A stretch of 64,000 nucleotides of DNA from Maribacter zhoushanensis (GTDB lineage: Bacteria; Bacteroidota; Bacteroidia; Flavobacteriales; Flavobacteriaceae), in the NCBI RefSeq assembly GCF_029350975.1, contig NZ_JARKMR010000003.1, positions 291,908-355,907 on the forward strand, given 5' to 3'. Both the position numbers and the translations under genes were made by a program. The notes beneath the pieces are model-generated. The model saw only the letters and a list, made by a program, of their open reading frames with translations. It searched no databases and was not told the origin of the DNA. Shown here piece after piece: positions 1-64,000 of this stretch (the stretch's first letter is position 1; the number at the start of each line of letters is the position of its first letter).

Positions 1-265
1 AGGCGGTCATCATGATAACGGATATATGCGATGCTTTTTTCTTAATTTCTCGTAGCCAATACAAACCCTCGTTGCCGGTATTCACTCCGGCAGAGAAATT
101 CATGTCCAATAATATAATGTCGATCTCTTTTAGGTTAGGGAAAGACGTAAGCAGGTTCGGGTTAGAAATGGTTTGAACACTTTTATATTCAAACTGCAAC
201 AATATCTCTAAAGCGCTCAATACACTTTTGGTATCATCTACAACAAGTATTTTAGCATCTATCAT
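1..265 (-). CDS. Response regulator receiver domain, partial (probably NtrC-type)
   Basis: I translated this from the minus strand; it starts at the ATG whose complement is at 263-265 and runs off the left edge of the window. The 88 visible residues begin MIDAKILVVDDTKSVLSALE. They show the acidic pair DD near residues 10-11, the phospho-acceptor Asp in IILLDMNFS (about residue 55) and the switch Thr in VIMMTA at the edge, which is a complete receiver-domain core. It is divergently oriented from the TolC-type gene, and two palindromic operators lie between them (324-362). The repeated sigma-54-like promoters downstream suggest that the missing part carries an AAA+ sigma-54 activator domain and a Fis-type HTH, but that part is not visible. 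A LuxR- or LytTR-type output cannot be excluded. Confidence 0.85.
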   Translation of the reverse strand, partial: MIDAKILVVDDTKSVLSALEILLQFEYKSVQTISNPNLLTSFPNLKEIDIILLDMNFSAGVNTGNEGLYWLREIKKKASHISVIMMTA

Positions 266-323
266 GGTAACAATCTATTAACTCATTTAAATCTACACAT
301 AGCAATTTGTATTTTCATAGTAG

Positions 324-362
324 TGTAAAAATATTTGACATTATCTGTACAACATTTTTACA
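324..362. promoter_or_regulatory. Tandem palindromic operator pair, copy 1
   Basis: Two 17-bp imperfect palindromes, TGTAAAAATATTTGACA (324-340) and TGTACAACATTTTTACA (346-362), start 22 bp apart. The same pair with the same spacing recurs at 8996-9034 and 14116-14154. Copy 1 lies between the divergent response regulator and the TolC-type gene, 63 bp before a -24-like TGGCACG. Position and spacing fit upstream activator sites for a dimeric sigma-54 enhancer-binding protein. The identity of the binding protein is inferred. Confidence 0.75.
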
Positions 363-425
363 CTAAAAAAATATTCTATTCTTTTAAATGGATGTAATAA
401 ACTGTAAATCAATAAATTAAATTTG

Positions 426-443
426 TGGCACGCATATAGTATA
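426..443 (+). promoter_or_regulatory. Sigma-54-like -24/-12 promoter of the tolC-hlyD-ABC unit
   Basis: TGGCACGCATATAGTATA contains a perfect -24 motif TGGCACG. At the -12 position it has TAGT rather than the usual TTGC. The same TGGCA(C/T)-N5-TAG arrangement recurs before the third and fifth permease genes. The start codon of the first gene is 24 bp after the element. Confidence 0.6.
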
Positions 444-466
444 AAGAATGGCATACCAATTAAGAA

Positions 467-1813
467 ATGAACAGAAAATTTAAAATAACGACACTTTTAC
501 TACTCTCTATTTGGAGTTCTATAATGGCTCAAGATAGTTGGACTTTAGATGAATGCGTTGCTTTTGCATTAGAACATAATTTGCAGTTAAACGATTTTAA
601 ATATACCGACCAAGCTAATAGAGAAACGTACAGACAATCGGTTCGTAATTTATTACCATCGGTAAATGCTTCTTCAAGCTACCTTATTAATTATGGTAGA
701 GCAGAAGATCCAAATACCGGAACATTCGTAAATCAAGATTTCTATTCTAACAATTATTCTTTGGAGTCTTCCATTGATTTATTTCAGGGATTTCAGAAAA
801 TCAATGCAATTAAAGCTTCTAAGTTGTTGTACAAAGCAACACAGGAAGAAGTATTGCAGCAAAAATATTTGTTAGCGTTTAGAGTGATGCAAGCCTTTTA
901 CGATATTCAGTTTTTTGAAGGATTGGTAGAAATCTCTAAAGAACAACTAACAGTATCACAATCTAATTACAATTTGGTAGCAAAACAGGTAGAATTAGGG
1001 TTGAAAGCTGGTGCAGATCTATATGAGGCAGAATCATTACTGTTAACTGATAAGTTGAACGTAACACAAAGTAACAATCAATTGGCTTCGGCAAAGTTGA
1101 CTTTGATTCAGGAAATGAATTTGGAGAATACCTCAGACATAACTATTCATAAAGACTTAGAAGAAATAGTATCGGAATTTAATAGCCAAGAAATAAAATC
1201 TGATTCTGTTTATACTGAAGCCCGGGAATTTTTACCACTAATAAAGGCGCAAGAATTTAGAACCAAGGCAGCTAAAAAACAAGTGGCAATTTCTAGAGGA
1301 AGGTTATACCCGTCCCTATCTTTCTTTGCTGGCATTGGTACAGGTTATTTTGAAACTACGAGAGATACTTTAGGCAATACGTTACCATTTAGACAACAGT
1401 TTAGAGATAACACATCACAATATTTAGGATTAAATTTAAATGTACCTATTAGTAATGGCTGGTCTGCAAGATCACGTATAAAGCAATCTAAAATTGAAAA
1501 GCTACGAGCAGAAAATAATTTAAAGACTCAAGAGCAAGAATTGTTTCAGACCATTCAACAGTTGGTGCAAGAGTATAACTCATTGTTGGTAGAACTGGTA
1601 CAGAGCAATCAAAAAATGGAAGCTCAGAACTTGGCTTTCACCATTGCACAAAAACGATATGAAAAAGGATTAATAAATGCCTTGGAACTTTTTACTGCCA
1701 AGAATTTATATGCCAGTGCACAAAATGAAAACTTACAGGTAAAACTGCGATCAGAAATAAACAAGAGTACATTAGATTTTTACAGAGGCTTGCCAGTTTT
1801 CGATATCAATTAG
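467..1813 (+). CDS. TolC-family outer membrane efflux protein
   Basis: 448 aa. Residues 1-21 form a signal peptide (MNRKFKITTLLLLSIWSSIMA). The mature part begins QDSWTLDECVAFALEHN, the usual opening of OEP-family proteins, and contains two repeats of long alpha-helical segments with short beta stretches (for example SLSFFAGIGTGY and LNLNVPISNGWSARSRI). The family trimerises to form an outer membrane beta-barrel plus periplasmic tunnel, through which cytoplasmic or periplasmic substrates leave the cell. It is the first gene of the sigma-54-like unit and lies 50 bp before an HlyD-type adaptor, so it probably supplies the exit channel for the ABC permeases downstream. The substrate cannot be read from sequence. 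Length is normal for the family. Confidence 0.93.
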   Translation: MNRKFKITTLLLLSIWSSIMAQDSWTLDECVAFALEHNLQLNDFKYTDQANRETYRQSVRNLLPSVNASSSYLINYGRAEDPNTGTFVNQDFYSNNYSLESSIDLFQGFQKINAIKASKLLYKATQEEVLQQKYLLAFRVMQAFYDIQFFEGLVEISKEQLTVSQSNYNLVAKQVELGLKAGADLYEAESLLLTDKLNVTQSNNQLASAKLTLIQEMNLENTSDITIHKDLEEIVSEFNSQEIKSDSVYTEAREFLPLIKAQEFRTKAAKKQVAISRGRLYPSLSFFAGIGTGYFETTRDTLGNTLPFRQQFRDNTSQYLGLNLNVPISNGWSARSRIKQSKIEKLRAENNLKTQEQELFQTIQQLVQEYNSLLVELVQSNQKMEAQNLAFTIAQKRYEKGLINALELFTAKNLYASAQNENLQVKLRSEINKSTLDFYRGLPVFDIN

Positions 1814-1863
1814 AAATGGAGCTCTGAGATTAACGATTAAAGAACAAAGAATAAACGATTACG

Positions 1864-3114
1864 ATGGATATAAAATTAGAAAAGAAAAAAGGATTGAAGC
1901 CAAAACACTTCGGCTACATCGCATTGGGTGTATTACTGTTATTTGTTGGGTATCAACTATTGTTTGCCAATTCAGTATCAACTTTTAGAACAGAAAAAGA
2001 CAAGCTTTCGGTCGCGGAGGTTACTGCAGGTAAATTTGATGATTACATTACCATAAACGGAAATGTAGCACCAATAGCTACCATTTATATGGATGCCTAT
2101 GAAGGTGGTCGTGTAAGTGAAAAGTTGATTGAAGAAGGTACCATGGTAAAGAAAGGCGACATTATTTTGAAGCTTGAAAATATGAATTTGTACGAACAAA
2201 TTTTAGCTAGCGAAAGTAACTTGGCTTTAAAGCAGAACGACTTGCGTTCTACCAAATTAAGTTTTGATTCAAGACAGGTAGAAGGCAGAAGATCGTTGGC
2301 TACCGTAAGCACAGATTTACAACGATTAAAAAGAAACTACGAGCAGAACAAAGCTTTGTTCGATGAGGAATTGATATCTAGAGAGGCATATCAATTATCA
2401 AAAGAGAACTATGAATTATCTCAAAAGCAACACGAAATTGTGAAGTTACAGACAGAACAAGATGATGAGTTAAGAGAAACTTCATTAAGAGGGCTTGATA
2501 CTGATTTGGCACGTATGCAAAAAACATTGGGCATGGTGTACCAAAGACTAGACCACCTAAATGTACGAGCGCCTGCAGATGGTCAGTTAGGATTTTTAGA
2601 TGCGGAAATTGGGCAAAGCATATCGCAAGGGCAACGTATTGGTCAGGTAAATGTGTTGACAGATTATAAGATCGAAGCTGAAATAGATGAACATTATATT
2701 GATAGGGTTAAAAGAGATTTAGTAGCGGTTTTAGAGCGTAACGGTACCGAATTTTCATTACGATTAAGAAAAGTATATCCAGAAGTTAGAAACGGTAGGT
2801 TTAAAGTAGATTTAGTATTTACAGATAATAAGCCAGAGACCATTCGTTCAGGACAGAGCTACAATATTAAATTACAATTGGGCGAGTCTAACGATGCGCT
2901 TTTATTACCAAAAGGAAGCTTTTTTCAAAGTACCGGTGGGCAATGGATATTTGTTGTAAATGCTGATGGAGGTGAAGCTATTAAAAGAAACATTAGAATA
3001 GGGAAACAAAATTCAAGATACTATGAAGTATTGGAAGGCTTGGAACCTGGTGAAAAAGTAATAACCAGTAACTATGATAATTTTGGGGAAGCCGAAAGAA
3101 TAGTGTTGAAATAG
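1864..3114 (+). CDS. HlyD/MacA-type periplasmic adaptor of a tripartite efflux pump
   Basis: 416 aa membrane-fusion protein. A short basic cytoplasmic start (LEKKKGLKPKHFG) is followed by one membrane segment at about 17-35. The barrel-sandwich (lipoyl-like) halves are at about 65-110 (EKLIEEGTMVKKGDIILKLE) and 235-260 (RAPADGQLGFLDAEIGQSIS). A coiled-coil hairpin lies between them at about 115-225, and the beta-barrel and membrane-proximal domains follow, ending in EGLEPGEKVITSN. The family bridges an inner membrane transporter to a TolC channel. It sits 50 bp downstream of the TolC gene and 149 bp upstream of the ATPase, with a GC-rich palindrome in that second gap. Confidence 0.93.
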   Translation: MDIKLEKKKGLKPKHFGYIALGVLLLFVGYQLLFANSVSTFRTEKDKLSVAEVTAGKFDDYITINGNVAPIATIYMDAYEGGRVSEKLIEEGTMVKKGDIILKLENMNLYEQILASESNLALKQNDLRSTKLSFDSRQVEGRRSLATVSTDLQRLKRNYEQNKALFDEELISREAYQLSKENYELSQKQHEIVKLQTEQDDELRETSLRGLDTDLARMQKTLGMVYQRLDHLNVRAPADGQLGFLDAEIGQSISQGQRIGQVNVLTDYKIEAEIDEHYIDRVKRDLVAVLERNGTEFSLRLRKVYPEVRNGRFKVDLVFTDNKPETIRSGQSYNIKLQLGESNDALLLPKGSFFQSTGGQWIFVVNADGGEAIKRNIRIGKQNSRYYEVLEGLEPGEKVITSNYDNFGEAERIVLK

Positions 3115-3172
3115 CTTCGGCTCCGCTCAGCTACCTATAAAGTTCAGTTTCGAACTCTGAGCGTAGCCGAAG
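3115..3172. repeat. REP-like GC-rich palindrome
   Basis: Left arm CTTCGGCTCCGCTCAG (3115-3130) pairs with right arm CTGAGCGTAGCCGAAG (3157-3172) over 16 positions with one mismatch, with a 26-nt loop. It begins directly after the hlyD-type stop codon. The arm resembles the TGAGCGCAGTCGAGA piece at 32088-32102, so this is probably a dispersed intergenic repeat. It could also fold in mRNA and lower expression of downstream genes. Confidence 0.7.
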
Positions 3173-3263
3173 GGTGAAAAGGACGAAAGAATAGTATTAA
3201 ATAAACAAAACTGTCACATCTGAGAATTCTCGATGTCATTATAACAATCAAAAACAAAGGAAA

Positions 3264-3959
3264 ATGATCACCATTACAGACCTTAAAAAGAGTTTTAGAA
3301 CAGAAGAAGTAGAAACCTTGGCATTGAACAGTGTCAACCTAAAAGTAGAAGACGGCGAGTTTGTGGCTATAATGGGTCCGTCTGGCTGCGGTAAATCTAC
3401 TTTATTGAATATTATAGGTATGCTAGACAACCCAACTGATGGTAGTTACAATTTTGCAGGTAACGAAGTTGGTGGTTTAAAAGAAAGCGAAAGAACACAA
3501 TTACGTAAAGGTAACTTAGGTTTTGTATTTCAAAGTTTTAACCTTATTGATGAGCTTACGGTTTTTGAGAATGTAGAGCTGCCACTTATCTATTTGAAAA
3601 TGGGTAAGGCAGAGCGCAAGGAAAAAGTTATGAAAGTGCTTGAGCGAATGAAAATAGCGCATAGGGAAAAGCATTTTCCACAACAATTATCAGGTGGTCA
3701 ACAACAGCGTGTGGCAATATCTAGAGCGGTAGTAACCAACCCAAAATTAATATTAGCCGATGAGCCAACAGGTAACCTAGATTCTAAAAATGGAATAGAG
3801 GTAATGAACCTATTGACCGAATTAAACCAAGAAGGTACCACCATAGTTATGGTAACGCACTCTGATAGAGACTCGCATTATGCACATAGAGTAGTTAATC
3901 TATTTGATGGTCAAATAGTAACTGAAAGTCAAAACAGGGCAATTGGGGCTATGATGTAG
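3264..3959 (+). CDS. ABC transporter ATP-binding protein, LolD/MacB type (ATPase 1)
   Basis: 231 aa nucleotide-binding subunit. Motifs seen: Walker A GPSGCGKST at 38-46, Q-loop in GFVFQSFN at about 86-93, signature LSGGQQQR at 142-149, Walker B LILADEPTG at 162-170, D-loop NLDS at 171-174 and switch His199 in MVTHS. All key residues are canonical. Proteins of this type pair with FtsX/MacB-fold permeases and act as mechanotransmission pumps rather than classical importers or exporters. It is flanked by the adaptor gene and by the first of eight permeases, so it is the likely motor for at least the first units. The 202-bp gap before the first permease carries a GC-rich repeat. Confidence 0.94.
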   Translation: MITITDLKKSFRTEEVETLALNSVNLKVEDGEFVAIMGPSGCGKSTLLNIIGMLDNPTDGSYNFAGNEVGGLKESERTQLRKGNLGFVFQSFNLIDELTVFENVELPLIYLKMGKAERKEKVMKVLERMKIAHREKHFPQQLSGGQQQRVAISRAVVTNPKLILADEPTGNLDSKNGIEVMNLLTELNQEGTTIVMVTHSDRDSHYAHRVVNLFDGQIVTESQNRAIGAMM

Positions 3960-4100
3960 ATCCTCCATGCCCTCGAAGGGGTTGAAAAAGAGTTTATTCA
4001 TCAATCAATTATTAGCTCTTTTAATTAAGAGGAGCTGAGGAATAATCAACCAAAAAAATAAACCTATCCCTTAATCACGGATAATAGAGTACCATCAATC

Positions 4101-4146
4101 AATCACCAAACCATTCTCCCTCCTCTGGAGGGAGCTACGGGGAGGA
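4101..4146. repeat. Dispersed GC-rich hairpin element, copy 1
   Basis: The element begins with AATCACCAAACCATTC and contains a perfect 8-bp hairpin, CTCCCTCC (4116-4123) with GGAGGGAG (4127-4134), followed by a GGGGAGGA tail. A close copy lies at 6581-6626. Both sit just before a permease gene. The 203-bp gap 3960-4161 shows nothing else apart from a small CCCTCGAAGGGG palindrome near 3970. Confidence 0.75.
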
Positions 4147-4161
4147 TTAAATCAAAAAATC

Positions 4162-6579
4162 ATGTTCAGAAACCATCTTAAAATTGCTTGGAGAAGTATA
4201 AAAAAAGATAAGTTGTTCGCTGCTATAAAAATTGGTGGTTTTGCCATGGGCATAGCAGCTTGTCTTTTAATAGCATTGTTCATTGGTAGTGAGGTAGGTT
4301 ATGACCAGCATTATATCAAAAAAGAGCAGTTATATAGGGTTGTGCTGCAAGGTATGTATAAGGGAGAGGTGATGAAAAGCACACATTTTCAATTACCATT
4401 TGCCGATGCCCTACAAAATGATTTCCCTGAAATTCTTAAAGCAGGAAAAGTAAATAGTACCGGAATTTTTGGAGCAGGTAAACGTGGTGTTAGATTGGAC
4501 GGCGCATCAAAAAACAATTTAGAAGATGGCTTTCTGTTGGCGGACCAAGAAGCATTTGATATTCTGGAAGTGGAATTGATACAAGGCAATACGGCAACGG
4601 CGTTAGTAAATCCTAAATCCATCGTAATTTCAGAATTAAAGGCGGAAAAATATTTTAAAGGGGCAACCATTTTGGGCGAAACCATTATTTTAGATAATGA
4701 TGCCAGTGCTCTGTATACCGTAACAGGTGTCATGAAAGATTCACCAAAAAATTCTCATTTATCATATGATTTTCTACTTCCTATAGAAGATACCAATGCC
4801 AGTTGGACCAATCAGAATTATTTCACCTATGTTTTAGTAGATCCCAATACCGATATTCAGCAATTGGAGCAAAAGATGGTTTCCATAGTTGAAAAATATA
4901 TCATTCCGGCACAAAGAGAGCGCGGGCGTGCGCCAGATTTTATAGATGTACTAAGAACCATGGAGTATAAACTTCAGCCCATTACCGATATTCATTTGTA
5001 TTCTGATCTTAAAATGGCAGACGGACTAAAGCATGGCGATATTCGTTTTGTTTGGCTTTTCGCGTCAATTGCCGGTTTTGTATTGCTGTTGGCGGTAATC
5101 AATTTTATAAATCTTTCTACCGCAAAATCTGCCAATAGAGCTAAAGAGGTAGGGTTGAGAAAAACAATTGGGGCTTATAAAGGCAATTTGGTAGCTCAGT
5201 TCATGATAGAGTCAATGGTATTCAGTTTTATATCTTTTATTCTTGGTGTTGTATTGGCGTGGGCACTATTACCATCTTTCAACTCCATTGCATCAAAATC
5301 TATTGAAATGCCTTGGTCTGCTTGGTGGTTTGCTCCAATAATATTAGTTGCTTCAGTTTTAGTAGGTGCTTTGGCAGGGCTGTATCCAGCATTTTATTTA
5401 TCGGCTTTTAAACCAGTGAACGTTTTAAAAGGAAGTTTGAGCATTGGTAATAAAAGTGGGAAATTAAGAAGCGGACTCGTTATTTTTCAATTCACCACAT
5501 CTGTAATTTTAATCATTGCAACATTGATTATTTATCAGCAGATGGACTTTATTCTCCAAAAAGAATTGGGCTATGATAAAGAACAAGTAGTTATCCTTGA
5601 AGGAACAGGTGTTTTGGGTACCAGTGCCGAAAATTTTAAAGAACAATTACTGCAGTTACCTCAAGTTAAATCGGCAACAATTACAAATTATGTACCAGTA
5701 GATGGCGGTAGTAGAAATGGAAATACCTTTAGAAGAAAAGATGAAGGTAATGAAGGTAGAGGTATACCTGCCCAAATTTGGAGAGTAGATTACGATTATA
5801 TTGAAACCTTGGGTATTACCTTAAAATCGGGCAGAGATTTCTCTAAGCAATTTGCGTCAGATTCTTTAAGTAGCATTATTATAAATACCAATATGCAAAG
5901 AGAGTTGGGCTTGGAGAATGCCGTTGGTAAAGAAATCAATAATAATGGTCAATTATTTACGATAATTGGGGTGGTGGATGATTTTCATTTTAAGTCATTA
6001 AAAGAAGATATTTCATCACTGTCATTGGTAATAGGTAAAGATTTAGGCGCTATATCTCTTAAATTGGAGAAGGGTAATGTGAATGAGGCTTTAGCTTCTA
6101 TAGCATCGGTTTGGGATAGCAATGTTCCTAGTCAGTCTATCAATTACAGCTTTTTGGACCAAGAGTTTAGTAGTATGCATGATGATGTGGAACGTATGGG
6201 TAAAATATTCAACAGTTTTGCGCTATTTGCTATACTGGTAGCGTGCTTAGGGTTATTTGCATTGTCCGCTTTTATGGTAGAACAACGCAAAAAGGAAATA
6301 AGTATCAGGCTGGTTTTGGGGGCGCCGTTCAAGAGTATTTATCAATTGCTCACATTAGATTTTATGAAGCTTATTTTACTATCGATTGTAATAGCAATTC
6401 CTATAGGGGGGTATATGATGAGCCGTTGGTTAGAAGATTTTGCCTACCATATTACCATTGGTTGGAGCATTTTTTTTATGGCGGGTTTAATTGCATTGAC
6501 CATTGCTATCGTAACCATAAGCTACCAATCTGTGAATGCAGCTTTAATACAGCCTTTAAAAAGCTTACGAAAAGAATAA
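4162..6579 (+). CDS. FtsX/MacB-type ABC permease 1 of 8
   Basis: 805 aa with an internally duplicated permease layout shared by all eight neighbours. A cytoplasmic N-terminus (LKIAWRSIKKDK) and TM1 (about 18-46) precede a large periplasmic MacB_PCD-like domain (about 50-290). Then come TM2-4 (about 295-420), TM5 (about 435-461), a second periplasmic domain (about 470-675) and TM6-8 (about 680-797). Each half has one FtsX four-helix unit, so one chain could act as a pseudo-dimer. The first coupling helix is AKEVGLRKTIGA. The second is KEISIRLVLGA, where Leu replaces the Lys kept in all seven paralogues. The C-terminus QPLKSLRKE also departs from the NPVKSLRTE of the others. Confidence 0.93.
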   Translation: MFRNHLKIAWRSIKKDKLFAAIKIGGFAMGIAACLLIALFIGSEVGYDQHYIKKEQLYRVVLQGMYKGEVMKSTHFQLPFADALQNDFPEILKAGKVNSTGIFGAGKRGVRLDGASKNNLEDGFLLADQEAFDILEVELIQGNTATALVNPKSIVISELKAEKYFKGATILGETIILDNDASALYTVTGVMKDSPKNSHLSYDFLLPIEDTNASWTNQNYFTYVLVDPNTDIQQLEQKMVSIVEKYIIPAQRERGRAPDFIDVLRTMEYKLQPITDIHLYSDLKMADGLKHGDIRFVWLFASIAGFVLLLAVINFINLSTAKSANRAKEVGLRKTIGAYKGNLVAQFMIESMVFSFISFILGVVLAWALLPSFNSIASKSIEMPWSAWWFAPIILVASVLVGALAGLYPAFYLSAFKPVNVLKGSLSIGNKSGKLRSGLVIFQFTTSVILIIATLIIYQQMDFILQKELGYDKEQVVILEGTGVLGTSAENFKEQLLQLPQVKSATITNYVPVDGGSRNGNTFRRKDEGNEGRGIPAQIWRVDYDYIETLGITLKSGRDFSKQFASDSLSSIIINTNMQRELGLENAVGKEINNNGQLFTIIGVVDDFHFKSLKEDISSLSLVIGKDLGAISLKLEKGNVNEALASIASVWDSNVPSQSINYSFLDQEFSSMHDDVERMGKIFNSFALFAILVACLGLFALSAFMVEQRKKEISIRLVLGAPFKSIYQLLTLDFMKLILLSIVIAIPIGGYMMSRWLEDFAYHITIGWSIFFMAGLIALTIAIVTISYQSVNAALIQPLKSLRKE

Positions 6580-6580
6580 A

Positions 6581-6626
6581 AATCACCAAACCATTCCCCT
6601 TCTTTTGGAGGGGGCTAGGGGGAGGA
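6581..6626. repeat. Dispersed GC-rich hairpin element, copy 2
   Basis: This shares the 16-base start AATCACCAAACCATTC with the copy at 4101-4146. It carries an imperfect hairpin, CCCCTTC (6597-6603) with GGAGGGG (6607-6613), and the tail CTAGGGGGAGGA. It fills the 61-bp gap between permeases 1 and 2 and ends 14 bp before the start codon. Confidence 0.75.
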
Positions 6627-6640
6627 AAAAAACGAGAATC

Positions 6641-8989
6641 ATGATTAAGAACTATATAAAAATAGCTTGGAGAAACCTTTGGAAAAATAAGGGGTACAGC
6701 ATGTTGAATATTTTCGGTCTCGCAATAGGTATTACTTGTGCGGCAATGATTTTGCTTTGGGTAGAAGATGAGGTAGGTTATGATACCAACTTTGAGAAGC
6801 AGGATGTTGTGTATTATGTACCAACAAATCAACAATATGAAGGCGAGTGGCGTACATTTTTTCAAGCTACTCCCGGTCCGTTAGCACGGGTTTTAAAAGA
6901 TGAGGTGCCAGGTATAGTTGGGTCTGCAAGAACAAAAGGTGAAGATTTTTTGTTTCAAGTAGAAGAAACATCTATTAATAAATTTGGACGATACGCGGAT
7001 CCAGACTTTTTAAGCATGTTTAGTCTCTCATTTGTAGAAGGCAATTTAGAAACCGCTTTTAATGATGTGGATGCCATGGTTATCTCACAAGAAACGGCTA
7101 CTCAATTATTTGGTAAAAATACTTCTGCTATTAACAAAGTAATTAAAATAAACAACAAAACAAGTTATACTGTTTCAGGAGTTTATGAAGATTTGCCACA
7201 AAATGTAACCTATAGTTTTGATTGGGTTGTCCCTTTTGAACGGTTTGCAAAAGATAATGAATGGGTGAAAGAATATGGTGCAAATTTTTCCGACACTTTT
7301 GTAGAACTTTCTCCAGAGGCAAATTTTGATGTTGTCAATAATAAGGTAAAGGCAATACTACCTATGAAAACGGAAGATGACGAAACCATAGCCTTTTTGT
7401 TTTCTATGAAAGACTGGCATTTAAGGTCGGCTTTTGAAGGAGGTAAAAATATAGGAGGGCAAATAACGTATGTAAGACTGTTCAGCCTAATAGCCATCAT
7501 TATTTTATTGATTGCCTGTATCAACTTTATGAACTTGGCTACCGCTAGAAGTGAAAAACGGGCGAATGAGGTTGGTGTACGTAAGGTATTGGGCTCAGGA
7601 AGAAAAGGTTTAATATCTCAGTTTATGGCAGAAGCTATCATCACGGCAACATTATCTGCTGTACTTAGTGTGCTGTTGTTAAAATTACTGGTGCCACAGT
7701 TTAATATGATGATAGATAAACAGCTAGATTTTAGTTTGTTCAACCCTACTCATATGTTGACTTTGGTTGGCATTACATTGCTATGTGGTATTATTGCGGG
7801 TTGGTATCCTGCGTTCTATTTGTCTTCTTTTAAACCTGTTGATGTATTAAAAGGGGCAAGAAGGGCAAAAGGTAGCGCATCATTTATTAGAAAAGGATTG
7901 GTAGCTACGCAGTTCGTAGTATCTATCGTATTTATCATATGTACCATTATCGTCTACCAACAAGTACAACATGTAAAAGGGCGCGATTTGGGTTACAATA
8001 AAGAAAATCTGGTGAAGATTCCCGTTACCGGAGACATGATTAAAAATTTCGCTCCTATAGAGGAAGAAATGAAAGCTTCGGGGATTATAGAAAGCATCGG
8101 ACTCATAAATTCCGATATTTTATCCGGAGGAAATAATACATCTGGGTTAAGCTGGCAAGGTGGTGTAGATACAGAAGACGTATTGGTTTCAGTAAGAGAT
8201 ATTACGGCAGATTTTTTCAATACCGCTGGTTTGGAGATTATTGAAGGGCGAGGGTTTAGTCACAATCCCGCTCAAGACAGTGTCAACATTATTGTAAGTG
8301 AATCGTTCGCAAAATTAATGGGTAGCGGTAGCGCAATTGGTAAAACTATTGAAGAAGATTACCCGGTAATTGGGGTGGTAAAGGATTATGTCTATGGTGA
8401 TATGTATGGCTCTAGTGATCCGGTCATATTTTTTAATGACCCAAGCCAAGGGCGTTTTATGTATGTAAAAACAAAATCGGGCTTTGCAACAACGGCGGCA
8501 TTGGCTACTATGGAAACAGCATTGAAAAAATTTAATCCTGCATTTCCTTTTGAATATGAATTTGTAGATGACACTTACGATGCCAAATTTAAAAGTGAGA
8601 AGCTGATAGGAAACCTCTCTCAAGTTTTTGCACTGCTTGCCATATTAATTTCTTGTTTAGGGTTGTTCGGATTATCAGCTTTCACTGCCGATCAGCGTAG
8701 AAAGGAAATTGGCGTACGAAAGGTTCTAGGTTCAAGTATAGCAGGTATTGTGGGCTTATTATCCAAAGATTTTATGCAATTGGTATTCTTGGCAATAATT
8801 ATTGCGATACCTATTGCATGGTTGATAATGCAGAATTGGTTAGAAGGTTTTGCATACAGAACTTCAATTAATGCTTGGGCGTTCATAATTGCCGGAGCAG
8901 TAGCTATTGTGATAGCCTTATTGACCATTAGTTTTCAGGCTATTAATGCAGCAAGGGTTAACCCAGTAAAAAGTCTAAGAACAGAGTAG
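6641..8989 (+). CDS. FtsX/MacB-type ABC permease 2 of 8
   Basis: 782 aa from the ATG at 6641. I chose it over an upstream in-frame start at 6605 because MIKNYIKIAWRNLWKNK aligns with the paralogues, while the upstream extension reads through the GC-rich repeat. Coupling helices are NEVGVRKVLGS and KEIGVRKVLGS, and the C-terminus is NPVKSLRTE. The first periplasmic domain ends in FLFSMKDWHLRS, a motif also present in permease 5 (FLFPMKDWYLRS) but not in permeases 1 and 3. Permeases 2 and 5 therefore form a subgroup. It is the last gene before the second operator/promoter module. Confidence 0.92.
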   Translation: MIKNYIKIAWRNLWKNKGYSMLNIFGLAIGITCAAMILLWVEDEVGYDTNFEKQDVVYYVPTNQQYEGEWRTFFQATPGPLARVLKDEVPGIVGSARTKGEDFLFQVEETSINKFGRYADPDFLSMFSLSFVEGNLETAFNDVDAMVISQETATQLFGKNTSAINKVIKINNKTSYTVSGVYEDLPQNVTYSFDWVVPFERFAKDNEWVKEYGANFSDTFVELSPEANFDVVNNKVKAILPMKTEDDETIAFLFSMKDWHLRSAFEGGKNIGGQITYVRLFSLIAIIILLIACINFMNLATARSEKRANEVGVRKVLGSGRKGLISQFMAEAIITATLSAVLSVLLLKLLVPQFNMMIDKQLDFSLFNPTHMLTLVGITLLCGIIAGWYPAFYLSSFKPVDVLKGARRAKGSASFIRKGLVATQFVVSIVFIICTIIVYQQVQHVKGRDLGYNKENLVKIPVTGDMIKNFAPIEEEMKASGIIESIGLINSDILSGGNNTSGLSWQGGVDTEDVLVSVRDITADFFNTAGLEIIEGRGFSHNPAQDSVNIIVSESFAKLMGSGSAIGKTIEEDYPVIGVVKDYVYGDMYGSSDPVIFFNDPSQGRFMYVKTKSGFATTAALATMETALKKFNPAFPFEYEFVDDTYDAKFKSEKLIGNLSQVFALLAILISCLGLFGLSAFTADQRRKEIGVRKVLGSSIAGIVGLLSKDFMQLVFLAIIIAIPIAWLIMQNWLEGFAYRTSINAWAFIIAGAVAIVIALLTISFQAINAARVNPVKSLRTE

Positions 8990-8995
8990 TGGCTT

Positions 8996-9034
8996 TGTAA
9001 ATATATTGGACATAATCTGTCTAAATATTTGACA
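8996..9034. promoter_or_regulatory. Tandem palindromic operator pair, copy 2
   Basis: TGTAAATATATTGGACA (8996-9012) and TGTCTAAATATTTGACA (9018-9034) start 22 bp apart, matching the spacing at 324 and 14116. The pair begins 7 bp after the stop of permease 2 and lies 53 bp before the TGGCAT element at 9088. Confidence 0.75.
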
Positions 9035-9087
9035 TTTAGTATTTTGTGTATTTACATAAATAACTGAAAATCAATATTTTATATTTT

Positions 9088-9105
9088 TGGCATAGAAATA
9101 GAATT
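9088..9105 (+). promoter_or_regulatory. Sigma-54-like promoter of the permease 3-4 unit
   Basis: TGGCATAGAAATAGAATT has a -24-like TGGCAT and a TAGA in the -12 position. The upstream bases AACTGAAAATCAATA resemble AACTGTAAATCAATA before promoter 1 (near 401-415), so the whole region looks duplicated. The start codon at 9142 is 36 bp downstream. This is the weakest of the three matches to the sigma-54 consensus. Confidence 0.5.
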
Positions 9106-9141
9106 TGATATTCCGTAATCAAGCATCAAAAAACGAGAACC

Positions 9142-11574
9142 ATGTTTAAAAACTATCTAAAAATCGCCTGGAGGAGTCTAAAAAAGCAAGCCTTTTTCAC
9201 TTTTCTAAATACCTTCGGTCTAGCTATTGGTATGGCGGGGGCATTAATTATATCACTTTATATCTACGATGAGCTTAGTTATGATAAAATGTTTGCCGAT
9301 GCGGATAGGATTTATCGTATAGATTCTGATATCAAATTTGGTGGTGCGGAAATTAAGGCAGGGGAAGCTGCCGCACCAATGGCGGAAACCTTAAAAAGGG
9401 ACTATCCACAGGTAGAAGCTGCAGTGCGTTTTAGAACCATAGGTAGTGCTTATGTAAAGAAGGTTGGGGGAAACAGAAGTGCCAAGGAAAACCATATCAC
9501 CTATGCCGATTCCACTGTTTTTGAATTTTTTGGGATAGACTTACTTGCGGGTGATGCCAAAACAGCATTAACGGGGACTAATTCATTAGTGCTTACTAAA
9601 ACTGCCGCAGAAAAACATTTTGGCTCTACAGATGTTATAGGTCAAAATTTATTGTTGGATAATACCGATACCTATACGGTAACTGGAGTCATAGAAGACA
9701 TGCCCAAAAATTCTTATTTCAATGATTATAGTGTCTTTTTGGCAATGGCGGGCAACGTGGCATCAAGAGAAGATAATTGGGGCGGTAATAACTATTTTAC
9801 ATTTATAAAGTTAATTCCCGGTGCCAAGACCGAAGATTTTCAAGAGCCCTTACAAGGTATGTTAGAGCGTTACATGTTGCCATGGTCACAAAAATATTTT
9901 CCAGGTATGACGGCAGAGTCGTTTGCGGCATCCGGTAATTATATTAGGTACCACACCATGCCTTTGACCGATATTCATTTGCATTCAGATAAAAACTCGG
10001 AAATGAGTGCAACGAGTAGTATTCAGAATATCTACATTCTTTCTTTTATTGGGCTGTTCTTGATCATATTGGCAAGTGTAAATTTTATGAATTTGTCTAC
10101 GGCTCATTCGTTAAAGAGGGCTAAAGAAGTAGGGGTGCGAAAAACCTTGGGCTCAAATAAACTGAATTTGGTCTTTCAATTTTTAACCGAATCAGGATTA
10201 ATTGCATTTGTGTCCTTACTTGCGGCACTATTGATTACACTGGTAGCTTTGCCGTTTTTCAATGGCTTTACAGGAAAATCAATTGAAATTCCGTTTACGC
10301 AGCCCTTATTTTGGTTGGCGTTATTGGGGGCAACTATGTTACTTGGGCTGTTGTCAGGAAGTTATCCTGCATTTTTTATGTCGAGGTTTACACCTGTTAA
10401 AACGTTAAAAGGTAACAGTTCTGAAAGTGTGGGCAATGGTAGGGTACGTAATGCCTTGGTAATTTTTCAATTTTCAATTTCGGTATTTCTTATCATCAGC
10501 ACCTTGGTAGTATTTCAGCAATTGAATTATATACAGAATAAAGATTTGGGCTTCTCCAAGGACCAAGTATTGTTAATAAATGAATTGGGTGCATTAGGGT
10601 CCAAAACCAAAGCTTTTAAAGAACAGATTGCTAATATGGGTTTTGTAGAGAGTGCTACGTTGAGCAATTATTATCCAACACCATCTTATCGGTCAGATAC
10701 TTCGTTCTTTGAAGAAGGTTTTAGAGATCAGGAAAGTGCCATACAAATGCAAGAGTGGGATGTAGATACAGATTATCTAAAAACTATGGAAATGGAACTG
10801 GTTGCCGGTCGTGATTTTAATCCCGCCTATGCATCAGATTCTACAGCAATTATTGTCAATGAAGCTACGCTGCCTATTTTAAATGTTACGGCAGAAGAAG
10901 CTTTAGGAATGCGCATATCTGAGGAAATAGATCAAGAAAATCCTACCTACTATACCATAATTGGGGTAGTCAAAGATTTTCATTATAGAACGTTAAGAAC
11001 CAATATAGACGCTTTGGGAATGCATTTAAATTCAAATGCACAGAACATGGCGGTAAGAATGACTGGTGGAAATTATGCCGATAATATTGCTGCAATAGAA
11101 AATACGTGGAACACTATGGCACCAGGTCAACCTTTTGATTATCGATTTATGGATGAAGCCTTTAATACCACCTACGAAGCCGAACAAAAACTGAGTCAGA
11201 TATTTTTCATTTTTACTATGCTGTCCATTTTTATTGCTTGTTTGGGATTATTTGGATTAGCTGCCTTTAATGCCGAAAAACGAACAAAAGAAATCGGTGT
11301 TAGAAAAGTGTTGGGAGCTACTGTAAGTCAAATTTCTTACCGTCTTACGGTAGATTTCCTAAAATTAGTGGGCGTAGCCATATTGATTTCTTTGCCCATA
11401 GGCTGGTTTGTCATGAATAAATGGCTTGAAGATTTCTCATACAGAATTGAGATTGGTGTTGGGGTATTCCTGTTGGCAGCTGTGCTTGCTATTATCGTAG
11501 CAATACTAACGGTAAGCTACCAAAGTATAAAAGCGGCAATTGTAAATCCTGTTAAGAGTTTACGGTCAGAATAA
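9142..11574 (+). CDS. FtsX/MacB-type ABC permease 3 of 8
   Basis: 810 aa. The N-terminus FKNYLKIAWRSLKKQA and the first-domain end MPLTDIHLHSDKN make it most like permease 1 (ITDIHLYSDLK). Coupling helices are KEVGVRKTLGS and KEIGVRKVLGA; the C-terminus is NPVKSLRSE. It is the first gene of its own unit, with the operator pair and sigma-54-like promoter in the 152-bp gap before it. The start follows the AAAAAACGAGAACC leader that recurs before permeases 2 and 5. Permease 4 follows after 36 bp. Substrate unknown. Confidence 0.93.
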   Translation: MFKNYLKIAWRSLKKQAFFTFLNTFGLAIGMAGALIISLYIYDELSYDKMFADADRIYRIDSDIKFGGAEIKAGEAAAPMAETLKRDYPQVEAAVRFRTIGSAYVKKVGGNRSAKENHITYADSTVFEFFGIDLLAGDAKTALTGTNSLVLTKTAAEKHFGSTDVIGQNLLLDNTDTYTVTGVIEDMPKNSYFNDYSVFLAMAGNVASREDNWGGNNYFTFIKLIPGAKTEDFQEPLQGMLERYMLPWSQKYFPGMTAESFAASGNYIRYHTMPLTDIHLHSDKNSEMSATSSIQNIYILSFIGLFLIILASVNFMNLSTAHSLKRAKEVGVRKTLGSNKLNLVFQFLTESGLIAFVSLLAALLITLVALPFFNGFTGKSIEIPFTQPLFWLALLGATMLLGLLSGSYPAFFMSRFTPVKTLKGNSSESVGNGRVRNALVIFQFSISVFLIISTLVVFQQLNYIQNKDLGFSKDQVLLINELGALGSKTKAFKEQIANMGFVESATLSNYYPTPSYRSDTSFFEEGFRDQESAIQMQEWDVDTDYLKTMEMELVAGRDFNPAYASDSTAIIVNEATLPILNVTAEEALGMRISEEIDQENPTYYTIIGVVKDFHYRTLRTNIDALGMHLNSNAQNMAVRMTGGNYADNIAAIENTWNTMAPGQPFDYRFMDEAFNTTYEAEQKLSQIFFIFTMLSIFIACLGLFGLAAFNAEKRTKEIGVRKVLGATVSQISYRLTVDFLKLVGVAILISLPIGWFVMNKWLEDFSYRIEIGVGVFLLAAVLAIIVAILTVSYQSIKAAIVNPVKSLRSE

Positions 11575-11610
11575 GTAAAGCATCAAACTTCATCAATCAA
11601 AAAGAACATC

Positions 11611-14040
11611 ATGTTAAAGAATTATATCAAAATAGCTTGGCGTAATTTAATAAAGAACAAGCAGCAAACTATCATCAACTTATTGGGTCTTACGCTGGGT
11701 ACCGTAAGCTGTTTAGTAATATTGTTATATGTATTTGCGCAGTTGGGTTATGATCAGCACCATAACCAGGCGTCATCAATTTATAGGGTGGAGACAATTA
11801 TAGATCGTGATGGTCAAGAATCTTTTGATTCCGCCACCTCGTCGCCACCAATAGCATTTGCATTAAAAGAAGATTTTGCCGAGGTAGAAGAAGCAACCAG
11901 AGTTGTATTGACCGATGCATTTTACAGTCCACTAATAAGAGCGACAAATAGCAAAGATGCTTACTATGAACCAAGGGTCTATTTGGCAGATTCAACTTTT
12001 TTCAAAGTATTCAATTTTAAAATACTTGAAGGTGATGTAAAAACGGCTTTAGATGAACCCAATACCGTAATGCTGTCATCATACCTGTCCGATAAGTTAT
12101 TCGGCAAAACCAGTCCTTTGGACAAAACTGTAGTTTGGGGCAGTGGAGAAAGTGCATTAACCCTTACCGTAAAAGGAGTTTATGATGAAAAGGCTTATAA
12201 AACGCATTTTAATCCTAGTTACATTGTAAGCATGAGTACCCCGGGAATGGGAACTTTTGTGCAGAACTTCCAGAGCTTTGCCACCAATAATTTTGCGTAT
12301 AGTTATGTAAAATTGACCTCAAATGGTAGTGGCTTAGGTCTTCAACGGAAATTGCCCCAGTTTATGGAAGATAGAGGAGCGCAAGATTTAAAAGATGCCG
12401 GTATGAGCAGTAAGACGCTAGAGCTTACAAAGGTTACTGATATTCACTTGTACTCCAACGGTAGAAAAAATCAGCTGGGTCGCGTATCCAATAGTACCTA
12501 CCTTTATTTTTTACTGAGTTTGGCATTTTTTATACAATTGGTGGCATGTATTAATTTTATAAATCTTAGTACGGCTAGGGCTAGTAAAAGGGCGCGTGAA
12601 ATTGGGGTTAGAAAAGTAGTTGGCGCAGGTAAAAATGCATTAATGCGGCAATTTTTGGGCGAGTCTTTGTTACTGTCCATATTCGCCATGTTGATCAGTA
12701 TTCCTATAGTTATATTGCTTTTGCCATTTGTGAATGAAGTAACACAGGAATCATTGACCTATACAAGTTTGTACCAATGGCAGATTTTGGTAATATTATT
12801 GGCTATAGGCGTAATTACAGGTTTGGCTTCTGGTGTTTATCCTGCTATTGTCCTATCTTCTATTAAACCGGTGAGAGCATTAAAAAGTTCGGCTATTTTA
12901 CAATCTGGTAGCGGTACGTTTAGAAAAGCTTTAGTAGTATTTCAATTTGTAATTTCTATATGTTTAATAAGTACGGTAATTATTATAGGCCAACAGTTTA
13001 AATATGCCCAAACCAAAGACTTAGGTTATAAAAAAGATAACCTTTTGGCATTGCGGGTAGGGACCGAAGAATCATCTAATAAGTTTGAATCTTTAAAAGC
13101 ATCATTTTTAAAAGTACCGGGCGTATTACAAGTGTCAAGTGGAAATTATTCGCCGTCGGAAATTATATTGGCAGATAATGGATTTTACTTGCCAGGCGGA
13201 AATAAGGAAAATAAAACAGTGGTAAAACGTAACGGCGTTAGCGATGGCTATTTTAACACCATGGGTATAGAATTGTTGAAAGGCAGGGATTTCAATGCTG
13301 CCGATACCGTAGACCAGATCATAGTGAACGAGGCTACGTTAAAGGCTTTTAATATTGATATTGAAAACGCGTTAAGTGCTACTTTGATGCAAAGTTATGG
13401 CGATGAAATTGACGAATTACGAATTATAGGTGTGGTAAAAAACTATCATTTTGCTTCCTTAAAAGAAGAGATTCAGCCTTTGTTCTTACATAAGGAAACG
13501 GAACCTAATTGGCTGTTTATTAAGGTAAACACAGAAAATTATGGTCAGTTGCTACAAGGTTTGGAACAACTATGGAAATCTACATTAAGTAACATTCCTT
13601 TTGATTATAGATTTGTAGATAAAGAAGTAGAAAAGTTATACGAAGAAGAAAAGCGTTTAGGGTTTATCTCTGTAGGATTTACCATTTTAGCAATATTCAT
13701 AAGCTGCTTGGGCTTATTTGGACTTATCTCCTATATAGCGGAGCAAAAGAAAAAAGAAATAGGTGTGCGCAAAGTGTTGGGCGCAAGTGTACAGTCTGTG
13801 GTTAAATTACTAACGAAAGACTTTATTAAATTGGTACTCATTGCTTTTGTATTGGCATCACCAATAGCCTATTACTTTATCTCTAGATGGTTAGAGGGTT
13901 TTACGTATCGTATAGAAATTAAGTGGTGGGTGTTTTTGGCAAGTGGTGTACTTGTTATGGTAATCACATTTTTGACCGTGGGACTGCAATCATTAAAATC
14001 AGCAGCTGCAAATCCCGTAAAAAGCTTGCGTTCAGAGTAA
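11611..14040 (+). CDS. FtsX/MacB-type ABC permease 4 of 8
   Basis: 809 aa. It begins LKNYIKIAWRNLIKNKQQ. TM1 is at about 20-43, the middle TM cluster at about 290-455 and the C-terminal cluster at about 680-800. Coupling helices are REIGVRKVVGA and KEIGVRKVLGA; the C-terminus is NPVKSLRSE. The first periplasmic domain (about 50-285) differs clearly from the paralogues while the membrane segments stay similar, which suggests the periplasmic parts have diverged for different partners. It is the last gene of the second unit, and 250 bp with the third regulatory module follow. Confidence 0.92.
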   Translation: MLKNYIKIAWRNLIKNKQQTIINLLGLTLGTVSCLVILLYVFAQLGYDQHHNQASSIYRVETIIDRDGQESFDSATSSPPIAFALKEDFAEVEEATRVVLTDAFYSPLIRATNSKDAYYEPRVYLADSTFFKVFNFKILEGDVKTALDEPNTVMLSSYLSDKLFGKTSPLDKTVVWGSGESALTLTVKGVYDEKAYKTHFNPSYIVSMSTPGMGTFVQNFQSFATNNFAYSYVKLTSNGSGLGLQRKLPQFMEDRGAQDLKDAGMSSKTLELTKVTDIHLYSNGRKNQLGRVSNSTYLYFLLSLAFFIQLVACINFINLSTARASKRAREIGVRKVVGAGKNALMRQFLGESLLLSIFAMLISIPIVILLLPFVNEVTQESLTYTSLYQWQILVILLAIGVITGLASGVYPAIVLSSIKPVRALKSSAILQSGSGTFRKALVVFQFVISICLISTVIIIGQQFKYAQTKDLGYKKDNLLALRVGTEESSNKFESLKASFLKVPGVLQVSSGNYSPSEIILADNGFYLPGGNKENKTVVKRNGVSDGYFNTMGIELLKGRDFNAADTVDQIIVNEATLKAFNIDIENALSATLMQSYGDEIDELRIIGVVKNYHFASLKEEIQPLFLHKETEPNWLFIKVNTENYGQLLQGLEQLWKSTLSNIPFDYRFVDKEVEKLYEEEKRLGFISVGFTILAIFISCLGLFGLISYIAEQKKKEIGVRKVLGASVQSVVKLLTKDFIKLVLIAFVLASPIAYYFISRWLEGFTYRIEIKWWVFLASGVLVMVITFLTVGLQSLKSAAANPVKSLRSE

Positions 14041-14115
14041 TTTTTGAAATGTATGGTCAAAACTTGGTTTTGCATTGATGACAATGGTGTAACATTCTAA
14101 TTTTTAAGTAGTCAT

Positions 14116-14154
14116 TGTAAATATATTGTACATCTTTTGTCAAAATATTTTACA
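14116..14154. promoter_or_regulatory. Tandem palindromic operator pair, copy 3
   Basis: TGTAAATATATTGTACA (14116-14132) and TGTCAAAATATTTTACA (14138-14154) start 22 bp apart. The first palindrome differs from its counterpart at 8996 by one base. A TGGCACG element follows 52 bp downstream. Confidence 0.78.
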
Positions 14155-14206
14155 CACGAAAATGTACTTTCATTTTAAGTAATTGATAATTAGATATTTA
14201 CTATAG

Positions 14207-14224
14207 TGGCACGGAATTAGTTTC
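14207..14224 (+). promoter_or_regulatory. Sigma-54-like promoter of the permease 5-8/ATPase 2 unit
   Basis: TGGCACGGAATTAGTTTC has a perfect -24 TGGCACG and TAGT at the -12 position, as in promoter 1. The leader to the start codon at 14291 is unusually long for this set (66 bp after the element) and contains repeated ATCAATCA-type stretches. Confidence 0.6.
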
Positions 14225-14290
14225 ATATTTTATATCATCAATCAATCAATGTTTAGCATCAACTAATCAACAATCAAAAAACGAACGATC

Positions 14291-16690
14291 ATGTTTAAGA
14301 ACTATTTAAAAGTTGCTTGGCGAAATCTACTTAAGAATAAGGGGTATACTGTTATAAATGTGGGCGGACTTGCCCTTGGTATGGCGGTAACTCTAATTAT
14401 TGGACTTTGGATCCAAGATGAGCTGTCCTATAATAGCTACTTCAAGAATAAAGAAAGTATAGCCCAAGTTTTTCAATCGCAAACCTTTAATGGCGAAACA
14501 GGAACAGGACCTGCCATACCAAGACCTTTGGAGAAAGCCTTAAGAGATGGTTACGGTGATAATTTTAAGCATTTGGTCATGTGTTCTTGGACCAATGACC
14601 ATTATTTAAAATATGGTGAAAAGAGCATATCTAGACCAGGTAATTACATGCAACAAAATGGACCTGAGCTTTTTGGTCTGGAAATTATTAAGGGAGAGCA
14701 AGATGCGCTACGGGAGATCAATTCCATTATGTTATCAGCATCAACGGCAGATGCCTTGTTCGGTAATGAAGACCCCATAGGTAAAACGGTTACCGTAAGT
14801 AATGAGCACAAGTTGAATGTAAGCGCGGTGTACAGTGATATACCTGTCAATAATTCATTTAACGATACCGATTATATTATTCCTTGGGAGAAGTATTTGG
14901 CAGTGAACGAATGGATAAAAAATGCCGAAGATCAATGGGGCAACAATTCATTTCAAATGTTCGTACAATTGGCAGATAATACAACCATTGAGCAGGTAAC
15001 CAATAATATTAAAAACGTAAAGAAAGATTTAAACGAAGATACAGCTCAGTTTAATCCGCAGATCTTTTTGTTCCCAATGAAAGATTGGTATTTGCGTAGC
15101 AGTTTTGAAAATGGAAAACAAGAAGGTGGGCGCATAAAGTACGTGTGGTTATTTGGTGTCATTGGAGCTTTTGTATTACTGTTGGCATGCATCAATTTCA
15201 TGAATTTGAGTACCGCCCGTTCAGAGAAAAGGGGCAAGGAAGTTGGCATACGTAAATCTATTGGTTCTCAAAGAGGGCAATTGATTTATCAATTTTTGAG
15301 CGAATCGTTTCTTGTGGTTGTTTTTGCATTTGTAGTAGCCATATTGTTGGTATTACTTTCCTTGAACGGATTTAATGAGCTATCTAGAAAAGAAATATCC
15401 TTTCCGTGGGATAATGGTATGTTTTGGATGGTGTCATTGGTGTTTATAGTGTTCACTTCCTTGTTGGCAGGTAGCTATCCGGCGTTATACCTATCATCTT
15501 TTAGACCGGTAGATGTGCTTAAGGGTACGTTCAAGACCGGAAAGTACGCAGGGTTGCCAAGAAAGGTATTGGTAGTAGTTCAGTTTACGGTCTCGGTAGC
15601 TTTTATTATAGGTACGGTGATTGTAATGCAGCAAATTAATTTTGCAAAAAATAGACCTGTTGGGTATGATAAGGAAGGATTGATCCAAATACCGACGTTC
15701 AGTCAAGATTTTGTGGGGAAATATGATTTAATGCGAACCGAATTCATAGGGTCCGGAGCGGTAGTGGAAATGTCCACTTCCAGTAGTCCAACTACCCAAA
15801 TATGGTCTAATAGAGGCGGATTTACATGGGAAGGCAAACCAGAAGGTTTTCAAGAAGATTTAGCGTGGACAGAAGTTTCACCGGAGTACGCAAAATCATT
15901 GAATCTTAAAATTTTAGAAGGGCGCGATTTTTCAAGAGATTTTGCAACCGATTCATTAGGGGTGTTGATCAATGAAACTGCAAAGAAATATCTGGGTATG
16001 GAGAATCCTGTAGGGCAGTTATTACGAGACGATGATGAAGAAGACCCTAATCCGCCATTAAAAATTATAGGTGTTGTTCAAGACATGATCACCCAATCAC
16101 CTTATGAACCGGTAAAACAAGGTGTTTATGTGTATGATAGGTTCAATAATGCCAGTTACTATAACCTAAGGTTGAATCCTAATAACAATGCATCGCAGAG
16201 TATTGCCACCGTAAAGAATGTGTTTAAGGAGCATTTTCCGGATATTCCTTTTGAATATGAATTTATAGATAGTGAATATGGTCAAAAGTTTGCATCGGAA
16301 GAACGTATTGGTACACTCTCGGGAGTATTTACGGCACTGGCAATTTTAATTAGTTGTTTAGGGTTATTTGGGTTGACATCATTTGTAGCCGAGCAAAGAA
16401 AGAAAGAAATAGGGGTGCGTAAGGTATTGGGAGCTTCTATTTTCAATGTATGGAATATGTTGTCCAAAGACTTTTTAAAACTGGTGGTTATCTCTTGTTT
16501 TATTGCCGTACCTATAGCTTATTTCATTATGAACGGATGGTTGCAGGAGTATCCGTATAGAGTAGTACTCAAATGGTGGATTTTTGCGGTAGCCATGTTG
16601 GGCGCAATGTTAGTGACCATTGCCACGGTTAGTTTTCAAGCTATTAAGGCAGCAAGGGCAAACCCGGTGAAAAGTTTACGAACGGAATAA
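14291..16690 (+). CDS. FtsX/MacB-type ABC permease 5 of 8
   Basis: 799 aa, start FKNYLKVAWRNLLKNKGYT. The first domain ends FLFPMKDWYLRSSFE, pairing it with permease 2. Coupling helices are KEVGIRKSIGS and KEIGVRKVLGA; the C-terminus is NPVKSLRTE. It is the first gene of the third unit, and permease 6 starts only 9 bp after it. The start is supported by the conserved N-terminal KNYLK(I/V)AWRN motif, with the AATCAAAAAACGA leader directly upstream. Confidence 0.93.
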   Translation: MFKNYLKVAWRNLLKNKGYTVINVGGLALGMAVTLIIGLWIQDELSYNSYFKNKESIAQVFQSQTFNGETGTGPAIPRPLEKALRDGYGDNFKHLVMCSWTNDHYLKYGEKSISRPGNYMQQNGPELFGLEIIKGEQDALREINSIMLSASTADALFGNEDPIGKTVTVSNEHKLNVSAVYSDIPVNNSFNDTDYIIPWEKYLAVNEWIKNAEDQWGNNSFQMFVQLADNTTIEQVTNNIKNVKKDLNEDTAQFNPQIFLFPMKDWYLRSSFENGKQEGGRIKYVWLFGVIGAFVLLLACINFMNLSTARSEKRGKEVGIRKSIGSQRGQLIYQFLSESFLVVVFAFVVAILLVLLSLNGFNELSRKEISFPWDNGMFWMVSLVFIVFTSLLAGSYPALYLSSFRPVDVLKGTFKTGKYAGLPRKVLVVVQFTVSVAFIIGTVIVMQQINFAKNRPVGYDKEGLIQIPTFSQDFVGKYDLMRTEFIGSGAVVEMSTSSSPTTQIWSNRGGFTWEGKPEGFQEDLAWTEVSPEYAKSLNLKILEGRDFSRDFATDSLGVLINETAKKYLGMENPVGQLLRDDDEEDPNPPLKIIGVVQDMITQSPYEPVKQGVYVYDRFNNASYYNLRLNPNNNASQSIATVKNVFKEHFPDIPFEYEFIDSEYGQKFASEERIGTLSGVFTALAILISCLGLFGLTSFVAEQRKKEIGVRKVLGASIFNVWNMLSKDFLKLVVISCFIAVPIAYFIMNGWLQEYPYRVVLKWWIFAVAMLGAMLVTIATVSFQAIKAARANPVKSLRTE

Positions 16691-16699
16691 TTTTAAAAA

Positions 16700-19084
16700 A
16701 TGTTAAGAAATCATCTAAAACTATCCTTTAGGAATCTTTGGAAAAATAGATTGCTATCCTCATTAAATCTTTTAGGTTTAAGTATAGGTATTGGTGGTGT
16801 GTTAACACTTATGTTTTCAGTGTACGCTTATTACGTGGCGGATAATATGATACCGGATCAGGAACATATTTATTATCTAAAGACACATTTGGCAGACGGC
16901 AATGATTATAATGAAGCGGTATATCCGTTATTGGATAAAATAAAAAGCACTTCCCCAGAAGTAGTTGCCGGCACACATTTACACGGTTGGGGCAATATTT
17001 GGTTAGAGGTAGGAGATAATGAGTTTCAGAAAACAACTACCTATGCCGATCCTGAATTTTTTAATGTTTTTGCCTTGCCATTAAAATATGGTAATCATAA
17101 TTCTGCCCTAAATGAAAAGTATTCTATTGTTTTGACCGACAAGGTAAGTAAGCAATTATTTGGGGAAGAGAATCCTGTAGGGAAAAGTTTAATAGCGGCA
17201 GACACCTTAAATCTTACTGTAACTGGTGTGTTAGAGCCCATAAGTCCTTATTCTTCATTTCGTTTAGATGTTTTAATGCCGAATACGATATTAAAAGATA
17301 ACATAGCATTTAAAAATCAAAACAATTGGGATAGTAGTTTTTCTCCGGTGTTTATGAAACTTCGTCCAGATGCCAACATTCAGCAATTTGAGAACCGTGT
17401 AGGTCAATTGGTGAAAGAAAATTATGAAGACCCAACTGTTATTTCAAGAATGGAAGTGATACCACATAATAATGTGCGTATTGATTCGATACCCGTAGTA
17501 GAAATAATTATAGCGGGTAATATTGCTACATCAATTTTTGTACTGCTTCTTGTACTTGTGAATCTTTTAAATTTAAATACCTCTACCATGTACCGTAGAA
17601 CAAAAGATATTGCTGTACGTAAAATTTTAGGAGGTGGTAAAAAGGGAGTAATTACTCAGTTTTGCCTGGAAAACGGAATTTTGGTGTTACTCTCTATATT
17701 GATTTCCGGCGGACTTTTCTTTGGCTTTTTATTGCCGAAATTGAACGATATTTTTGGTGCTGAATTTGGTGAGATAAATTTTAGTCTGGCAAATGATTAT
17801 CCAGTAGTAATAGGTGCTATTTTATTAGGTGTTTTGGTGACTTTAATAGTTGGTATTTTGCCAACATTAAGATTTATTTCTTTACCAGTTTCTCAAGGCA
17901 TTAAAGGAAAAATAGATAGCACAAAAGGCAGTTTTATATTGCGAAATACATTTATAATTATTCAGTTTTCCATAGCTATTCTATTTATTTGTGTTGCCGT
18001 TATTCTGAACAGTCAAATCAGTTTTATGAAAAAGGCTGATTTAGGTTTTGAAAGAGAACACGTAATAGTGGGCAATATTGATCTTGATTATAAAAATTTA
18101 GACGCTGCTACTTCTAGTTTCAAGGCGCTTTTAAATGACCTAGAGGCAAATCCATATGTCACAAATGTTGCTACAAGTCAGGCAATACCATCAGATTACT
18201 ACTTTAATTATACCCGATTTTATGATGCAAATACCGATAGGGATGTGCGTTTGCGTCGTTCATTTACTGATGCGGGTTATTTAAGCACATTAAAAATTCC
18301 AATAGTAAAAGGTAGAAATTTCAGTAAAGAAATGGATGGTGTAGAGGAAAGACCAGTAATAATTAATAGAACTGCTATGTCCGCTTTTGGCTGGACAACA
18401 ATAGAAGGTAAGCGATTAAAATTTAAAAACGACGATTTTATCGGCAATCCTGTGGTTGGTGTCATGGAAGATTTTCATTATCAAGACTTGCAAAATGCTG
18501 TTGAGCCCTTGGTACATTATTATAGAAGTGAAGATGATTTGGATAAACATCGATATTTAACTGTTAGGGTAGTAGACAGTAAGGAAAAAGAGGTTAAGGA
18601 TATGATAGCTTCCGCATTCTCTAAAATAGATTCTAGAAAAAACTATTCTCAAAGTGATCTTAGCGAAAAAGTAAGTGGACAATATCGTTTAATGGACGGT
18701 ATGTTGAAAACGGTAAACGTCGTAGCCTTATTGACCATATTTATTTCATGTTTAGGTATGTTCGGTCTTATTTCTTTTATGGCAAAAAGAAGAATAAAAG
18801 AAATTGGTATTCGTAAAGTTCTAGGTGCAAGTGTGCTGAAAATTGTGGTATTGCTTTCCAAGGATTATATGATTTTAGTGGGCATTGCGGCTTTTGTTGC
18901 ATTCCCTGTAGCTTGGTATATGATGAGGGCTTGGCTGGGCGGTTTTGCCTATAGTATTTCAATACAATTTTGGATGTTTGCCTTAGCCGGTTGTATTGCA
19001 TTTTGCATAACGGCATTTACATTAGGTATTCAAGCTATTAAAGCAGCAAAAGCAAACCCGGTTAAAAGTTTACGAACAGAGTAG
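16700..19084 (+). CDS. FtsX/MacB-type ABC permease 6 of 8 (most divergent)
   Basis: 794 aa. The N-terminus LRNHLKLSFRNLWKNR keeps the pattern, but the body is the least similar of the eight. The segment after TM2 reads NLNTSTMYRRTKD where the others have N(L/M)(S/A)TA, and the first coupling helix is KDIAVRKILGG, with Asp in place of the usual Glu. The second coupling helix KEIGIRKVLGA and the C-terminus NPVKSLRTE are normal. Both periplasmic domains are present, so this is a full-length gene, not a decaying copy. It lies 9 bp after permease 5 and 32 bp before permease 7. Confidence 0.92.
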   Translation: MLRNHLKLSFRNLWKNRLLSSLNLLGLSIGIGGVLTLMFSVYAYYVADNMIPDQEHIYYLKTHLADGNDYNEAVYPLLDKIKSTSPEVVAGTHLHGWGNIWLEVGDNEFQKTTTYADPEFFNVFALPLKYGNHNSALNEKYSIVLTDKVSKQLFGEENPVGKSLIAADTLNLTVTGVLEPISPYSSFRLDVLMPNTILKDNIAFKNQNNWDSSFSPVFMKLRPDANIQQFENRVGQLVKENYEDPTVISRMEVIPHNNVRIDSIPVVEIIIAGNIATSIFVLLLVLVNLLNLNTSTMYRRTKDIAVRKILGGGKKGVITQFCLENGILVLLSILISGGLFFGFLLPKLNDIFGAEFGEINFSLANDYPVVIGAILLGVLVTLIVGILPTLRFISLPVSQGIKGKIDSTKGSFILRNTFIIIQFSIAILFICVAVILNSQISFMKKADLGFEREHVIVGNIDLDYKNLDAATSSFKALLNDLEANPYVTNVATSQAIPSDYYFNYTRFYDANTDRDVRLRRSFTDAGYLSTLKIPIVKGRNFSKEMDGVEERPVIINRTAMSAFGWTTIEGKRLKFKNDDFIGNPVVGVMEDFHYQDLQNAVEPLVHYYRSEDDLDKHRYLTVRVVDSKEKEVKDMIASAFSKIDSRKNYSQSDLSEKVSGQYRLMDGMLKTVNVVALLTIFISCLGMFGLISFMAKRRIKEIGIRKVLGASVLKIVVLLSKDYMILVGIAAFVAFPVAWYMMRAWLGGFAYSISIQFWMFALAGCIAFCITAFTLGIQAIKAAKANPVKSLRTE

Positions 19085-19116
19085 TTTAAAATTCATCAAT
19101 CAATCAAAATAAAATC

Positions 19117-21534
19117 ATGTTTAAGAATTATCTAAAAGTAGCTTGGCGAAATTTAATAAAGAACAAAGTGTTTACCGCTGCAAATATTGTGGGGTTGACT
19201 TTGGCTTTTGCTATTGCATTGTTGTTGACAATGACAGCTTTGTTTGAGTTGTCATACGACCAATTTCATGAAAATAAGAGTGCTGTTTTTCAAGTGTATT
19301 ATACAAATCAAACACCTAAAGGTTCAGAAATTTCTACAGCTAATCCTGTTCCATTTGCTCCGGCTTTGAAAGAAGAAGTGCCAGGCGTAAAACATATTGC
19401 AAGGGCATTAAGTGAAAACGCACTAGTGTCTTATGGAGATAACGATTTTAATTTAGATGCAGAGTTTGTAGATGTAGACTATTTTTCCATTTTTAGTTTT
19501 CCTACACTTATAGGGGATACCAATAAACCAATGCCCGACCAAAACTCAGTGACCATTACCGAAAAGGCATCTGAAAAGCTTTTTGGTTCTACGGATGGTA
19601 TTGGGAAAACAGTAAGAATTCTTATAGGTAAAGAAGAAAAACCCTTTACGGTTACTAGTATTCTAAAAAACATACCAGAAAATAGCAGTGTAAGTTTTGA
19701 TATTGCTATTCCATTTGAAAGCCATTGGGATTATATGGAATATGTTGATGTTTGGGATTCGCAAAACCACCCAGTGTATCTTCAGTTAGAAGACGGAGTT
19801 TCTAAATCTCAGTTTGAAGAAAGTACCATAGAGTTTACACTTTTGCATAAAGGGGAGCAAATGGATAATATGAAGCGTGATGGTGCGCAGCCAGATGCAA
19901 ACGGAAATTACAGTCAGCTCAACTTATTGCCATTTACGGACAAACGCTTTGCAAATTTTAATACGGGTGTACTTCAAATAAAAAGAACATTTCCTTATAT
20001 GATTTTAGGCATAGCCTTTTTAATCATTTTTATTGCCTGTGCCAATTTTGTGAACATGAATATTGCCTTGGGTGAAAAACGCCTAAAGGAAATAGGTATG
20101 AGAAAAACCCTTGGTGCAGTAAAAGGGCAATTATTTGGACAGTTTTGGTTAGAAAGTCTAATGGTGTTTACTATAGCCATTGTGTTTGCATTAGTTCTTT
20201 CTAATGTATTAATTGATTCGTATAAAACGCTCTTTAATACAGATGCGACTTTTGCTAATTTAATGACGCCAACAATTCTTGGTAGCTTTTTGTTAGGCAT
20301 ATTATTGGTGACCTTGGTTACAGGCGGATACCCAGCACTACTTTTAAGTAAACTTAATACCTTAAAAGCTTTGAAAGGTAAATGGGAATTGGGTAAAAAC
20401 GGAGTAAGAAATGCATTGATAGTCGTTCAGTTTGTAATTGCGATTGTGTTGATAACCGGTACTTTGGTCTTTCAAGGGCAGTTGCAGTTCATGCGCAGTA
20501 AAAATCTTGGTTTTAATAAAGAACAAGTGGTTTCCATTCCATTAAATGGAAAGAAAGATAGTTATCGTGTGGTAGAGCTTATGAGAAATGAGCTTAGCGG
20601 CAATAGCAATATTTTAAGTGTAACAGGTTCTGATAATAACCTTGGTAGGGGAAAAGATGGTAGCATGTCCATCAGTAAGTTTGGGTTTGAATATAAAGGT
20701 CGGGTAGTAAATAGTAATGTGCTAAATGTAGATTACGATTATGCTAAAACTTTAGATATTCAATTGTTAGAAGGGCGCATGTTTAGTAGAGAATATAGTG
20801 CAGATAGTTTAAGCATGGTTATTAATGAGGCTATGGTAAAAGAACTGAACGAAGAAGATAATCCGTTGGCAACAAGAATATATTTTGATGAAGATTCCGT
20901 AGCTTATAATGTGATAGGAGTGTTAAAAGATTACAACCATCAAAATATCAGTAAAAGCATAGAGCCGCTTACCTTTTTTCTTGATAAGAATTTTGATTTG
21001 TATTATGCTTACGTAAAAGTGGCACCTACAGATATGGCTAATTCTTTTGACGCCATTAAGAATGCTTGGCAAAAAGTAGAACCTAATGCAGAGTTCTTAG
21101 GTTCGTTTTTAGATGAAAATATTGATAGAACTTTTAGACGAGAGAAATCTATGGCAACAATTATTACCGCTGGTTCTGTTTTAGGTATTGTATTAAGCTG
21201 TTTAGGTTTGTTTGCTATGTCATTATTAGTGGTTGCCCAACGAACAAAAGAAATAGGAGTAAGAAAAGTAATTGGAGCAAGCACAGCTTCTATAACCATA
21301 TTACTGACCAAAGACTTTTTAAAACTGGTTGGCATAGCGTTCATCATAGGAGCTCCAATAGCATATTTTGCTTTGGATAAATGGTTGCAGGACTATGCTT
21401 TTAGAGTGCCTCTGAGCATCTGGTTTTTTATTGGTGCAGGTGTATTGGCAGCACTAATTGCGTTGTTGACGGTAGGAGCTAGAACCATGAAAGCTGCCGC
21501 TGCAAACCCAGTAAAAAGTCTAAGAACAGAATAG
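19117..21534 (+). CDS. FtsX/MacB-type ABC permease 7 of 8
   Basis: 805 aa, start FKNYLKVAWRNLIKNKVFT. Coupling helices are KEIGMRKTLGA and KEIGVRKVIGA; the C-terminus is NPVKSLRTE. The first periplasmic half carries an FTDKRF segment where the paralogues have TDIHL or KDW(Y/H)L, so it belongs to neither of the two subgroups. No operator or promoter is seen in the 32-bp gap upstream, so it is probably read through from permeases 5 and 6. Permease 8 starts 15 bp downstream. Confidence 0.92.
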   Translation: MFKNYLKVAWRNLIKNKVFTAANIVGLTLAFAIALLLTMTALFELSYDQFHENKSAVFQVYYTNQTPKGSEISTANPVPFAPALKEEVPGVKHIARALSENALVSYGDNDFNLDAEFVDVDYFSIFSFPTLIGDTNKPMPDQNSVTITEKASEKLFGSTDGIGKTVRILIGKEEKPFTVTSILKNIPENSSVSFDIAIPFESHWDYMEYVDVWDSQNHPVYLQLEDGVSKSQFEESTIEFTLLHKGEQMDNMKRDGAQPDANGNYSQLNLLPFTDKRFANFNTGVLQIKRTFPYMILGIAFLIIFIACANFVNMNIALGEKRLKEIGMRKTLGAVKGQLFGQFWLESLMVFTIAIVFALVLSNVLIDSYKTLFNTDATFANLMTPTILGSFLLGILLVTLVTGGYPALLLSKLNTLKALKGKWELGKNGVRNALIVVQFVIAIVLITGTLVFQGQLQFMRSKNLGFNKEQVVSIPLNGKKDSYRVVELMRNELSGNSNILSVTGSDNNLGRGKDGSMSISKFGFEYKGRVVNSNVLNVDYDYAKTLDIQLLEGRMFSREYSADSLSMVINEAMVKELNEEDNPLATRIYFDEDSVAYNVIGVLKDYNHQNISKSIEPLTFFLDKNFDLYYAYVKVAPTDMANSFDAIKNAWQKVEPNAEFLGSFLDENIDRTFRREKSMATIITAGSVLGIVLSCLGLFAMSLLVVAQRTKEIGVRKVIGASTASITILLTKDFLKLVGIAFIIGAPIAYFALDKWLQDYAFRVPLSIWFFIGAGVLAALIALLTVGARTMKAAAANPVKSLRTE

Positions 21535-21549
21535 TCAATAGCAGAAACT

Positions 21550-24003
21550 ATGTTACGAAATTACATCAAGATTGCTTTTAGAAACATTTGGAAGAACAAG
21601 GTGTTTTCTTTGATTAATATATTGGGGCTTTCCATTGGTTTAAGTGCTTCATTCGTAATTGGTGCAATGGTTTTTTACGACCTTACTTTTGATAAATTTC
21701 ATCCTGATGGTGATAGAATTTATAGAGTAACATCTTCGTTTCAAGGTACGTCGGGTGTGTTTTATAATTCGGGAGTAACGGTTCCTTTGGCACAAGAGTT
21801 AAAAGATTTGAGAATTGAAGAGATTGAAACGGTCGCTCCATTCTTTACTACGTATCCCTCACATGTAGAAAATCAACAAACGGGAAATAAATTCAAAGAC
21901 CCTGATTTTGTGATTTATACAGAACCTTCATATTTTAAAATATTTGAATATGATTGGTTGGCGGGCAATTCACATAGTGCTTTGGTAGAGCCAAATATGG
22001 TGGTATTGACTAAAGAACGAGCCATAAAATATTTTCCAAATCAAGAACCAAGAAACGTTGTAGGAAAGTTGCTTGTATATAATGATAGTATACATGCTAC
22101 TGTTTCGGGTGTAGTTGCTGGTTTTGATGGCCGTACCGATATTGTTTTTGAAGAATTTATTTCTTTGAAAACAGCGGCTACGCAAGATATGACCAATGCA
22201 ATAAATGAATCAGGTTGGGACAATACAAATTCTGCCTCTCAATTATTTCTTAAGCTAACGGAAAATGCTACTGCTAGTAATATTCAAAAAACGCTGACAA
22301 ATATTGCAGAAATACATGATGAATCAGAAGATTCGCATACAGGTGCTAGTAAAACTAAGTTCATGTTACAGTCTTTAAGCGATATTCATCTAAACCCTAA
22401 TTATGGAACCTTTGATTTCAATGATAGCCGAACAACTATGGAAGCGCTGAAAAGCCTTCTTTTGCTAGCATTCATTCTATTAATATTAGGCTGTATTAAC
22501 TTCATTAATTTAAATACGGCTCAAGCAATAAAAAGAGCTAAAGAAATTGGGATAAGAAAAACCTTAGGAAGTTCTAGATTGCAATTGGTTTATCAATATT
22601 TAGGGGAAACATTTCTATTGACCTTATCAGCAGCAGTAGTATCTATTTTTCTATCGAAATGGTTGCTACTTTTGTTTTCAGATTTTGTTCCTGCCGGATT
22701 AAGTTTTGACATTTTTTTAAATCCATGGGTATTGCTAGGGGTTTTTCTATTGCTTTGTTTGGTTACTATTTTATCTGGTTTTTATCCAGCGATAGTATTA
22801 TCGAAATATAAACCTGTTGCCGTTTTAAAACAACAAATTACTCCTAGTTCAGATAAAGGTCTATTAAGAAAGTATTTGACCGTATTTCAATTTGTAATTG
22901 CACAAATTTTTATCATAGCCACATTAATGGTAGGAAAACAGTTGAACTATATCATGAAAAAGGATATGGGTTTCAATACAGAAGCAATTGCATATTTTAA
23001 AACTCCGTGGCAAGATACATCTGCAGTCAAACGAACAAGGTTTGTAAAAAGAATACAAGATTTACCAGGTATACCAAATACGGTCTTAGCAGGTAATCCT
23101 CCAGCTTCATTTACTACTATGACCATGGGTGTGAAGTTTATAAAAGATAGCACAGAAGTAAATTCATATTTACAACTTATGTATGGCACTGCTAATTATT
23201 TTGATTTATATAATTTAAAACTATTGGCTGGTAGAATTCCTTTAAATGATTCTATTAGGGAATATGTGGTAAATAAATCCTATTTGAAAGAAGTAGGTAT
23301 AGAAAATCCAGCAGAAATAGTTGGTAAGAATTTAAAAGTAGATGATGAAAACCTACCTATTGTTGGGGTGATGGAAGATTTTAATCAGCATTCGCTAAAA
23401 TATGGAGTATCTCCTATGGCATTTACTGGAAGTTCATATACAGGCAAGTGGACACAATTTAAAACAATTCATTTTAAGTTGAATCCAAGTGAAGTTTCTA
23501 GTTGGTCCGCAACTTTATCTGAAGTAGAAAGTATATGGAAAGATACCTATCCGGATTCTGATTTTAAATATGCTTTTATGGATGATACTGTAAAACGATT
23601 TTATGAAAGCGAACAAAAGACATCGACATTATTACAATGGGCAACGGGATTGGCAATTTTAATCAGTTGTTTGGGATTATTTGGTTTGGTTATTAATACC
23701 ACGGAACGTAGAACAAAAGAGATAGGTATTCGCAAAATACTAGGAGCCAATATTTTTCAACTTAATATACTTTTGTCCAAAGACTTTTTAAAACTGGTAT
23801 TGATCGCTTTTGTTATTGCTACGCCAATTGCATGGTATGGATTACATAGTTGGTTGGAGGAATTTGCCAACAAAACCGAATTGAGCTGGTGGGTTTTTGC
23901 TTTAAGCGGTATTCTTATGGTGGTAATATCATTATTGATTATGACAATTAAAACTCTGAATTCAGCGAATACCAATCCCATAAAAAGCCTGAGAACGGAA
24001 TAA
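21550..24003 (+). CDS. FtsX/MacB-type ABC permease 8 of 8
   Basis: 817 aa, the longest of the set, start LRNYIKIAFRNIWKNK. It keeps the domain-end motif LSDIHLNPNYG. Coupling helices are KEIGIRKTLGS and KEIGIRKILGA; the C-terminus is NPIKSLRTE. Base composition is slightly more AT-rich to the eye than the first permeases. ATPase 2 follows after 66 bp that contain a degenerate repeat (24013-24068), so the two are probably cotranscribed. Confidence 0.92.
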   Translation: MLRNYIKIAFRNIWKNKVFSLINILGLSIGLSASFVIGAMVFYDLTFDKFHPDGDRIYRVTSSFQGTSGVFYNSGVTVPLAQELKDLRIEEIETVAPFFTTYPSHVENQQTGNKFKDPDFVIYTEPSYFKIFEYDWLAGNSHSALVEPNMVVLTKERAIKYFPNQEPRNVVGKLLVYNDSIHATVSGVVAGFDGRTDIVFEEFISLKTAATQDMTNAINESGWDNTNSASQLFLKLTENATASNIQKTLTNIAEIHDESEDSHTGASKTKFMLQSLSDIHLNPNYGTFDFNDSRTTMEALKSLLLLAFILLILGCINFINLNTAQAIKRAKEIGIRKTLGSSRLQLVYQYLGETFLLTLSAAVVSIFLSKWLLLLFSDFVPAGLSFDIFLNPWVLLGVFLLLCLVTILSGFYPAIVLSKYKPVAVLKQQITPSSDKGLLRKYLTVFQFVIAQIFIIATLMVGKQLNYIMKKDMGFNTEAIAYFKTPWQDTSAVKRTRFVKRIQDLPGIPNTVLAGNPPASFTTMTMGVKFIKDSTEVNSYLQLMYGTANYFDLYNLKLLAGRIPLNDSIREYVVNKSYLKEVGIENPAEIVGKNLKVDDENLPIVGVMEDFNQHSLKYGVSPMAFTGSSYTGKWTQFKTIHFKLNPSEVSSWSATLSEVESIWKDTYPDSDFKYAFMDDTVKRFYESEQKTSTLLQWATGLAILISCLGLFGLVINTTERRTKEIGIRKILGANIFQLNILLSKDFLKLVLIAFVIATPIAWYGLHSWLEEFANKTELSWWVFALSGILMVVISLLIMTIKTLNSANTNPIKSLRTE

Positions 24004-24012
24004 TAAATAAGA

Positions 24013-24068
24013 TTTAACCATTAACCACTAACTGACTATTTCACTAATCAACTAATTCACTACATAAA
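24013..24068. repeat. Degenerate ACTAATCAACTAATTCACT-type repeat
   Basis: The stretch reads as loosely repeated units such as TTAACCA, TTCACTAATCA and ACTAATTCAC. Its reverse complement closely matches the GTGAATTAGT/GTGAAATAGT array at 29288-29366. It occupies nearly the whole gap between permease 8 and ATPase 2. Confidence 0.6.
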
Positions 24069-24069
24069 G

Positions 24070-24735
24070 ATGTTATTACAATTAAGAAATATTTTCAAAT
24101 GGGTACAGCAAGGCGGTCAACGCGTATTTTTGCTAAAGGATATTAATTTAGAAGTACAGGAAGGCGAATTCATTTCAATTATGGGTCCGTCCGGTTCAGG
24201 GAAATCCACATTATTAAATGTTATAGGCATGCTAGATACGTTTGATGAAGGTGAGTATGATTTTTTGGAGGAATCTGTACATACTTTAAAGGAAAAATAC
24301 CGCTCTAATCTGTATAAAGAATATATAGGTTTTGTGTTTCAGTCGTATCATTTATTAGATGATTTAACGGTAGAGGAAAATTTGGAAATGCCTTTGTTGT
24401 ACAAGAAAATAAAAGGCTCTGAACGTAAAGCGTTGGTGGCAGATATGTTGGATAGATTCAATATTGTAGGTAAAAAAGATTTGTTCCCAACACAGTTAAG
24501 TGGTGGTCAGCAACAATTGGTTGGTGTGGCACGAGCTTTAATTGCAAACCCAAAGTTGATATTGGCAGATGAGCCAACAGGGAACCTAAACTCTCAACAA
24601 AGCGAAGAGATCATGCAGTTGTTTAAGAAATTGAACGAAGAAGAAGGTGTAACAATTATACAAGTAACACACTCAGAAAAGAATGCGGAGTATGGTTCAA
24701 GAATCATCAATCTTTTAGATGGCAGACAGATTTAG
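24070..24735 (+). CDS. ABC transporter ATP-binding protein, LolD/MacB type (ATPase 2)
   Basis: 221 aa. Walker A GPSGSGKST at 39-47, Q-loop GFVFQSYH, Walker B LILADEPTG and switch His201 are intact. The signature reads LSGGQQQLVG (Leu150 and Gly152 where ATPase 1 has Arg and Ala), and the D-loop is GNLNS with Asn174 in place of the usual Asp. Those changes lie at the dimer interface and could lower ATP turnover or favour heterodimers with ATPase 1; this is inference. It closes the permease 5-8 unit and is convergent with the amidase gene. Confidence 0.92.
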   Translation: MLLQLRNIFKWVQQGGQRVFLLKDINLEVQEGEFISIMGPSGSGKSTLLNVIGMLDTFDEGEYDFLEESVHTLKEKYRSNLYKEYIGFVFQSYHLLDDLTVEENLEMPLLYKKIKGSERKALVADMLDRFNIVGKKDLFPTQLSGGQQQLVGVARALIANPKLILADEPTGNLNSQQSEEIMQLFKKLNEEEGVTIIQVTHSEKNAEYGSRIINLLDGRQI

Positions 24736-24863
24736 TTTTTGAAATATATAAAAAAGACATTTCAAGCGCGCATCATTCAATTTTTTCGTTGAATAATGGG
24801 TGTATCGAGAACCTTTTGAAAACAGATAGTTCTCTAAGTTAATTGAAAAGTATAGTTTTCTAA

Positions 24864-24893
24864 CAACTAACAACTAACAACCAACAACCAACA
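24864..24893. repeat. Short heptamer repeat after the amidase stop
   Basis: Two CAACTAA units and two CAACCAA units, ending in CAG, lie directly beyond the 3' end of the minus-strand amidase gene. They resemble the (CCAACAG)11 array at 30213, which also abuts the 3' end of a minus-strand gene. The rest of the gap 24736-24863 holds a weak ATTCAA/TTGAAT hairpin (24775-24794) and nothing else I can support. Confidence 0.6.
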
Positions 24894-24897
24894 GCTA

Positions 24898-26574
24898 CTA
24901 ATCCGTATACCCTTCAGGATGCATCTCATCAAAATCAGTACGGTCTTGAAAAGCCTTTGCCAATAAAAGTATACTGGCTTCATCGTATAAATTACCAACT
25001 AAAGTTACACTTGTAGGATGTTTTTCTTTATCCAATCCCGTAGGTATCGCAATTACTGGATGACCGGTAAGGTTGGTAATGATTAACTGTCTGTTACCAA
25101 AAGTAGGGGAGATCAGAACATCGTAGTCTTTCATTATAGATTCCATTTTTTCAATCAAGATCTGACGTTGTCTATTGGCTTGAATATACTCTACCGCTGG
25201 TATAAATCTTGCTTGTCTTAAAGAGTTTGCTCTAGAGCGCTGGTGTTGTTCTACCATTTTGTCAACATCTTTGGCACGAACCATATCATCAAAGAAAGCA
25301 CCTGCCTCTGCTCTTAAGATAACATCAAAACTATTATAGGGAACATCTTTTGGTAATTCTACTTCGTTAAGTGTTAAACCCATTTCCCTAAAAGTTTTCA
25401 ATGCCTTTTCTAAATTGTCTTTACTAAGAGAAGAATCTTTATCAATGTCTTTTTTTAGATAACCTATACGTAGGGATTTATAATCTTTTACAGGTTCAAA
25501 TCCGTCAGGGTAATCGGTAGTCATGCCGTCTTTAGGATCTTTACCTGCAATAACACTGTATACAATGGCACAATCTTCGGCACTTCTGGCCATAGGTCCT
25601 ACCTTGTCCATGGACCAACTTAAACTCATTACTCCGTGTCTACTTACCCTACCGTAAGTTGGGCGTAGACCGGTAATTCCGTTTCTATTACTGGGCGATG
25701 TTATAGATCCCAGTGTTTCGGTACCTAAGGCAAAAGGTACTAATCCTGCTGAGGTAGCAGAACCAGAACCTGCAGATGATCCTGTAGCGCCTTGTTTGGT
25801 ATCCCACGGATTTTTTGTTTTTCCATCGAACCAAACATCGCCACGTGCCAAAGAGCCAGATACTAGTTTGGCAACTAGAACACCACCGGCATCCTGTAAT
25901 TTTTCAACTACCGTTGCGGTCATCTCAATTTGTTGGTCACGGTATGGTTCTGCTCCCCAAGTTGTTTTGTATCCTTTAACGGCCATCAAGTCTTTTACTC
26001 CGTAAGGAATACCATGCAGAATACCACGGTAATTACCTGCCGCCAGTTCTTCGTCCAATACTTTGGCTTGTTTCAATGCCATTTCTTCCGTAACGGTAAT
26101 AGTACATTGTAAAATGTCGTTGTACTTTTTTAATCTATCAATAAAGAACTTAGTTAATTCAACAGAACTTATTTTTTTGCTCTTGATCAATGAGGCAAGT
26201 TGCGGAATGGTGTAGAAAGCAAGGTCTGCTTTTTTATTTGGTAGTTGAACGTCATTTGGAATAGTCCAATCTGGAAAACCGTTTTGTGCTTTGGGTTTAA
26301 AATTGAGTGGCAAGGGATCAAAACGAACCGCAGGGATGACATCGTTGTCTAAAGTGTATTTACGTAGCGAGTCAAATCCTTCTTTGTTCCTTTTTAAATA
26401 TGGATAAAGCGTATCAATATATTTTTTGTCAAAATCTAACCCAATCAACTTTTGCGAACGTTTTACATCTTTTTTAGAAAATTCATTTTTAGAGCTAGAA
26501 CAAGATGTAATGATTGATATAGTAAGTAGACTAAAAAATAAAAAGAAAGGTATTCTTTTTGTAGGTTGGTACAT
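24898..26574 (-). CDS. Amidase-signature family lipoprotein
   Basis: 558 aa. Residues 1-25 form a lipoprotein leader ending in the lipobox ITSC, so the enzyme is probably membrane-anchored in the periplasm. The Ser-cisSer-Lys triad of the family is visible: Lys194 in HGIPYGVKDLM, the Ser pair 266-267 in GATGSSAGSGSA and the nucleophile Ser290 in GTETLGSITSP. The family hydrolyses carboxamide bonds (amides, N-acyl amines or short peptides); it is not GatA, which is shorter and cytoplasmic. About 110 residues of unassigned sequence precede the catalytic domain. The gene stands alone, convergent with ATPase 2 and divergent from mrp. Natural substrate unknown. Confidence 0.92.
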   Translation of the reverse strand: MYQPTKRIPFFLFFSLLTISIITSCSSSKNEFSKKDVKRSQKLIGLDFDKKYIDTLYPYLKRNKEGFDSLRKYTLDNDVIPAVRFDPLPLNFKPKAQNGFPDWTIPNDVQLPNKKADLAFYTIPQLASLIKSKKISSVELTKFFIDRLKKYNDILQCTITVTEEMALKQAKVLDEELAAGNYRGILHGIPYGVKDLMAVKGYKTTWGAEPYRDQQIEMTATVVEKLQDAGGVLVAKLVSGSLARGDVWFDGKTKNPWDTKQGATGSSAGSGSATSAGLVPFALGTETLGSITSPSNRNGITGLRPTYGRVSRHGVMSLSWSMDKVGPMARSAEDCAIVYSVIAGKDPKDGMTTDYPDGFEPVKDYKSLRIGYLKKDIDKDSSLSKDNLEKALKTFREMGLTLNEVELPKDVPYNSFDVILRAEAGAFFDDMVRAKDVDKMVEQHQRSRANSLRQARFIPAVEYIQANRQRQILIEKMESIMKDYDVLISPTFGNRQLIITNLTGHPVIAIPTGLDKEKHPTSVTLVGNLYDEASILLLAKAFQDRTDFDEMHPEGYTD

Positions 26575-26737
26575 GTTGTTGGTTTTTAAGAAGATTCTAA
26601 AGTACGTCTTTTAGAAAATTTATGTTATTTGGTAAATCATAAAAAAATGTGAATTGAATTTCTAATAAAAAGAGGTTCTGTTTATAATGACATATTCATT
26701 TTCAATACGCTAGCTTCATAATCTAACAACTAAGGAT

Positions 26738-26745
26738 TATCTTTG
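26738..26745 (+). promoter_or_regulatory. Possible Bacteroidota -7 box before mrp
   Basis: TATCTTTG fits the TAnnTTTG -7 consensus and lies 22 bp before the ATG at 26768. I see no convincing TTG-type -33 element 17-23 bp upstream, so this is weak. Confidence 0.35.
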
Positions 26746-26767
26746 TTGTTTAGAATGAATTTATATA

Positions 26768-27910
26768 ATGAAGATAGATAAAAAGGACGTCTTAAAAGCT
26801 TTAGAGAACATTACCGTACCTGGTGAAGGGCAAAATATGGTAGAGAGTGGTGCCGTAACCAATATTCAAATTTTTGGCGATGAGGTAGAGGTAGATATTA
26901 CCATAGCTAACCCAAGTTTACAAGCACGTAAAAAGACTGAAGTAGAGATTTTAAAAATCATACATAAAGAGGTTTACGAAAAGGCTAAAATTAAAATTAA
27001 TATAAAGGTAGATGCACCTGCTGCTAAACCAAAGACGAATGAAATAAAGGGGAGACCTATTCCTGGTATAACCAATGTTATCGCGGTAGCATCTGGTAAA
27101 GGTGGTGTAGGGAAATCTACCGTTACGGCAAACCTAGCGGTTACTTTGGCAAAAATGGGCTTTAAAGTAGGTTTGTTAGATGCCGATATCTACGGACCAT
27201 CTATGCCAATAATGTTCGATGTCGCAAATGATAAACCACTTGCTGTAAATGTAGACGGTAAGTCTAAAATGAAGCCAGTAGAAAGTTATGGTGTAAAACT
27301 ATTGTCAATTGGTTTTTTTACACAAAGAGATCAAGCGGTTATTTGGAGAGGGCCAATGGCATCTAAAGCATTGAACCAGATGATTTTTGATGCACACTGG
27401 GGCGAGTTGGATTTCATGTTGATAGATTTGCCACCAGGTACCGGAGATATTCATTTAAGTATCATGCAGTCCTTGCCAATAACTGGAGCAGTTGTAGTAA
27501 GTACTCCGCAAGAAGTTGCCTTGGCAGATGCCAGAAAAGGTGTGGCAATGTTTCAGCAAGACAGCATAAACGTTCCTGTTTTGGGAATTGTTGAGAATAT
27601 GGCCTACTTTACGCCTGCAGAATTACCTGAAAACAAGTATTACATTTTTGGTAAAGAGGGCGCTAAACACCTTTCAGAAGATTTACAGGTTCCTTTTTTA
27701 GGAGAAATGCCATTGGTACAAAGTATACGTGAAGCAGGTGATGTTGGTAGACCGGCAGCCCTGCAAGAAGGTACACCTGTAGAAAAAGCTTTTGAAGAAT
27801 TGACAAAGAAGGTTGTGAGTGAAGTTGTTTCTAGAAATAAGACAATGCCACCTACAGAGGCTATAAAAATTACAACAATGGCGGGTTGTTCGCCGGTTAA
27901 TAAAAAATAG
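26768..27910 (+). CDS. mrp: Mrp/ApbC-family iron-sulfur carrier ATPase
   Basis: 380 aa. An N-terminal MIP18/DUF59-like domain (about 1-80) is followed by a P-loop ATPase with the deviant Walker A GKGGVGKST at 110-118, DADIYGPSMP and DLPPGTGD. Mrp/ApbC/Nbp35 proteins bind and transfer Fe-S clusters in the cytoplasm. The segment after ENMAYFTP, where Nbp35-type proteins carry a CxxC, reads AELPENKYYIFGKEG and has no Cys; the only nearby candidate is the Cys in the C-terminal MAGCSPVNKK. The NifU-like gene starts 2 bp after the stop, consistent with a carrier-scaffold pair. Confidence 0.92.
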   Translation: MKIDKKDVLKALENITVPGEGQNMVESGAVTNIQIFGDEVEVDITIANPSLQARKKTEVEILKIIHKEVYEKAKIKINIKVDAPAAKPKTNEIKGRPIPGITNVIAVASGKGGVGKSTVTANLAVTLAKMGFKVGLLDADIYGPSMPIMFDVANDKPLAVNVDGKSKMKPVESYGVKLLSIGFFTQRDQAVIWRGPMASKALNQMIFDAHWGELDFMLIDLPPGTGDIHLSIMQSLPITGAVVVSTPQEVALADARKGVAMFQQDSINVPVLGIVENMAYFTPAELPENKYYIFGKEGAKHLSEDLQVPFLGEMPLVQSIREAGDVGRPAALQEGTPVEKAFEELTKKVVSEVVSRNKTMPPTEAIKITTMAGCSPVNKK

Positions 27911-27912
27911 AT

Positions 27913-28155
27913 ATGACATCAGCAGAACTAAAATTGAATGTTGAAAAAGCATTAGAGGAAATAAGACCTTTTTTACAAAGTGATGGTGGTGATATTTCAT
28001 TGATATCTATTGATGGGGATTCTTCTGTTAAAGTAAGGTTAGAAGGGGCATGTGTTGGTTGCAGTGTTAACCAAATGACTTTAAAAAGTGGTGTAGAAAT
28101 GACTATCAAAAAATACGCGCCACAAATACAGGAAGTCATTAATATAGAAGCTTAA
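27913..28155 (+). CDS. NifU C-terminal-domain Fe-S scaffold
   Basis: 80 aa, a stand-alone NifU_N-less scaffold of the Nfu type. The key motif is GACVGCSVNQMTLKSG, with Cys47 and Cys50 forming the CxxC that binds a cluster between two subunits; FLQSDGGDISL is the usual beginning of the domain. It starts 2 bp after mrp, so the two are almost certainly translated from one message. An alternative start is not needed because MTSAELKLNVEKAL gives the full first helix. The first Cys of some family members (CPxC) is replaced here by CVGC. Confidence 0.93.
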   Translation: MTSAELKLNVEKALEEIRPFLQSDGGDISLISIDGDSSVKVRLEGACVGCSVNQMTLKSGVEMTIKKYAPQIQEVINIEA

Positions 28156-28194
28156 ATTCTGACAATTATCATGATTTTAAAGACTATAGATTGA

Positions 28195-28202
28195 TAATTT
28201 TG
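28195..28202 (+). promoter_or_regulatory. Possible -7 box before the ferredoxin reductase
   Basis: TAATTTTG matches TAnnTTTG 25 bp before the ATG at 28228. No clear -33 TTG at the expected spacing is visible, so the gene may also be read through from mrp-nfu, whose stop is 72 bp upstream. Confidence 0.35.
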
Positions 28203-28227
28203 AAGCACCTTTTAAATAATTTCTTTA

Positions 28228-29286
28228 ATGATTAAGACCGATATATTAATAATTGGCGCAGGACCTACGGGTCTTTTTGCCGTTTTTGAAGCCGGACTAT
28301 TAAAACTTAAATGCCATTTGATCGATGCCTTGCCACAAGCTGGTGGGCAGTGTTCAGAAATTTATCCTAAAAAGCCCATTTACGATATTCCTGGTTTTCC
28401 AGAAGTATTGGCTGGTGACCTTGTTGATAATTTAATGGAGCAGATCAAATCTTTTCAACCAGGTTTTACTTTAGGAGAGCGTGCTGAGACTATTGACAAA
28501 TTAGAAGATGGTACATTTGTGGTGACCACAAATAAAGGGACCAAACATCATGCGCCGGTAGTTGCCATTGCAGGTGGTTTAGGTAGTTTTGAACCACGTA
28601 AGCCATTGCTGGATAACTTATCCAAATTTGAGGACAGCGGTGTTGCTTACATGATTAAAGATCCTGAAGTGTATCGTGATAAAAAAGTGGTCATAGCCGG
28701 AGGTGGTGATTCAGCTTTGGACTGGAGTATTTTCTTGGCAGATGTGGCATCACAAGTAACCTTGGTACATAGACGAAATGAGTTTAGAGGAGCTTTGGAT
28801 TCTGTAGAGAAGGTTCAAGAACTAAAAAATCAAGGAAAGCTAAATTTAATAACACCAGCAGAAATTATCGCGCTTAACGGTGATGATAAATTAGAATCTG
28901 TTTTGATCATAAAAATATCTGATGCTAAGGAAGAGATTCTTTTAGATGTGGATAATTTTATTCCCTTATTCGGACTTTCTCCAAAATTAGGACCTATTGG
29001 CGATTGGGGGCTGGAGATTGAAAAAAATGCCATTAAAGTAGATACGTTCGATTACCAAACAAATATACCTGGTATTTATGCTATAGGTGATGTAAATACC
29101 TATCCAGGAAAATTAAAGTTGATTCTTTGTGGTTTTCATGAAGCAACGTTAATGTGCCAAAGCGCCTTTCAAAAAATTCATCCCGATAAAAAATACGTTA
29201 TGAAATATACCACTGTAGGTGGTGTAAGCGGTTTTGATGGAACAAAAAAAGAAGCTCCAAAAGCAGTGGTGAAGAAGATTGAGTAA
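28228..29286 (+). CDS. Ferredoxin-NADP reductase, type 2 (thioredoxin-reductase-like)
   Basis: 352 aa FAD/NAD(P)-binding protein. The FAD Rossmann motif GAGPTG lies at 10-15 in DILIIGAGPTGLFA. PQAGGQCSEIYPKKPIYDIPGFP follows, typical of this family and without the CxxC of true thioredoxin reductases. The NADPH Rossmann motif is VVIAGGGDSALDW near 153-165, and the FAD-closing segment GIYAIGDVNTYPGK is near 285-298. The C-terminal TTVGGVSGFDGTKK is the extension seen in type-2 FNRs. It moves electrons between NADPH and ferredoxin. A 2Fe-2S ferredoxin gene lies downstream beyond the four-helix-bundle gene. Confidence 0.92.
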   Translation: MIKTDILIIGAGPTGLFAVFEAGLLKLKCHLIDALPQAGGQCSEIYPKKPIYDIPGFPEVLAGDLVDNLMEQIKSFQPGFTLGERAETIDKLEDGTFVVTTNKGTKHHAPVVAIAGGLGSFEPRKPLLDNLSKFEDSGVAYMIKDPEVYRDKKVVIAGGGDSALDWSIFLADVASQVTLVHRRNEFRGALDSVEKVQELKNQGKLNLITPAEIIALNGDDKLESVLIIKISDAKEEILLDVDNFIPLFGLSPKLGPIGDWGLEIEKNAIKVDTFDYQTNIPGIYAIGDVNTYPGKLKLILCGFHEATLMCQSAFQKIHPDKKYVMKYTTVGGVSGFDGTKKEAPKAVVKKIE

Positions 29287-29287
29287 A

Positions 29288-29366
29288 GTAAGTGAATTAG
29301 TTCATTAGTGAAATAGTGAAATAGTGAAATAGTGTGTTGGTGAAATAGTGAATTAGTGAATTAGTA
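29288..29366. repeat. GTGAA(A/T)TAGT degenerate tandem array
   Basis: About seven 8-10-bp units (GTGAATTAGT, TCATTAGT, GTGAAATA, GTGAAATAGT and variants) fill the space between the reductase stop and the start of the four-helix-bundle gene. The reverse complement resembles 24013-24068. Confidence 0.75.
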
Positions 29367-29369
29367 AAG

Positions 29370-29717
29370 ATGACTATACAACGATTTGAAGACCTAAAGG
29401 TTTGGCAGAAATCTCAGGATTTAGCGGTTCTTATCTATAAACAATTTAGAGATTTAAAAGACTTTGGATTTCGGGATCAGATTACTAGAGCTTCAGTATC
29501 TATTTCTAATAACATAGCAGAAGGTTTTGAAAGAAGTTCTAATGCGGATTTTAAACGCTTTTTATATTTTTCTTTAGCTTCCAACAGTGAACTAAGATCC
29601 ATGCTTTATCTTGCGCAAAGATTAGCATATGTAGAAAAAGAAATGGCACTAGAATTGATAAATGAAACTAATCAAGTATCAAAAATGTTATATGCCTTTA
29701 TTAAATCAATGAAGTAA
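29370..29717 (+). CDS. Four-helix-bundle protein (23S rRNA IVP/S23-like family)
   Basis: 115 aa. The opening QRFEDLKVWQKSQDLAV, the middle ITRASVSISNNIAEGFERSS and the repeated SNSELRSMLYLA are diagnostic of the bacterial four-helix-bundle family first found in 23S rRNA intervening sequences. No rRNA is near, so this is a free-standing copy. The molecular role is unknown. Tandem arrays border it on both sides (29288-29366 and 29726-29770), and it lies between a ferredoxin reductase and a ferredoxin gene, which suggests that the gene plus its repeats were inserted as a unit; that is inference. Confidence 0.9.
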   Translation: MTIQRFEDLKVWQKSQDLAVLIYKQFRDLKDFGFRDQITRASVSISNNIAEGFERSSNADFKRFLYFSLASNSELRSMLYLAQRLAYVEKEMALELINETNQVSKMLYAFIKSMK

Positions 29718-29725
29718 TATTTTTC

Positions 29726-29770
29726 ACTAACCCACTAACCCACTAACCCACTAACCCACTAACCCACTGA
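29726..29770. repeat. ACTAACCC tandem octamer array
   Basis: Five exact ACTAACCC units (29726-29765) and a partial ACTGA end 3 bp before the ferredoxin start codon. No non-repeat spacers are present, so it is not CRISPR. It follows the four-helix-bundle stop after 8 bp. Confidence 0.85.
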
Positions 29771-29773
29771 TTT

Positions 29774-30106
29774 ATGACCGATATAAAAATTACAATAATT
29801 GACCGTGACGGAGTATCTCATGAAATTGATGCCCCAACAGACATGAATATGAATCTTATGGAAGTGGTTCGTTCTTACGAATTGGCGCCAGAAGGTACAA
29901 TAGGTATTTGTGGCGGTATGGCTATGTGTGCTTCTTGTCAATGTTATGTATTGTCAGATACGGAGTTACCAGAAATGGGAGATGATGAAGAGGCTATGTT
30001 ATCTGAAGCTTTCAATGTAAAAGATAATTCACGTTTAGGTTGTCAATTACATATCACGGAAGATATGGACGGACTAGAAGTAGAGCTAGCTCCAGAAGAA
30101 CTTTAA
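29774..30106 (+). CDS. 2Fe-2S ferredoxin, adrenodoxin type
   Basis: 110 aa acidic electron carrier. Cluster ligands fit the C-x5-C-x2-C...C pattern: Cys46, Cys52 and Cys55 in GICGGMAMCASC, and Cys90 in SRLGCQL. Cys57 is an extra, non-conserved Cys. The NEIDAP-type beta-grasp start and the C-terminal acidic tail (EVELAPEEL) match ISC-type or bacterial adrenodoxin-like ferredoxins. Together with the type-2 reductase 490 bp upstream it probably forms a cytoplasmic NADPH-to-ferredoxin chain; supply of electrons to Fe-S assembly via the mrp-nfu pair is plausible but not shown. Confidence 0.93.
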   Translation: MTDIKITIIDRDGVSHEIDAPTDMNMNLMEVVRSYELAPEGTIGICGGMAMCASCQCYVLSDTELPEMGDDEEAMLSEAFNVKDNSRLGCQLHITEDMDGLEVELAPEEL

Positions 30107-30107
30107 A

Positions 30108-30160
30108 CGTCATTACGAGAAAACAAGAGGTAATCAAGATTGACGAAGTAATCTGCTTAA
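30108..30160. repeat. Fragment of a dispersed CGTCATTACGAG-type repeat
   Basis: CGTCATTACGAGAAAACAAG is followed by GGTAATCAAGATTGACGAAG and TAATCTGC. The CGTCATT(G/A)CGAG...AATC pattern recurs in intergenic regions of flavobacterial genomes. Only one copy is in this window, so the call rests on general knowledge. The gap 30107-30298 otherwise holds only the heptamer array. Confidence 0.45.
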
Positions 30161-30212
30161 CTGATTTTAAAAGCTGGTAATAGCCTTATAATGGAAAATA
30201 AATTTTTATTTT

Positions 30213-30292
30213 CCAACAGCCAACAGCCAACAGCCAACAGCCAACAGCCAACAGCCAACAGCCAACAGCCAACAGCCAACAGCCAACAGCCA
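30213..30292. repeat. (CCAACAG)11 heptamer microsatellite
   Basis: Eleven exact copies of CCAACAG (30213-30289) plus CCA end 6 bp before the stop codon of the minus-strand exporter gene. A 7-bp unit would shift frame if it were inside a gene, but here it lies just outside the coding sequence. Length variation between strains is likely. Confidence 0.93.
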
Positions 30293-30298
30293 AAAAAC

Positions 30299-32038
30299 TT
30301 ATATCCTAGCCTGATACGTAAACAGATTATGGTACCTACCTTCTTTTGCAATTAACTCTTCATGAGTTCCTTGCTCGGCAATGCGTCCGTTTTCAATCAC
30401 TAATATTTGGTTTGCTTTTCTAATAGTACTTAAGCGGTGTGCTATAACAAAAGTGGTTCTACCCTTCGTTAGTTCAGCCAAACTCTTTTGAATTAATGCT
30501 TCGCTTTCAGTATCAAGATTAGAGGTAGCCTCATCGAGAATTAAAATTCTAGGGTTTGCCAATACAGCCCTTGCAATAGCAATACGTTGTCGTTGTCCGC
30601 CAGATAGTTTTACGCCACGTTCTCCAATTACAGTATTTAATCCCTCTTCAAATCTGTCGGTAAATTCATCAACATATGCGGCTTTAATCGCTGATTGTAA
30701 TTCCTCTTCAGAAGCATCGGGTCTTGGAAAAAGTATATTCTCTCTAATAGTACCTTCAAAAAGGAAATCATCTTGTAGAACAACACCTAAATACTGTCTA
30801 AAACTGGTAAGGTCAACTTTTGATAAATCTGTACCATCTATGGTAATCTCTCCAGAATCAGGATTCAAGAAACTGGCCGCTAAACCTGCAATGGTAGATT
30901 TTCCGGATCCAGAACTTCCCACAAGGGCAATGACATCACCGGATTTGGCTTCAAAACTAATATTGTGCAATACATCTTTATCCTCTTCATAGGCAAACGA
31001 TACATCTTTAAAGATCATATCCCCTTTAATGTTAGAAAGTGTAATGGTTCTATCCTTTTCATCAGACTCGGCCACCTTGTTCATCAACTCCTCGGTACGG
31101 TCTAAACCAGCTAAAGCTTCTGTCAATTGGCTACCAATATTGCTCATTTGTACAATGGGTGCTACCATTAATGCTAATAGAAAAGTAAACTCAAAATATT
31201 CACCTGTCGTTAGTTCGCCTTGCATCATTTTATATCCTCCAAAGCCCATCATAATTCCGGTAGTTGCCAATCCTAACAGAAAAGTGGATGCACTGGTCAT
31301 GAAAGCTGTTGCTGTTAAGCTCTTTTTTACATTTTGATATAATCTATCTACCCCTTCTTCAAAAACCTTACTTTCTTGTTCTTCGGCATTAAAACCTTTA
31401 ATAACACGTATACCGCCAAGAGTTTCCGTTAACCTACCTTTAACCTCTGCATTAATTTTACCACGTTCCCTAAAAACTGGTCTAATGATTTTAAAAGCTT
31501 TCAGAGCAATAAAAGCAAAAAGGATTAAGGGTATGAAAGTCAAAAGGGTCATGGTAGGGCTTATTCTAAGTAAAAGCACAAGAGACACTACGGCAGTAAT
31601 GGTACCACCAACCAATTGAACGAGTCCGGTACCAATTAAGTTTCTAACACCCTCCACATCGCTCATAATTCTAGAAACTAACGAACCTGACTTGGTGTTG
31701 TCAAAAAAGCGAATAGGTAGTGATAGCACTTGTTTTTGAACCTGTGCACGTAACTCAGAAATCATATATTGCGCCTGTATACTTAGAACTTTGGTGAGCA
31801 AGAATGACATTACGGCTTGTACCAAAAACGCCAATATTACTACAGCGACCAATATTTTTAATAGATCATAATTTTTATTAGGGATAATATCATCTAAAAA
31901 ATAACGTAGAGATACCGGCGCAACAAAACTTGCCGCCTTACTGATAACAATAAGTAATAAGCCCAATAAAACCAGTTTTCTACGTGGCCATATAATTGTT
32001 TTAAAAGCGGTTAGTATACTTACTTTTTTCTCTGCCAT
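30299..32038 (-). CDS. MsbA-like ABC exporter (fused TMD-NBD)
   Basis: 579 aa half-transporter of the type that works as a homodimer. Six membrane segments lie between about 22 and 310 (for example LVLLGLLLIVISKAASF and LLKILVAVVILAFLVQAV). The nucleotide-binding domain follows: Walker A GSSGSGKST at 374-382, Q-loop GVVLQDD, signature LSGGQRQR at 478-485, Walker B ILILDEATS near 498-506 and switch His in VIAHRLST. All catalytic residues are present. The family flips lipid A or exports lipids and drugs; which one here is unclear. It is a single-gene unit, divergent from the TPM-domain gene, with its 3' end on the heptamer array. Confidence 0.92.
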   Translation of the reverse strand: MAEKKVSILTAFKTIIWPRRKLVLLGLLLIVISKAASFVAPVSLRYFLDDIIPNKNYDLLKILVAVVILAFLVQAVMSFLLTKVLSIQAQYMISELRAQVQKQVLSLPIRFFDNTKSGSLVSRIMSDVEGVRNLIGTGLVQLVGGTITAVVSLVLLLRISPTMTLLTFIPLILFAFIALKAFKIIRPVFRERGKINAEVKGRLTETLGGIRVIKGFNAEEQESKVFEEGVDRLYQNVKKSLTATAFMTSASTFLLGLATTGIMMGFGGYKMMQGELTTGEYFEFTFLLALMVAPIVQMSNIGSQLTEALAGLDRTEELMNKVAESDEKDRTITLSNIKGDMIFKDVSFAYEEDKDVLHNISFEAKSGDVIALVGSSGSGKSTIAGLAASFLNPDSGEITIDGTDLSKVDLTSFRQYLGVVLQDDFLFEGTIRENILFPRPDASEEELQSAIKAAYVDEFTDRFEEGLNTVIGERGVKLSGGQRQRIAIARAVLANPRILILDEATSNLDTESEALIQKSLAELTKGRTTFVIAHRLSTIRKANQILVIENGRIAEQGTHEELIAKEGRYHNLFTYQARI

Positions 32039-32082
32039 AGGTGTTTAATCTAACTAATTACTGTTTAATTATTCTATTGTCC

Positions 32083-32102
32083 GGTTGAGCGCAGTCGAGA
32101 GC
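32083..32102. repeat. Partial REP-like element
   Basis: GGTTGAGCGCAGTCGAGAG is close to one arm of the palindrome at 3115-3172 (TGAGCGTAGCCGAAG). No second arm is visible nearby, so it looks like a half element. The 185-bp region 32039-32223 also holds the candidate promoter at 32196. Confidence 0.4.
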
Positions 32103-32195
32103 AATCGGCAATTAGTTGCAAGTTACTTCAATTCTAAAGTTTTACCGAATCTAGAATAGGTTTTGATATTGGCTAAGAGTATCGATAAAGGTTTT

Positions 32196-32203
32196 TATAT
32201 TTG
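32196..32203 (+). promoter_or_regulatory. Possible -7 box before the TPM-domain gene
   Basis: TATATTTG matches TAnnTTTG 20 bp before the start codon at 32224. A TTG at 32169-32171 is 24 bp upstream, just outside the usual 17-23 bp window. Confidence 0.4.
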
Positions 32204-32223
32204 AGTATCCTGATTGCCGACCA

Positions 32224-33267
32224 ATGCTTAGAAAAATCATTTTTCTTTTTTTATTAATCACGTTTTACACAAATGCGCAAGAACAATACTATGAGCTGCG
32301 AGATTTTGTAACGGATAGTGCTGGTATTTTCACTGCAACACAAATCACAGAGTTAAATCAGCAATTAGTAGCATTAGAAAAAAATACAACCAATCAACTA
32401 GTTATAGTAACCATTGAAGAGTTAGGTTTTGATACTATTGAGTCTTATGCAAACGGACTCTTTAACCAAAACGAAATTGGACAAAAAGAAAAGGATAACG
32501 GGTTACTTATTTTGTTTTCAAAATTAGATAGAGAAGTCAGAATTGAGGTGGGTTACGGGTTGGAACCTTATATTACAGATGCCGTTGCTTCAAGAATTAT
32601 AAGAAATACAATGATTCCTAATTTTAAAGAGGAAATGTATTTTGAGGGAATTGGTAATGCTACAAATCAGCTCATTGAATTTTTAAATAACCCAGAGGTA
32701 TTAGAAGAGTTTAAAAAAGAAATTGAAGACGAAGAAAGTAATAACCAGTTGATAGGGTATATATTTCTTGGTTTCTTTCTTTTAATTTTTGTTACCGTTG
32801 GCGGATTTTACTTTTACAAAAGTTACAAGAACGTAATTGAAGTTTTCCGTGGCGTATTCATTGGTAAGTTAGGGGTATTACCAGGTTTTTTTATGCTGGT
32901 TGCTGGTCTATTATCATCATTATTTGGTCTACTTTTCATGCTAGGACCGCTAACTGTTGTTTTCAGCATACTTACATCCAGCGAATCTATAATGCAGAAA
33001 ATTGCAGAAGAACCAAAAATATTATTATTGGCATTACCTCTGTTTTTCGGTGTTGCCGCAATCATTGCATTGATAAAAGTAAAATTAAAGGGAGAGGAAG
33101 ATTTAAATATTTCTTGGATTAAAAATGACAAGACCTATTACAGAAAAACATTTTCTTCTTCAGGTACACATTCCTTTGGTTCTGGCGGTAGCTCTTCAGG
33201 GGGTGGTAGCTCTTTTTCTGGTGGCGGAGGAAGTTCTGGCGGTGGAGGAGCAAGTGGAAGTTGGTAA
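32224..33267 (+). CDS. TPM-domain membrane protein, YgcG type
   Basis: 347 aa. A signal peptide (about 1-18, ending TNAQ) precedes a TPM domain (about 25-160) with LRDFVTDSAGIFTATQI, NQLVIVTIEEL and GLLILFSKLDREVRIEVGYGLEPYITD. Three membrane segments lie at about 178-200, 218-245 and 262-282. The tail is Gly/Ser-rich with repeated SSGGGSS-like units ending GASGSW. TPM domains have been linked to acid phosphatase activity in plants and to photosystem repair; the function in bacteria is uncertain. The Gly-Ser tail with a terminal Trp is typical of this family and is not a sequencing artefact. Confidence 0.88.
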   Translation: MLRKIIFLFLLITFYTNAQEQYYELRDFVTDSAGIFTATQITELNQQLVALEKNTTNQLVIVTIEELGFDTIESYANGLFNQNEIGQKEKDNGLLILFSKLDREVRIEVGYGLEPYITDAVASRIIRNTMIPNFKEEMYFEGIGNATNQLIEFLNNPEVLEEFKKEIEDEESNNQLIGYIFLGFFLLIFVTVGGFYFYKSYKNVIEVFRGVFIGKLGVLPGFFMLVAGLLSSLFGLLFMLGPLTVVFSILTSSESIMQKIAEEPKILLLALPLFFGVAAIIALIKVKLKGEEDLNISWIKNDKTYYRKTFSSSGTHSFGSGGSSSGGGSSFSGGGGSSGGGGASGSW

Positions 33268-33315
33268 AATTCAAGTACTTTTATATATCTCAAATATTCA
33301 AAAAAATAAGCATTC

Positions 33316-35493
33316 ATGAACAGAATAATTTACTTGTTGGCATTTGTATTGGTTTTATCATGTAAGACTAATAAGCCAGAGAAGGGAGAAATAGAAAAAT
33401 GGGAAGCCCAAGCTGCGAATGTTGAAATTATAAGAGATGATTTTGGAGTTCCCCATATTTATGGTAAAACAGATGCCGATGCAGTGTTCGGATTGTTATT
33501 TGCGCAGTGCGAAGATGATTTTAATAGAGTAGAGCAAAACTATATTTGGGCAACAGGTAGGTTGGCAGAAGTAGATGGGGAAGAGGCGTTGTATAGCGAT
33601 TTGCGTGCAAAACTGTTCATGACGGAAGAAGAGGCAAAAGCGAATTATGAAAACAGTCCCGCTTGGTTAAAAGAGTTGTGTGATGCCTTTGCTGACGGGG
33701 TCAATTACTATTTATATACACACCCAAAGGTAAAACCTAGACTATTAACACATTTTGAACCGTGGATGCCAATGTACTTCAGTGAGGGGTCAATTGGGGG
33801 CGATATTGAGCGAATTTCAACAAAGAAAATTGCTGCTTTTTATGAAAGTGATATGGAATTGCCAAAAATGGAAGCCCTAGAGTTAAAAAAACAGAAAGAA
33901 GCTGAAGAGCCGCAAGGTTCTAATGGAATTGCTATTTCAGGTAAATTAACCCAATCAGGTAATCCGTTGTTATTGATAAATCCGCATACCTCATTTTATT
34001 TTAGGGGAGAAGTTCATGTGGTTTCAGAGGAAGGATTAAATGCCTACGGTGCGGTAACTTGGGGTCAGTTTTTCGTTTATCAAGGTTTCAATGAAAAAAC
34101 CGGATGGATGCATACATCTACTTATACTGATGTTATGGATGAATTTAAAGAAAGCATAGTTAAGAACGATGATAATTTATTCTATCAATATGGTGAAGAG
34201 CTACGACCTGTGGAATCTTCTGAGATTACATTGAAATACCTTGATGGGAAAAAGCTGAAAGAGAAAAAATATCCGGCATATAGAACGCATCATGGTCCAA
34301 TAACTCATGTTGCAGAAGGGCAGAGGACAGCATCGGCAATGATGTGGGAGCCGGTAAAGGCGTTAGAGCAGTCATTCATCCGTACAAAACAAAACGGTTA
34401 CAAAGGATTTCGTGAAATGATGGACATCCGTACCAATTCTAGTAACAATACTGTCTATGCAGATGCGGAAGGCAACATCGCTTATTTTCATGGAAATTAC
34501 GTTCCAAAAAGAGATGTTCAATTTGATTATACAGAACCGGTAGACGGCAGTAACCCTAAAACAGATTGGCAAGGCTTGCACTCGGTCGATGAAAACATTT
34601 TGGTATTAAATCCAGAAAACGGATGGATACAAAACTGTAATTCCACCCCGTATACATCAGCCTTAGAATTTAGCCCTAAGAAAAAAGACTACCCAAATTA
34701 CATGTCTAAAGATCAAGAGAATTTTAGAGGAGTACATGCTATAGAATTATTGAAAGATAGAAAAGGATATACGGTAGATAGCTTAATTCAATTAGCACAT
34801 GATCCATATTTACCGGCGTTCAAAGCATTGATTCCTGGTTTGGTAAAAGCTTATTATGCTAATGATGATCAAAACCCTAAGTTAAGAGAGCCCATAAAGA
34901 TTCTAGAAGATTGGGATTACACAACAGGTGAAAATCAGGTAGCCATGACTTTGGCGCATTTTTATGGTACTGCCATGGGTAAAAAAGCCAAGCATCCAAA
35001 AAATATAAGTGACATGGAGCGCATGACTTATTTTGGTACACATACGAAAGAATCCTTAAAAATATTTGAAGAGGTAATTGATCAATTAACGGCAGACTTT
35101 GTTACATGGAATATGCCTTGGGGAGAAGTCAATAGATATCAACGTATAACCGGAGACATTAAACAAGAATTCGATGATGCTAAACCTAGTATCCCTATTG
35201 GGTTTGCTTCTGGTAGATGGGGAGCGTTAGCTGCTTATGGTGCTCGTTATACTACCGAAGGGGCAAAGAAAATATACGGTACAAGAGGTAATAGTTTTGT
35301 GGCAGTTGTAGAATTTGGTGATAAGGTACAAGCTAAGAGTATGTTAGCTGGCGGACAAAGTGGAGACCCGTCTTCACCACATTTTGATGATCAAATTATT
35401 AAATATAAGAATGTAGATTGGAAAGTGGTTCCTTATTATCGAGAAGATGTTTTGAAAAGAGCGGAAGAAACATATGCGCCTGGGAAAAGATAA
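33316..35493 (+). CDS. Penicillin-acylase-family (Ntn hydrolase) lipoprotein
   Basis: 725 aa. A lipoprotein leader ends at the lipobox LVLSC (Cys16). The family's N-terminal chain signature NVEIIRDDFGVPHIYGKTDADAVFGLLFAQCEDDF is seen in part around residues 36-70. The autoprocessing site is Gly201-Ser202 in EPQGSNGIAISG, so Ser202 would be the N-terminal nucleophile of the beta chain. The conserved PHTSF follows near residue 222, and the late Asn/Arg segment near TRGNSFVAVVEFGD is present. Members cleave amides of fatty acids, homoserine lactones or beta-lactam side chains. Both chains are present in full. It starts 48 bp after the TPM gene. Substrate not predictable. Confidence 0.92.
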   Translation: MNRIIYLLAFVLVLSCKTNKPEKGEIEKWEAQAANVEIIRDDFGVPHIYGKTDADAVFGLLFAQCEDDFNRVEQNYIWATGRLAEVDGEEALYSDLRAKLFMTEEEAKANYENSPAWLKELCDAFADGVNYYLYTHPKVKPRLLTHFEPWMPMYFSEGSIGGDIERISTKKIAAFYESDMELPKMEALELKKQKEAEEPQGSNGIAISGKLTQSGNPLLLINPHTSFYFRGEVHVVSEEGLNAYGAVTWGQFFVYQGFNEKTGWMHTSTYTDVMDEFKESIVKNDDNLFYQYGEELRPVESSEITLKYLDGKKLKEKKYPAYRTHHGPITHVAEGQRTASAMMWEPVKALEQSFIRTKQNGYKGFREMMDIRTNSSNNTVYADAEGNIAYFHGNYVPKRDVQFDYTEPVDGSNPKTDWQGLHSVDENILVLNPENGWIQNCNSTPYTSALEFSPKKKDYPNYMSKDQENFRGVHAIELLKDRKGYTVDSLIQLAHDPYLPAFKALIPGLVKAYYANDDQNPKLREPIKILEDWDYTTGENQVAMTLAHFYGTAMGKKAKHPKNISDMERMTYFGTHTKESLKIFEEVIDQLTADFVTWNMPWGEVNRYQRITGDIKQEFDDAKPSIPIGFASGRWGALAAYGARYTTEGAKKIYGTRGNSFVAVVEFGDKVQAKSMLAGGQSGDPSSPHFDDQIIKYKNVDWKVVPYYREDVLKRAEETYAPGKR

Positions 35494-35513
35494 ATTGATA
35501 TAAAAAATACACG

Positions 35514-35891
35514 ATGGGATTATTGAATAAAATATTAGTTAATGCAAGTGAAGTTTCCGCGGAACAATTGTTGAATAAATATGGTCGATTATTGGTAGAT
35601 GGCGAGCAGATTGAGTTGGGTTTTTCTTTATTACGTGATGTTTTTATGTTTACCAATAAACGTTTGATTCTTATTGATATACAGGGAATAACAGGTAGTA
35701 AAGTTGAATACAAATCTTTGCCTTACAAAAATATCTCTAGATTTTCTTTAGAGACTTCTGGAACTTTTGACTTGGATGCGGAATTAAAAATCTGGATATC
35801 TAGTGAAAATGTCCCTAGCGTAAGTAAAAAATTTAATAAGAGTATTGATGTTTATGAAGTACAGCGCTATTTGGCAAGTAAGGTAATGTAG
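35514..35891 (+). CDS. Bacterial PH-domain protein (bPH_1 type)
   Basis: 125 aa. The whole length fits a single bacterial pleckstrin-homology fold: LLVDGEQIELGFSLLRDVFMFTNKRLILIDIQG, then the strand KVEYKSLPYKNISRFSLET and the C-terminal helix DVYEVQRYLASKVM. No signal peptide or membrane segment is present, so it is cytoplasmic. Small proteins of this family assemble into ring-like oligomers; their role is not known. It starts 20 bp after the acylase and converges with the next gene, with 5 bp between the two stops. Confidence 0.85.
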   Translation: MGLLNKILVNASEVSAEQLLNKYGRLLVDGEQIELGFSLLRDVFMFTNKRLILIDIQGITGSKVEYKSLPYKNISRFSLETSGTFDLDAELKIWISSENVPSVSKKFNKSIDVYEVQRYLASKVM

Positions 35892-35896
35892 AAGTG

Positions 35897-36550
35897 CTAC
35901 ATTGATTCTTTGGTAACAATCAATGTTGCCTTAGAGCCCGCGGATAAAAGCCATTTATTAGAATAGATTAGTTCCCCTTTGTCATTATAAACATCAACCT
36001 GTGCAGTGTTAGGTGCAGATGATCCGTGATTAAGCGCTTCAAAATCTAAACGGTTAAATCCGTCTTGTAGGTCGACATTGATTCCTTTAAATGCTCCTGT
36101 TAGTAAAAGGTTTTGTTCTACGACCATATCGTTCATGTATATTTTTACACGATCACCATCAACGTATTCATGATCTCTACAAACAATACCTATAAATTTT
36201 CCACTACTCTTTACATCACCTAGATATTGATCTGCAAAATATTGACCTGATCCGCCTAAGCGTTCACCTGGTGCAATACGCGGGTCTATTTTCATGCCTG
36301 CGCCTGCTTGAACAAGTTCCTCATCTCGTAACATTTTCACCGGGTTAGGGGCGGTCATGTCTACACTAGGCTGTTCTTTAATTAGATTAGGCATATTTAG
36401 AACAGATCCTTTATTTGGAGTACCACTAGAATTAATAGGGTTAACTTTATCGATTTTAAGCGGTTTTGACGTTGGCAGGTCCGTTTGCGCAGAAACCTTT
36501 ACCGCAGAAAAGCAGAACAAGACAATAAAAAGAAATAAAAGGTTTCTCAT
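35897..36550 (-). CDS. Secreted conserved protein of unknown function
   Basis: 217 aa. A clear signal peptide (1-21, ending VSAQ) is followed by a low-complexity Pro/Asn/Lys-rich stretch (about 22-75) and a predicted beta-rich C-terminal half (about 110-217) with FIGIVCRDHEYVDGDRVKIYMND and WLLSAGSKATLIVTKES. The C-terminal half resembles a beta-sandwich or Ig-like domain, but I do not recognise a named family. No lipobox Cys, so it is probably soluble periplasmic or secreted. It stands alone on the minus strand between the PH-domain gene and the dipeptidase operon. Confidence 0.8.
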   Translation of the reverse strand: MRNLLFLFIVLFCFSAVKVSAQTDLPTSKPLKIDKVNPINSSGTPNKGSVLNMPNLIKEQPSVDMTAPNPVKMLRDEELVQAGAGMKIDPRIAPGERLGGSGQYFADQYLGDVKSSGKFIGIVCRDHEYVDGDRVKIYMNDMVVEQNLLLTGAFKGINVDLQDGFNRLDFEALNHGSSAPNTAQVDVYNDKGELIYSNKWLLSAGSKATLIVTKESM

Positions 36551-36657
36551 CGAATTTCAAATATTGATGAAATAAAGATAACAAATACCCTGCCATGCGT
36601 ACTTAAGGCTTCGTTAAAATAAGTATAGGATATTGTTTTTTCGATGAACGAGCTATT

Positions 36658-37722
36658 CTATTTTAAATTTCGTCTTAGAAAGTCAATGAAATTTCCGTTC
36701 ATAATTTTCTCAATATCTAGTTTAGAGTATCCTCTATCTTCCAATAATCCGGTCATTTTTTGTAGATCTGCAATGGTATCTACATCGGCCGGACCTTGTT
36801 CCGTTCCAAAGCCGCCATCAAGATCAGAACCAATACCCACATGGTTGGCGTTACCCGCTAATTGACATATATGGTCTATGTTGTCTATGATTTGTTGTAG
36901 ACTTACGTTTGCAGATAGCGGGGTAGAAACACCTCTTTCCCAAGTGGGTGTCATCATCCAAGCATCTAGAACAACGCCTATAACACCTTGCCTAGCTATA
37001 ATTTCTTTCAATTGCTCATTAGTAAATTGTCTATGGTGATTTACTAAAGCTCTACAATTATTATGGCTTGCCCAAAGAGGACCGTCATAATTCACCATCG
37101 TCTCCCAAAAGCTTAAATCACAAAGATGAGTCACGTCAAGAATAAGTCCTAGTCGTTCTATTTCTTTTAGAAGTTCTCTTCCTTTGGTTCCAATACCGCC
37201 AACTGAATTTGTTCCGTGAGCATAAGTACCCGGACCATAATGTGCCGGACCTATAGCTCTAAGTCCAGAATCATATGCTTTCTGTAGGTATGAGATGTCA
37301 ACGATAGAATCTGCTCCTTCCAGGCTTAGTAAATAACCAATAGGCTTTTTTTCTTCGTCCGTTTTCCAAAGTGCTAGGTGGGCATCAAGTTGGGTTTTGT
37401 TGGTGATCTGAACCATTTCATCAGCCTCTTCCATACTTTTGTACCATGCAAGTTGTCCTTGTGTATGTGCCCATGCCTGTTGCGGCGATTTCCATCCCGG
37501 TAGGGAATTGTCTTTATGCACATATCTAGCAATTTGAGTTGCCATACAGAGTCCTACATTTCCTTTGCGCATGGCTTCTAAAGAAACGGTATTGTTACCA
37601 CGGCCAGGCTTGTCGGTTAAACCTTGTTCACTTTGTCTAATTTCTTCAATAGACCAGGTAAGGTCTCTATTCCAGTCCATCGCATTCATGGAAAGGTCTA
37701 AATGGGCATCAAATATAAACAT
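36658..37722 (-). CDS. Membrane dipeptidase (renal dipeptidase, M19 family)
   Basis: 354 aa from the ATG at 37722. I prefer it to an in-frame upstream start at 37764, which would overlap the preceding gene, because MFIFDAHLDL begins exactly at the family's first metal motif. Zinc ligands are visible: His7 and Asp9 in FDAHLDL, Glu in LLSLEGADS, His in ILDVTHLCD, His in ASHNNCRALV and Asp in GIGSDLDGGFG. M19 enzymes hydrolyse dipeptides, often with a D-residue at the C-terminal side. The start is 2 bp after the stop of the D-amino-acid enzyme gene, which fits release of D-amino acids for that enzyme. No signal peptide, so cytoplasmic. Confidence 0.92.
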   Translation of the reverse strand: MFIFDAHLDLSMNAMDWNRDLTWSIEEIRQSEQGLTDKPGRGNNTVSLEAMRKGNVGLCMATQIARYVHKDNSLPGWKSPQQAWAHTQGQLAWYKSMEEADEMVQITNKTQLDAHLALWKTDEEKKPIGYLLSLEGADSIVDISYLQKAYDSGLRAIGPAHYGPGTYAHGTNSVGGIGTKGRELLKEIERLGLILDVTHLCDLSFWETMVNYDGPLWASHNNCRALVNHHRQFTNEQLKEIIARQGVIGVVLDAWMMTPTWERGVSTPLSANVSLQQIIDNIDHICQLAGNANHVGIGSDLDGGFGTEQGPADVDTIADLQKMTGLLEDRGYSKLDIEKIMNGNFIDFLRRNLK

Positions 37723-37724
37723 GT

Positions 37725-38837
37725 TTAAATAGTAGATTTTTGAGTTCTGGCAGTTACCGGCCAATGATCAACAACGGTGTTGTTTTCTATCACGGTTAGT
37801 GTATCGTATTTCGCCACGGTTGGGCAAATATGCTTTGGTACGGCATAATGGACATCACCAACTTCAGGAATGGTAAGATCATCATACTCTACTACCAAAT
37901 GCTCTTCAGACTGACTTATTTGTTTGCTGTGTTTTAAGTCTAAAAACTCAATTCTAGGAAAAGGCATTTCTGGAGCAATAGATTTATGACCAAGATCAAA
38001 ACACAGAATGCCTGTTGTCGGTTTGCTTAATATTCGTGTGAATAATACAGCTGCAGGTAGAAATTTCATTTCAGGGAAAAGGTTTCCATATCCAGAATCC
38101 CAAAGCAGCGTAGTTCCAGGGCTAGCGTCTATATCTGTACGTTTACAATGAAATGGAAACGTTGGCGACCCACCAGCTACTATTTTTGGGCTAGGTATGT
38201 TTTTGTCTTCAATACTTTTCTTTAAGTTGATAACCGCTTCAAAAGCTGTATTGCAATTTTGCTCTCGTATTATGGGGTCTGAATTACGTAAATGACCATC
38301 GTAAACGTGAAGTCCTTCTGCAATTAAGTATTTAATTTCATGTAATTGATTATATAATTCTAAGGCGCTTTGATTGGGAGCAATTCCGGTACGGTTCATA
38401 CCATTATTAATATCTATCCAAATCGGAATTTTAATGTTGTTGGATGCAGCTATGTCACTAAGAATAGTAAGCGTTTTAGAATTATCTATAAGGGTTGAGA
38501 ACTTGGTATTCGGGTATTTTTTAATCAATTCAATAAAACGTTGTGCATTGGCACCAACAGGCTGCATGGCCAGTAATACGTCTTTCGCTTTGCAATCTCC
38601 AAGTAATTCTGCCTCGGCAATGGTAGCACATTTGAATTTATGAATTCCTGCTGCCATTTGCATCTTAATGATATTGGCGTTTTTGTATGTTTTAACATGC
38701 GGACGTAGTCTGTTTACGTCGCCGATCATAGAAATCATTAAATTAATATTGTGTTGAATTCTATCAGGATATACTAATAAAGAAGGGGAAATTACGCCAT
38801 CAGGATTGTGAATAGAATACCAATTTTCGTTTGCCAT
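37725..38837 (-). CDS. D-threonine aldolase / D-serine dehydratase family PLP enzyme
   Basis: 370 aa, fold type III (alanine-racemase-like barrel). The PLP Lys is Lys49 in RLRPHVKTYKNA. The C-terminal metal site reads PKHICPT (His336, Cys338), the HxC pair of the zinc-dependent D-serine dehydratase/D-threonine aldolase family. IWIDINNGMNRTGI and GGSPTFPFH are other family motifs. Members split D-threonine to glycine and acetaldehyde or deaminate D-serine to pyruvate; sequence alone does not separate these. It lies between ridA (6 bp) and the dipeptidase (2 bp). Confidence 0.9.
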   Translation of the reverse strand: MANENWYSIHNPDGVISPSLLVYPDRIQHNINLMISMIGDVNRLRPHVKTYKNANIIKMQMAAGIHKFKCATIAEAELLGDCKAKDVLLAMQPVGANAQRFIELIKKYPNTKFSTLIDNSKTLTILSDIAASNNIKIPIWIDINNGMNRTGIAPNQSALELYNQLHEIKYLIAEGLHVYDGHLRNSDPIIREQNCNTAFEAVINLKKSIEDKNIPSPKIVAGGSPTFPFHCKRTDIDASPGTTLLWDSGYGNLFPEMKFLPAAVLFTRILSKPTTGILCFDLGHKSIAPEMPFPRIEFLDLKHSKQISQSEEHLVVEYDDLTIPEVGDVHYAVPKHICPTVAKYDTLTVIENNTVVDHWPVTARTQKSTI

Positions 38838-38842
38838 AATTG

Positions 38843-39310
38843 TTAATGATGTAGTTCAAAATGAGCTTCGATCTCTACGGGAATTCCTCCTGGTAAAATC
38901 ATTCCTACGGCACTACGAACACCTACGCCGTTATCAGGTCCAAAAATATCAGCCATAAGTTCACTGAATCCATTAATGACCAAAGGCTGTTGACCAAAAT
39001 CTGGAGTAGAATTTACCATTCCCAATGTTTTTACGATTCTTTTGATTTTATCGATATCACCAAAATGGGTTTGTATGGTAGAAAACATAGTCAAGGCAAC
39101 TTGTCTTGCGGCAACTTTAGCCTCTTCCATTGTCATATCATGACCGGCTCTGCCTACAATCAACGACCCGTCATTTTGCATAGGTCCCTGACCGGAAATA
39201 TATAAAAAATGGTCAACGACTAAAACAGGCTTGTATAGCCCTGCGGGAGGTGGGGCAGGAGGTAAAATTAACCCTAGTTCCTTAATTCTTTCAGATGGCT
39301 TTTTTTGCAT
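38843..39310 (-). CDS. RidA-family enamine/imine deaminase
   Basis: 155 aa, a longer member of the YjgF/YER057c/UK114 family. YKPVLVVDHFLYISGQGPMQNDG gives the N-terminal beta strand and SGQ motif. The C-terminal part contains GVGVRSAVGMILPGGIPVEIEAHFELHH, where the active-site Arg (VRSAVG) and Glu (EIEAHF) are found. RidA clears reactive 2-aminoacrylate and related imines made by PLP-dependent dehydratases. Its position directly before a D-serine/D-threonine enzyme, with 5 bp between them, makes that role likely here. Confidence 0.92.
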   Translation of the reverse strand: MQKKPSERIKELGLILPPAPPPAGLYKPVLVVDHFLYISGQGPMQNDGSLIVGRAGHDMTMEEAKVAARQVALTMFSTIQTHFGDIDKIKRIVKTLGMVNSTPDFGQQPLVINGFSELMADIFGPDNGVGVRSAVGMILPGGIPVEIEAHFELHH

Positions 39311-39322
39311 TTTTATAATTTT

Positions 39323-40639
39323 TTAGATGAAGGCGTTAATAGCCAAAACACCGATTAAGCCCATAATACCAACAGTAGTTTCCATTACTGTCCAGCTTTT
39401 TAATGTGTCTTTAACCGATAGATTAAAGTACTCTTTAAATAACCAAAATCCGCTATCGTTTACATGAGATAGCATTAAACTCCCTGATCCAATTGCCAGT
39501 ACCATTAATTCTGGACTAGCACCCGTACCTTGAACAAGAGGCAGTACAATGCCAGCAGCTGTTAAACCTGCAACGGTTGCGGAACCAACACAAACGCGAA
39601 TTACTGTAGCGATCAGCCATGCTAAAATTAAAGGAGAAATAGAAGATTGCTCTAAAATACCACCAATATATTCACTGACCCCGCTATCAATAAGAACTTG
39701 TTTTAAGGCACCCGATCCAGCAATAATCAAGAGTACCATGGTAATACCGGTAATAGCGCTACCAACAGAATCCATAACCTCTTTCATACTTTTACCGCGA
39801 CCTAAGCCTAGCGTGTAAATAGCGACTAATACTGCTATGAGCATGGCAATAGCAGGGTTGCCCATAAAAACTAAAATTTTGGTAAGAAAAAAATCCGCAG
39901 GTAATAAGAGCTTGGCCAATGCCGAAATGGCAATAAGGATTACAGGTAAAAGTGCACTTATAATACTGTTTGCCATGCTGGGCATTTCCTCTTCTTTGAG
40001 AATTACAGGGTTTAGAAATTCTTTCAGGGGTGTAGCATTAATACCTTTTAGGGTTCTTGAAAGTAACGGTCCGGCAACGATAATTGCGGGTATGGCTACT
40101 ATGATGCCGTATAACAAAGTTTTACCGATATCTGCGTTGAACATGGTTGCAAGAGCAGTTGGTGCAGGGTGTGGAGGTAGATAACCGTGTGTTACCGATA
40201 AAGACGCTAGCATGGGTAAACCTACATATAAAAGAGGTAAACCGGTTGCAGCTGCAATAGTAAAAACCAGAGGAACTAAAATGACAAAACCTACGGAGTA
40301 AAACATAGGTATACCAACAATGAAGCCTGTTAGTACTACTGCCCATTGTATGTTCTTTTTTCCGAATTTCTCTACTAATTTAGTGGTAATACGCTGCGCC
40401 GCACCACTATCGGCTACCAATTTGCCCAGCATGGCACCAAGACCTAAAATAATAACAAGAAAACCTAGAATGTTACCGATACCTTTTTGAATGGAATCAA
40501 CAACGCTAATGGGTTCCATACCCTCAGCAATACCAACGAATAAAGAAACGATGATAAAAGTGATAAAGGCATTTAATTTGAATTTGGCAATAAGAATGAA
40601 TAGGAGAAGAATTCCTATAATAACAATGAGTAGTGGCAT
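39323..40639 (-). CDS. GntP-family permease (gluconate/D-serine type)
   Basis: 438 aa with about 12-14 membrane segments from the first residues (LLIVIIGILLLFILIAKF) to the end (TVGIMGLIGVLAINAFI). Family motifs include GIPMFYSVGFVILVPLVF, GLPMLASLSVTHGYLPPHP and HVNDSGFWLFKEYF. GntP proteins are proton symporters for gluconate, and DsdX of the family carries D-serine. As the first gene of an operon with RidA, a D-serine/D-threonine enzyme and a dipeptidase, a D-amino acid or similar hydroxy acid is the better guess for its substrate. No sugar-acid catabolic gene is nearby. The gap to ridA is 12 bp. Confidence 0.9.
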   Translation of the reverse strand: MPLLIVIIGILLLFILIAKFKLNAFITFIIVSLFVGIAEGMEPISVVDSIQKGIGNILGFLVIILGLGAMLGKLVADSGAAQRITTKLVEKFGKKNIQWAVVLTGFIVGIPMFYSVGFVILVPLVFTIAAATGLPLLYVGLPMLASLSVTHGYLPPHPAPTALATMFNADIGKTLLYGIIVAIPAIIVAGPLLSRTLKGINATPLKEFLNPVILKEEEMPSMANSIISALLPVILIAISALAKLLLPADFFLTKILVFMGNPAIAMLIAVLVAIYTLGLGRGKSMKEVMDSVGSAITGITMVLLIIAGSGALKQVLIDSGVSEYIGGILEQSSISPLILAWLIATVIRVCVGSATVAGLTAAGIVLPLVQGTGASPELMVLAIGSGSLMLSHVNDSGFWLFKEYFNLSVKDTLKSWTVMETTVGIMGLIGVLAINAFI

Positions 40640-40679
40640 ATTTAATAGAGTTGTTTAGTTGATTCTCTAAATATACCAT

Positions 40680-40719
40680 AAAAAAAAAGCTCATCATATT
40701 TTAACTAAATACGATGAGC
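40680..40719 (-). terminator. Rho-independent terminator of aqpZ
   Basis: Read on the minus strand, the stem GCTCATC (40719-40713) pairs with GATGAGC (40695-40689) around a 17-nt loop and is followed by a run of nine T (40688-40680). It starts 15 bp after the aqpZ stop codon and separates aqpZ from the gntP operon. Confidence 0.8.
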
Positions 40720-40734
40720 GTAATCTTTAAAGTT

Positions 40735-41430
40735 CTATAATTTATCTGTCATTTCTGGTGAAATAGCTTTGTAAACCAATCCTGCTATAATAGCCCCAAC
40801 TATAGGTGCCAGCCAGAATAACCAAAGCTGGTCTAAAGCCCAATCACCAACAAAAAGTGCTTGACTTGTACTACGAGCAGGGTTAACGGATGTATTTGTT
40901 ACGGGAATACTGATCAAGTGAATTAAGGTAAGACAAAGTCCAATTGCCAAACCTGCAAAACCTCTTGGAGCTTTTGTGTAGGTAGATCCCAGAATTACGA
41001 ATAAGAATATAAATGTCATTACTACCTCTATGATCAAAGCAGAAGTCATACCGTATCCTCCTGGTGAATGTTCACCATAACCGTTAGAGGCAAAACCGCC
41101 AAGAACGAAATCAGATTTACCCGAAGCAATAAGAAAAAGTATTGCTGCACCCGCAATACCGCCCATTACTTGGGCAACGATATAGGGGAAAACATCTTTG
41201 CCTTCAAAACGACCACCTATCCAAACACCTATAGTTACGGCCGGGTTTAAATGGCAACCAGAAATATGACCAATCGCATATGCCATGGTAACGACGGTTA
41301 AACCGAAAGCCAAAGAGACGCCAACGAAGCCAATACCCATTTCCGGAAATCCTGCGGCAAGTACGGCACTACCGCAACCACCTAATACCAGCCATAACGT
41401 ACCGATAAATTCTGCAATAAATTTTTTCAT
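40735..41430 (-). CDS. aqpZ: Aquaporin Z water channel
   Basis: 231 aa with six membrane segments and both half-helix motifs: NPA in [12 protein letters not shown] (about 60-71) and NPA in SVNPARS (about 183-189). The stretch [18 protein letters not shown] carries the His and Arg of the narrow water-selective filter, as in E. coli AqpZ, and lacks the glycerol-facilitator pattern. It moves water across the inner membrane. The gene has its own terminator (40680-40719), and about 200 bp of AT-rich DNA with no other recognisable signal lie upstream (41431-41632). Confidence 0.95.
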
Positions 41431-41632
41431 TTTTATAAGGTTTAATTGATTGTATTAGTTTAGAAACTAAAAATTTATATAAGTCACAATATTTTGGATA
41501 TATTTTTAAGAATTTTCATACAAAATACATATTGCACAAAAGTATTCTTATAAAAGAATCTAATTTAATATGATTATTTAAATATTTGATTTAGAAATGA
41601 TAAAGCAGATAAAGTACCGCATTATGGTATAC

Positions 41633-42526
41633 TTATTCTATATAATCTGCCAGTTTCTGAGGTCCTTCCAATAGAATACGAACAACGCGAAGAGTGCCAT
41701 CATCGGTGGTGTTTATTTGCCATTTGATCAGAGAAATATTGCCATTTTCTATTTCAATACCGGTAATACTTCTTGGGTGAACGCAGCTGCCATCATTAAA
41801 TAGGGGAATATCGCCAGGTTCAGGAAAGCGCGGTCTATGCGTATGGCCAACAACAGTAACTTTTGAGTTGTTCTTTAAAATCCACTTTTTTGTACGTCGT
41901 TCAACTTTTATAAGTTCGGTATAGTTTCTAGCGGGAGATGTAGGATCGGCTATACCCCAAACTTGAAGAGGTTTCCAAAGAATTCTCACTAAAAATCTAC
42001 CTACTCGCCAAAACCTGTAATTCCACCAATCTGCTTGGTGCCCGTGGGTAAGAAAAACTTCTTGCTGCGTTTCTTTGTGTTTAAGAATAAGCGCTTCATG
42101 ATATTTAATACCTTCAAAAAGAGATTTGTCTTTATCATCAATAGGCTCAAAGTAACTAGATAAATGCTTCTTTACATAAGCTTCATCTTTGTAGACCATA
42201 TCATGATTTCCCCAAATCATATGCAATCTTTGCTCTAAATGAAATTGCTTTAAAAGCTTGAATACATTTTTATGAGCCTCAAAAATAGACTCGAAATGAA
42301 TGTTCTCCCAAAGTTCATCGCCATCACCAAGTTCACAGTAGTCAAACCCTTGTGAGTGATAGAATTGTAAGGCGTGAAAATAGATGTTTCTGTTGTTAGC
42401 GAAATCATCGGCAAAACTGTTGTCTCCCCTATGGCAATCGCTAAAAAGTATGAATTTAGATGCGTCGTCAAACGGAATAACTTTGGCGTTTTTGTAAGCT
42501 CTATTAAGTCTACTATCCGATGACAT
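41633..42526 (-). CDS. Cytoplasmic metallophosphoesterase (calcineurin-like)
   Basis: 297 aa. The metal-binding blocks run in order: FILFSDCHRGD (DxH), ELGDGDELWE (GDxxE), MIWGNHD (GNHD), VFLTHGHQADWW (GHxx) and VTVVGHTHRPRF (GHTH). The layout resembles UDP-2,3-diacylglucosamine hydrolase (LpxH)-like enzymes, though the family includes several other phosphoesterases. No signal peptide. It is divergent from the GAF-domain gene with 111 bp between the starts. Reaction not assigned; an LpxH-like role in lipid A synthesis is only one option. Confidence 0.88.
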   Translation of the reverse strand: MSSDSRLNRAYKNAKVIPFDDASKFILFSDCHRGDNSFADDFANNRNIYFHALQFYHSQGFDYCELGDGDELWENIHFESIFEAHKNVFKLLKQFHLEQRLHMIWGNHDMVYKDEAYVKKHLSSYFEPIDDKDKSLFEGIKYHEALILKHKETQQEVFLTHGHQADWWNYRFWRVGRFLVRILWKPLQVWGIADPTSPARNYTELIKVERRTKKWILKNNSKVTVVGHTHRPRFPEPGDIPLFNDGSCVHPRSITGIEIENGNISLIKWQINTTDDGTLRVVRILLEGPQKLADYIE

Positions 42527-42637
42527 GGGTAAATTTTCGTTAAATATCCGAAAATCAAGTCAACCATAGGGCTTAGTGCGCTAAAAAAATATGGTATGTT
42601 TTGTAACTTTACCTCAAATTAGTAGACTAACTCAACC

Positions 42638-45010
42638 ATGGGAAAGCACGAAAGAAAGATAATGCCGGTAAAGCACCTCATTAGTTTTGAAAAACTTCTA
42701 CAGAAGTATGATGAACATTTAAAGGGTGATGATCCTTTTTTGGCGGCTACCGCTGAGCGTATTTTATCTATTGAGAAGGGTTTTCCTGAACTACGAGATG
42801 GTTTTTCAGATTTTACATTATTAGAGAAGAACAAAGATCTTATAAATAAAATTCTACAAGATACATTTACAGAAGCTTTAAGTGGTAATGAGATAAAGGT
42901 AGCAACCTTGCCTTATCAAGATATGATCATAAAGTCTTCTAATCGTTTTCAAAAAATAATTGAAGAGGCTGGTAAAGACTATGAGCCAGAGTTAAGAAAT
43001 GTAAGCGATGATATGGATTATATCATGAGCTGCGTAGTGGTCTTGAATTATTATTATGGTTATCATATAGATTTTAGCCGTCCCTATTTTTATGATATTC
43101 CAGATGCCAATGGGGTAATGCGTCATTACCGTATTTTGTACAATGCAGATTTTATTGATGTTATACCTACGGAGAGAGCAAAAGAAATTACGCAAAAAGA
43201 TGTAGATGAGCTTTTGGCTAGTCCAAACGACATTAAACTGTGGATGGAGAAAATACCGCCAGAAAGTTTTATATCTAAAGGTTTTGTAATTGCCAATCTG
43301 TTCGATGTTACCATGGAGCAAGCGATTTCAAATATTAAGACAAAATTAATTTCTAAGGATACCATACAGCCTACAAACTTCATGCATGATCTGCAGGAAA
43401 CTTTCAAGTCGTTCTTTAGATTGCCAAATATTAAAGTGGGTTTTGCTTCTTTTGATGCTAAAAAAGATGAATTTGAAGAGGTTGCAGGTATGGGGTTTGA
43501 TAGCTTTCTGCTAGGTGGGTTGCACCATATGGATTGTAAAAGTGCATTGTGTGCAGATTCTTATGATAAGCTCATAGATCACAATTCATACTTTACAATC
43601 ACAGATATGGACAGTAAGGTAGAGCAGTCAGGTAATATGAATCCTTATAAAGGGCTTAAAGAGCAAGGCATACAAAGTGCCATTTTTGCTCCTATAGCTT
43701 ATGAGAATAACCTTTTAGGGGTTTTAGAAATCGTTTCTAAAAAGAAGGGAGTGCTTAATGGAGTAAATGCCCAAAAGTTAGATGACGTATTACCGTTTAT
43801 AGTATCTGCCGTTGTACGTGCCAATGTTGAAGAGACCAATAGAATAGATGCTATAATTCAGAACGAGTGTACTTCTGTTCATTCATCGGTTTACTGGAAA
43901 TTTCAAGAAGAGGCAAAAAAGTTTATGATTGATGAGGCAGAGGGGAAATCTCCATCGTTTAAAGAAATTGTTTTTAAAGATGTGTATCCGTTATTCGGTC
44001 AAATTGACATAAAAGATTCTTCCCAAGCTAGAAATTTAGCCATTCAGCGCGATTTAATGATTCAGCTTTCTGAGATAGACAATGTGCTTAACATAGCACA
44101 AAAGAAGTGGAATTTGCCAATTTATGAAGAGCTGATCTTTAGGGTGAACAATCATTTAGAGAGTATAAAGGAAATGCTTTATACGAATAGTGAACAGGCT
44201 ATATTTGATTTTGTACATGAAGAAATATTCCCTGTTTTTGAGCATCTTAAAAAGTCTGACAAAGAAATAGAGAAGCATATATTAAAATATGAGTCTAAGA
44301 TAGATATGGGTACGGGCTCTTATTACGATCATAGAAAGAACTATGACGAGAGCGTAACATTAATCAATAAAAAGCTTTCTTCGGTAATTGATAAAAGACA
44401 AGAAAGTGCACAGGCAATGTTTCCTCACTTTTACGAGCGTTACAAAACAGACGGCGTAGAGCATAACATGTATATTGGTTCTTCAATTTCTGAAAACAAA
44501 GAATACAATTCACTATATCTTAATAATTTAAGGTTGTGGCAATTACAGGTAATGTGTGAAATGGAAAATGCACATTATGCTTTAAAGCCAAAATTACCGG
44601 TACCGTTAGATGCAGCCTCTTTAATATTGGTATATAACACATCGTTATCTATTCGATTTAGAATGGATGAAAAACAATTTGATGTAGATGGCACGTACAA
44701 TGCCCGTTATGAAGTTATTAAAAAAAGAATTGATAAATCTTATATAAAGGGCACCGATAAAAGGTTAACTCAGAAAGGTGTGCTGTCTATTGTGTATTCA
44801 CAAAAGAAAGATGAATTGGAGTATTTAAGATATATCAAGTTCTTAAGGTCTAAAGGTTGCTTTACCAACAAAATAGAAATTGTAGAGTTAGAGGGGTTAC
44901 AAGGTGTTTCTGGCTTAAAGGCTATACGTGCAGAGATTCTTTATAAAAGAGAGCAAGAACCTGAAAAGACATATACCTACCAGGATCTTATGGATGCCTT
45001 AAAAGAATAA
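42638..45010 (+). CDS. GAF-domain protein of unknown function
   Basis: 790 aa, cytoplasmic, no membrane segments. The central region about 250-405 (KVGFASFDAKKDEFEEVAG ... SAIFAPIAYENNLLGVLEIVSKKKGVL) has the strand order of a GAF sensor domain. The parts before (about 1-240) and after (about 410-790) are mostly helical and match nothing I recognise. No kinase, GGDEF, EAL or HTH output is visible, so the partner for any sensed signal is unknown. Another in-frame ATG lies at 42662. The 3' end overlaps by 12 bp the convergent HD/PycTM-like gene. Confidence 0.8.
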   Translation: MGKHERKIMPVKHLISFEKLLQKYDEHLKGDDPFLAATAERILSIEKGFPELRDGFSDFTLLEKNKDLINKILQDTFTEALSGNEIKVATLPYQDMIIKSSNRFQKIIEEAGKDYEPELRNVSDDMDYIMSCVVVLNYYYGYHIDFSRPYFYDIPDANGVMRHYRILYNADFIDVIPTERAKEITQKDVDELLASPNDIKLWMEKIPPESFISKGFVIANLFDVTMEQAISNIKTKLISKDTIQPTNFMHDLQETFKSFFRLPNIKVGFASFDAKKDEFEEVAGMGFDSFLLGGLHHMDCKSALCADSYDKLIDHNSYFTITDMDSKVEQSGNMNPYKGLKEQGIQSAIFAPIAYENNLLGVLEIVSKKKGVLNGVNAQKLDDVLPFIVSAVVRANVEETNRIDAIIQNECTSVHSSVYWKFQEEAKKFMIDEAEGKSPSFKEIVFKDVYPLFGQIDIKDSSQARNLAIQRDLMIQLSEIDNVLNIAQKKWNLPIYEELIFRVNNHLESIKEMLYTNSEQAIFDFVHEEIFPVFEHLKKSDKEIEKHILKYESKIDMGTGSYYDHRKNYDESVTLINKKLSSVIDKRQESAQAMFPHFYERYKTDGVEHNMYIGSSISENKEYNSLYLNNLRLWQLQVMCEMENAHYALKPKLPVPLDAASLILVYNTSLSIRFRMDEKQFDVDGTYNARYEVIKKRIDKSYIKGTDKRLTQKGVLSIVYSQKKDELEYLRYIKFLRSKGCFTNKIEIVELEGLQGVSGLKAIRAEILYKREQEPEKTYTYQDLMDALKE

Positions 45011-46216
45011 CACCTGGCTCAATAATTCTATTTTTCGGTCTGGACCAAAGAATTTAAACGAAACGGCAAATGCTATTACGGAAAGGATCATACCGATCAT
45101 GAAAATGGTATAGGTCCAACGCAGTAATGAATACTTTCTGTTCAGTACAATACCAAGAAAATAAAGATCTTTGGTTAAAGATGTATAGATGTAATCTTTG
45201 TCCTTTAGCATTTCTTGAATAGCCCATTCATACTCACTTAAAGCCATTTTGTGAAAGTTGCCAAAAAATAAGAGGTTTACATTTTTGTTGGCTACATCTT
45301 CTTTGGTAAACTCGCCACTGGTAACGTTAGGTCTGGTTGCCAATACTGCCAATACCATAGAAACTACGCTAAAGAATACGAAAATTACAGTTGGGTAAAT
45401 TAAATAATCGTTAGACGGGTTGTCTAATTTAGGGATAAGGTTAGATAGGGCTAATGATATGATAATGGCATTTACAGAAAGTAAAATGTTTGCTTTTGTG
45501 TCTGCAATATCACTTAGGGTTATATGGTTTTTAAGGGTAACTCGGTATAAGGTCTGTATACCACGATCCGGACTTTCGCTTTTGAACTGTGCTTTTAGTT
45601 TTTCTTTTTTAGCAAGTTTCTTTTCGGACTTTTTGTCTTTTATCAGCTTTCTTAAATTTTTGTCTTTTTTAGGTAGCCAATTCTCTTTAGCATAATCTGT
45701 ATAATACTGGTGGTCTGTTCTAAAAACTTGAATATTCAGTTCTAACCAATCTTTTTGGTTGTAGTTTTTTAAACCGAGCAGTTTAAGTTCTTCACGTAAA
45801 AGATCGGAGGTTTCAAGATAGCTGCTTTGTGCAAAATGAGAAGAATCTGCATCGCGTATAATCTCGTCCATTAAATTGGTTGGCTGTGCATTCCATTTGG
45901 TGGCTAGTATGCAAGATTTCACCTTCTTTATTTTTTCTTTGTCATAACCTTCTTTTGTCAAAAAATTCTCTGAAATGTCACAGCTACTTTCTTCGTGATT
46001 GGCGGTGCCCTTTGTGTAGCCGGTATCATGTAACCAGGCAACTAATACAAGAAGTTCCTTATCCTGATCGGATAGAGAACATGATTCCAGTAATTGTTTA
46101 GTACTTTTAACGACTCTTTGGGTATGTCTTAGATTATGGTATAAAAACTTCTTATCCAGATGATTGGTAAGTAAGTCAGTTACAAACTGTTGTGTATTAT
46201 CTAAGATTTTTGACAT
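44999..46216 (-). CDS. HD-domain phosphohydrolase fused to a PycTM-like membrane module
   Basis: 405 aa. The N-terminal half (about 15-180) is an HD domain with all five metal/catalytic positions: His27 or His31 in YHNLRHTQRV, His63-Asp64 in WLHDTGY, His74 in NHEES and Asp122 in IIRDADSS. A Lys-rich linker (about 183-212) follows. The C-terminal half has DTKANILLSVNAIIISLAL (about 239-257), a second membrane segment (about 273-294), VLATRPNV and a third (about 367-390). This matches the DUF5706/PycTM family, whose stand-alone members are effectors of the Pycsar antiphage system. No nucleotide cyclase is adjacent. A role in nucleotide-linked stress signalling is inference. Confidence 0.8.
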   Translation of the reverse strand: MSKILDNTQQFVTDLLTNHLDKKFLYHNLRHTQRVVKSTKQLLESCSLSDQDKELLVLVAWLHDTGYTKGTANHEESSCDISENFLTKEGYDKEKIKKVKSCILATKWNAQPTNLMDEIIRDADSSHFAQSSYLETSDLLREELKLLGLKNYNQKDWLELNIQVFRTDHQYYTDYAKENWLPKKDKNLRKLIKDKKSEKKLAKKEKLKAQFKSESPDRGIQTLYRVTLKNHITLSDIADTKANILLSVNAIIISLALSNLIPKLDNPSNDYLIYPTVIFVFFSVVSMVLAVLATRPNVTSGEFTKEDVANKNVNLLFFGNFHKMALSEYEWAIQEMLKDKDYIYTSLTKDLYFLGIVLNRKYSLLRWTYTIFMIGMILSVIAFAVSFKFFGPDRKIELLSQVLFF

Positions 46217-46273
46217 GGAAAAATTGGTTTCAAATACCCAAATTACAAAATTTTAAAGATGGGCAACGTTACT

Positions 46274-49200
46274 ATGAAAAAATTATATGCATATCTGTCG
46301 GTTTTTATATTCATTACTAGCTGTGCTACGTATAATACAAAGTATGTAGATGAAAAATATGGTATAGATGTAAATGATGAAAAAGAGATATCACATACCT
46401 TTTATTTAATTGGAGATGCTGGTTTATCTCCTATGGGAGGAATGAATCCTGCTCTGAAAATTTTTAAGAATAGATTAGACAAGGCAGATGAGAATAGCAC
46501 GGCCATTTTTTTAGGCGATAATATTTATCCTGCCGGTTTGCCTGACCCAAAAGATTCTACCGATGCCTATAGAACAGCTAAGAATCATTTAGATGCCCAG
46601 GTCAATACATTAAATAATTTTAAAGGAAGACCTCTTTTTATACCAGGAAATCACGATTGGTATACAGAAGGTTTAGTAGGTCTTGAAAGAGAAGAAAATT
46701 ATATAAAGAAAGCACTTAAGAAAAAAGAAAAAGATCCATTTTTACCAGAGAACGGCTGCCCTATAGATGTTGTGGAAATAGGTGATGATGTTGCTGTTAT
46801 AACTATTGATACAGAATGGTATTTGACAAATTGGGACAAACGCCCAGATATTAATGATAAGTGTGATATTAAAAGTAGGGCAAAGTTTTTCTTAGAACTT
46901 GAAGATGCTATAAAAGATTACCGCGACCGTACAACGGTTATTGCAATGCATCACCCTAGTAATAGTTATGGTGAGCATGGTGGGCAATATTCGATAAAAA
47001 AACATTTGTATCCTAAGAAAATGGCGGTGCCATTACCTGTACTAGGTTCGTTCATTAATATACTTAGAAATACTTCTGGTGCATCTGTAGAAGATGTAAA
47101 CAATAAGCGTTATCGAGAATTAATGAATAGGGTAACTACATTGGCACAATATTCTGATCGCGTAATTTTTGCATCTGGGCATGAACATACATTACAATAT
47201 TTTGTAGAAAATAATACTCCGCAAATTGTTAGCGGTTCTGGTGCAAAAGAAGGTTTTACACGTTTGCTCAACGGTTCTCAATTCAATACCGGTAAAATGG
47301 GATATGCTACTTTAGAAGTATATAAAGATGGTTCTTCTAGAGTTCGTTTTTATGGTGTAGGAGATGATGAAAACGAAGAGTTTTTATTTACTAATGAAGT
47401 TCTGCCATCAACTCAAAAAAAATATATTGGTGAATTTTCCAATGAATTTCCTGATAGTGTAAAGGCATCTGTTTATACAAAGGGCGAAATTGATAAAAGC
47501 GGATTTTATAAAGGAATATGGGGTGACCGCTACCGAAAGTATTATGGTACCGAGGTGACCGTACCAACCGTAAATATAGATTCTCTTTTTGGTGGTTTGG
47601 TACCAGTTAAAAAAGGAGGTGGTCATCAATCTAAATCATTACGTTTGCGAGCAAAAGATGGAAGGGAATTTGTGATGAGGGCTTTAAGGAAAAGCGCGGA
47701 ATTGTATTTGCAGTCCATGGCTTTTCAAGATCAGTATGTGCTAGATGATTTAAAAGAAACATATACACAAGAGATATTACAAGACTTTTATACGGGATCA
47801 CACCCCTATGGGCCGTTTACAACAGCAAAATTATCTGATGCAGTAGGTATTTATCATACCAACCCGGTTTTATATTACGTGCCTAAACAGCCAGCTTTAA
47901 AAGAGTATAACGAAACCTTTGGTGATGAACTGTATATGATTGAAGAGCATACTGGCGATGGTCATGGAGATTTAGCAAGTTTTGGGTATTCTAATAATTT
48001 AACGAGTACAGATGGTATGCTAGAGGACCTTCGTGATGATGAAAAGTACGAAGTGGATAAAGCCCTCTATTTAAGAGCACGACTTTTTGATATGGTTTTG
48101 GGCGATTGGGATCGTCATGTAGATCAGTGGCGTTGGGCAGAATTTAAAGACGAGAAGAAGGGCAAGATCATTTATAGACCTATACCTAGGGATCGTGATC
48201 AAGTGTTCTCTAAAATGGGTGATGGCGCGTTAATGAAAATAGCTACCCGTATTATACCAGGGTTAAGATTAATGGAAGGCTTTAATGAAGATATTAGAAG
48301 TGTAAAAGGCTTTAATTCATCACCAATGACCTATGTACTTGATTTGACATTATTGGGCGAAACAGAAAAAAGTCAATGGTTAGAGCAAGCTAGATATTTA
48401 CAAGAAAATCTAAAGCCTAGTGATATAGATGAGGCATTTAAATCTTTTCCAGAAGAAGTGCGTGATGAAACGGTAGATGAAATTAAAAAGGTTCTATTGG
48501 CGAGATTGAGCCATATCGAAGAAACAGCAAATGAGTATTATAGAATATTAAATAAATATGCTGTAGTTGCAGGAACGGATAAAGATGATTGGTTTGAGAT
48601 TAATAGGCTAAATGATGAAGAGACTGAAGTAAAAGTATTTAGAAATATAGGTGATAAGAAAAAACGACTATTCTATTATAAAGTTTTTATTAAAGAAGAT
48701 ACTAAAGAATTGTGGGTTTTTGGATTAGATGATGATGATATTTTTGAGATTAAAAATCCGTCTCACTATTCTGGTGTAAAGGTTCGTATAATCGGTGGTC
48801 ACAATAATGATATCTATAGGGTAGAAGATGGTAGAAACGTTGCTTTATATGACTTTAAAAGTAAGAAGAACACATTTGAAGAAACAGGTGGTGCAAAAGT
48901 AAAATTGTCAGATGATTATGAGCTAAACACCTATCAGCCGCTAAAGTTGAGAAATAGTTTCAACCAGATTATACCCACCATAGGATTTAATCCAGATGAT
49001 GGTGTTAGAATAGGTTTTGTAAATACATATACATATAACGGTTTTAGGCAAAACCCCTTTACCCAACAGCACACTTTTGCAGCATCTTATTATTTTGCTA
49101 CAAGTGGTTTCGATTTTAAATATCAAGGAGAATTTGCCCACATATTTGAGAATTGGAATGCAGAACTTTCTGCTAGATTTACGAGTCCTAATTTTGCAAT

Positions 49201-49996
49201 CAACTTTTTTGGTTTTGGTAACAATACCGAAAATTTCGATGATGATTTAGGTTTGGATTATAACAGGGTTAAATTACGGCAGATAGATTTTTTTCCTTCA
49301 TTAATTTGGAGAGGACAATTGGGAGCCAAGGTAAAGTTAGGACTGTCATATGAAAATATCAGTGTTGAAGAAACGAATGACAGATTTATAAATACCTTTT
49401 ACCAACAGAACGGAGAAGAAACCAATAGTGATTTTGTAGGGGCTCATGCTGCATATAATTATGAAAACAGGGATAATGAAGCTTTCCCAACCTTGGGTAT
49501 GGGAACGTCATTAGAAGCTGGGTTTAAAGAAAATCTCTCTAAAGAAGGCGGTAGTTTTGGTTACATTATACCAAGTCTAAGTTTTGATTATAAACTGATC
49601 CCCAATGGTAGGTTAGTATTGGCGACGAAATGGAAAGCGCATTTTAATATTGGTGATGAATATGAGTTTTACCAAGCTGCCAGCATTGGCGGTTTAGATG
49701 GTCTTCGTGGATTTAGAAATCAACGTTTTACAGGTAAAACATCTTACTATCAAAATACTGATATTAGATTTAGCTTAAAAAAGAAGAGAACTAGATTATT
49801 GCCAACGGCAATGGGTCTCTTTGGCGGATTTGATTATGGTAGGGTATGGATGCCGGAAATGAATTCTGGTCGCTGGCACACTTCTTATGGTGGCGGATTC
49901 TTTTTAAATGCCTCGGATATTATCTCTGTAAATACTGCAATATTTGCGAGTGAAGACGGAGCAAGATTTACTTTTGGGTTAGGTTTTGGCTTCTAA
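46274..49996 (+). CDS. Phosphoesterase / kinase-like / Omp85-barrel lipoprotein
   Basis: 1240 aa from the ATG at 46274; an in-frame ATG at 46259 would put five polar residues before the leader. The leader MKKLYAYLSVFIFITSC ends in a lipobox. Three parts follow. (1) Calcineurin-like phosphoesterase, about 40-320: Asp48 in IGDAG, Asp82 in LGDNIYP, GNHDW at 125-129, MHHPSNSYGEHGG and SGHEHT. (2) A central domain, about 440-840, with the DWDRHVDQWRW motif (Asp611-His615 at its start) and PIPRDRDQVF (Asp640, Asp642). These resemble the catalytic DRH and metal-binding Asp of HipA/PI3-4K/Fam20-type kinases, but with Asp-Gln where Asn is expected. (3) An Omp85-like barrel, about 900-1240, with the LRGFR motif and a C-terminal Phe. 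Domain 2 is my own reading. Confidence 0.82.
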   Translation: MKKLYAYLSVFIFITSCATYNTKYVDEKYGIDVNDEKEISHTFYLIGDAGLSPMGGMNPALKIFKNRLDKADENSTAIFLGDNIYPAGLPDPKDSTDAYRTAKNHLDAQVNTLNNFKGRPLFIPGNHDWYTEGLVGLEREENYIKKALKKKEKDPFLPENGCPIDVVEIGDDVAVITIDTEWYLTNWDKRPDINDKCDIKSRAKFFLELEDAIKDYRDRTTVIAMHHPSNSYGEHGGQYSIKKHLYPKKMAVPLPVLGSFINILRNTSGASVEDVNNKRYRELMNRVTTLAQYSDRVIFASGHEHTLQYFVENNTPQIVSGSGAKEGFTRLLNGSQFNTGKMGYATLEVYKDGSSRVRFYGVGDDENEEFLFTNEVLPSTQKKYIGEFSNEFPDSVKASVYTKGEIDKSGFYKGIWGDRYRKYYGTEVTVPTVNIDSLFGGLVPVKKGGGHQSKSLRLRAKDGREFVMRALRKSAELYLQSMAFQDQYVLDDLKETYTQEILQDFYTGSHPYGPFTTAKLSDAVGIYHTNPVLYYVPKQPALKEYNETFGDELYMIEEHTGDGHGDLASFGYSNNLTSTDGMLEDLRDDEKYEVDKALYLRARLFDMVLGDWDRHVDQWRWAEFKDEKKGKIIYRPIPRDRDQVFSKMGDGALMKIATRIIPGLRLMEGFNEDIRSVKGFNSSPMTYVLDLTLLGETEKSQWLEQARYLQENLKPSDIDEAFKSFPEEVRDETVDEIKKVLLARLSHIEETANEYYRILNKYAVVAGTDKDDWFEINRLNDEETEVKVFRNIGDKKKRLFYYKVFIKEDTKELWVFGLDDDDIFEIKNPSHYSGVKVRIIGGHNNDIYRVEDGRNVALYDFKSKKNTFEETGGAKVKLSDDYELNTYQPLKLRNSFNQIIPTIGFNPDDGVRIGFVNTYTYNGFRQNPFTQQHTFAASYYFATSGFDFKYQGEFAHIFENWNAELSARFTSPNFAINFFGFGNNTENFDDDLGLDYNRVKLRQIDFFPSLIWRGQLGAKVKLGLSYENISVEETNDRFINTFYQQNGEETNSDFVGAHAAYNYENRDNEAFPTLGMGTSLEAGFKENLSKEGGSFGYIIPSLSFDYKLIPNGRLVLATKWKAHFNIGDEYEFYQAASIGGLDGLRGFRNQRFTGKTSYYQNTDIRFSLKKKRTRLLPTAMGLFGGFDYGRVWMPEMNSGRWHTSYGGGFFLNASDIISVNTAIFASEDGARFTFGLGFGF

Positions 49997-50005
49997 AAAA
50001 GTTTT

Positions 50006-50863
50006 TTATTTTAAAGAATAGGTATATAGGTTTCCCCCTTCTCCATGAGCTTTCTCATCTGAGATGAGAAGGGTGTTGTCATTTAGAAAGCAAACAGATT
50101 CTAATTGCGAGCGTGCTCCTAAATCAATTTCTTGCATGTTACCTTTGGTAAAATCATCCCAAGTGAAATCTGTGAATATAAATAGTTTACCGTAACTGAG
50201 CGCTATAATTTTATCTCCTTTTGGAGAAATGGCTATAGAGGTTATTTGACAAATATTCCAATCTGAACACGGGGTAAAAGAACCAATCAGTTTGGCTTCA
50301 TACTTTCCTTTGGTGTCCGGTACAGAATAGATATGAGCTTCTCCCGTAAAGGATTTTGATCTGTTTTTAGTTACAATATAAATCTTATTACCGTGGTGAA
50401 AAATGGCTTCAGAATCATAGAACAAAGCATTTTTTTTTGGTGGAAATTGCTTTTGGTCAGGGTAGTATAGTTCAATTTTTTCAGCGTCAATTTTGTCGCC
50501 GGGCTCTGTAGTAGGATTTGGGAGTTTTAGGATTTCCAAATTTTTACGTTTGTTGGCATTATTGCCAATATCAGCTATGTAGAGGTTACCAAAAGTGTCT
50601 TTTGTAAGATCTTCCCAATCATGGTTTTTACCATTTTTAACTTCTAAACTTTTAAGTATTTCTCCCTTTAAGCTAACTTGATAAATTTCATCTTTATTAC
50701 CACCGTCTTCTATGACCCATACAGTGGAATCATTATAAGTAGCAAGACCAGAATTTTCAGATAAACTACCTGGTAAATCTGCAATTACGTTTAGTTGTCC
50801 ATAATTGGAACAAGATGTAAGTGTAGAAATAAATAGTAATGTTGTAAAGATTGTTTTACTCAT
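50006..50863 (-). CDS. Beta-propeller lipoprotein of unknown function
   Basis: 285 aa. A lipoprotein leader ends in STLTSC (Cys18). The rest has repeated four-stranded blades: SENSGLATYNDSTVWVIEDGG, DWEDLTKDTFGNLYIADIGNN, DSEAIFHHGNKIYIVTKNR, ITSIAISPKGDKIIALSYG and QLESVCFLNDNTLLISDE, about one per 45-50 residues. This resembles SdiA-regulated or NHL-like propellers. No catalytic motif is obvious. It overlaps by 8 bp the end of the GyrI-like gene and is the last of the minus-strand cluster. The 3' ends of this gene and the phosphoesterase/Omp85 gene converge 9 bp apart. Confidence 0.82.
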   Translation of the reverse strand: MSKTIFTTLLFISTLTSCSNYGQLNVIADLPGSLSENSGLATYNDSTVWVIEDGGNKDEIYQVSLKGEILKSLEVKNGKNHDWEDLTKDTFGNLYIADIGNNANKRKNLEILKLPNPTTEPGDKIDAEKIELYYPDQKQFPPKKNALFYDSEAIFHHGNKIYIVTKNRSKSFTGEAHIYSVPDTKGKYEAKLIGSFTPCSDWNICQITSIAISPKGDKIIALSYGKLFIFTDFTWDDFTKGNMQEIDLGARSQLESVCFLNDNTLLISDEKAHGEGGNLYTYSLK

Positions 50864-51755
50864 CTTGATCTGTTAATGGCATGAATATTTCAGCTTTCCA
50901 ACGTAAAGCATCACCGCCCATGTTAGGATTGTTAAAGAAGAACTCTATGGGTTTTTTGTCGACATCAATATTCTTCTCTTTAGCGTAATCTAGTAAGGTG
51001 TACCAAGCCCTATCAGAGGTCATATAATTACCGTTATAAATTGCCTTTAACGATTTCATACCTATGAACTCTTTGTAAACAAGATCTTTAATTACTGGTA
51101 GAGAGTCGGTTTTAATGATAGGGTAACAGAAATTAAAACTAATGCTATCGTTCTGCATATTCCAATCAGTAGTCTCTATAAAAGGAACGCCATTCACTTG
51201 AATTCCGTTGCTGGCGATAACAGAATTCATAAAAGGATAACTTTCCATCATACCAAAGGCTTTATTACTTTGTGTGGTTTTATGTTCAACACAGGCGCAA
51301 TAGGTAGACAGTAAATGATCTTCACCCATAAAAGTTACTTTAAACTCTTTTCTATGGGTATTTAAACTTTCTATAAAATCGGTAACCGTTTTTCTGGCTT
51401 GTTTCTCAAAGTTGGTGTCGGTAAAGGGAATGTATAGCTTATTTGTAAAGCTGTGATCCTTGTCCTTCACATTGACAACTAATTGAGAAGTTGAATCATT
51501 AATTGGGGTAATATTCCAATTATAGATATGTGTAGAATCGCCGGCAACAATCATTTGTTCTAGATGCGCTAAATCATCTTTTTGGCGTATAGAGGCTTCT
51601 TGAAGCGTTTTACTCCATGATTTTAATGCTTGATTAACTGTTCCTGTGTTAGACTTAGCTATAACTCTTATTTGGTAATCTTGCGGTTTTATGAAAAAAT
51701 ACCAGAGTAATGCAATAGATATGACCGCTATTATAATGGTAATGCCTTTTCTCAT
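50856..51755 (-). CDS. Membrane-anchored GyrI-like protein
   Basis: 299 aa. One N-terminal membrane segment (about 4-22, KGITIIIAVISIALLWYFF) is followed by a periplasmic part. Residues about 25-140 look like a SRPBCC/polyketide-cyclase-type fold (YQIRVIAKSNTGTVNQALKSWS). Residues about 150-299 look like a GyrI/AraC effector-binding domain (the MKSLKAIYNGNYMTSDRAWYTLLDYAK pattern and the ending EIFMPL). GyrI-like domains normally bind small ligands in the cytoplasm; placement behind a membrane anchor is unusual. It lies 22 bp after the haloperoxidase gene and overlaps the next gene. Confidence 0.8.
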   Translation of the reverse strand: MRKGITIIIAVISIALLWYFFIKPQDYQIRVIAKSNTGTVNQALKSWSKTLQEASIRQKDDLAHLEQMIVAGDSTHIYNWNITPINDSTSQLVVNVKDKDHSFTNKLYIPFTDTNFEKQARKTVTDFIESLNTHRKEFKVTFMGEDHLLSTYCACVEHKTTQSNKAFGMMESYPFMNSVIASNGIQVNGVPFIETTDWNMQNDSISFNFCYPIIKTDSLPVIKDLVYKEFIGMKSLKAIYNGNYMTSDRAWYTLLDYAKEKNIDVDKKPIEFFFNNPNMGGDALRWKAEIFMPLTDQDE

Positions 51756-51777
51756 TGTTGTTTGTTATGCGTAAAAT

Positions 51778-53109
51778 TTAATTATTTTTCATTTTGATTT
51801 TAGAATTCAATAGCTCACCAATTTTTCTACCTTGGCCAACACCCACTTCAACGGCAGCTCGGTAATGAATACCTCCATACATTCTACTAATAGCGGCTTC
51901 ATCGGCAGCTTCGTTAAAAGAGTTAAACTTTCTAATAGGTAGACCATATGGTGTTTCGGTATCGTCTTCAAAACTGAAATTTTCACCAAAAATACTAGTT
52001 AGGGCAGTTGCAGCAGCACCTGAAACTACACTATGGCCACTGGTATATTCAGGAAAAGGGGGTGTTTGTAAAATAGGTTTCCAGTTCTCGTCAATATGTT
52101 GATTGATCAATGTTTCTGGTCTAATTAAATTACTGCGATATTTTTCATCCCAGCAGCTAATGAATCCGTCGGCAATTGCCATTGAAGTTTTTGTATAGGC
52201 GAATACCGTATCGTCGAAATCATTATTTACTTTTTTACTTGCAATTTTTGTGATTCCGATCCAATGCGCACCAGGAGTAATTTTCTTGGTAGCGAACATT
52301 AAGTGTCCTCTTGTTACTGAAACGTAGGGGTTACAGTCCCAAAATTTTGCAATGGCTACTTCGTCAGATTCATCACCATTTTTAGTAATATCATTACTAA
52401 TGTTATAAACTTCTATAAGCTCTTTGTAGAAATCAGAATCTTTTTCCAGAGAAAAAGGTGGTGGCGGAATTGGTTTAAATTGTGATGCCGAGTCTATTAT
52501 AAATGGTCTAATTTTATTCCAATGCGGTTCTATGCCATCCATATATGCCGGTGGGGTAGGTTGCCATCTTGCTGGGTCATCAGTATTTACAGTAAACTTA
52601 GGCATAGTACGGGTTTGGCTGTAATTATCTTTATTCATCCACGCTTTAATATGCTCTGCCACTTTTAATCCGTAGGTTTTAGATGCTTCAAACTCTGGTT
52701 CGTTCATTGTTTTCCACTGCGTGAAAAGGCTATCTTGTAAAACATCAAATTTATCTTCTGAGAAAATAAGTTGCTTGCTAATATTCATATGCGCAATTAA
52801 AGCGGATAGTTGAGGGTTAATGGTGGATACGGTATCAATTGCAGGTATTGGGGTAAGACCTTTCAATTGACCTGATAGTGTCGTGTATTTTGGATTTACC
52901 TGCGCAACAATCTCGTATGCCGCAATATTAGGGTAGGCAAATATTCTACTTGCTACCGGTGGTGAGAAAATATCATGAATCATAATATCTATGACATGAT
53001 CAATAGAGTTATGTAATTGATCAGGAGATACTACTATAGGTTCTTTTTTCTTTTCGGTGCAACTCGCAAGTATAACACCTGTTATTATGATAAATAAATA
53101 CTTCTTCAT
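51778..53109 (-). CDS. Vanadium-dependent haloperoxidase / PAP2-family lipoprotein
   Basis: 443 aa. A lipoprotein leader ends in ILASC. The vanadate/phosphate-binding residues of the superfamily are in the C-terminal half: Lys and Arg in KYRSNLIRPETL (about 320), the SGH in PEYTSGHSVVSG (about 356), Arg in ISRMYGGIH (about 407) and the catalytic-type His in GIHYRAAVEVG (about 411). The long N-terminal half (about 30-300) is all-helical, as in bacterial VHPOs. Both haloperoxidases and acid phosphatases share this site, so the activity is open. It lies 4 bp after the downstream VCBS gene, in one operon. Confidence 0.88.
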   Translation of the reverse strand: MKKYLFIIITGVILASCTEKKKEPIVVSPDQLHNSIDHVIDIMIHDIFSPPVASRIFAYPNIAAYEIVAQVNPKYTTLSGQLKGLTPIPAIDTVSTINPQLSALIAHMNISKQLIFSEDKFDVLQDSLFTQWKTMNEPEFEASKTYGLKVAEHIKAWMNKDNYSQTRTMPKFTVNTDDPARWQPTPPAYMDGIEPHWNKIRPFIIDSASQFKPIPPPPFSLEKDSDFYKELIEVYNISNDITKNGDESDEVAIAKFWDCNPYVSVTRGHLMFATKKITPGAHWIGITKIASKKVNNDFDDTVFAYTKTSMAIADGFISCWDEKYRSNLIRPETLINQHIDENWKPILQTPPFPEYTSGHSVVSGAAATALTSIFGENFSFEDDTETPYGLPIRKFNSFNEAADEAAISRMYGGIHYRAAVEVGVGQGRKIGELLNSKIKMKNN

Positions 53110-53113
53110 TGTA

Positions 53114-56100
53114 CTAAGGTTTGAGTATGCTATACACTTCTGCAGCCTTATTGTTAAAGGTGAGTAAAATGTATTTTTTGTTGTTTGCGTTTAAAATATT
53201 CATGCTTCGAATAGATTTACCTGTAAGATCCAGTCCTATTTCATTGGCTAAGGTAACATTGTTGGTGCTACTAATCAATGCCCCGGGAAAAGAATCAAAA
53301 CGACCGTGGTATGGTTTTACGCCAAAATAATTTCCTGCAGCCAAAACTTCGGTTTTAGTATCTCCGTTAAAATCAAATTCTAAGAATGCCATTATTGGTG
53401 CCAATTGTAGTTCATAGCTAAATGGTATAAAAGAAAACTTACCGCCATTGTTTTGTAAGTAACCAGAGCTTAAAGTATGTACTTCAAGAACTTCAGCATT
53501 TGGTAGCATATCTTCTCCTAATATTTCTTCCATTGATTTTCCTGCGAAAGAACTATAAGTATTGAATTTTTTGCGAAGAGCTACTAACTGGCTAGATAAT
53601 TCTTTTAAACCGTCTACGGGATAATCTTTACCATCTTTATAAGTGCTGACAATAGTTTCTGTAGCTCCGTTTTTATCAAGGTCGCCATAAAACATTTTCA
53701 TGGGGTGATCTTGCGTAGCGGTAAATTTAGTATTTAGCCCCCAGTTACCTAAAAGGTAGTCTTGGTCACCATCACCATCAATATCAAAACTGGTAATTGC
53801 TTGCCATAAACCGTTCGTGTTTTTATTTTCTAAGGGATGTATTTCTTCAAATGTTCCTTTAGAATTTTGAAAGAATCTTGGTGACATCCATTCACCAACA
53901 AATAGAATATCTTCCCAACCATCATTATTAAAATCTGTTACAATGGCATCGGTAACCATTCCTAAGTTCTCGAACGGACTTGTTGCTACTTTGAAATCAC
54001 CATTTTCGTTATTTAAAAGATAGCTGTTGGGTTTGTTTCCATAATCTGCACTAATAGATTGGTTACAGATAATGATATCTAAGTCGTTATCATGATCATA
54101 ATCTAATTTCAAAAGAACAGATGTATTCTCGAATAGGTCTGGAAATTCATTTTTGGTGAAAACAGAATCATTTGAAACGTAATAAGAATTGATGAGCGGC
54201 TTCATTTCATTGAAAAAATCTGCGCCACCAGTACCTACTATAAGATCATTTTTACCGTCTAAATTAAAGTCACCAAGAATAGAGGCAATGTCTTCCTTGA
54301 TACTGTCTTTTTTGATTTCTTGATAATTTTTTGAATAAAATGTAGAATCGCCTTGAACGTATATTTGTGACGGAATATATTTAGCTCCACCAAAGAATAT
54401 GTCGTCTTTTCCATCACCGTTTAAATCTCCAATACTTACCGCAGGACCTCTATCGGACATTTGATAAGGAATCAGTTTTTGACGTAAATAATCACTGTAA
54501 GCATCTTCCAAATGAACATAGTCTATGCCCAGGTTGTTTGAAGCTTTTTCAAACAACACATTTTCTTTCTGTTTAAGTGAGTTATAATTAAAAGGCTGAG
54601 TGTTTTCAGGATTTAGATATAGTGTTTGATTGACAGCAATGTTTTTAACCAACTGAATGTTTTTGTCTGGCCAAATAATTTTAAGGGAATCAATATTTTC
54701 AAGTTCTCCATACCCAAAATGTATAATCGGTTCAGAAGATGCTTGAAATCCGCGAACGGTGTACATTTCTTTAAACTGTTGAATTCCGTTGGCGTATGAG
54801 AATATTTTAGTACCAATCCCGAATGTATTATTCTTGGTATAGTTCAGTTTAATTTTTAGCCAATTACGTTGACTGTTCGTGGTATTTTCTTGAATTCCTG
54901 CTTTGCTGTATAAATTGTTGGTTATTAAATCTAAATCGCCATCATTATCTAAATCACTATAGGCGGTTGCTCCAGAAATAATGGTGTCTTGTGCAATCCA
55001 ATTTTTAGATTCATCAATAAACTGAAGGTCTTTAGCTCCTTTAAAAATCATATTGCCAACAAAACCAGAAGGCATCATTTTAAGGGCTTTCTGGTCTACA
55101 AGATTGGTGTTATTGATTTTAGACCGAATGTTCTCGTTAGATATATAGTTGATGTAATCTAGGTCGTTAGGACGCTTTGGTATACCGTTGCTAATGTATA
55201 AATCTTGTTCGCCATCTTGGTTGAAATCACCAAATAAGGCGCTCCAGCTCCAATCTGTAGCCGCTACTCCGCTCTGTAAAGCTGTTTCTAAAAACTTGCC
55301 ATTTGGCTGGTTTACAGATAGCATATTTCTAGTATATTGATTGTGATAACCAAAAGACTTGGTCTTCATTTTTTGAATTTGGACGTCGTCATCACCTTCA
55401 GAAGATTTTAAGACGATTTCGTCTTTGCTCAACATATCCAAAGAAATTAAATCTGGTAATCCATCGTGGTTAATATCTGCAACATCACTACCCATAGAAA
55501 AACGTGTAGTATGTCCAAATGCTTCCTTAAGACTTTCTTTAAAAGTACCATCGCCATTATTTATATAATAATAATCATCTTCATGAAAGTCATTACCAAT
55601 ATAAAGATCAGGATATCCGTCTTGATTAAAGTCTGAAACGGCAATACCTAAACCGTAGCCATTGACACCGCCATAAATACCGGCATCTTCACTAACATCT
55701 ACAAATTTACCATTGTCATTTCGTAATAATTTATCGCCCGTTTCATAAATACGGTTGTGTCTTATTTGAGCATTTCCATAAGAATCTTGTGTATGAATGG
55801 CATGGTTTAGAAGATACATATCTAAATCTCCGTCCAAATCATAATCTAAGAAAGCTGCTGATGAGCTGTAAGATTCGAAATCTAAACCGTAATCCGCGGC
55901 ACTTTCCTTAAATGTTGCATCGCCTTGGTTTATAAAAAGCTCATTGTATCCATTAAATCCATTTAGACCAACAACAGCACACACGTAAATATCTAGAAGT
56001 CCGTCACCATTTACATCGCCCATGATCGTACCCGTATTCCAGGAGCTGTCGCCAGCGACACCTGCTGTTTCTGTAATATCCTCAAACTGTAAATTACCTT

Positions 56101-56365
56101 TGTTTAAGTATAATTTATTTTTCACTTGATTTCCTGAAAAATAAATGTCGGGTAAACTATCGTTATTGATGTCGCCAATGGCAACACCGCCACCATTATA
56201 AAAATATAGGTAGTCTAAAATACTTAGGTCTTTGGTTTCGGTTAAAGTATTTTCAAAAGCGATACCTGTATCATTAGCATTGTGTTTTACAAATAACTCT
56301 CCTGAATTCTGTTTGCAACCAATGGCAAATACCAATACACATATGTACAGTAAATTATTCTTCAT
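53114..56365 (-). CDS. VCBS/FG-GAP repeat lipoprotein with ASPIC/UnbV domain (copy 2)
   Basis: 1083 aa. The leader ends at the lipobox FAIGC. Calcium-binding FG-GAP/VCBS blades recur through the chain, each with a DxNxDGxxD-type loop (for example GDINNDSLPDIYF, GDVNGDGLLDIYV, SDFNQDGYPDLYI and GDLNGDGKDDIFF). They form two propellers separated by an ASPIC/UnbV domain at about 530-620 (TVRGFQASSEPIIHFGYG then LKIIWPD). This is the CRTAC1-like layout. Such proteins are probably exposed on the outer membrane; the ligand is unknown. It shares architecture throughout with the gene upstream, whose end it overlaps by 11 bp, so the two look like an old tandem duplication. Confidence 0.9.
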   Translation of the reverse strand: MKNNLLYICVLVFAIGCKQNSGELFVKHNANDTGIAFENTLTETKDLSILDYLYFYNGGGVAIGDINNDSLPDIYFSGNQVKNKLYLNKGNLQFEDITETAGVAGDSSWNTGTIMGDVNGDGLLDIYVCAVVGLNGFNGYNELFINQGDATFKESAADYGLDFESYSSSAAFLDYDLDGDLDMYLLNHAIHTQDSYGNAQIRHNRIYETGDKLLRNDNGKFVDVSEDAGIYGGVNGYGLGIAVSDFNQDGYPDLYIGNDFHEDDYYYINNGDGTFKESLKEAFGHTTRFSMGSDVADINHDGLPDLISLDMLSKDEIVLKSSEGDDDVQIQKMKTKSFGYHNQYTRNMLSVNQPNGKFLETALQSGVAATDWSWSALFGDFNQDGEQDLYISNGIPKRPNDLDYINYISNENIRSKINNTNLVDQKALKMMPSGFVGNMIFKGAKDLQFIDESKNWIAQDTIISGATAYSDLDNDGDLDLITNNLYSKAGIQENTTNSQRNWLKIKLNYTKNNTFGIGTKIFSYANGIQQFKEMYTVRGFQASSEPIIHFGYGELENIDSLKIIWPDKNIQLVKNIAVNQTLYLNPENTQPFNYNSLKQKENVLFEKASNNLGIDYVHLEDAYSDYLRQKLIPYQMSDRGPAVSIGDLNGDGKDDIFFGGAKYIPSQIYVQGDSTFYSKNYQEIKKDSIKEDIASILGDFNLDGKNDLIVGTGGADFFNEMKPLINSYYVSNDSVFTKNEFPDLFENTSVLLKLDYDHDNDLDIIICNQSISADYGNKPNSYLLNNENGDFKVATSPFENLGMVTDAIVTDFNNDGWEDILFVGEWMSPRFFQNSKGTFEEIHPLENKNTNGLWQAITSFDIDGDGDQDYLLGNWGLNTKFTATQDHPMKMFYGDLDKNGATETIVSTYKDGKDYPVDGLKELSSQLVALRKKFNTYSSFAGKSMEEILGEDMLPNAEVLEVHTLSSGYLQNNGGKFSFIPFSYELQLAPIMAFLEFDFNGDTKTEVLAAGNYFGVKPYHGRFDSFPGALISSTNNVTLANEIGLDLTGKSIRSMNILNANNKKYILLTFNNKAAEVYSILKP

Positions 56366-59300
56366 TTAATCGATACAATTTTGGAGTGTCATTGTTGATA
56401 GCTGCGATGATAAATTCATTTCCTTTTTTATCTTTTACTATTTGTAGTTGTTTTACTTCATTTCTTATGAAGAACCCGCTATCAGTATAGTTTTTCCATT
56501 CAAAATTCACCTTTCCATCACCAAGAAGAACGTTGCCGTAGTTGGCGTCTAATCGAGAATACTGAGGTTTAAATTCAAAATTATTACCTGCCATTACAAG
56601 GTCAAGATTACCGTCTTTGTTTACATCTAAACATTGAATACCGCAAATACAGGAAAATTGAACTTGAGGAGGTAAAATTTTAATAGTAAAATTGCCATTA
56701 CCATTATTTATGGCAATTACGGTTTCAGCAATACTAGCTTCTTTTAGAATGGTGTTGTCAATAACATTTTTTGAAAATAACTCTTGAATTGTTTTTGAAG
56801 CGTATTCAGAAGCTTTAATGTTCTTTTTCTTAAGTGCTAATATTTGAGTAGTTAATTCCTTTTTTTGATGAAGAGGATAATCGCCGCCATCATAATTTTG
56901 TGTGGTTATTTGTTCAATGGTTCCATCATTATCAAAATCATTTACCCACATTTTCATAGGTTGCCCAGGTGCAGGTTTGTAATGAATGTTACTGCCCGTA
57001 TTACCTAAAATTAAATCTTGGTCTCCGTCGTTATCCAAATCATAACCTTCTACGGCACCCCACCAACCACTAAGGCTGTCAAGAGAGCTTTTAGAATCGC
57101 TAAGTCTTCTGCCAGAGTTTTTATAAATTTTTGGGCTACCCCAATCAGAAACGGTTACTAGGTCATCTTTACCGTCACCATCCATATCTAGCCATTTGGC
57201 ATCGGTAATCATCCCTGCATCTTTTAGGTCGTATGCAGAGCGTTCGGTAATATCTGTAAAAGTACCATCACCGTTATTTAAGAGAAATAAATGATCAGGG
57301 TTTATACCGTATGTACCAACTACACTTCTTGATCCTACAAAAACATCAATATCACCGTCACTATCAAAATCTGAAGGAGCGACAACGGCTACATTTTTGT
57401 TGATATTTGGTAGTTTGTTTGTACTTAAAGAAAAGTTGCCATTTCCATCGTTCAGATATAGTCGAATGCCATAACTGCCTTGCAAACCTAATTCATTACC
57501 CCCCGTACCGACCATAAGGTCTAAATCACCATCATTATCCGAATCAAAAAAGGAAGCAGTGGTGTCTTCTAATGGTGCTTCGGTTTTAAAATATTTTACA
57601 ATAGGTTTAGAAAGTGAACCGTTGCCCTTGTGAAGATATAATGCACCAGTTTGATTTTTTGCGCCACCAATGAAAATATCATCATTTCCATCTCCATTTA
57701 CATCACCAACTGCTAAGCCGGGACCTTCTTCTGCCAATGATTTAGAAATCAATCCTTCATTATCAAAGTCCATATAGTTGTTTTCTTTATGGGTCAAGAA
57801 AGTATTGTTATCTATAGATTTTAAAAGAGTAGGAGTTTCCGTTTTATTAATCTTAAATACTTCGCTAGCTTCTTCTTGATTAAATGTAATGGTCTGGTTA
57901 GCTTTTACATTGGTTAGCTTAGCAGTAGCGCCATTAGGCCATATAATACGAATGGAGTCTAATGTTGTTGTAGCTCCAAGACCTATGGTCATAGGATATT
58001 CAACCGAAGATTGAAAACCTCTTGAAGGCATTAAAGTCTGGTCGATAATATTATCTGGGTAGTATAAACGAGCAACCGTTCCAATACCGAACTTATTGCC
58101 GTCATTACCTTTAAATTTTAATTTGATATAGTTGTTTTCTGATTGCGAATCAGAATTGTTGCGATACACAAACGTCTCCATATTTACGTTGTTGACCACT
58201 AAATCTAAGTCGCCATCATTATCTAAATCACCGTAAGCAGAACCGTTTGAACGGCTAGGTATTTCAAAACCCCACTGTTTATTGTAGTTGCTGAATGTGA
58301 TATCTCCGTTGTTTCTATATGCGTAGTTAGGTAAAGGTGTAACTGGCATTTTGTTAATGATAGAATCAATAGATTCTTTTCTGCCGGTCAAAGCCATTTT
58401 TTGAATGATTTCGTTGGCAAAGAAATCAACGAAATCTAAATCTGTAAGATCATGATTAATTCCATTAGTGATATAAATATCTTTTAATCCGTCATTGTCC
58501 ATATCGAATAAAAGTCCAGACCAGCTCCAATCTGTAGCTTCTACGCCACTATAATAAGCGATTTCTGAAAAAGAGCCATTTCCATTGTTCAGCTGTAATG
58601 TGTTTTGAATGTATTGCTGGTGGAAATCTTTGCTCTGTTTTAATTTAAAAATATTGTAGCCTTCAAATTCCATTACAGATTTTACACGCTGATCTGGTTC
58701 AGGGAGCATATCGGTAATGAAAATATCTGTAAGTCCGTCATTATTTATATCTGCCATATCAACCCCCATGGCAGATAAACTCAAGTGGTTTGTCCATTTT
58801 TGAACCTCTTCTTTAAAGGTGCCGTCTTGATTGTTGATGTATAAATAATCTCTTTCATAAAAATCGTTAGAAACATAGATATCCGGGTACAGGTCATTAT
58901 TGATATCTACGACCATAACGCCAAGACCAAAGCCAATAAGACTGCCATAAATTCCTGCTTCTTCACTTACGTCAACGAATTTACCATTGTCGTTTCTCAG
59001 AAGCATATCGCCTACGCCTCTAAAAATTTTAGGTACACCCTCCCAATCTTGAGCTCTTACTTCTCGCTGCTCTGCATAACCAAGGCTACTAACGGGAATA
59101 TTACTGTTGTTTAATATGTAAGCATCCAGATCGCCGTCTTTGTCATAGTCAAAAAAAGAGGCATGGGTAGAAAAACCTGTTTCAGCTAAGTTGTATTCAT
59201 GTGCTTTTTCAGTAAAAGTACCGTCACCATCGTTAATGTACAGATCGTTATCATGGTTGTTGCCTTCCATGTTGCCGGCGTTACTTACGTAAATATCTAA

Positions 59301-59711
59301 AAATCCGTCATTATTGATATCCGCCATCACTACACCTGTAGACCATGGCTTATTTCCTTTTATACCGGCAGTTTCTGAAATGTCTTCAAATGTCATTTCG
59401 CCTTTATTAAGAAATAGCTTGTTAGGTTCCATGTTGCCGGTCAAGAAAACATCTGCTAATCCATCATTGTTGATGTCACCTATGGCAACACCGCCGCCGT
59501 TGTAGAAATTACGGTATTTAAAAATGTTGAATTCTTTAGAGTTGGCAACTTTATTTACAAATGAAATACCGGTTTCTTCTGGTTGTAAAAGAGTAAATAA
59601 GGTAGGTTCTGTTTTTTCTTTTAACGTATTTGCATCTTCCTTAGAACCGCAAGAATATAATAGGGATAAAAATAAACCAAGGCAGCTTAATTTAAGCAAA
59701 TTAAAGTTCAT
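56355..59711 (-). CDS. VCBS/FG-GAP repeat lipoprotein with ASPIC/UnbV domain (copy 1)
   Basis: 1118 aa from the ATG at 59711; the in-frame upstream start at 59735 would put eight extra residues before the leader. The leader MNFNLLKLSCLGLFLSLLYSC ends in a lipobox. The same two-propeller plan as copy 2 is seen, with repeated GDINNDGLADVFLTG, GDVNGDGNDDIFIGG and PSDFDSDGDIDVFVGS-type loops. The ASPIC/UnbV domain (MPSRGFQSSVEYPMTIGLG then SIRIIWPNG) lies near 540-625. It is the promoter-proximal gene of a five-gene operon running to 50,006. Its 276-bp upstream region, shared with the divergent symporter, shows no clear promoter. Confidence 0.9.
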   Translation of the reverse strand: MNFNLLKLSCLGLFLSLLYSCGSKEDANTLKEKTEPTLFTLLQPEETGISFVNKVANSKEFNIFKYRNFYNGGGVAIGDINNDGLADVFLTGNMEPNKLFLNKGEMTFEDISETAGIKGNKPWSTGVVMADINNDGFLDIYVSNAGNMEGNNHDNDLYINDGDGTFTEKAHEYNLAETGFSTHASFFDYDKDGDLDAYILNNSNIPVSSLGYAEQREVRAQDWEGVPKIFRGVGDMLLRNDNGKFVDVSEEAGIYGSLIGFGLGVMVVDINNDLYPDIYVSNDFYERDYLYINNQDGTFKEEVQKWTNHLSLSAMGVDMADINNDGLTDIFITDMLPEPDQRVKSVMEFEGYNIFKLKQSKDFHQQYIQNTLQLNNGNGSFSEIAYYSGVEATDWSWSGLLFDMDNDGLKDIYITNGINHDLTDLDFVDFFANEIIQKMALTGRKESIDSIINKMPVTPLPNYAYRNNGDITFSNYNKQWGFEIPSRSNGSAYGDLDNDGDLDLVVNNVNMETFVYRNNSDSQSENNYIKLKFKGNDGNKFGIGTVARLYYPDNIIDQTLMPSRGFQSSVEYPMTIGLGATTTLDSIRIIWPNGATAKLTNVKANQTITFNQEEASEVFKINKTETPTLLKSIDNNTFLTHKENNYMDFDNEGLISKSLAEEGPGLAVGDVNGDGNDDIFIGGAKNQTGALYLHKGNGSLSKPIVKYFKTEAPLEDTTASFFDSDNDGDLDLMVGTGGNELGLQGSYGIRLYLNDGNGNFSLSTNKLPNINKNVAVVAPSDFDSDGDIDVFVGSRSVVGTYGINPDHLFLLNNGDGTFTDITERSAYDLKDAGMITDAKWLDMDGDGKDDLVTVSDWGSPKIYKNSGRRLSDSKSSLDSLSGWWGAVEGYDLDNDGDQDLILGNTGSNIHYKPAPGQPMKMWVNDFDNDGTIEQITTQNYDGGDYPLHQKKELTTQILALKKKNIKASEYASKTIQELFSKNVIDNTILKEASIAETVIAINNGNGNFTIKILPPQVQFSCICGIQCLDVNKDGNLDLVMAGNNFEFKPQYSRLDANYGNVLLGDGKVNFEWKNYTDSGFFIRNEVKQLQIVKDKKGNEFIIAAINNDTPKLYRLNEE

Positions 59712-59987
59712 TGTTGAGTTTGTTAGAGATAGCACTTCTAGTTAATTTGTTAGCTATTAAAGTTGAGTTAATAACCTGTTTAATAGTTAGTTCAAAATTA
59801 ATTTGCAATATAGCCAAATACCTACTATTTGTTAGGCTTATTTGGTAAAAGTCAACGTTAAAATTTAATGAAATCGTTATAGGCGCGGTCTAATAATATG
59901 AATAATGAGATTTAGTGGCTACTTTTTAGAAGTAATGGAAATAATCCAATATATTTAACCTTGACTAAATAACAAACAACTCAACCA

Positions 59988-61574
59988 ATGATAGGAATTT
60001 TATCTTTTTTAGGCTTTACCATTTTAGTGGCGGTAATTGCATATCTAGCGACAAGATCAACCAATGAACAAACCTCTGATGGCTACTTTCTAGGAGGCAG
60101 AAGTTTAACAGCAGGAGTAATAGCGGGTTCTTTACTGTTAACAAACCTATCTACAGAACAGATTGTTGGTCTAAACGGTAACGCTTATAGTGATGGAATA
60201 TTAGTAATGGCTTGGGAGACCTTGGCGGCTATAGCCATGGTAATTTGTGCCATTTATTTGTTGCCAAGATATTTGAAAGGTGGTATTAGTACAATACCGA
60301 CGTACTTGGAAAGAAGGTTTGATACTACAACGAAAGCAATGACCTCTGGTTTGTTTTTAAGTGGCTATGCTATTGTATTATTACCTATTGTTTTGTATTC
60401 TGGTTCTTTAGCAATTAGTGGAATGTTCGATTTACCAGAGAAATTAGGGATTTCGGAATGGGGTTCAATTTGGGTCTGTGTTTGGAGTATTGGTATAATA
60501 GGGAGTATTTATGCCATATTCGGAGGCTTAAAAGCTGTTGCAGTTTCTGATACTATTAATGCCGTAGGGTTACTTATAGGTGGTTTGTTAATACCAATAT
60601 TTGGACTATATGCAATTAGTGATGACAATAGTATTTTAGGGGGGGTGTCTAAACTTACTGCAGAGCATCCTGAAAAGTTTAATGCTATTGGTTCGGAATC
60701 TTCCAGTATACCATTTGCTACCATTTTTACAGGTATGGTGTTGGTGCAGCTGTTTTATTGGGGAACCAATCAACAAATAATACAAAGGGCTTTAGGTGCT
60801 AAAAATTTAAAAGAAGGTCAAAAAGGAGTAATGCTTGCAGCGTGTTTTAAGATATTAGGACCGTTAATTGTTGTTTTGCCAGGTATTATAGCTTTTCATA
60901 TGTTCGATGGTCAATTGGATAGAGCAGATCAAGCTTATCCTAAATTAGTGGCGGCGGTGTTGCCTGTAACTTTGGTAGGCTTTTTTGCAGCGGTACTTTT
61001 TGGTGCTATTTTAAGTTCTTTCAATAGTGCGTTGAATAGTTGTGTTACTTTGTTTGGTTTGGATATTTATAAGGAGTACATAAATAAAGAAGCTTCAGAA
61101 ACTAAAGTCGTTGCAGTAGGTAAGCGTTTTGGTGTTATGCTTGCATTATTTTCAATGATACTGGCTCCTTTTTTATATTACGCGTCAGATGGTCTTTTTG
61201 GTTACTTGCAACAGGTTAATGGAGCTTACAGTATTCCAATTTTATCGGCGATAGTTATTGGTTTTTTAACAAAGAGAGTGCCGGCTATAGCTGCGAAGGC
61301 GGGGATAATATTTGCTGTTGTTGTTTATGTTATTTACATATTCATGCAAAGAGGTCTTGGGGTTGAATGGTTGCCGCATATGTTGCATGTTCAAGCTATA
61401 ACATTTGTTTTAACAATAGGTTTAATGTTGTTGATAGGAAAACTAAAACCTAGGGAGAGTGATTATGAGCAAGAATATACAAATGAAGTAGATATTACCA
61501 GCTGGAAATATGTAAAGCCTGTTGGTTTAATTATAACATTAATTGTAGTAAGTACATATATTATATTTAGATAA
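59988..61574 (+). CDS. Sodium:solute symporter, SSS/SLC5 family
   Basis: 528 aa with about 13-14 membrane segments. The N-terminal part FLGGRSLTAGVIAGSLLLTNLSTEQIVGLNG and the mid-chain motif GTNQQIIQRALGAKNLKEGQKG match the sugar-type (vSGLT-like) branch, where the NQ-x-IIQR segment follows a core helix. FGAILSSFNSALNSCVTLFGLDIYKEY is the helix-8 region with Ser residues that line the Na2 sodium site. It imports a sugar or related solute with sodium; the substrate cannot be fixed. It is a single-gene unit between the VCBS operon and susCD, and a long hairpin (61640-61690) follows. Confidence 0.9.
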   Translation: MIGILSFLGFTILVAVIAYLATRSTNEQTSDGYFLGGRSLTAGVIAGSLLLTNLSTEQIVGLNGNAYSDGILVMAWETLAAIAMVICAIYLLPRYLKGGISTIPTYLERRFDTTTKAMTSGLFLSGYAIVLLPIVLYSGSLAISGMFDLPEKLGISEWGSIWVCVWSIGIIGSIYAIFGGLKAVAVSDTINAVGLLIGGLLIPIFGLYAISDDNSILGGVSKLTAEHPEKFNAIGSESSSIPFATIFTGMVLVQLFYWGTNQQIIQRALGAKNLKEGQKGVMLAACFKILGPLIVVLPGIIAFHMFDGQLDRADQAYPKLVAAVLPVTLVGFFAAVLFGAILSSFNSALNSCVTLFGLDIYKEYINKEASETKVVAVGKRFGVMLALFSMILAPFLYYASDGLFGYLQQVNGAYSIPILSAIVIGFLTKRVPAIAAKAGIIFAVVVYVIYIFMQRGLGVEWLPHMLHVQAITFVLTIGLMLLIGKLKPRESDYEQEYTNEVDITSWKYVKPVGLIITLIVVSTYIIFR

Positions 61575-61639
61575 GTAGTTTTCAATTAACTATATACTTT
61601 TTTACTTATAAAGTGATACTCTAGCTGATAGTAGAGTTG

Positions 61640-61690
61640 ATAGCGCAATATTTCTTACCGCTTCTGAGGTTAGAAATGTTGCGTTATTTG
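61640..61690 (+). terminator. Long-stem hairpin, probable symporter terminator
   Basis: Left arm 61640-61655 (ATAGCGCAATATTTCT) pairs with right arm 61672-61687 (AGAAATGTTGCGTTAT) over 16 positions with two G-U pairs. It is followed by TTG and then TTTATG. The T-run is weak for a classical terminator, so another RNA role is possible. Confidence 0.55.
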
Positions 61691-62017
61691 TTTATGATAA
61701 TTCTATTTGATTAAGTAATAGTCTAGGTTAATTGCGGTAACAGTATTGCTTCGATTGAAAACAGTTGATGAATAGAAGTTAAAGGCTCTTTGATTCATGG
61801 TACTTATAATTATATACAGGAATACTTAGGGTTTTGGTATAGGTTTATTTAGTGATATTTGTTTTAATTAGGCAATTTGAATTAGCGTCTAATCGATAAT
61901 CATTATTAATTTAGTTTAACTACTAGTTTTTAAAATGGTTAGGTATATCAATATTCAGCTCATATAGTCAATTTAAGATTTCTTAATTCTGTAGTAATTC
62001 TATTAAGTATGAGAATT

Positions 62018-62045
62018 AAAAAAGCCCCCAATAAAATTGGAGGCC
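62018..62045 (-). terminator. Rho-independent terminator of susCD
   Basis: On the minus strand the GC-rich stem pairs 62044-62036 with 62032-62024 (nine pairs, one C-A mismatch) around an AAA/TTT loop and is followed by six T (62023-62018). It is 31 bp past the susD stop codon. Confidence 0.85.
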
Positions 62046-62075
62046 TTTTCAACTTAAACTTAAAATTATATATCC

Positions 62076-63686
62076 TTAGTAACCTGGATTTTGAACCAAG
62101 TTAGGATTTGCAAGTAATTGTGCTGGTGGAATAGGGAACACATTGTAATCATCGTTGTTAATAGTTCCTTCCGCTTTAAATAACCAATCTCTACCGAATT
62201 GACCGAAACGAATTAAATCGTTACGTCTCCAAGCTTCTTGATATAGTTCTCTACCTCTTTCATCTAAGATATCTTGTTCAGAAACTGTTCCTAACAACTC
62301 TTGAGTGTTACGAATAGTTCTTAAGTCGTTAATCATAGCTGTTGGGTCACCACCACTTCTAAACATAGCTTCAGCCTTCATTAAGTGAGCATCTGCATAT
62401 CTAAATACAATTTGATGACTTATTGAAGCTTCACCATTTCTAGCAGCATATTTTTGAATACGAATACCAGTTGTTTCATCATTATTAATAAAGTTAACAG
62501 CACCTGCACCATCTTTAAAGTCTCTTTTGAAAGTAAGAGGAGCACCTTGTCTGTCCTCTAACGGAGTACCATCAAGGTCATACTGTTGGTTGATTAAGAA
62601 ACCATAACCAACATTTGAACCATTAACATATCCATCTAATTCAGAAGCATAAGGTTGATCGGCAAAATCTACACCTATAGTTGGTACACCACCTCTACGT
62701 TCTTCTTGTCCGTCAACTGGGTTTTGATCGGCATCTAATTCATTAGATTCAGAATCTCCTTCAAATAAGTCGTAAAACTCAGCAAGAGTACTAAACCCGT
62801 TCCAGCCACCACCTTGAATACTAGTGTTGTTGTAGTGAAGTCCCATTACTACTTTGTTAATAGTATTTGCTTCTAGCGACCAGATAGTTTCTGTGTCAGC
62901 GTCTGGTAAGAATAGGTCAAAATAACCTTCTTGTAACGCATAACCATCAGCAGTAATAGCATCAACCAAAGAAATTACTTCAGCCATATCACCAGCGTCA
63001 GGAGAACCGCCAAGATAAATATGTTTGTTCAAAAGAACCTTAGCTTTTAAATATCTAGCTGCAGCTTTGCTTGCTCTAAGATTAAGTTCACCGCTACCGG
63101 CAGATGTAGTTGGAGTATTGGCAATTGCAGTTTCTATGTCAGCAAGAATAAAATCGACAGCTGCTTGTCCAGATAATACTTCAGGTACTGAAGTAGAAGG
63201 CAATGCAGTGTCTCTATAAGGTACTTGACCAAAATTATCAAGTATTACCCACATACTGTATGCTCTAATAAAGCTAGCATCACCAATGTTTTCAGTAGAC
63301 GGGTTACTTCTAGAATCTAAAACTTGAGAAGCTTGTAATTGGTTACCGTTCCATAACTGAAATACGTTAACTATAAAAGAATGTTGACCGTTCCAATCGT
63401 GTGTGTGCAATACTCTCCATAATCCGTTATCACCCCAGTCACCACCACGTGTTGGTATTAGGTGCTCATCTGAAGTAACTTCTTGAAGTGCAAAGTAGTT
63501 ATCTTGACCAGCATATTGTCCTGCAAGTGAACCGTAAAGATTGGTTACTGTTGAAGACGGATCAGCTAATCCTTGAAATCCTTCAGAAATGATTGAATCT
63601 GTTTCTTCTATTTCTAGGTCGGTACAGGAAGAAACCCCTACCAACGATAGAATAGAAAGTGTTAAGATTTTAAAATTATTTTTCAT
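62076..63686 (-). CDS. SusD/RagB-family outer membrane nutrient-binding lipoprotein
   Basis: 536 aa from the ATG at 63686. The leader MKNNFKILTLSILSLVGVSSC ends in a lipobox (Cys21), followed by TDLEIEE. A helix-rich TPR-like SusD fold follows: the N-terminal part with NVFQLWNGNQ and SFIRAYSMWVILDNFGQVPYRD, and the C-terminal RYADAHLMKAEAMFRSG, RGRELYQEAWRRNDLIRFG and VFPIPPAQLLANPNLVQNPGY. The last motif is the usual C-terminus of the family. SusD covers the SusC barrel and captures a glycan or other polymer on the cell surface. It lies 19 bp after the susC gene. Confidence 0.95.
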   Translation of the reverse strand: MKNNFKILTLSILSLVGVSSCTDLEIEETDSIISEGFQGLADPSSTVTNLYGSLAGQYAGQDNYFALQEVTSDEHLIPTRGGDWGDNGLWRVLHTHDWNGQHSFIVNVFQLWNGNQLQASQVLDSRSNPSTENIGDASFIRAYSMWVILDNFGQVPYRDTALPSTSVPEVLSGQAAVDFILADIETAIANTPTTSAGSGELNLRASKAAARYLKAKVLLNKHIYLGGSPDAGDMAEVISLVDAITADGYALQEGYFDLFLPDADTETIWSLEANTINKVVMGLHYNNTSIQGGGWNGFSTLAEFYDLFEGDSESNELDADQNPVDGQEERRGGVPTIGVDFADQPYASELDGYVNGSNVGYGFLINQQYDLDGTPLEDRQGAPLTFKRDFKDGAGAVNFINNDETTGIRIQKYAARNGEASISHQIVFRYADAHLMKAEAMFRSGGDPTAMINDLRTIRNTQELLGTVSEQDILDERGRELYQEAWRRNDLIRFGQFGRDWLFKAEGTINNDDYNVFPIPPAQLLANPNLVQNPGY

Positions 63687-63705
63687 GATATACAATTTTT
63701 TTTAA

Positions 63706-64000
63706 TTAAAATGATGCATTAATACCAAAAGTAAAAGTTCTTGGTCTTGGGTAAGAACCGTAGTCAATACCTCTAGATGGTACACCTGAACCTAAATCAC
63801 CGGTATTAGCAGTAACCTCTGGGTCTAATCCACTATAATCTGTAATTAAGAAAAGGTTTTGACCTGTTAAAGAGAAACGTAAAGAGTTTAATGCTCCTTC
63901 ACCTGATAGTGGTACATTGTAGCCAATGCTAGCATTTTGGAACCGTACGAAATCTCCTTTTTCTAAGAAACGAGTAGAAGCATCGGCAGAAGCTCCTGGG
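63706..64000 (-). CDS. SusC/RagA TonB-dependent receptor, C-terminal part
   Basis: I translated this from the minus strand; it runs off the right edge, so only about 97 C-terminal residues are visible. They include FLEKGDFVRFQNASIGYNVP, LRFSLTGQNLFLITDYSGLDPE and the final PRTFTFGINASF, all hallmarks of SusC barrels, including the terminal Phe that marks outer membrane barrels. The stop TAA is at 63708-63706. With susD directly downstream it forms a classical pair that imports a polymer or oligomer by TonB energy. The N-terminal plug and any carboxypeptidase-like extension lie outside this window. Confidence 0.93.
   Translation of the reverse strand, partial: PGASADASTRFLEKGDFVRFQNASIGYNVPLSGEGALNSLRFSLTGQNLFLITDYSGLDPEVTANTGDLGSGVPSRGIDYGSYPRPRTFTFGINASF

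Follow-up and report, generated by a model that had tools for sequence, protein, structure and literature searches.

Type II phosphatidylinositol 4-kinases are eukaryotic, intracellular lipid kinases, HipA is a cytoplasmic toxin-antitoxin kinase, and Fam20A is a pseudokinase. The kinase fold is also able to transfer AMP, as in SelO. Purple acid phosphatases are recognized by the motifs GDxG, GDxxY, GNH, H and GHxH, Omp85 barrels have their N terminus in the periplasm, and the export signal of Bacteroidota surface lipoproteins consists of acidic residues just after the lipidated cysteine. In Bacillus subtilis CotH, the D228 and D251 mutants are inactive (PMC7821199). The pairing of a PF00149 domain with an Omp85-type barrel was published in 2014 by Heinz and Lithgow as the 'Metallo' subfamily of Omp85 proteins, in which POTRA domains are absent (PMC4104836). 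In that survey, PF00149 is labelled a metalloprotease domain, the strings 'kinase' and 'phosph' occur nowhere in the main text, and the section on the Metallo class describes no middle domain.

We analysed a window of 64,000 nucleotides from Maribacter zhoushanensis that encodes a protein of this architecture with a third domain between the two known ones. An alternative in-frame ATG at 46259 would yield 1245 aa (46259-49996, + strand), but we preferred the start at 46274 because its 1240 aa product agrees with the MKK start of homologs. This single reading frame confirms the chain of phosphoesterase, kinase-like middle domain and Omp85-type barrel proposed in an earlier note on this DNA; the motifs DWDRHVDQW and PIPRDRDQVF begin at residues 611 and 636, and the numbering of D640 and D642 given there is right. 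The features are as follows:

46274..49996, + strand: CDS, outer-membrane lipoprotein of three domains, 1240 aa and stop codon
46274..46324, + strand: signal peptide and lipobox, ITS-C17 (simple lipobox pattern and direct reading)
46394..47416, + strand: purple-acid-phosphatase-type phosphoesterase, residues 41-381 (PF00149, human PAP 2bq8, ligand sites)
47555..48556, + strand: protein-kinase-like domain, residues 428-761 (predicted structure, Foldseek, VIA)
47615..47641, + strand: Gly-rich loop GGGHQSKSL, residues 448-456 (between model strands E43-48 and E54-61)
47666..47692, + strand: beta3 strand EFVMRALRK, residues 465-473 (model strand E66-74)
48101..48136, + strand: catalytic loop GDWD613RHVDQ618WRW, residues 610-621 (CotH/HipA profile alignments, conservation)
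48179..48208, + strand: predicted metal-binding motif PIPRD640RD642QVF, residues 636-645 (alignment with CotH IPxDxD, conservation)
48557..48907, + strand: all-beta linker domain, residues 762-878 (secondary structure, alignment)
48956..49993, + strand: Omp85-type beta-barrel, residues 895-1240 (NCBIfam, Foldseek; poor model beyond about 975)

The N-terminal domain matched PF00149 over residues 42-247 in a Pfam search (27.8 bits, cut-off 21.5), and in the full-length model 265 residues superposed on human PAP 2bq8 at 22% identity, with a Z of 27.0 and an rmsd of 3.0. All motifs of the purple acid phosphatases were found in this fold, as GD48AG, GD82NIY85, GN126H127D, H226H227P and GH303EH305, which bears out the calcineurin-like phosphoesterase that had been read from the sequence. 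Only 11 of 139 rows deviated at one or more of the nine ligand positions, and four of these 11 are fragments. What sets the domain apart from the known purple acid phosphatases is its fusion into a bacterial outer-membrane lipoprotein, in which the metal sites are predicted.

The linker domain bears RTX-like GLDxDD and IGGxxxD segments, and its sole match was a weak one to an NCBIfam model, methanethiol oxidase (E 0.018-0.049). For the barrel, the NCBIfam model Omp85_fam matched residues 1051-1240 with an E of 1.5e-17, yet at 64.2 bits against a curated cut-off of 200, and Foldseek matched TamA/BamA; the model is poor from about residue 975 onward. The Omp85-type barrel of the earlier note is upheld by these matches. 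No POTRA was found in the window protein with Pfam up to E 10, and PF00149 lies N-terminal to the barrel, as in the Metallo subfamily. The protein had also been called a surface lipoprotein. The lipobox is present, but surface exposure found no support: none of 85 lipobox rows with full context, from 97 ORFs collected by a simple pattern, had at least two acidic residues at +2 to +6. We consider a periplasmic position likelier than a surface one for this protein.

The AlphaFold model of residues 428-761 (pLDDT 86, pTM 0.88) has a protein-kinase-like fold with the two lobes of CL0016. The best 50 VIA matches listed ranged from Z 15.5 to 10.4, and 49 of them are kinases or HipA-type proteins by title; the remaining one is LepB (4jw1), which is counted among the Legionella kinases (PMC9758233). 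Among the matches listed, the top one was a type II phosphatidylinositol 4-kinase, PI4KII-beta (Z 15.5, rmsd 4.7, 264 residues), a family with only 6-8% identity to the middle domain. CotH (PF08757; spore coat protein H, 5jd9/5jda) reached Z 15.1 (rmsd 3.9, 249 residues), followed by CtkA (13.4), HipA (11.6) and Fam20 (10.8, the value for both Fam20C and Fam20A). Foldseek gave E values of 1.5e-5 for CtkA, 1.9e-4 for HipA, 2.7e-4 for PI4KII-alpha and 1.2e-3 for Fam20 (Golgi casein kinase), with low TM-scores of at most 0.54 among the matches listed. A second, full-length model repeated the kinase-like fold (PI4KII-beta, Z 15.2). The fold check proposed in the earlier note thus returned a predicted kinase-like fold, not an unrelated one, in both models. 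Predicted fold and conserved motifs together support a kinase-like middle domain, and its catalysis is a guess.

Sequence searches placed the middle domain in no established family. Neither Pfam nor NCBIfam placed it in the window protein, and Pfam found no family for residues 400-872 up to E 1; the sole kinase-named Pfam entry for the protein, Stk19 (E 0.19), falls in the phosphatase part. Searches of PDB sequences by phmmer and by profile did not place it either, the best profile match (E 0.25) not being a kinase. Profile-profile alignment by hhalign gave E 2e-4 (probability 47%) against CotH and E 0.0019 (14%) against HipA, both spanning the active-site loop. These probabilities are modest, and an unrelated phosphatase control attained E 0.018, yet the two alignments meet at one catalytic loop, and scores as high arose in 0 of 150 block-shuffled templates for each. 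Among 80 members of the family, Pfam and NCBIfam linked single ones weakly to Fam20C (E 0.0012), CotH (E 0.02) and PRK09775, a HipA model (E 0.061); the other weak matches look like chance. One of the 80 members matched CotH PF08757 at E <1, but its 14.8 bits fell short of the cut-off (23.8). For Fam20C PF06702, the best scores were 19.0 bits among the 80 members and 20.4 bits in 198 genomes (cut-off 26.8), the latter within a member of the kinase-like domain family. Fam20C, an extracytoplasmic kinase of the animal Golgi, was rejected as a family of the phylum, with 0 of 198 genomes above the cut-off. HipA_C (PF07804) was absent among the Pfam families listed for the 80 members (best 25 of 35) and was not found for the window protein.

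Conservation was counted in 80 middle domains of <70% mutual identity, out of 167, after dropping domain matches spanning <250 query residues and rows at least 70% identical to a kept row. The three glycines G448, G449 and G450 are kept in 70, 71 and 68 of the 80. In the catalytic loop, 77 of them retain D611, 73 D613, 75 R614, 69 H615 and 73 Q618; in the metal-binding motif, 71 retain D640 and 70 D642. Because the median column across 428-761 keeps the window residue in only 35%, this conservation is not due to chance; columns 613-615, 618 and 640-642 occupy places 14 to 34 among the 334 when ordered by conservation. Both motifs hence passed the conservation check in divergent homologs that had been proposed for them. 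The layout assigned to Asp611-His615 stands in part: the loop aligns to CotH and HipA, but judged from these alignments the catalytic Asp should be D613, with Q618 in the Asn slot and D640 as the metal Asp. D613 pairs with the loop Asp of both CotH and HipA, D640 pairs with CotH, and the HipA profile D-x-H-x-x-N aligns to D613-R-H615-V-D-Q618. Catalytic and metal Asp follow each other in the order of CL0016, both being present in 68 of 80 members, and of the 12 lacking the pair, 11 are also altered in the Gly loop or R469. The catalytic loop and IPxDxD motif of CotH align with the middle domain, and loop Asp and Asn of B. cereus CotH are five residues apart, equal to D613-Q618. The two Asp are 23 residues apart in B. 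cereus CotH, as are D228 and D251 of B. subtilis CotH (PMC7821199), compared with 27 here; CotH further differs in having Asn instead of Gln and in lacking the fusion to phosphatase and barrel.

The replaced catalytic-loop Asn had been pointed out before, and the residue in its place is Gln618; 73 of the 80 have Gln there and 3 have Asn. The beta3 Lys is likewise replaced, by Arg469; 70 of the 80 carry Arg and one carries Lys in this slot, which was assigned by strand position and not by structural superposition. K473, four residues beyond Arg469, is kept in 75 of 80, and both residues in 70.

The middle domain also exists without the phosphatase: 22 of the 80 keep both Asp with no fused phosphatase, and in two genomes phosphatase, kinase-like domain and barrel are three adjacent genes on one strand. 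One homolog that stands alone is an ORF of 429 aa. Where the phosphatase ligands are intact (41 of 80), the kinase Asp pair is kept in 41 of 41. We nevertheless rejected the idea that retention of the phosphatase compels retention of the kinase site; 41 to 0 is suggestive, yet a sign test on tree-independent pairs gave a median p of 1. Computation establishes that the chain has three folds, that these are conserved and that the middle domain is independent. Sequence comparison and modelling support a new family of kinase-fold domains, with putative kinase function, within an already known outer-membrane architecture.

We regard it as an even call that the protein is a lipoprotein with a phosphatase and an active kinase-like domain, whose nearest kinase families would be CotH, PI4K type II, HipA and Fam20. 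The N-terminal lipid and the C-terminal barrel would both anchor it in the outer membrane, placing two opposing phosphate-handling domains on one chain. The middle domain would most likely phosphorylate a protein or lipid of the envelope and the N-terminal phosphatase would take phosphate off; D613 would be the catalytic Asp, D640 (perhaps D642) the metal holder, and R469/K473 would stand in for the usual kinase Lys. We infer its place in the periplasm, the catalysis itself, the substrate, the donor of the phosphate and the make-and-remove cycle. Against this reading, periplasmic ATP is not known to be available. Only tentatively do we extend the reading to an active kinase and opposing phosphatase that together control how far proteins or lipids of the envelope are phosphorylated in the Bacteroidota periplasm.

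Arg in the beta3 Lys slot and Gln in the Asn slot speak against kinase activity, and they are one reason to consider, as a possibility of some weight though well short of probable, a pseudokinase that keeps the fold, binds a nucleotide, lipid or partner and controls the phosphatase or holds the barrel without catalysis. Fam20A is among the structural matches, and the 12 homologs without D613 and/or D640 are still ORFs of 699 to 1262 aa. The presence of both Asp in 68 of 80 and the ranks of the site columns, however, go beyond the needs of a scaffold, and the domain with both Asp survives without a fused phosphatase. The unusual active-site residues would also suit another active enzyme on the kinase fold, transferring AMP as SelO does or phosphorylating a polyol or lipid rather than a protein, and the top structural match listed is a lipid kinase; the protein kinases CotH, CtkA and Fam20 score about equally or somewhat lower, however, and the substrate cannot be told from the fold. 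We are rather doubtful of this reading. It is not exclusive, as its lipid-kinase form also fits the opposing-domains explanation.

Display of the N-terminal part outside the cell via the barrel, as for the patatin of PlpD (type Vd), is a question of place compatible with the other readings. The lack of a POTRA match and the position of the barrel C-terminal to a large enzyme would agree with it, and for the Metallo class Heinz and Lithgow put forward either location (PMC4104836); we consider it unlikely given the missing acidic signal and the periplasmic N terminus of Omp85 barrels. That the kinase resemblance arose from modelling or searching is highly improbable: the absence of a Pfam family above threshold and of a PDB sequence match, and the low TM-scores, are outweighed by two separate models that agree, kinases throughout the best 50 VIA matches listed, and two structure-free sequence profiles that converge on identical residues.

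If active, the domain would belong to a bacterial enzyme that phosphorylates non-cytoplasmic targets and carries the eraser on its own chain. No outer-membrane kinase of this kind turned up in the literature searched, and it would be a candidate for extracytoplasmic phosphorylation in Bacteroidota. It would be a candidate writer for exported-protein phosphorylation; gingipains, for example, are phosphorylated on tyrosine by a kinase that a review calls unidentified (PMC10202324). Even if the domain were a pseudokinase, the outer membrane would hold a kinase-fold family that is new. The novelty suggested, on condition that it is real, for a chain of phosphatase and kinase-like domain has to be narrowed: the phosphatase-barrel class was defined in the 2014 survey (PMC4104836), and it is the kinase-like middle domain for which we found no description, in that survey's Metallo section or in the literature searched. 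A Riemerella metallophosphoesterase was set aside and not equated with this protein because a review lists it as a T9SS effector.

The family is common in the phylum; the query found a match at E <=0.001 in 137 of the 296 genomes sampled, some of the matches being phosphatase or barrel alone. The gene neighbourhood is conserved across 80 flavobacterial loci, and the neighbouring genes suggested no substrate. Phages gave no match to residues 400-872, and five plasmid records matched, from Hymenobacter, Persicobacter and Parabacteroides. The Maribacter genome of the window additionally encodes an ordinary CotH.

The ORF under study and the gene adjoining it lie in the window as follows.

46274-49996, plus strand: ORF of 1240 aa, flanked on both sides by minus-strand genes
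44999-46216, minus strand: HD plus PycTM ('Pycsar effector') gene, adjoining the ORF and divergent from it

At the N terminus of the protein are a signal peptide and a lipobox (C17); a phosphoesterase comes next, then the central domain and last an Omp85-type barrel. Its closest named relatives are from Maribacter (93% identity over the best segment). DWDRHVDQW and PIPRDRDQVF, which the earlier note had singled out as kinase-like, start at residues 611 and 636, in agreement with the positions it gave. Conserved RTX-like segments (GLDxDD and IGGxxxD), possibly calcium-binding, lie in an all-beta domain preceding the barrel (residues ~800-850; 48671-48823, plus strand).

Residues 400-872 matched no Pfam family, even at E 1, and the sole NCBIfam match, methanethiol oxidase (E 0.018), fell at 760-856, behind the kinase-like part. 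An AlphaFold model of this region (72 sequences; pLDDT 85.9, pTM 0.88) was compared with the PDB using Foldseek, which placed kinase-fold proteins on top (CtkA at 1.5e-5, COQ8A, Rio2, HipA and PI4KII-alpha; Fam20 at rank 16), and using VIA-align 2, which gave Z-scores of 15.5 for PI4KII-beta, 15.1 for CotH, 13.4 for CtkA, 11.6 for HipA and 10.8 for Fam20. Among the best 50 VIA-align 2 matches, which span model residues 29-362, 49 carry the titles of kinases or HipA-type proteins, and the other is LepB, counted as a Legionella kinase in a passage of PMC9758233. The full-length model reproduced the same match (Z 15.2). That the central domain has a kinase fold is almost certain.

To place the active site, a profile of 80 central domains (pairwise <70% identical, reduced from 167) was aligned by hhalign with profiles built from Bacteroidota sequences (28 CotH and 30 HipA domains), yielding E 2e-4 (probability 47%, 60 columns) and E 0.0019 (probability 14%, 125 columns), respectively. 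Controls gave E-values of 0.51 and 0.20 (reversed query), 0.018 (phosphatase) and 0.7 (barrel), and none of 150 block-shuffled templates each reached the true score (best 23.1 versus 38.4 and 22.9 versus 32.5). D613 falls on the catalytic-loop Asp in both alignments, Q618 on the catalytic-loop Asn of HipA, and D640 on the first Asp of the IPxDxD motif of CotH. The two Asp residues are 23 apart in B. cereus CotH compared to 27 here; according to a passage of PMC7821199, mutants of the B. subtilis CotH pair D228 and D251, likewise 23 apart, are inactive. Because of these alignments and the spacing of the CotH residues, D613 is the predicted catalytic Asp. This residue lies two positions past the start of DWDRHVDQW, the motif pointed out in the earlier note.

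Conservation across the 80 domains is high for the Gly loop (G448, G449 and G450 in 70, 71 and 68), for R469 (70), K473 (75), D504 (74) and E557 (78), for D611 (77), D613 (73), H615 (69) and Q618 (73), and for D640 (71), D642 (70) and G651 (80). Speaking against activity, the beta3 Lys is replaced by Arg and the catalytic-loop Asn by Gln. D613 and D640 occur together in 68 domains; in each of the remaining 12, between 4 and 14 of 18 active-site columns are altered, and 11 of these domains also differ at the Gly loop or R469. The state of the pair requires at least six changes on a quick tree, in which 28 of 77 inner branches are poorly supported. We consider it somewhat more likely than not that the central domain is an active enzyme of some kind. 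Four loci (L139, L140, L141 and L143) form a clade with Arg at the D640 position and Tyr at the D642 position, a consistent lineage of pseudokinase-like character within the family.

For the phosphatase, the first 341 residues of the full-length model (residues 41-1240; pLDDT 73, pTM 0.68) matched human purple acid phosphatase with 22% identity over 265 residues (Z 27.0, rmsd 3.0), and also PhoD (Z 20.4). At least one of nine scored ligand sites is changed in 11 of 139 rows: contig ends truncate two (L010, L078), another two (L014, L015) are additional short ORFs, L071 is off at a single site and six are degenerate, including a paralogue from the window's own genome (L151) with seven of nine sites changed or gapped. 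The three-part paralogues L151, L152 and L154 have 7, 4 and 7 of these sites changed or gapped and retain the kinase-like Asp pair.

BLAST screening of the fetched loci (1e-4, ORFs >=150 aa; close relatives, short extra ORFs and locus-end fragments counted in) found all three parts in 131 ORFs, the central domain plus barrel in a further 32, and the phosphatase, central domain or barrel alone in 7, 5 and 4, respectively. In two genomes (loci L129 and L145), central domain, phosphatase and barrel are three adjoining genes on one strand; the separate phosphatases (405 and 411 aa; PF00149, 28.9 and 35.0 bits, cut-off 21.5) are too distant for the BLAST screen yet match the profile of the fused phosphatases, and the barrels (400 and 402 aa) score 44.4 and 49.0 bits for Omp85 (cut-off 24). 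Fusion in one ORF and, in these two genomes, the neighbouring genes suggest that the three parts work together. Scored at seven phosphatase ligand sites, the 80 domains comprise 41 with intact and none with degenerate kinase pair where the phosphatase is intact, 5 and 1 where it is degenerate, and 22 and 11 where it is absent; the lack of an intact phosphatase beside a degenerate kinase is suggestive but, as independent pairs, not significant. Central-domain-plus-barrel genes occur in tandem copies at L119 and L144; in L144, one of the copies has a degenerate active site.

A simple pattern found a lipobox in 89 of the 131 three-part ORFs (97 ORFs overall), and in none of 85 rows with full context did at least two acidic residues follow at +2 to +6. 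We infer from the sequence a lipoprotein that would face the periplasm, although it is possible that the enzymes are displayed outside through the barrel. With the periplasm-facing orientation, a kinase and a phosphatase acting in opposition there is a tentative prediction, which we hold to be rather doubtful.

Heinz and Lithgow (2014; PMC4104836) defined the Omp85 class with PF00149, which they termed metalloprotease; the portions consulted describe no middle domain for the class, and the words 'kinase' and 'phosph' are absent from its main text. Among the matches listed, no open-licence full-text paper described a kinase-like domain in PF00149 plus Omp85 proteins. The protein is labelled hypothetical in four of five matching plasmid records, and the fifth has no annotation there.

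In 80 flavobacterial loci, the neighbouring genes gave no hint of a substrate; the HD plus PycTM gene is present in 78 (inverted in one, L053) and an SdiA-regulated-like gene in 77. Elsewhere in the window, consecutive ORFs of ~800 aa run from 4162 to 24003 on the plus strand, likely a tandem paralogue array, since each of the three that were scanned encodes a MacB/FtsX-type ABC permease, and two large adjoining FG-GAP/UnbV_ASPIC proteins are encoded at 53114-59735 on the minus strand.
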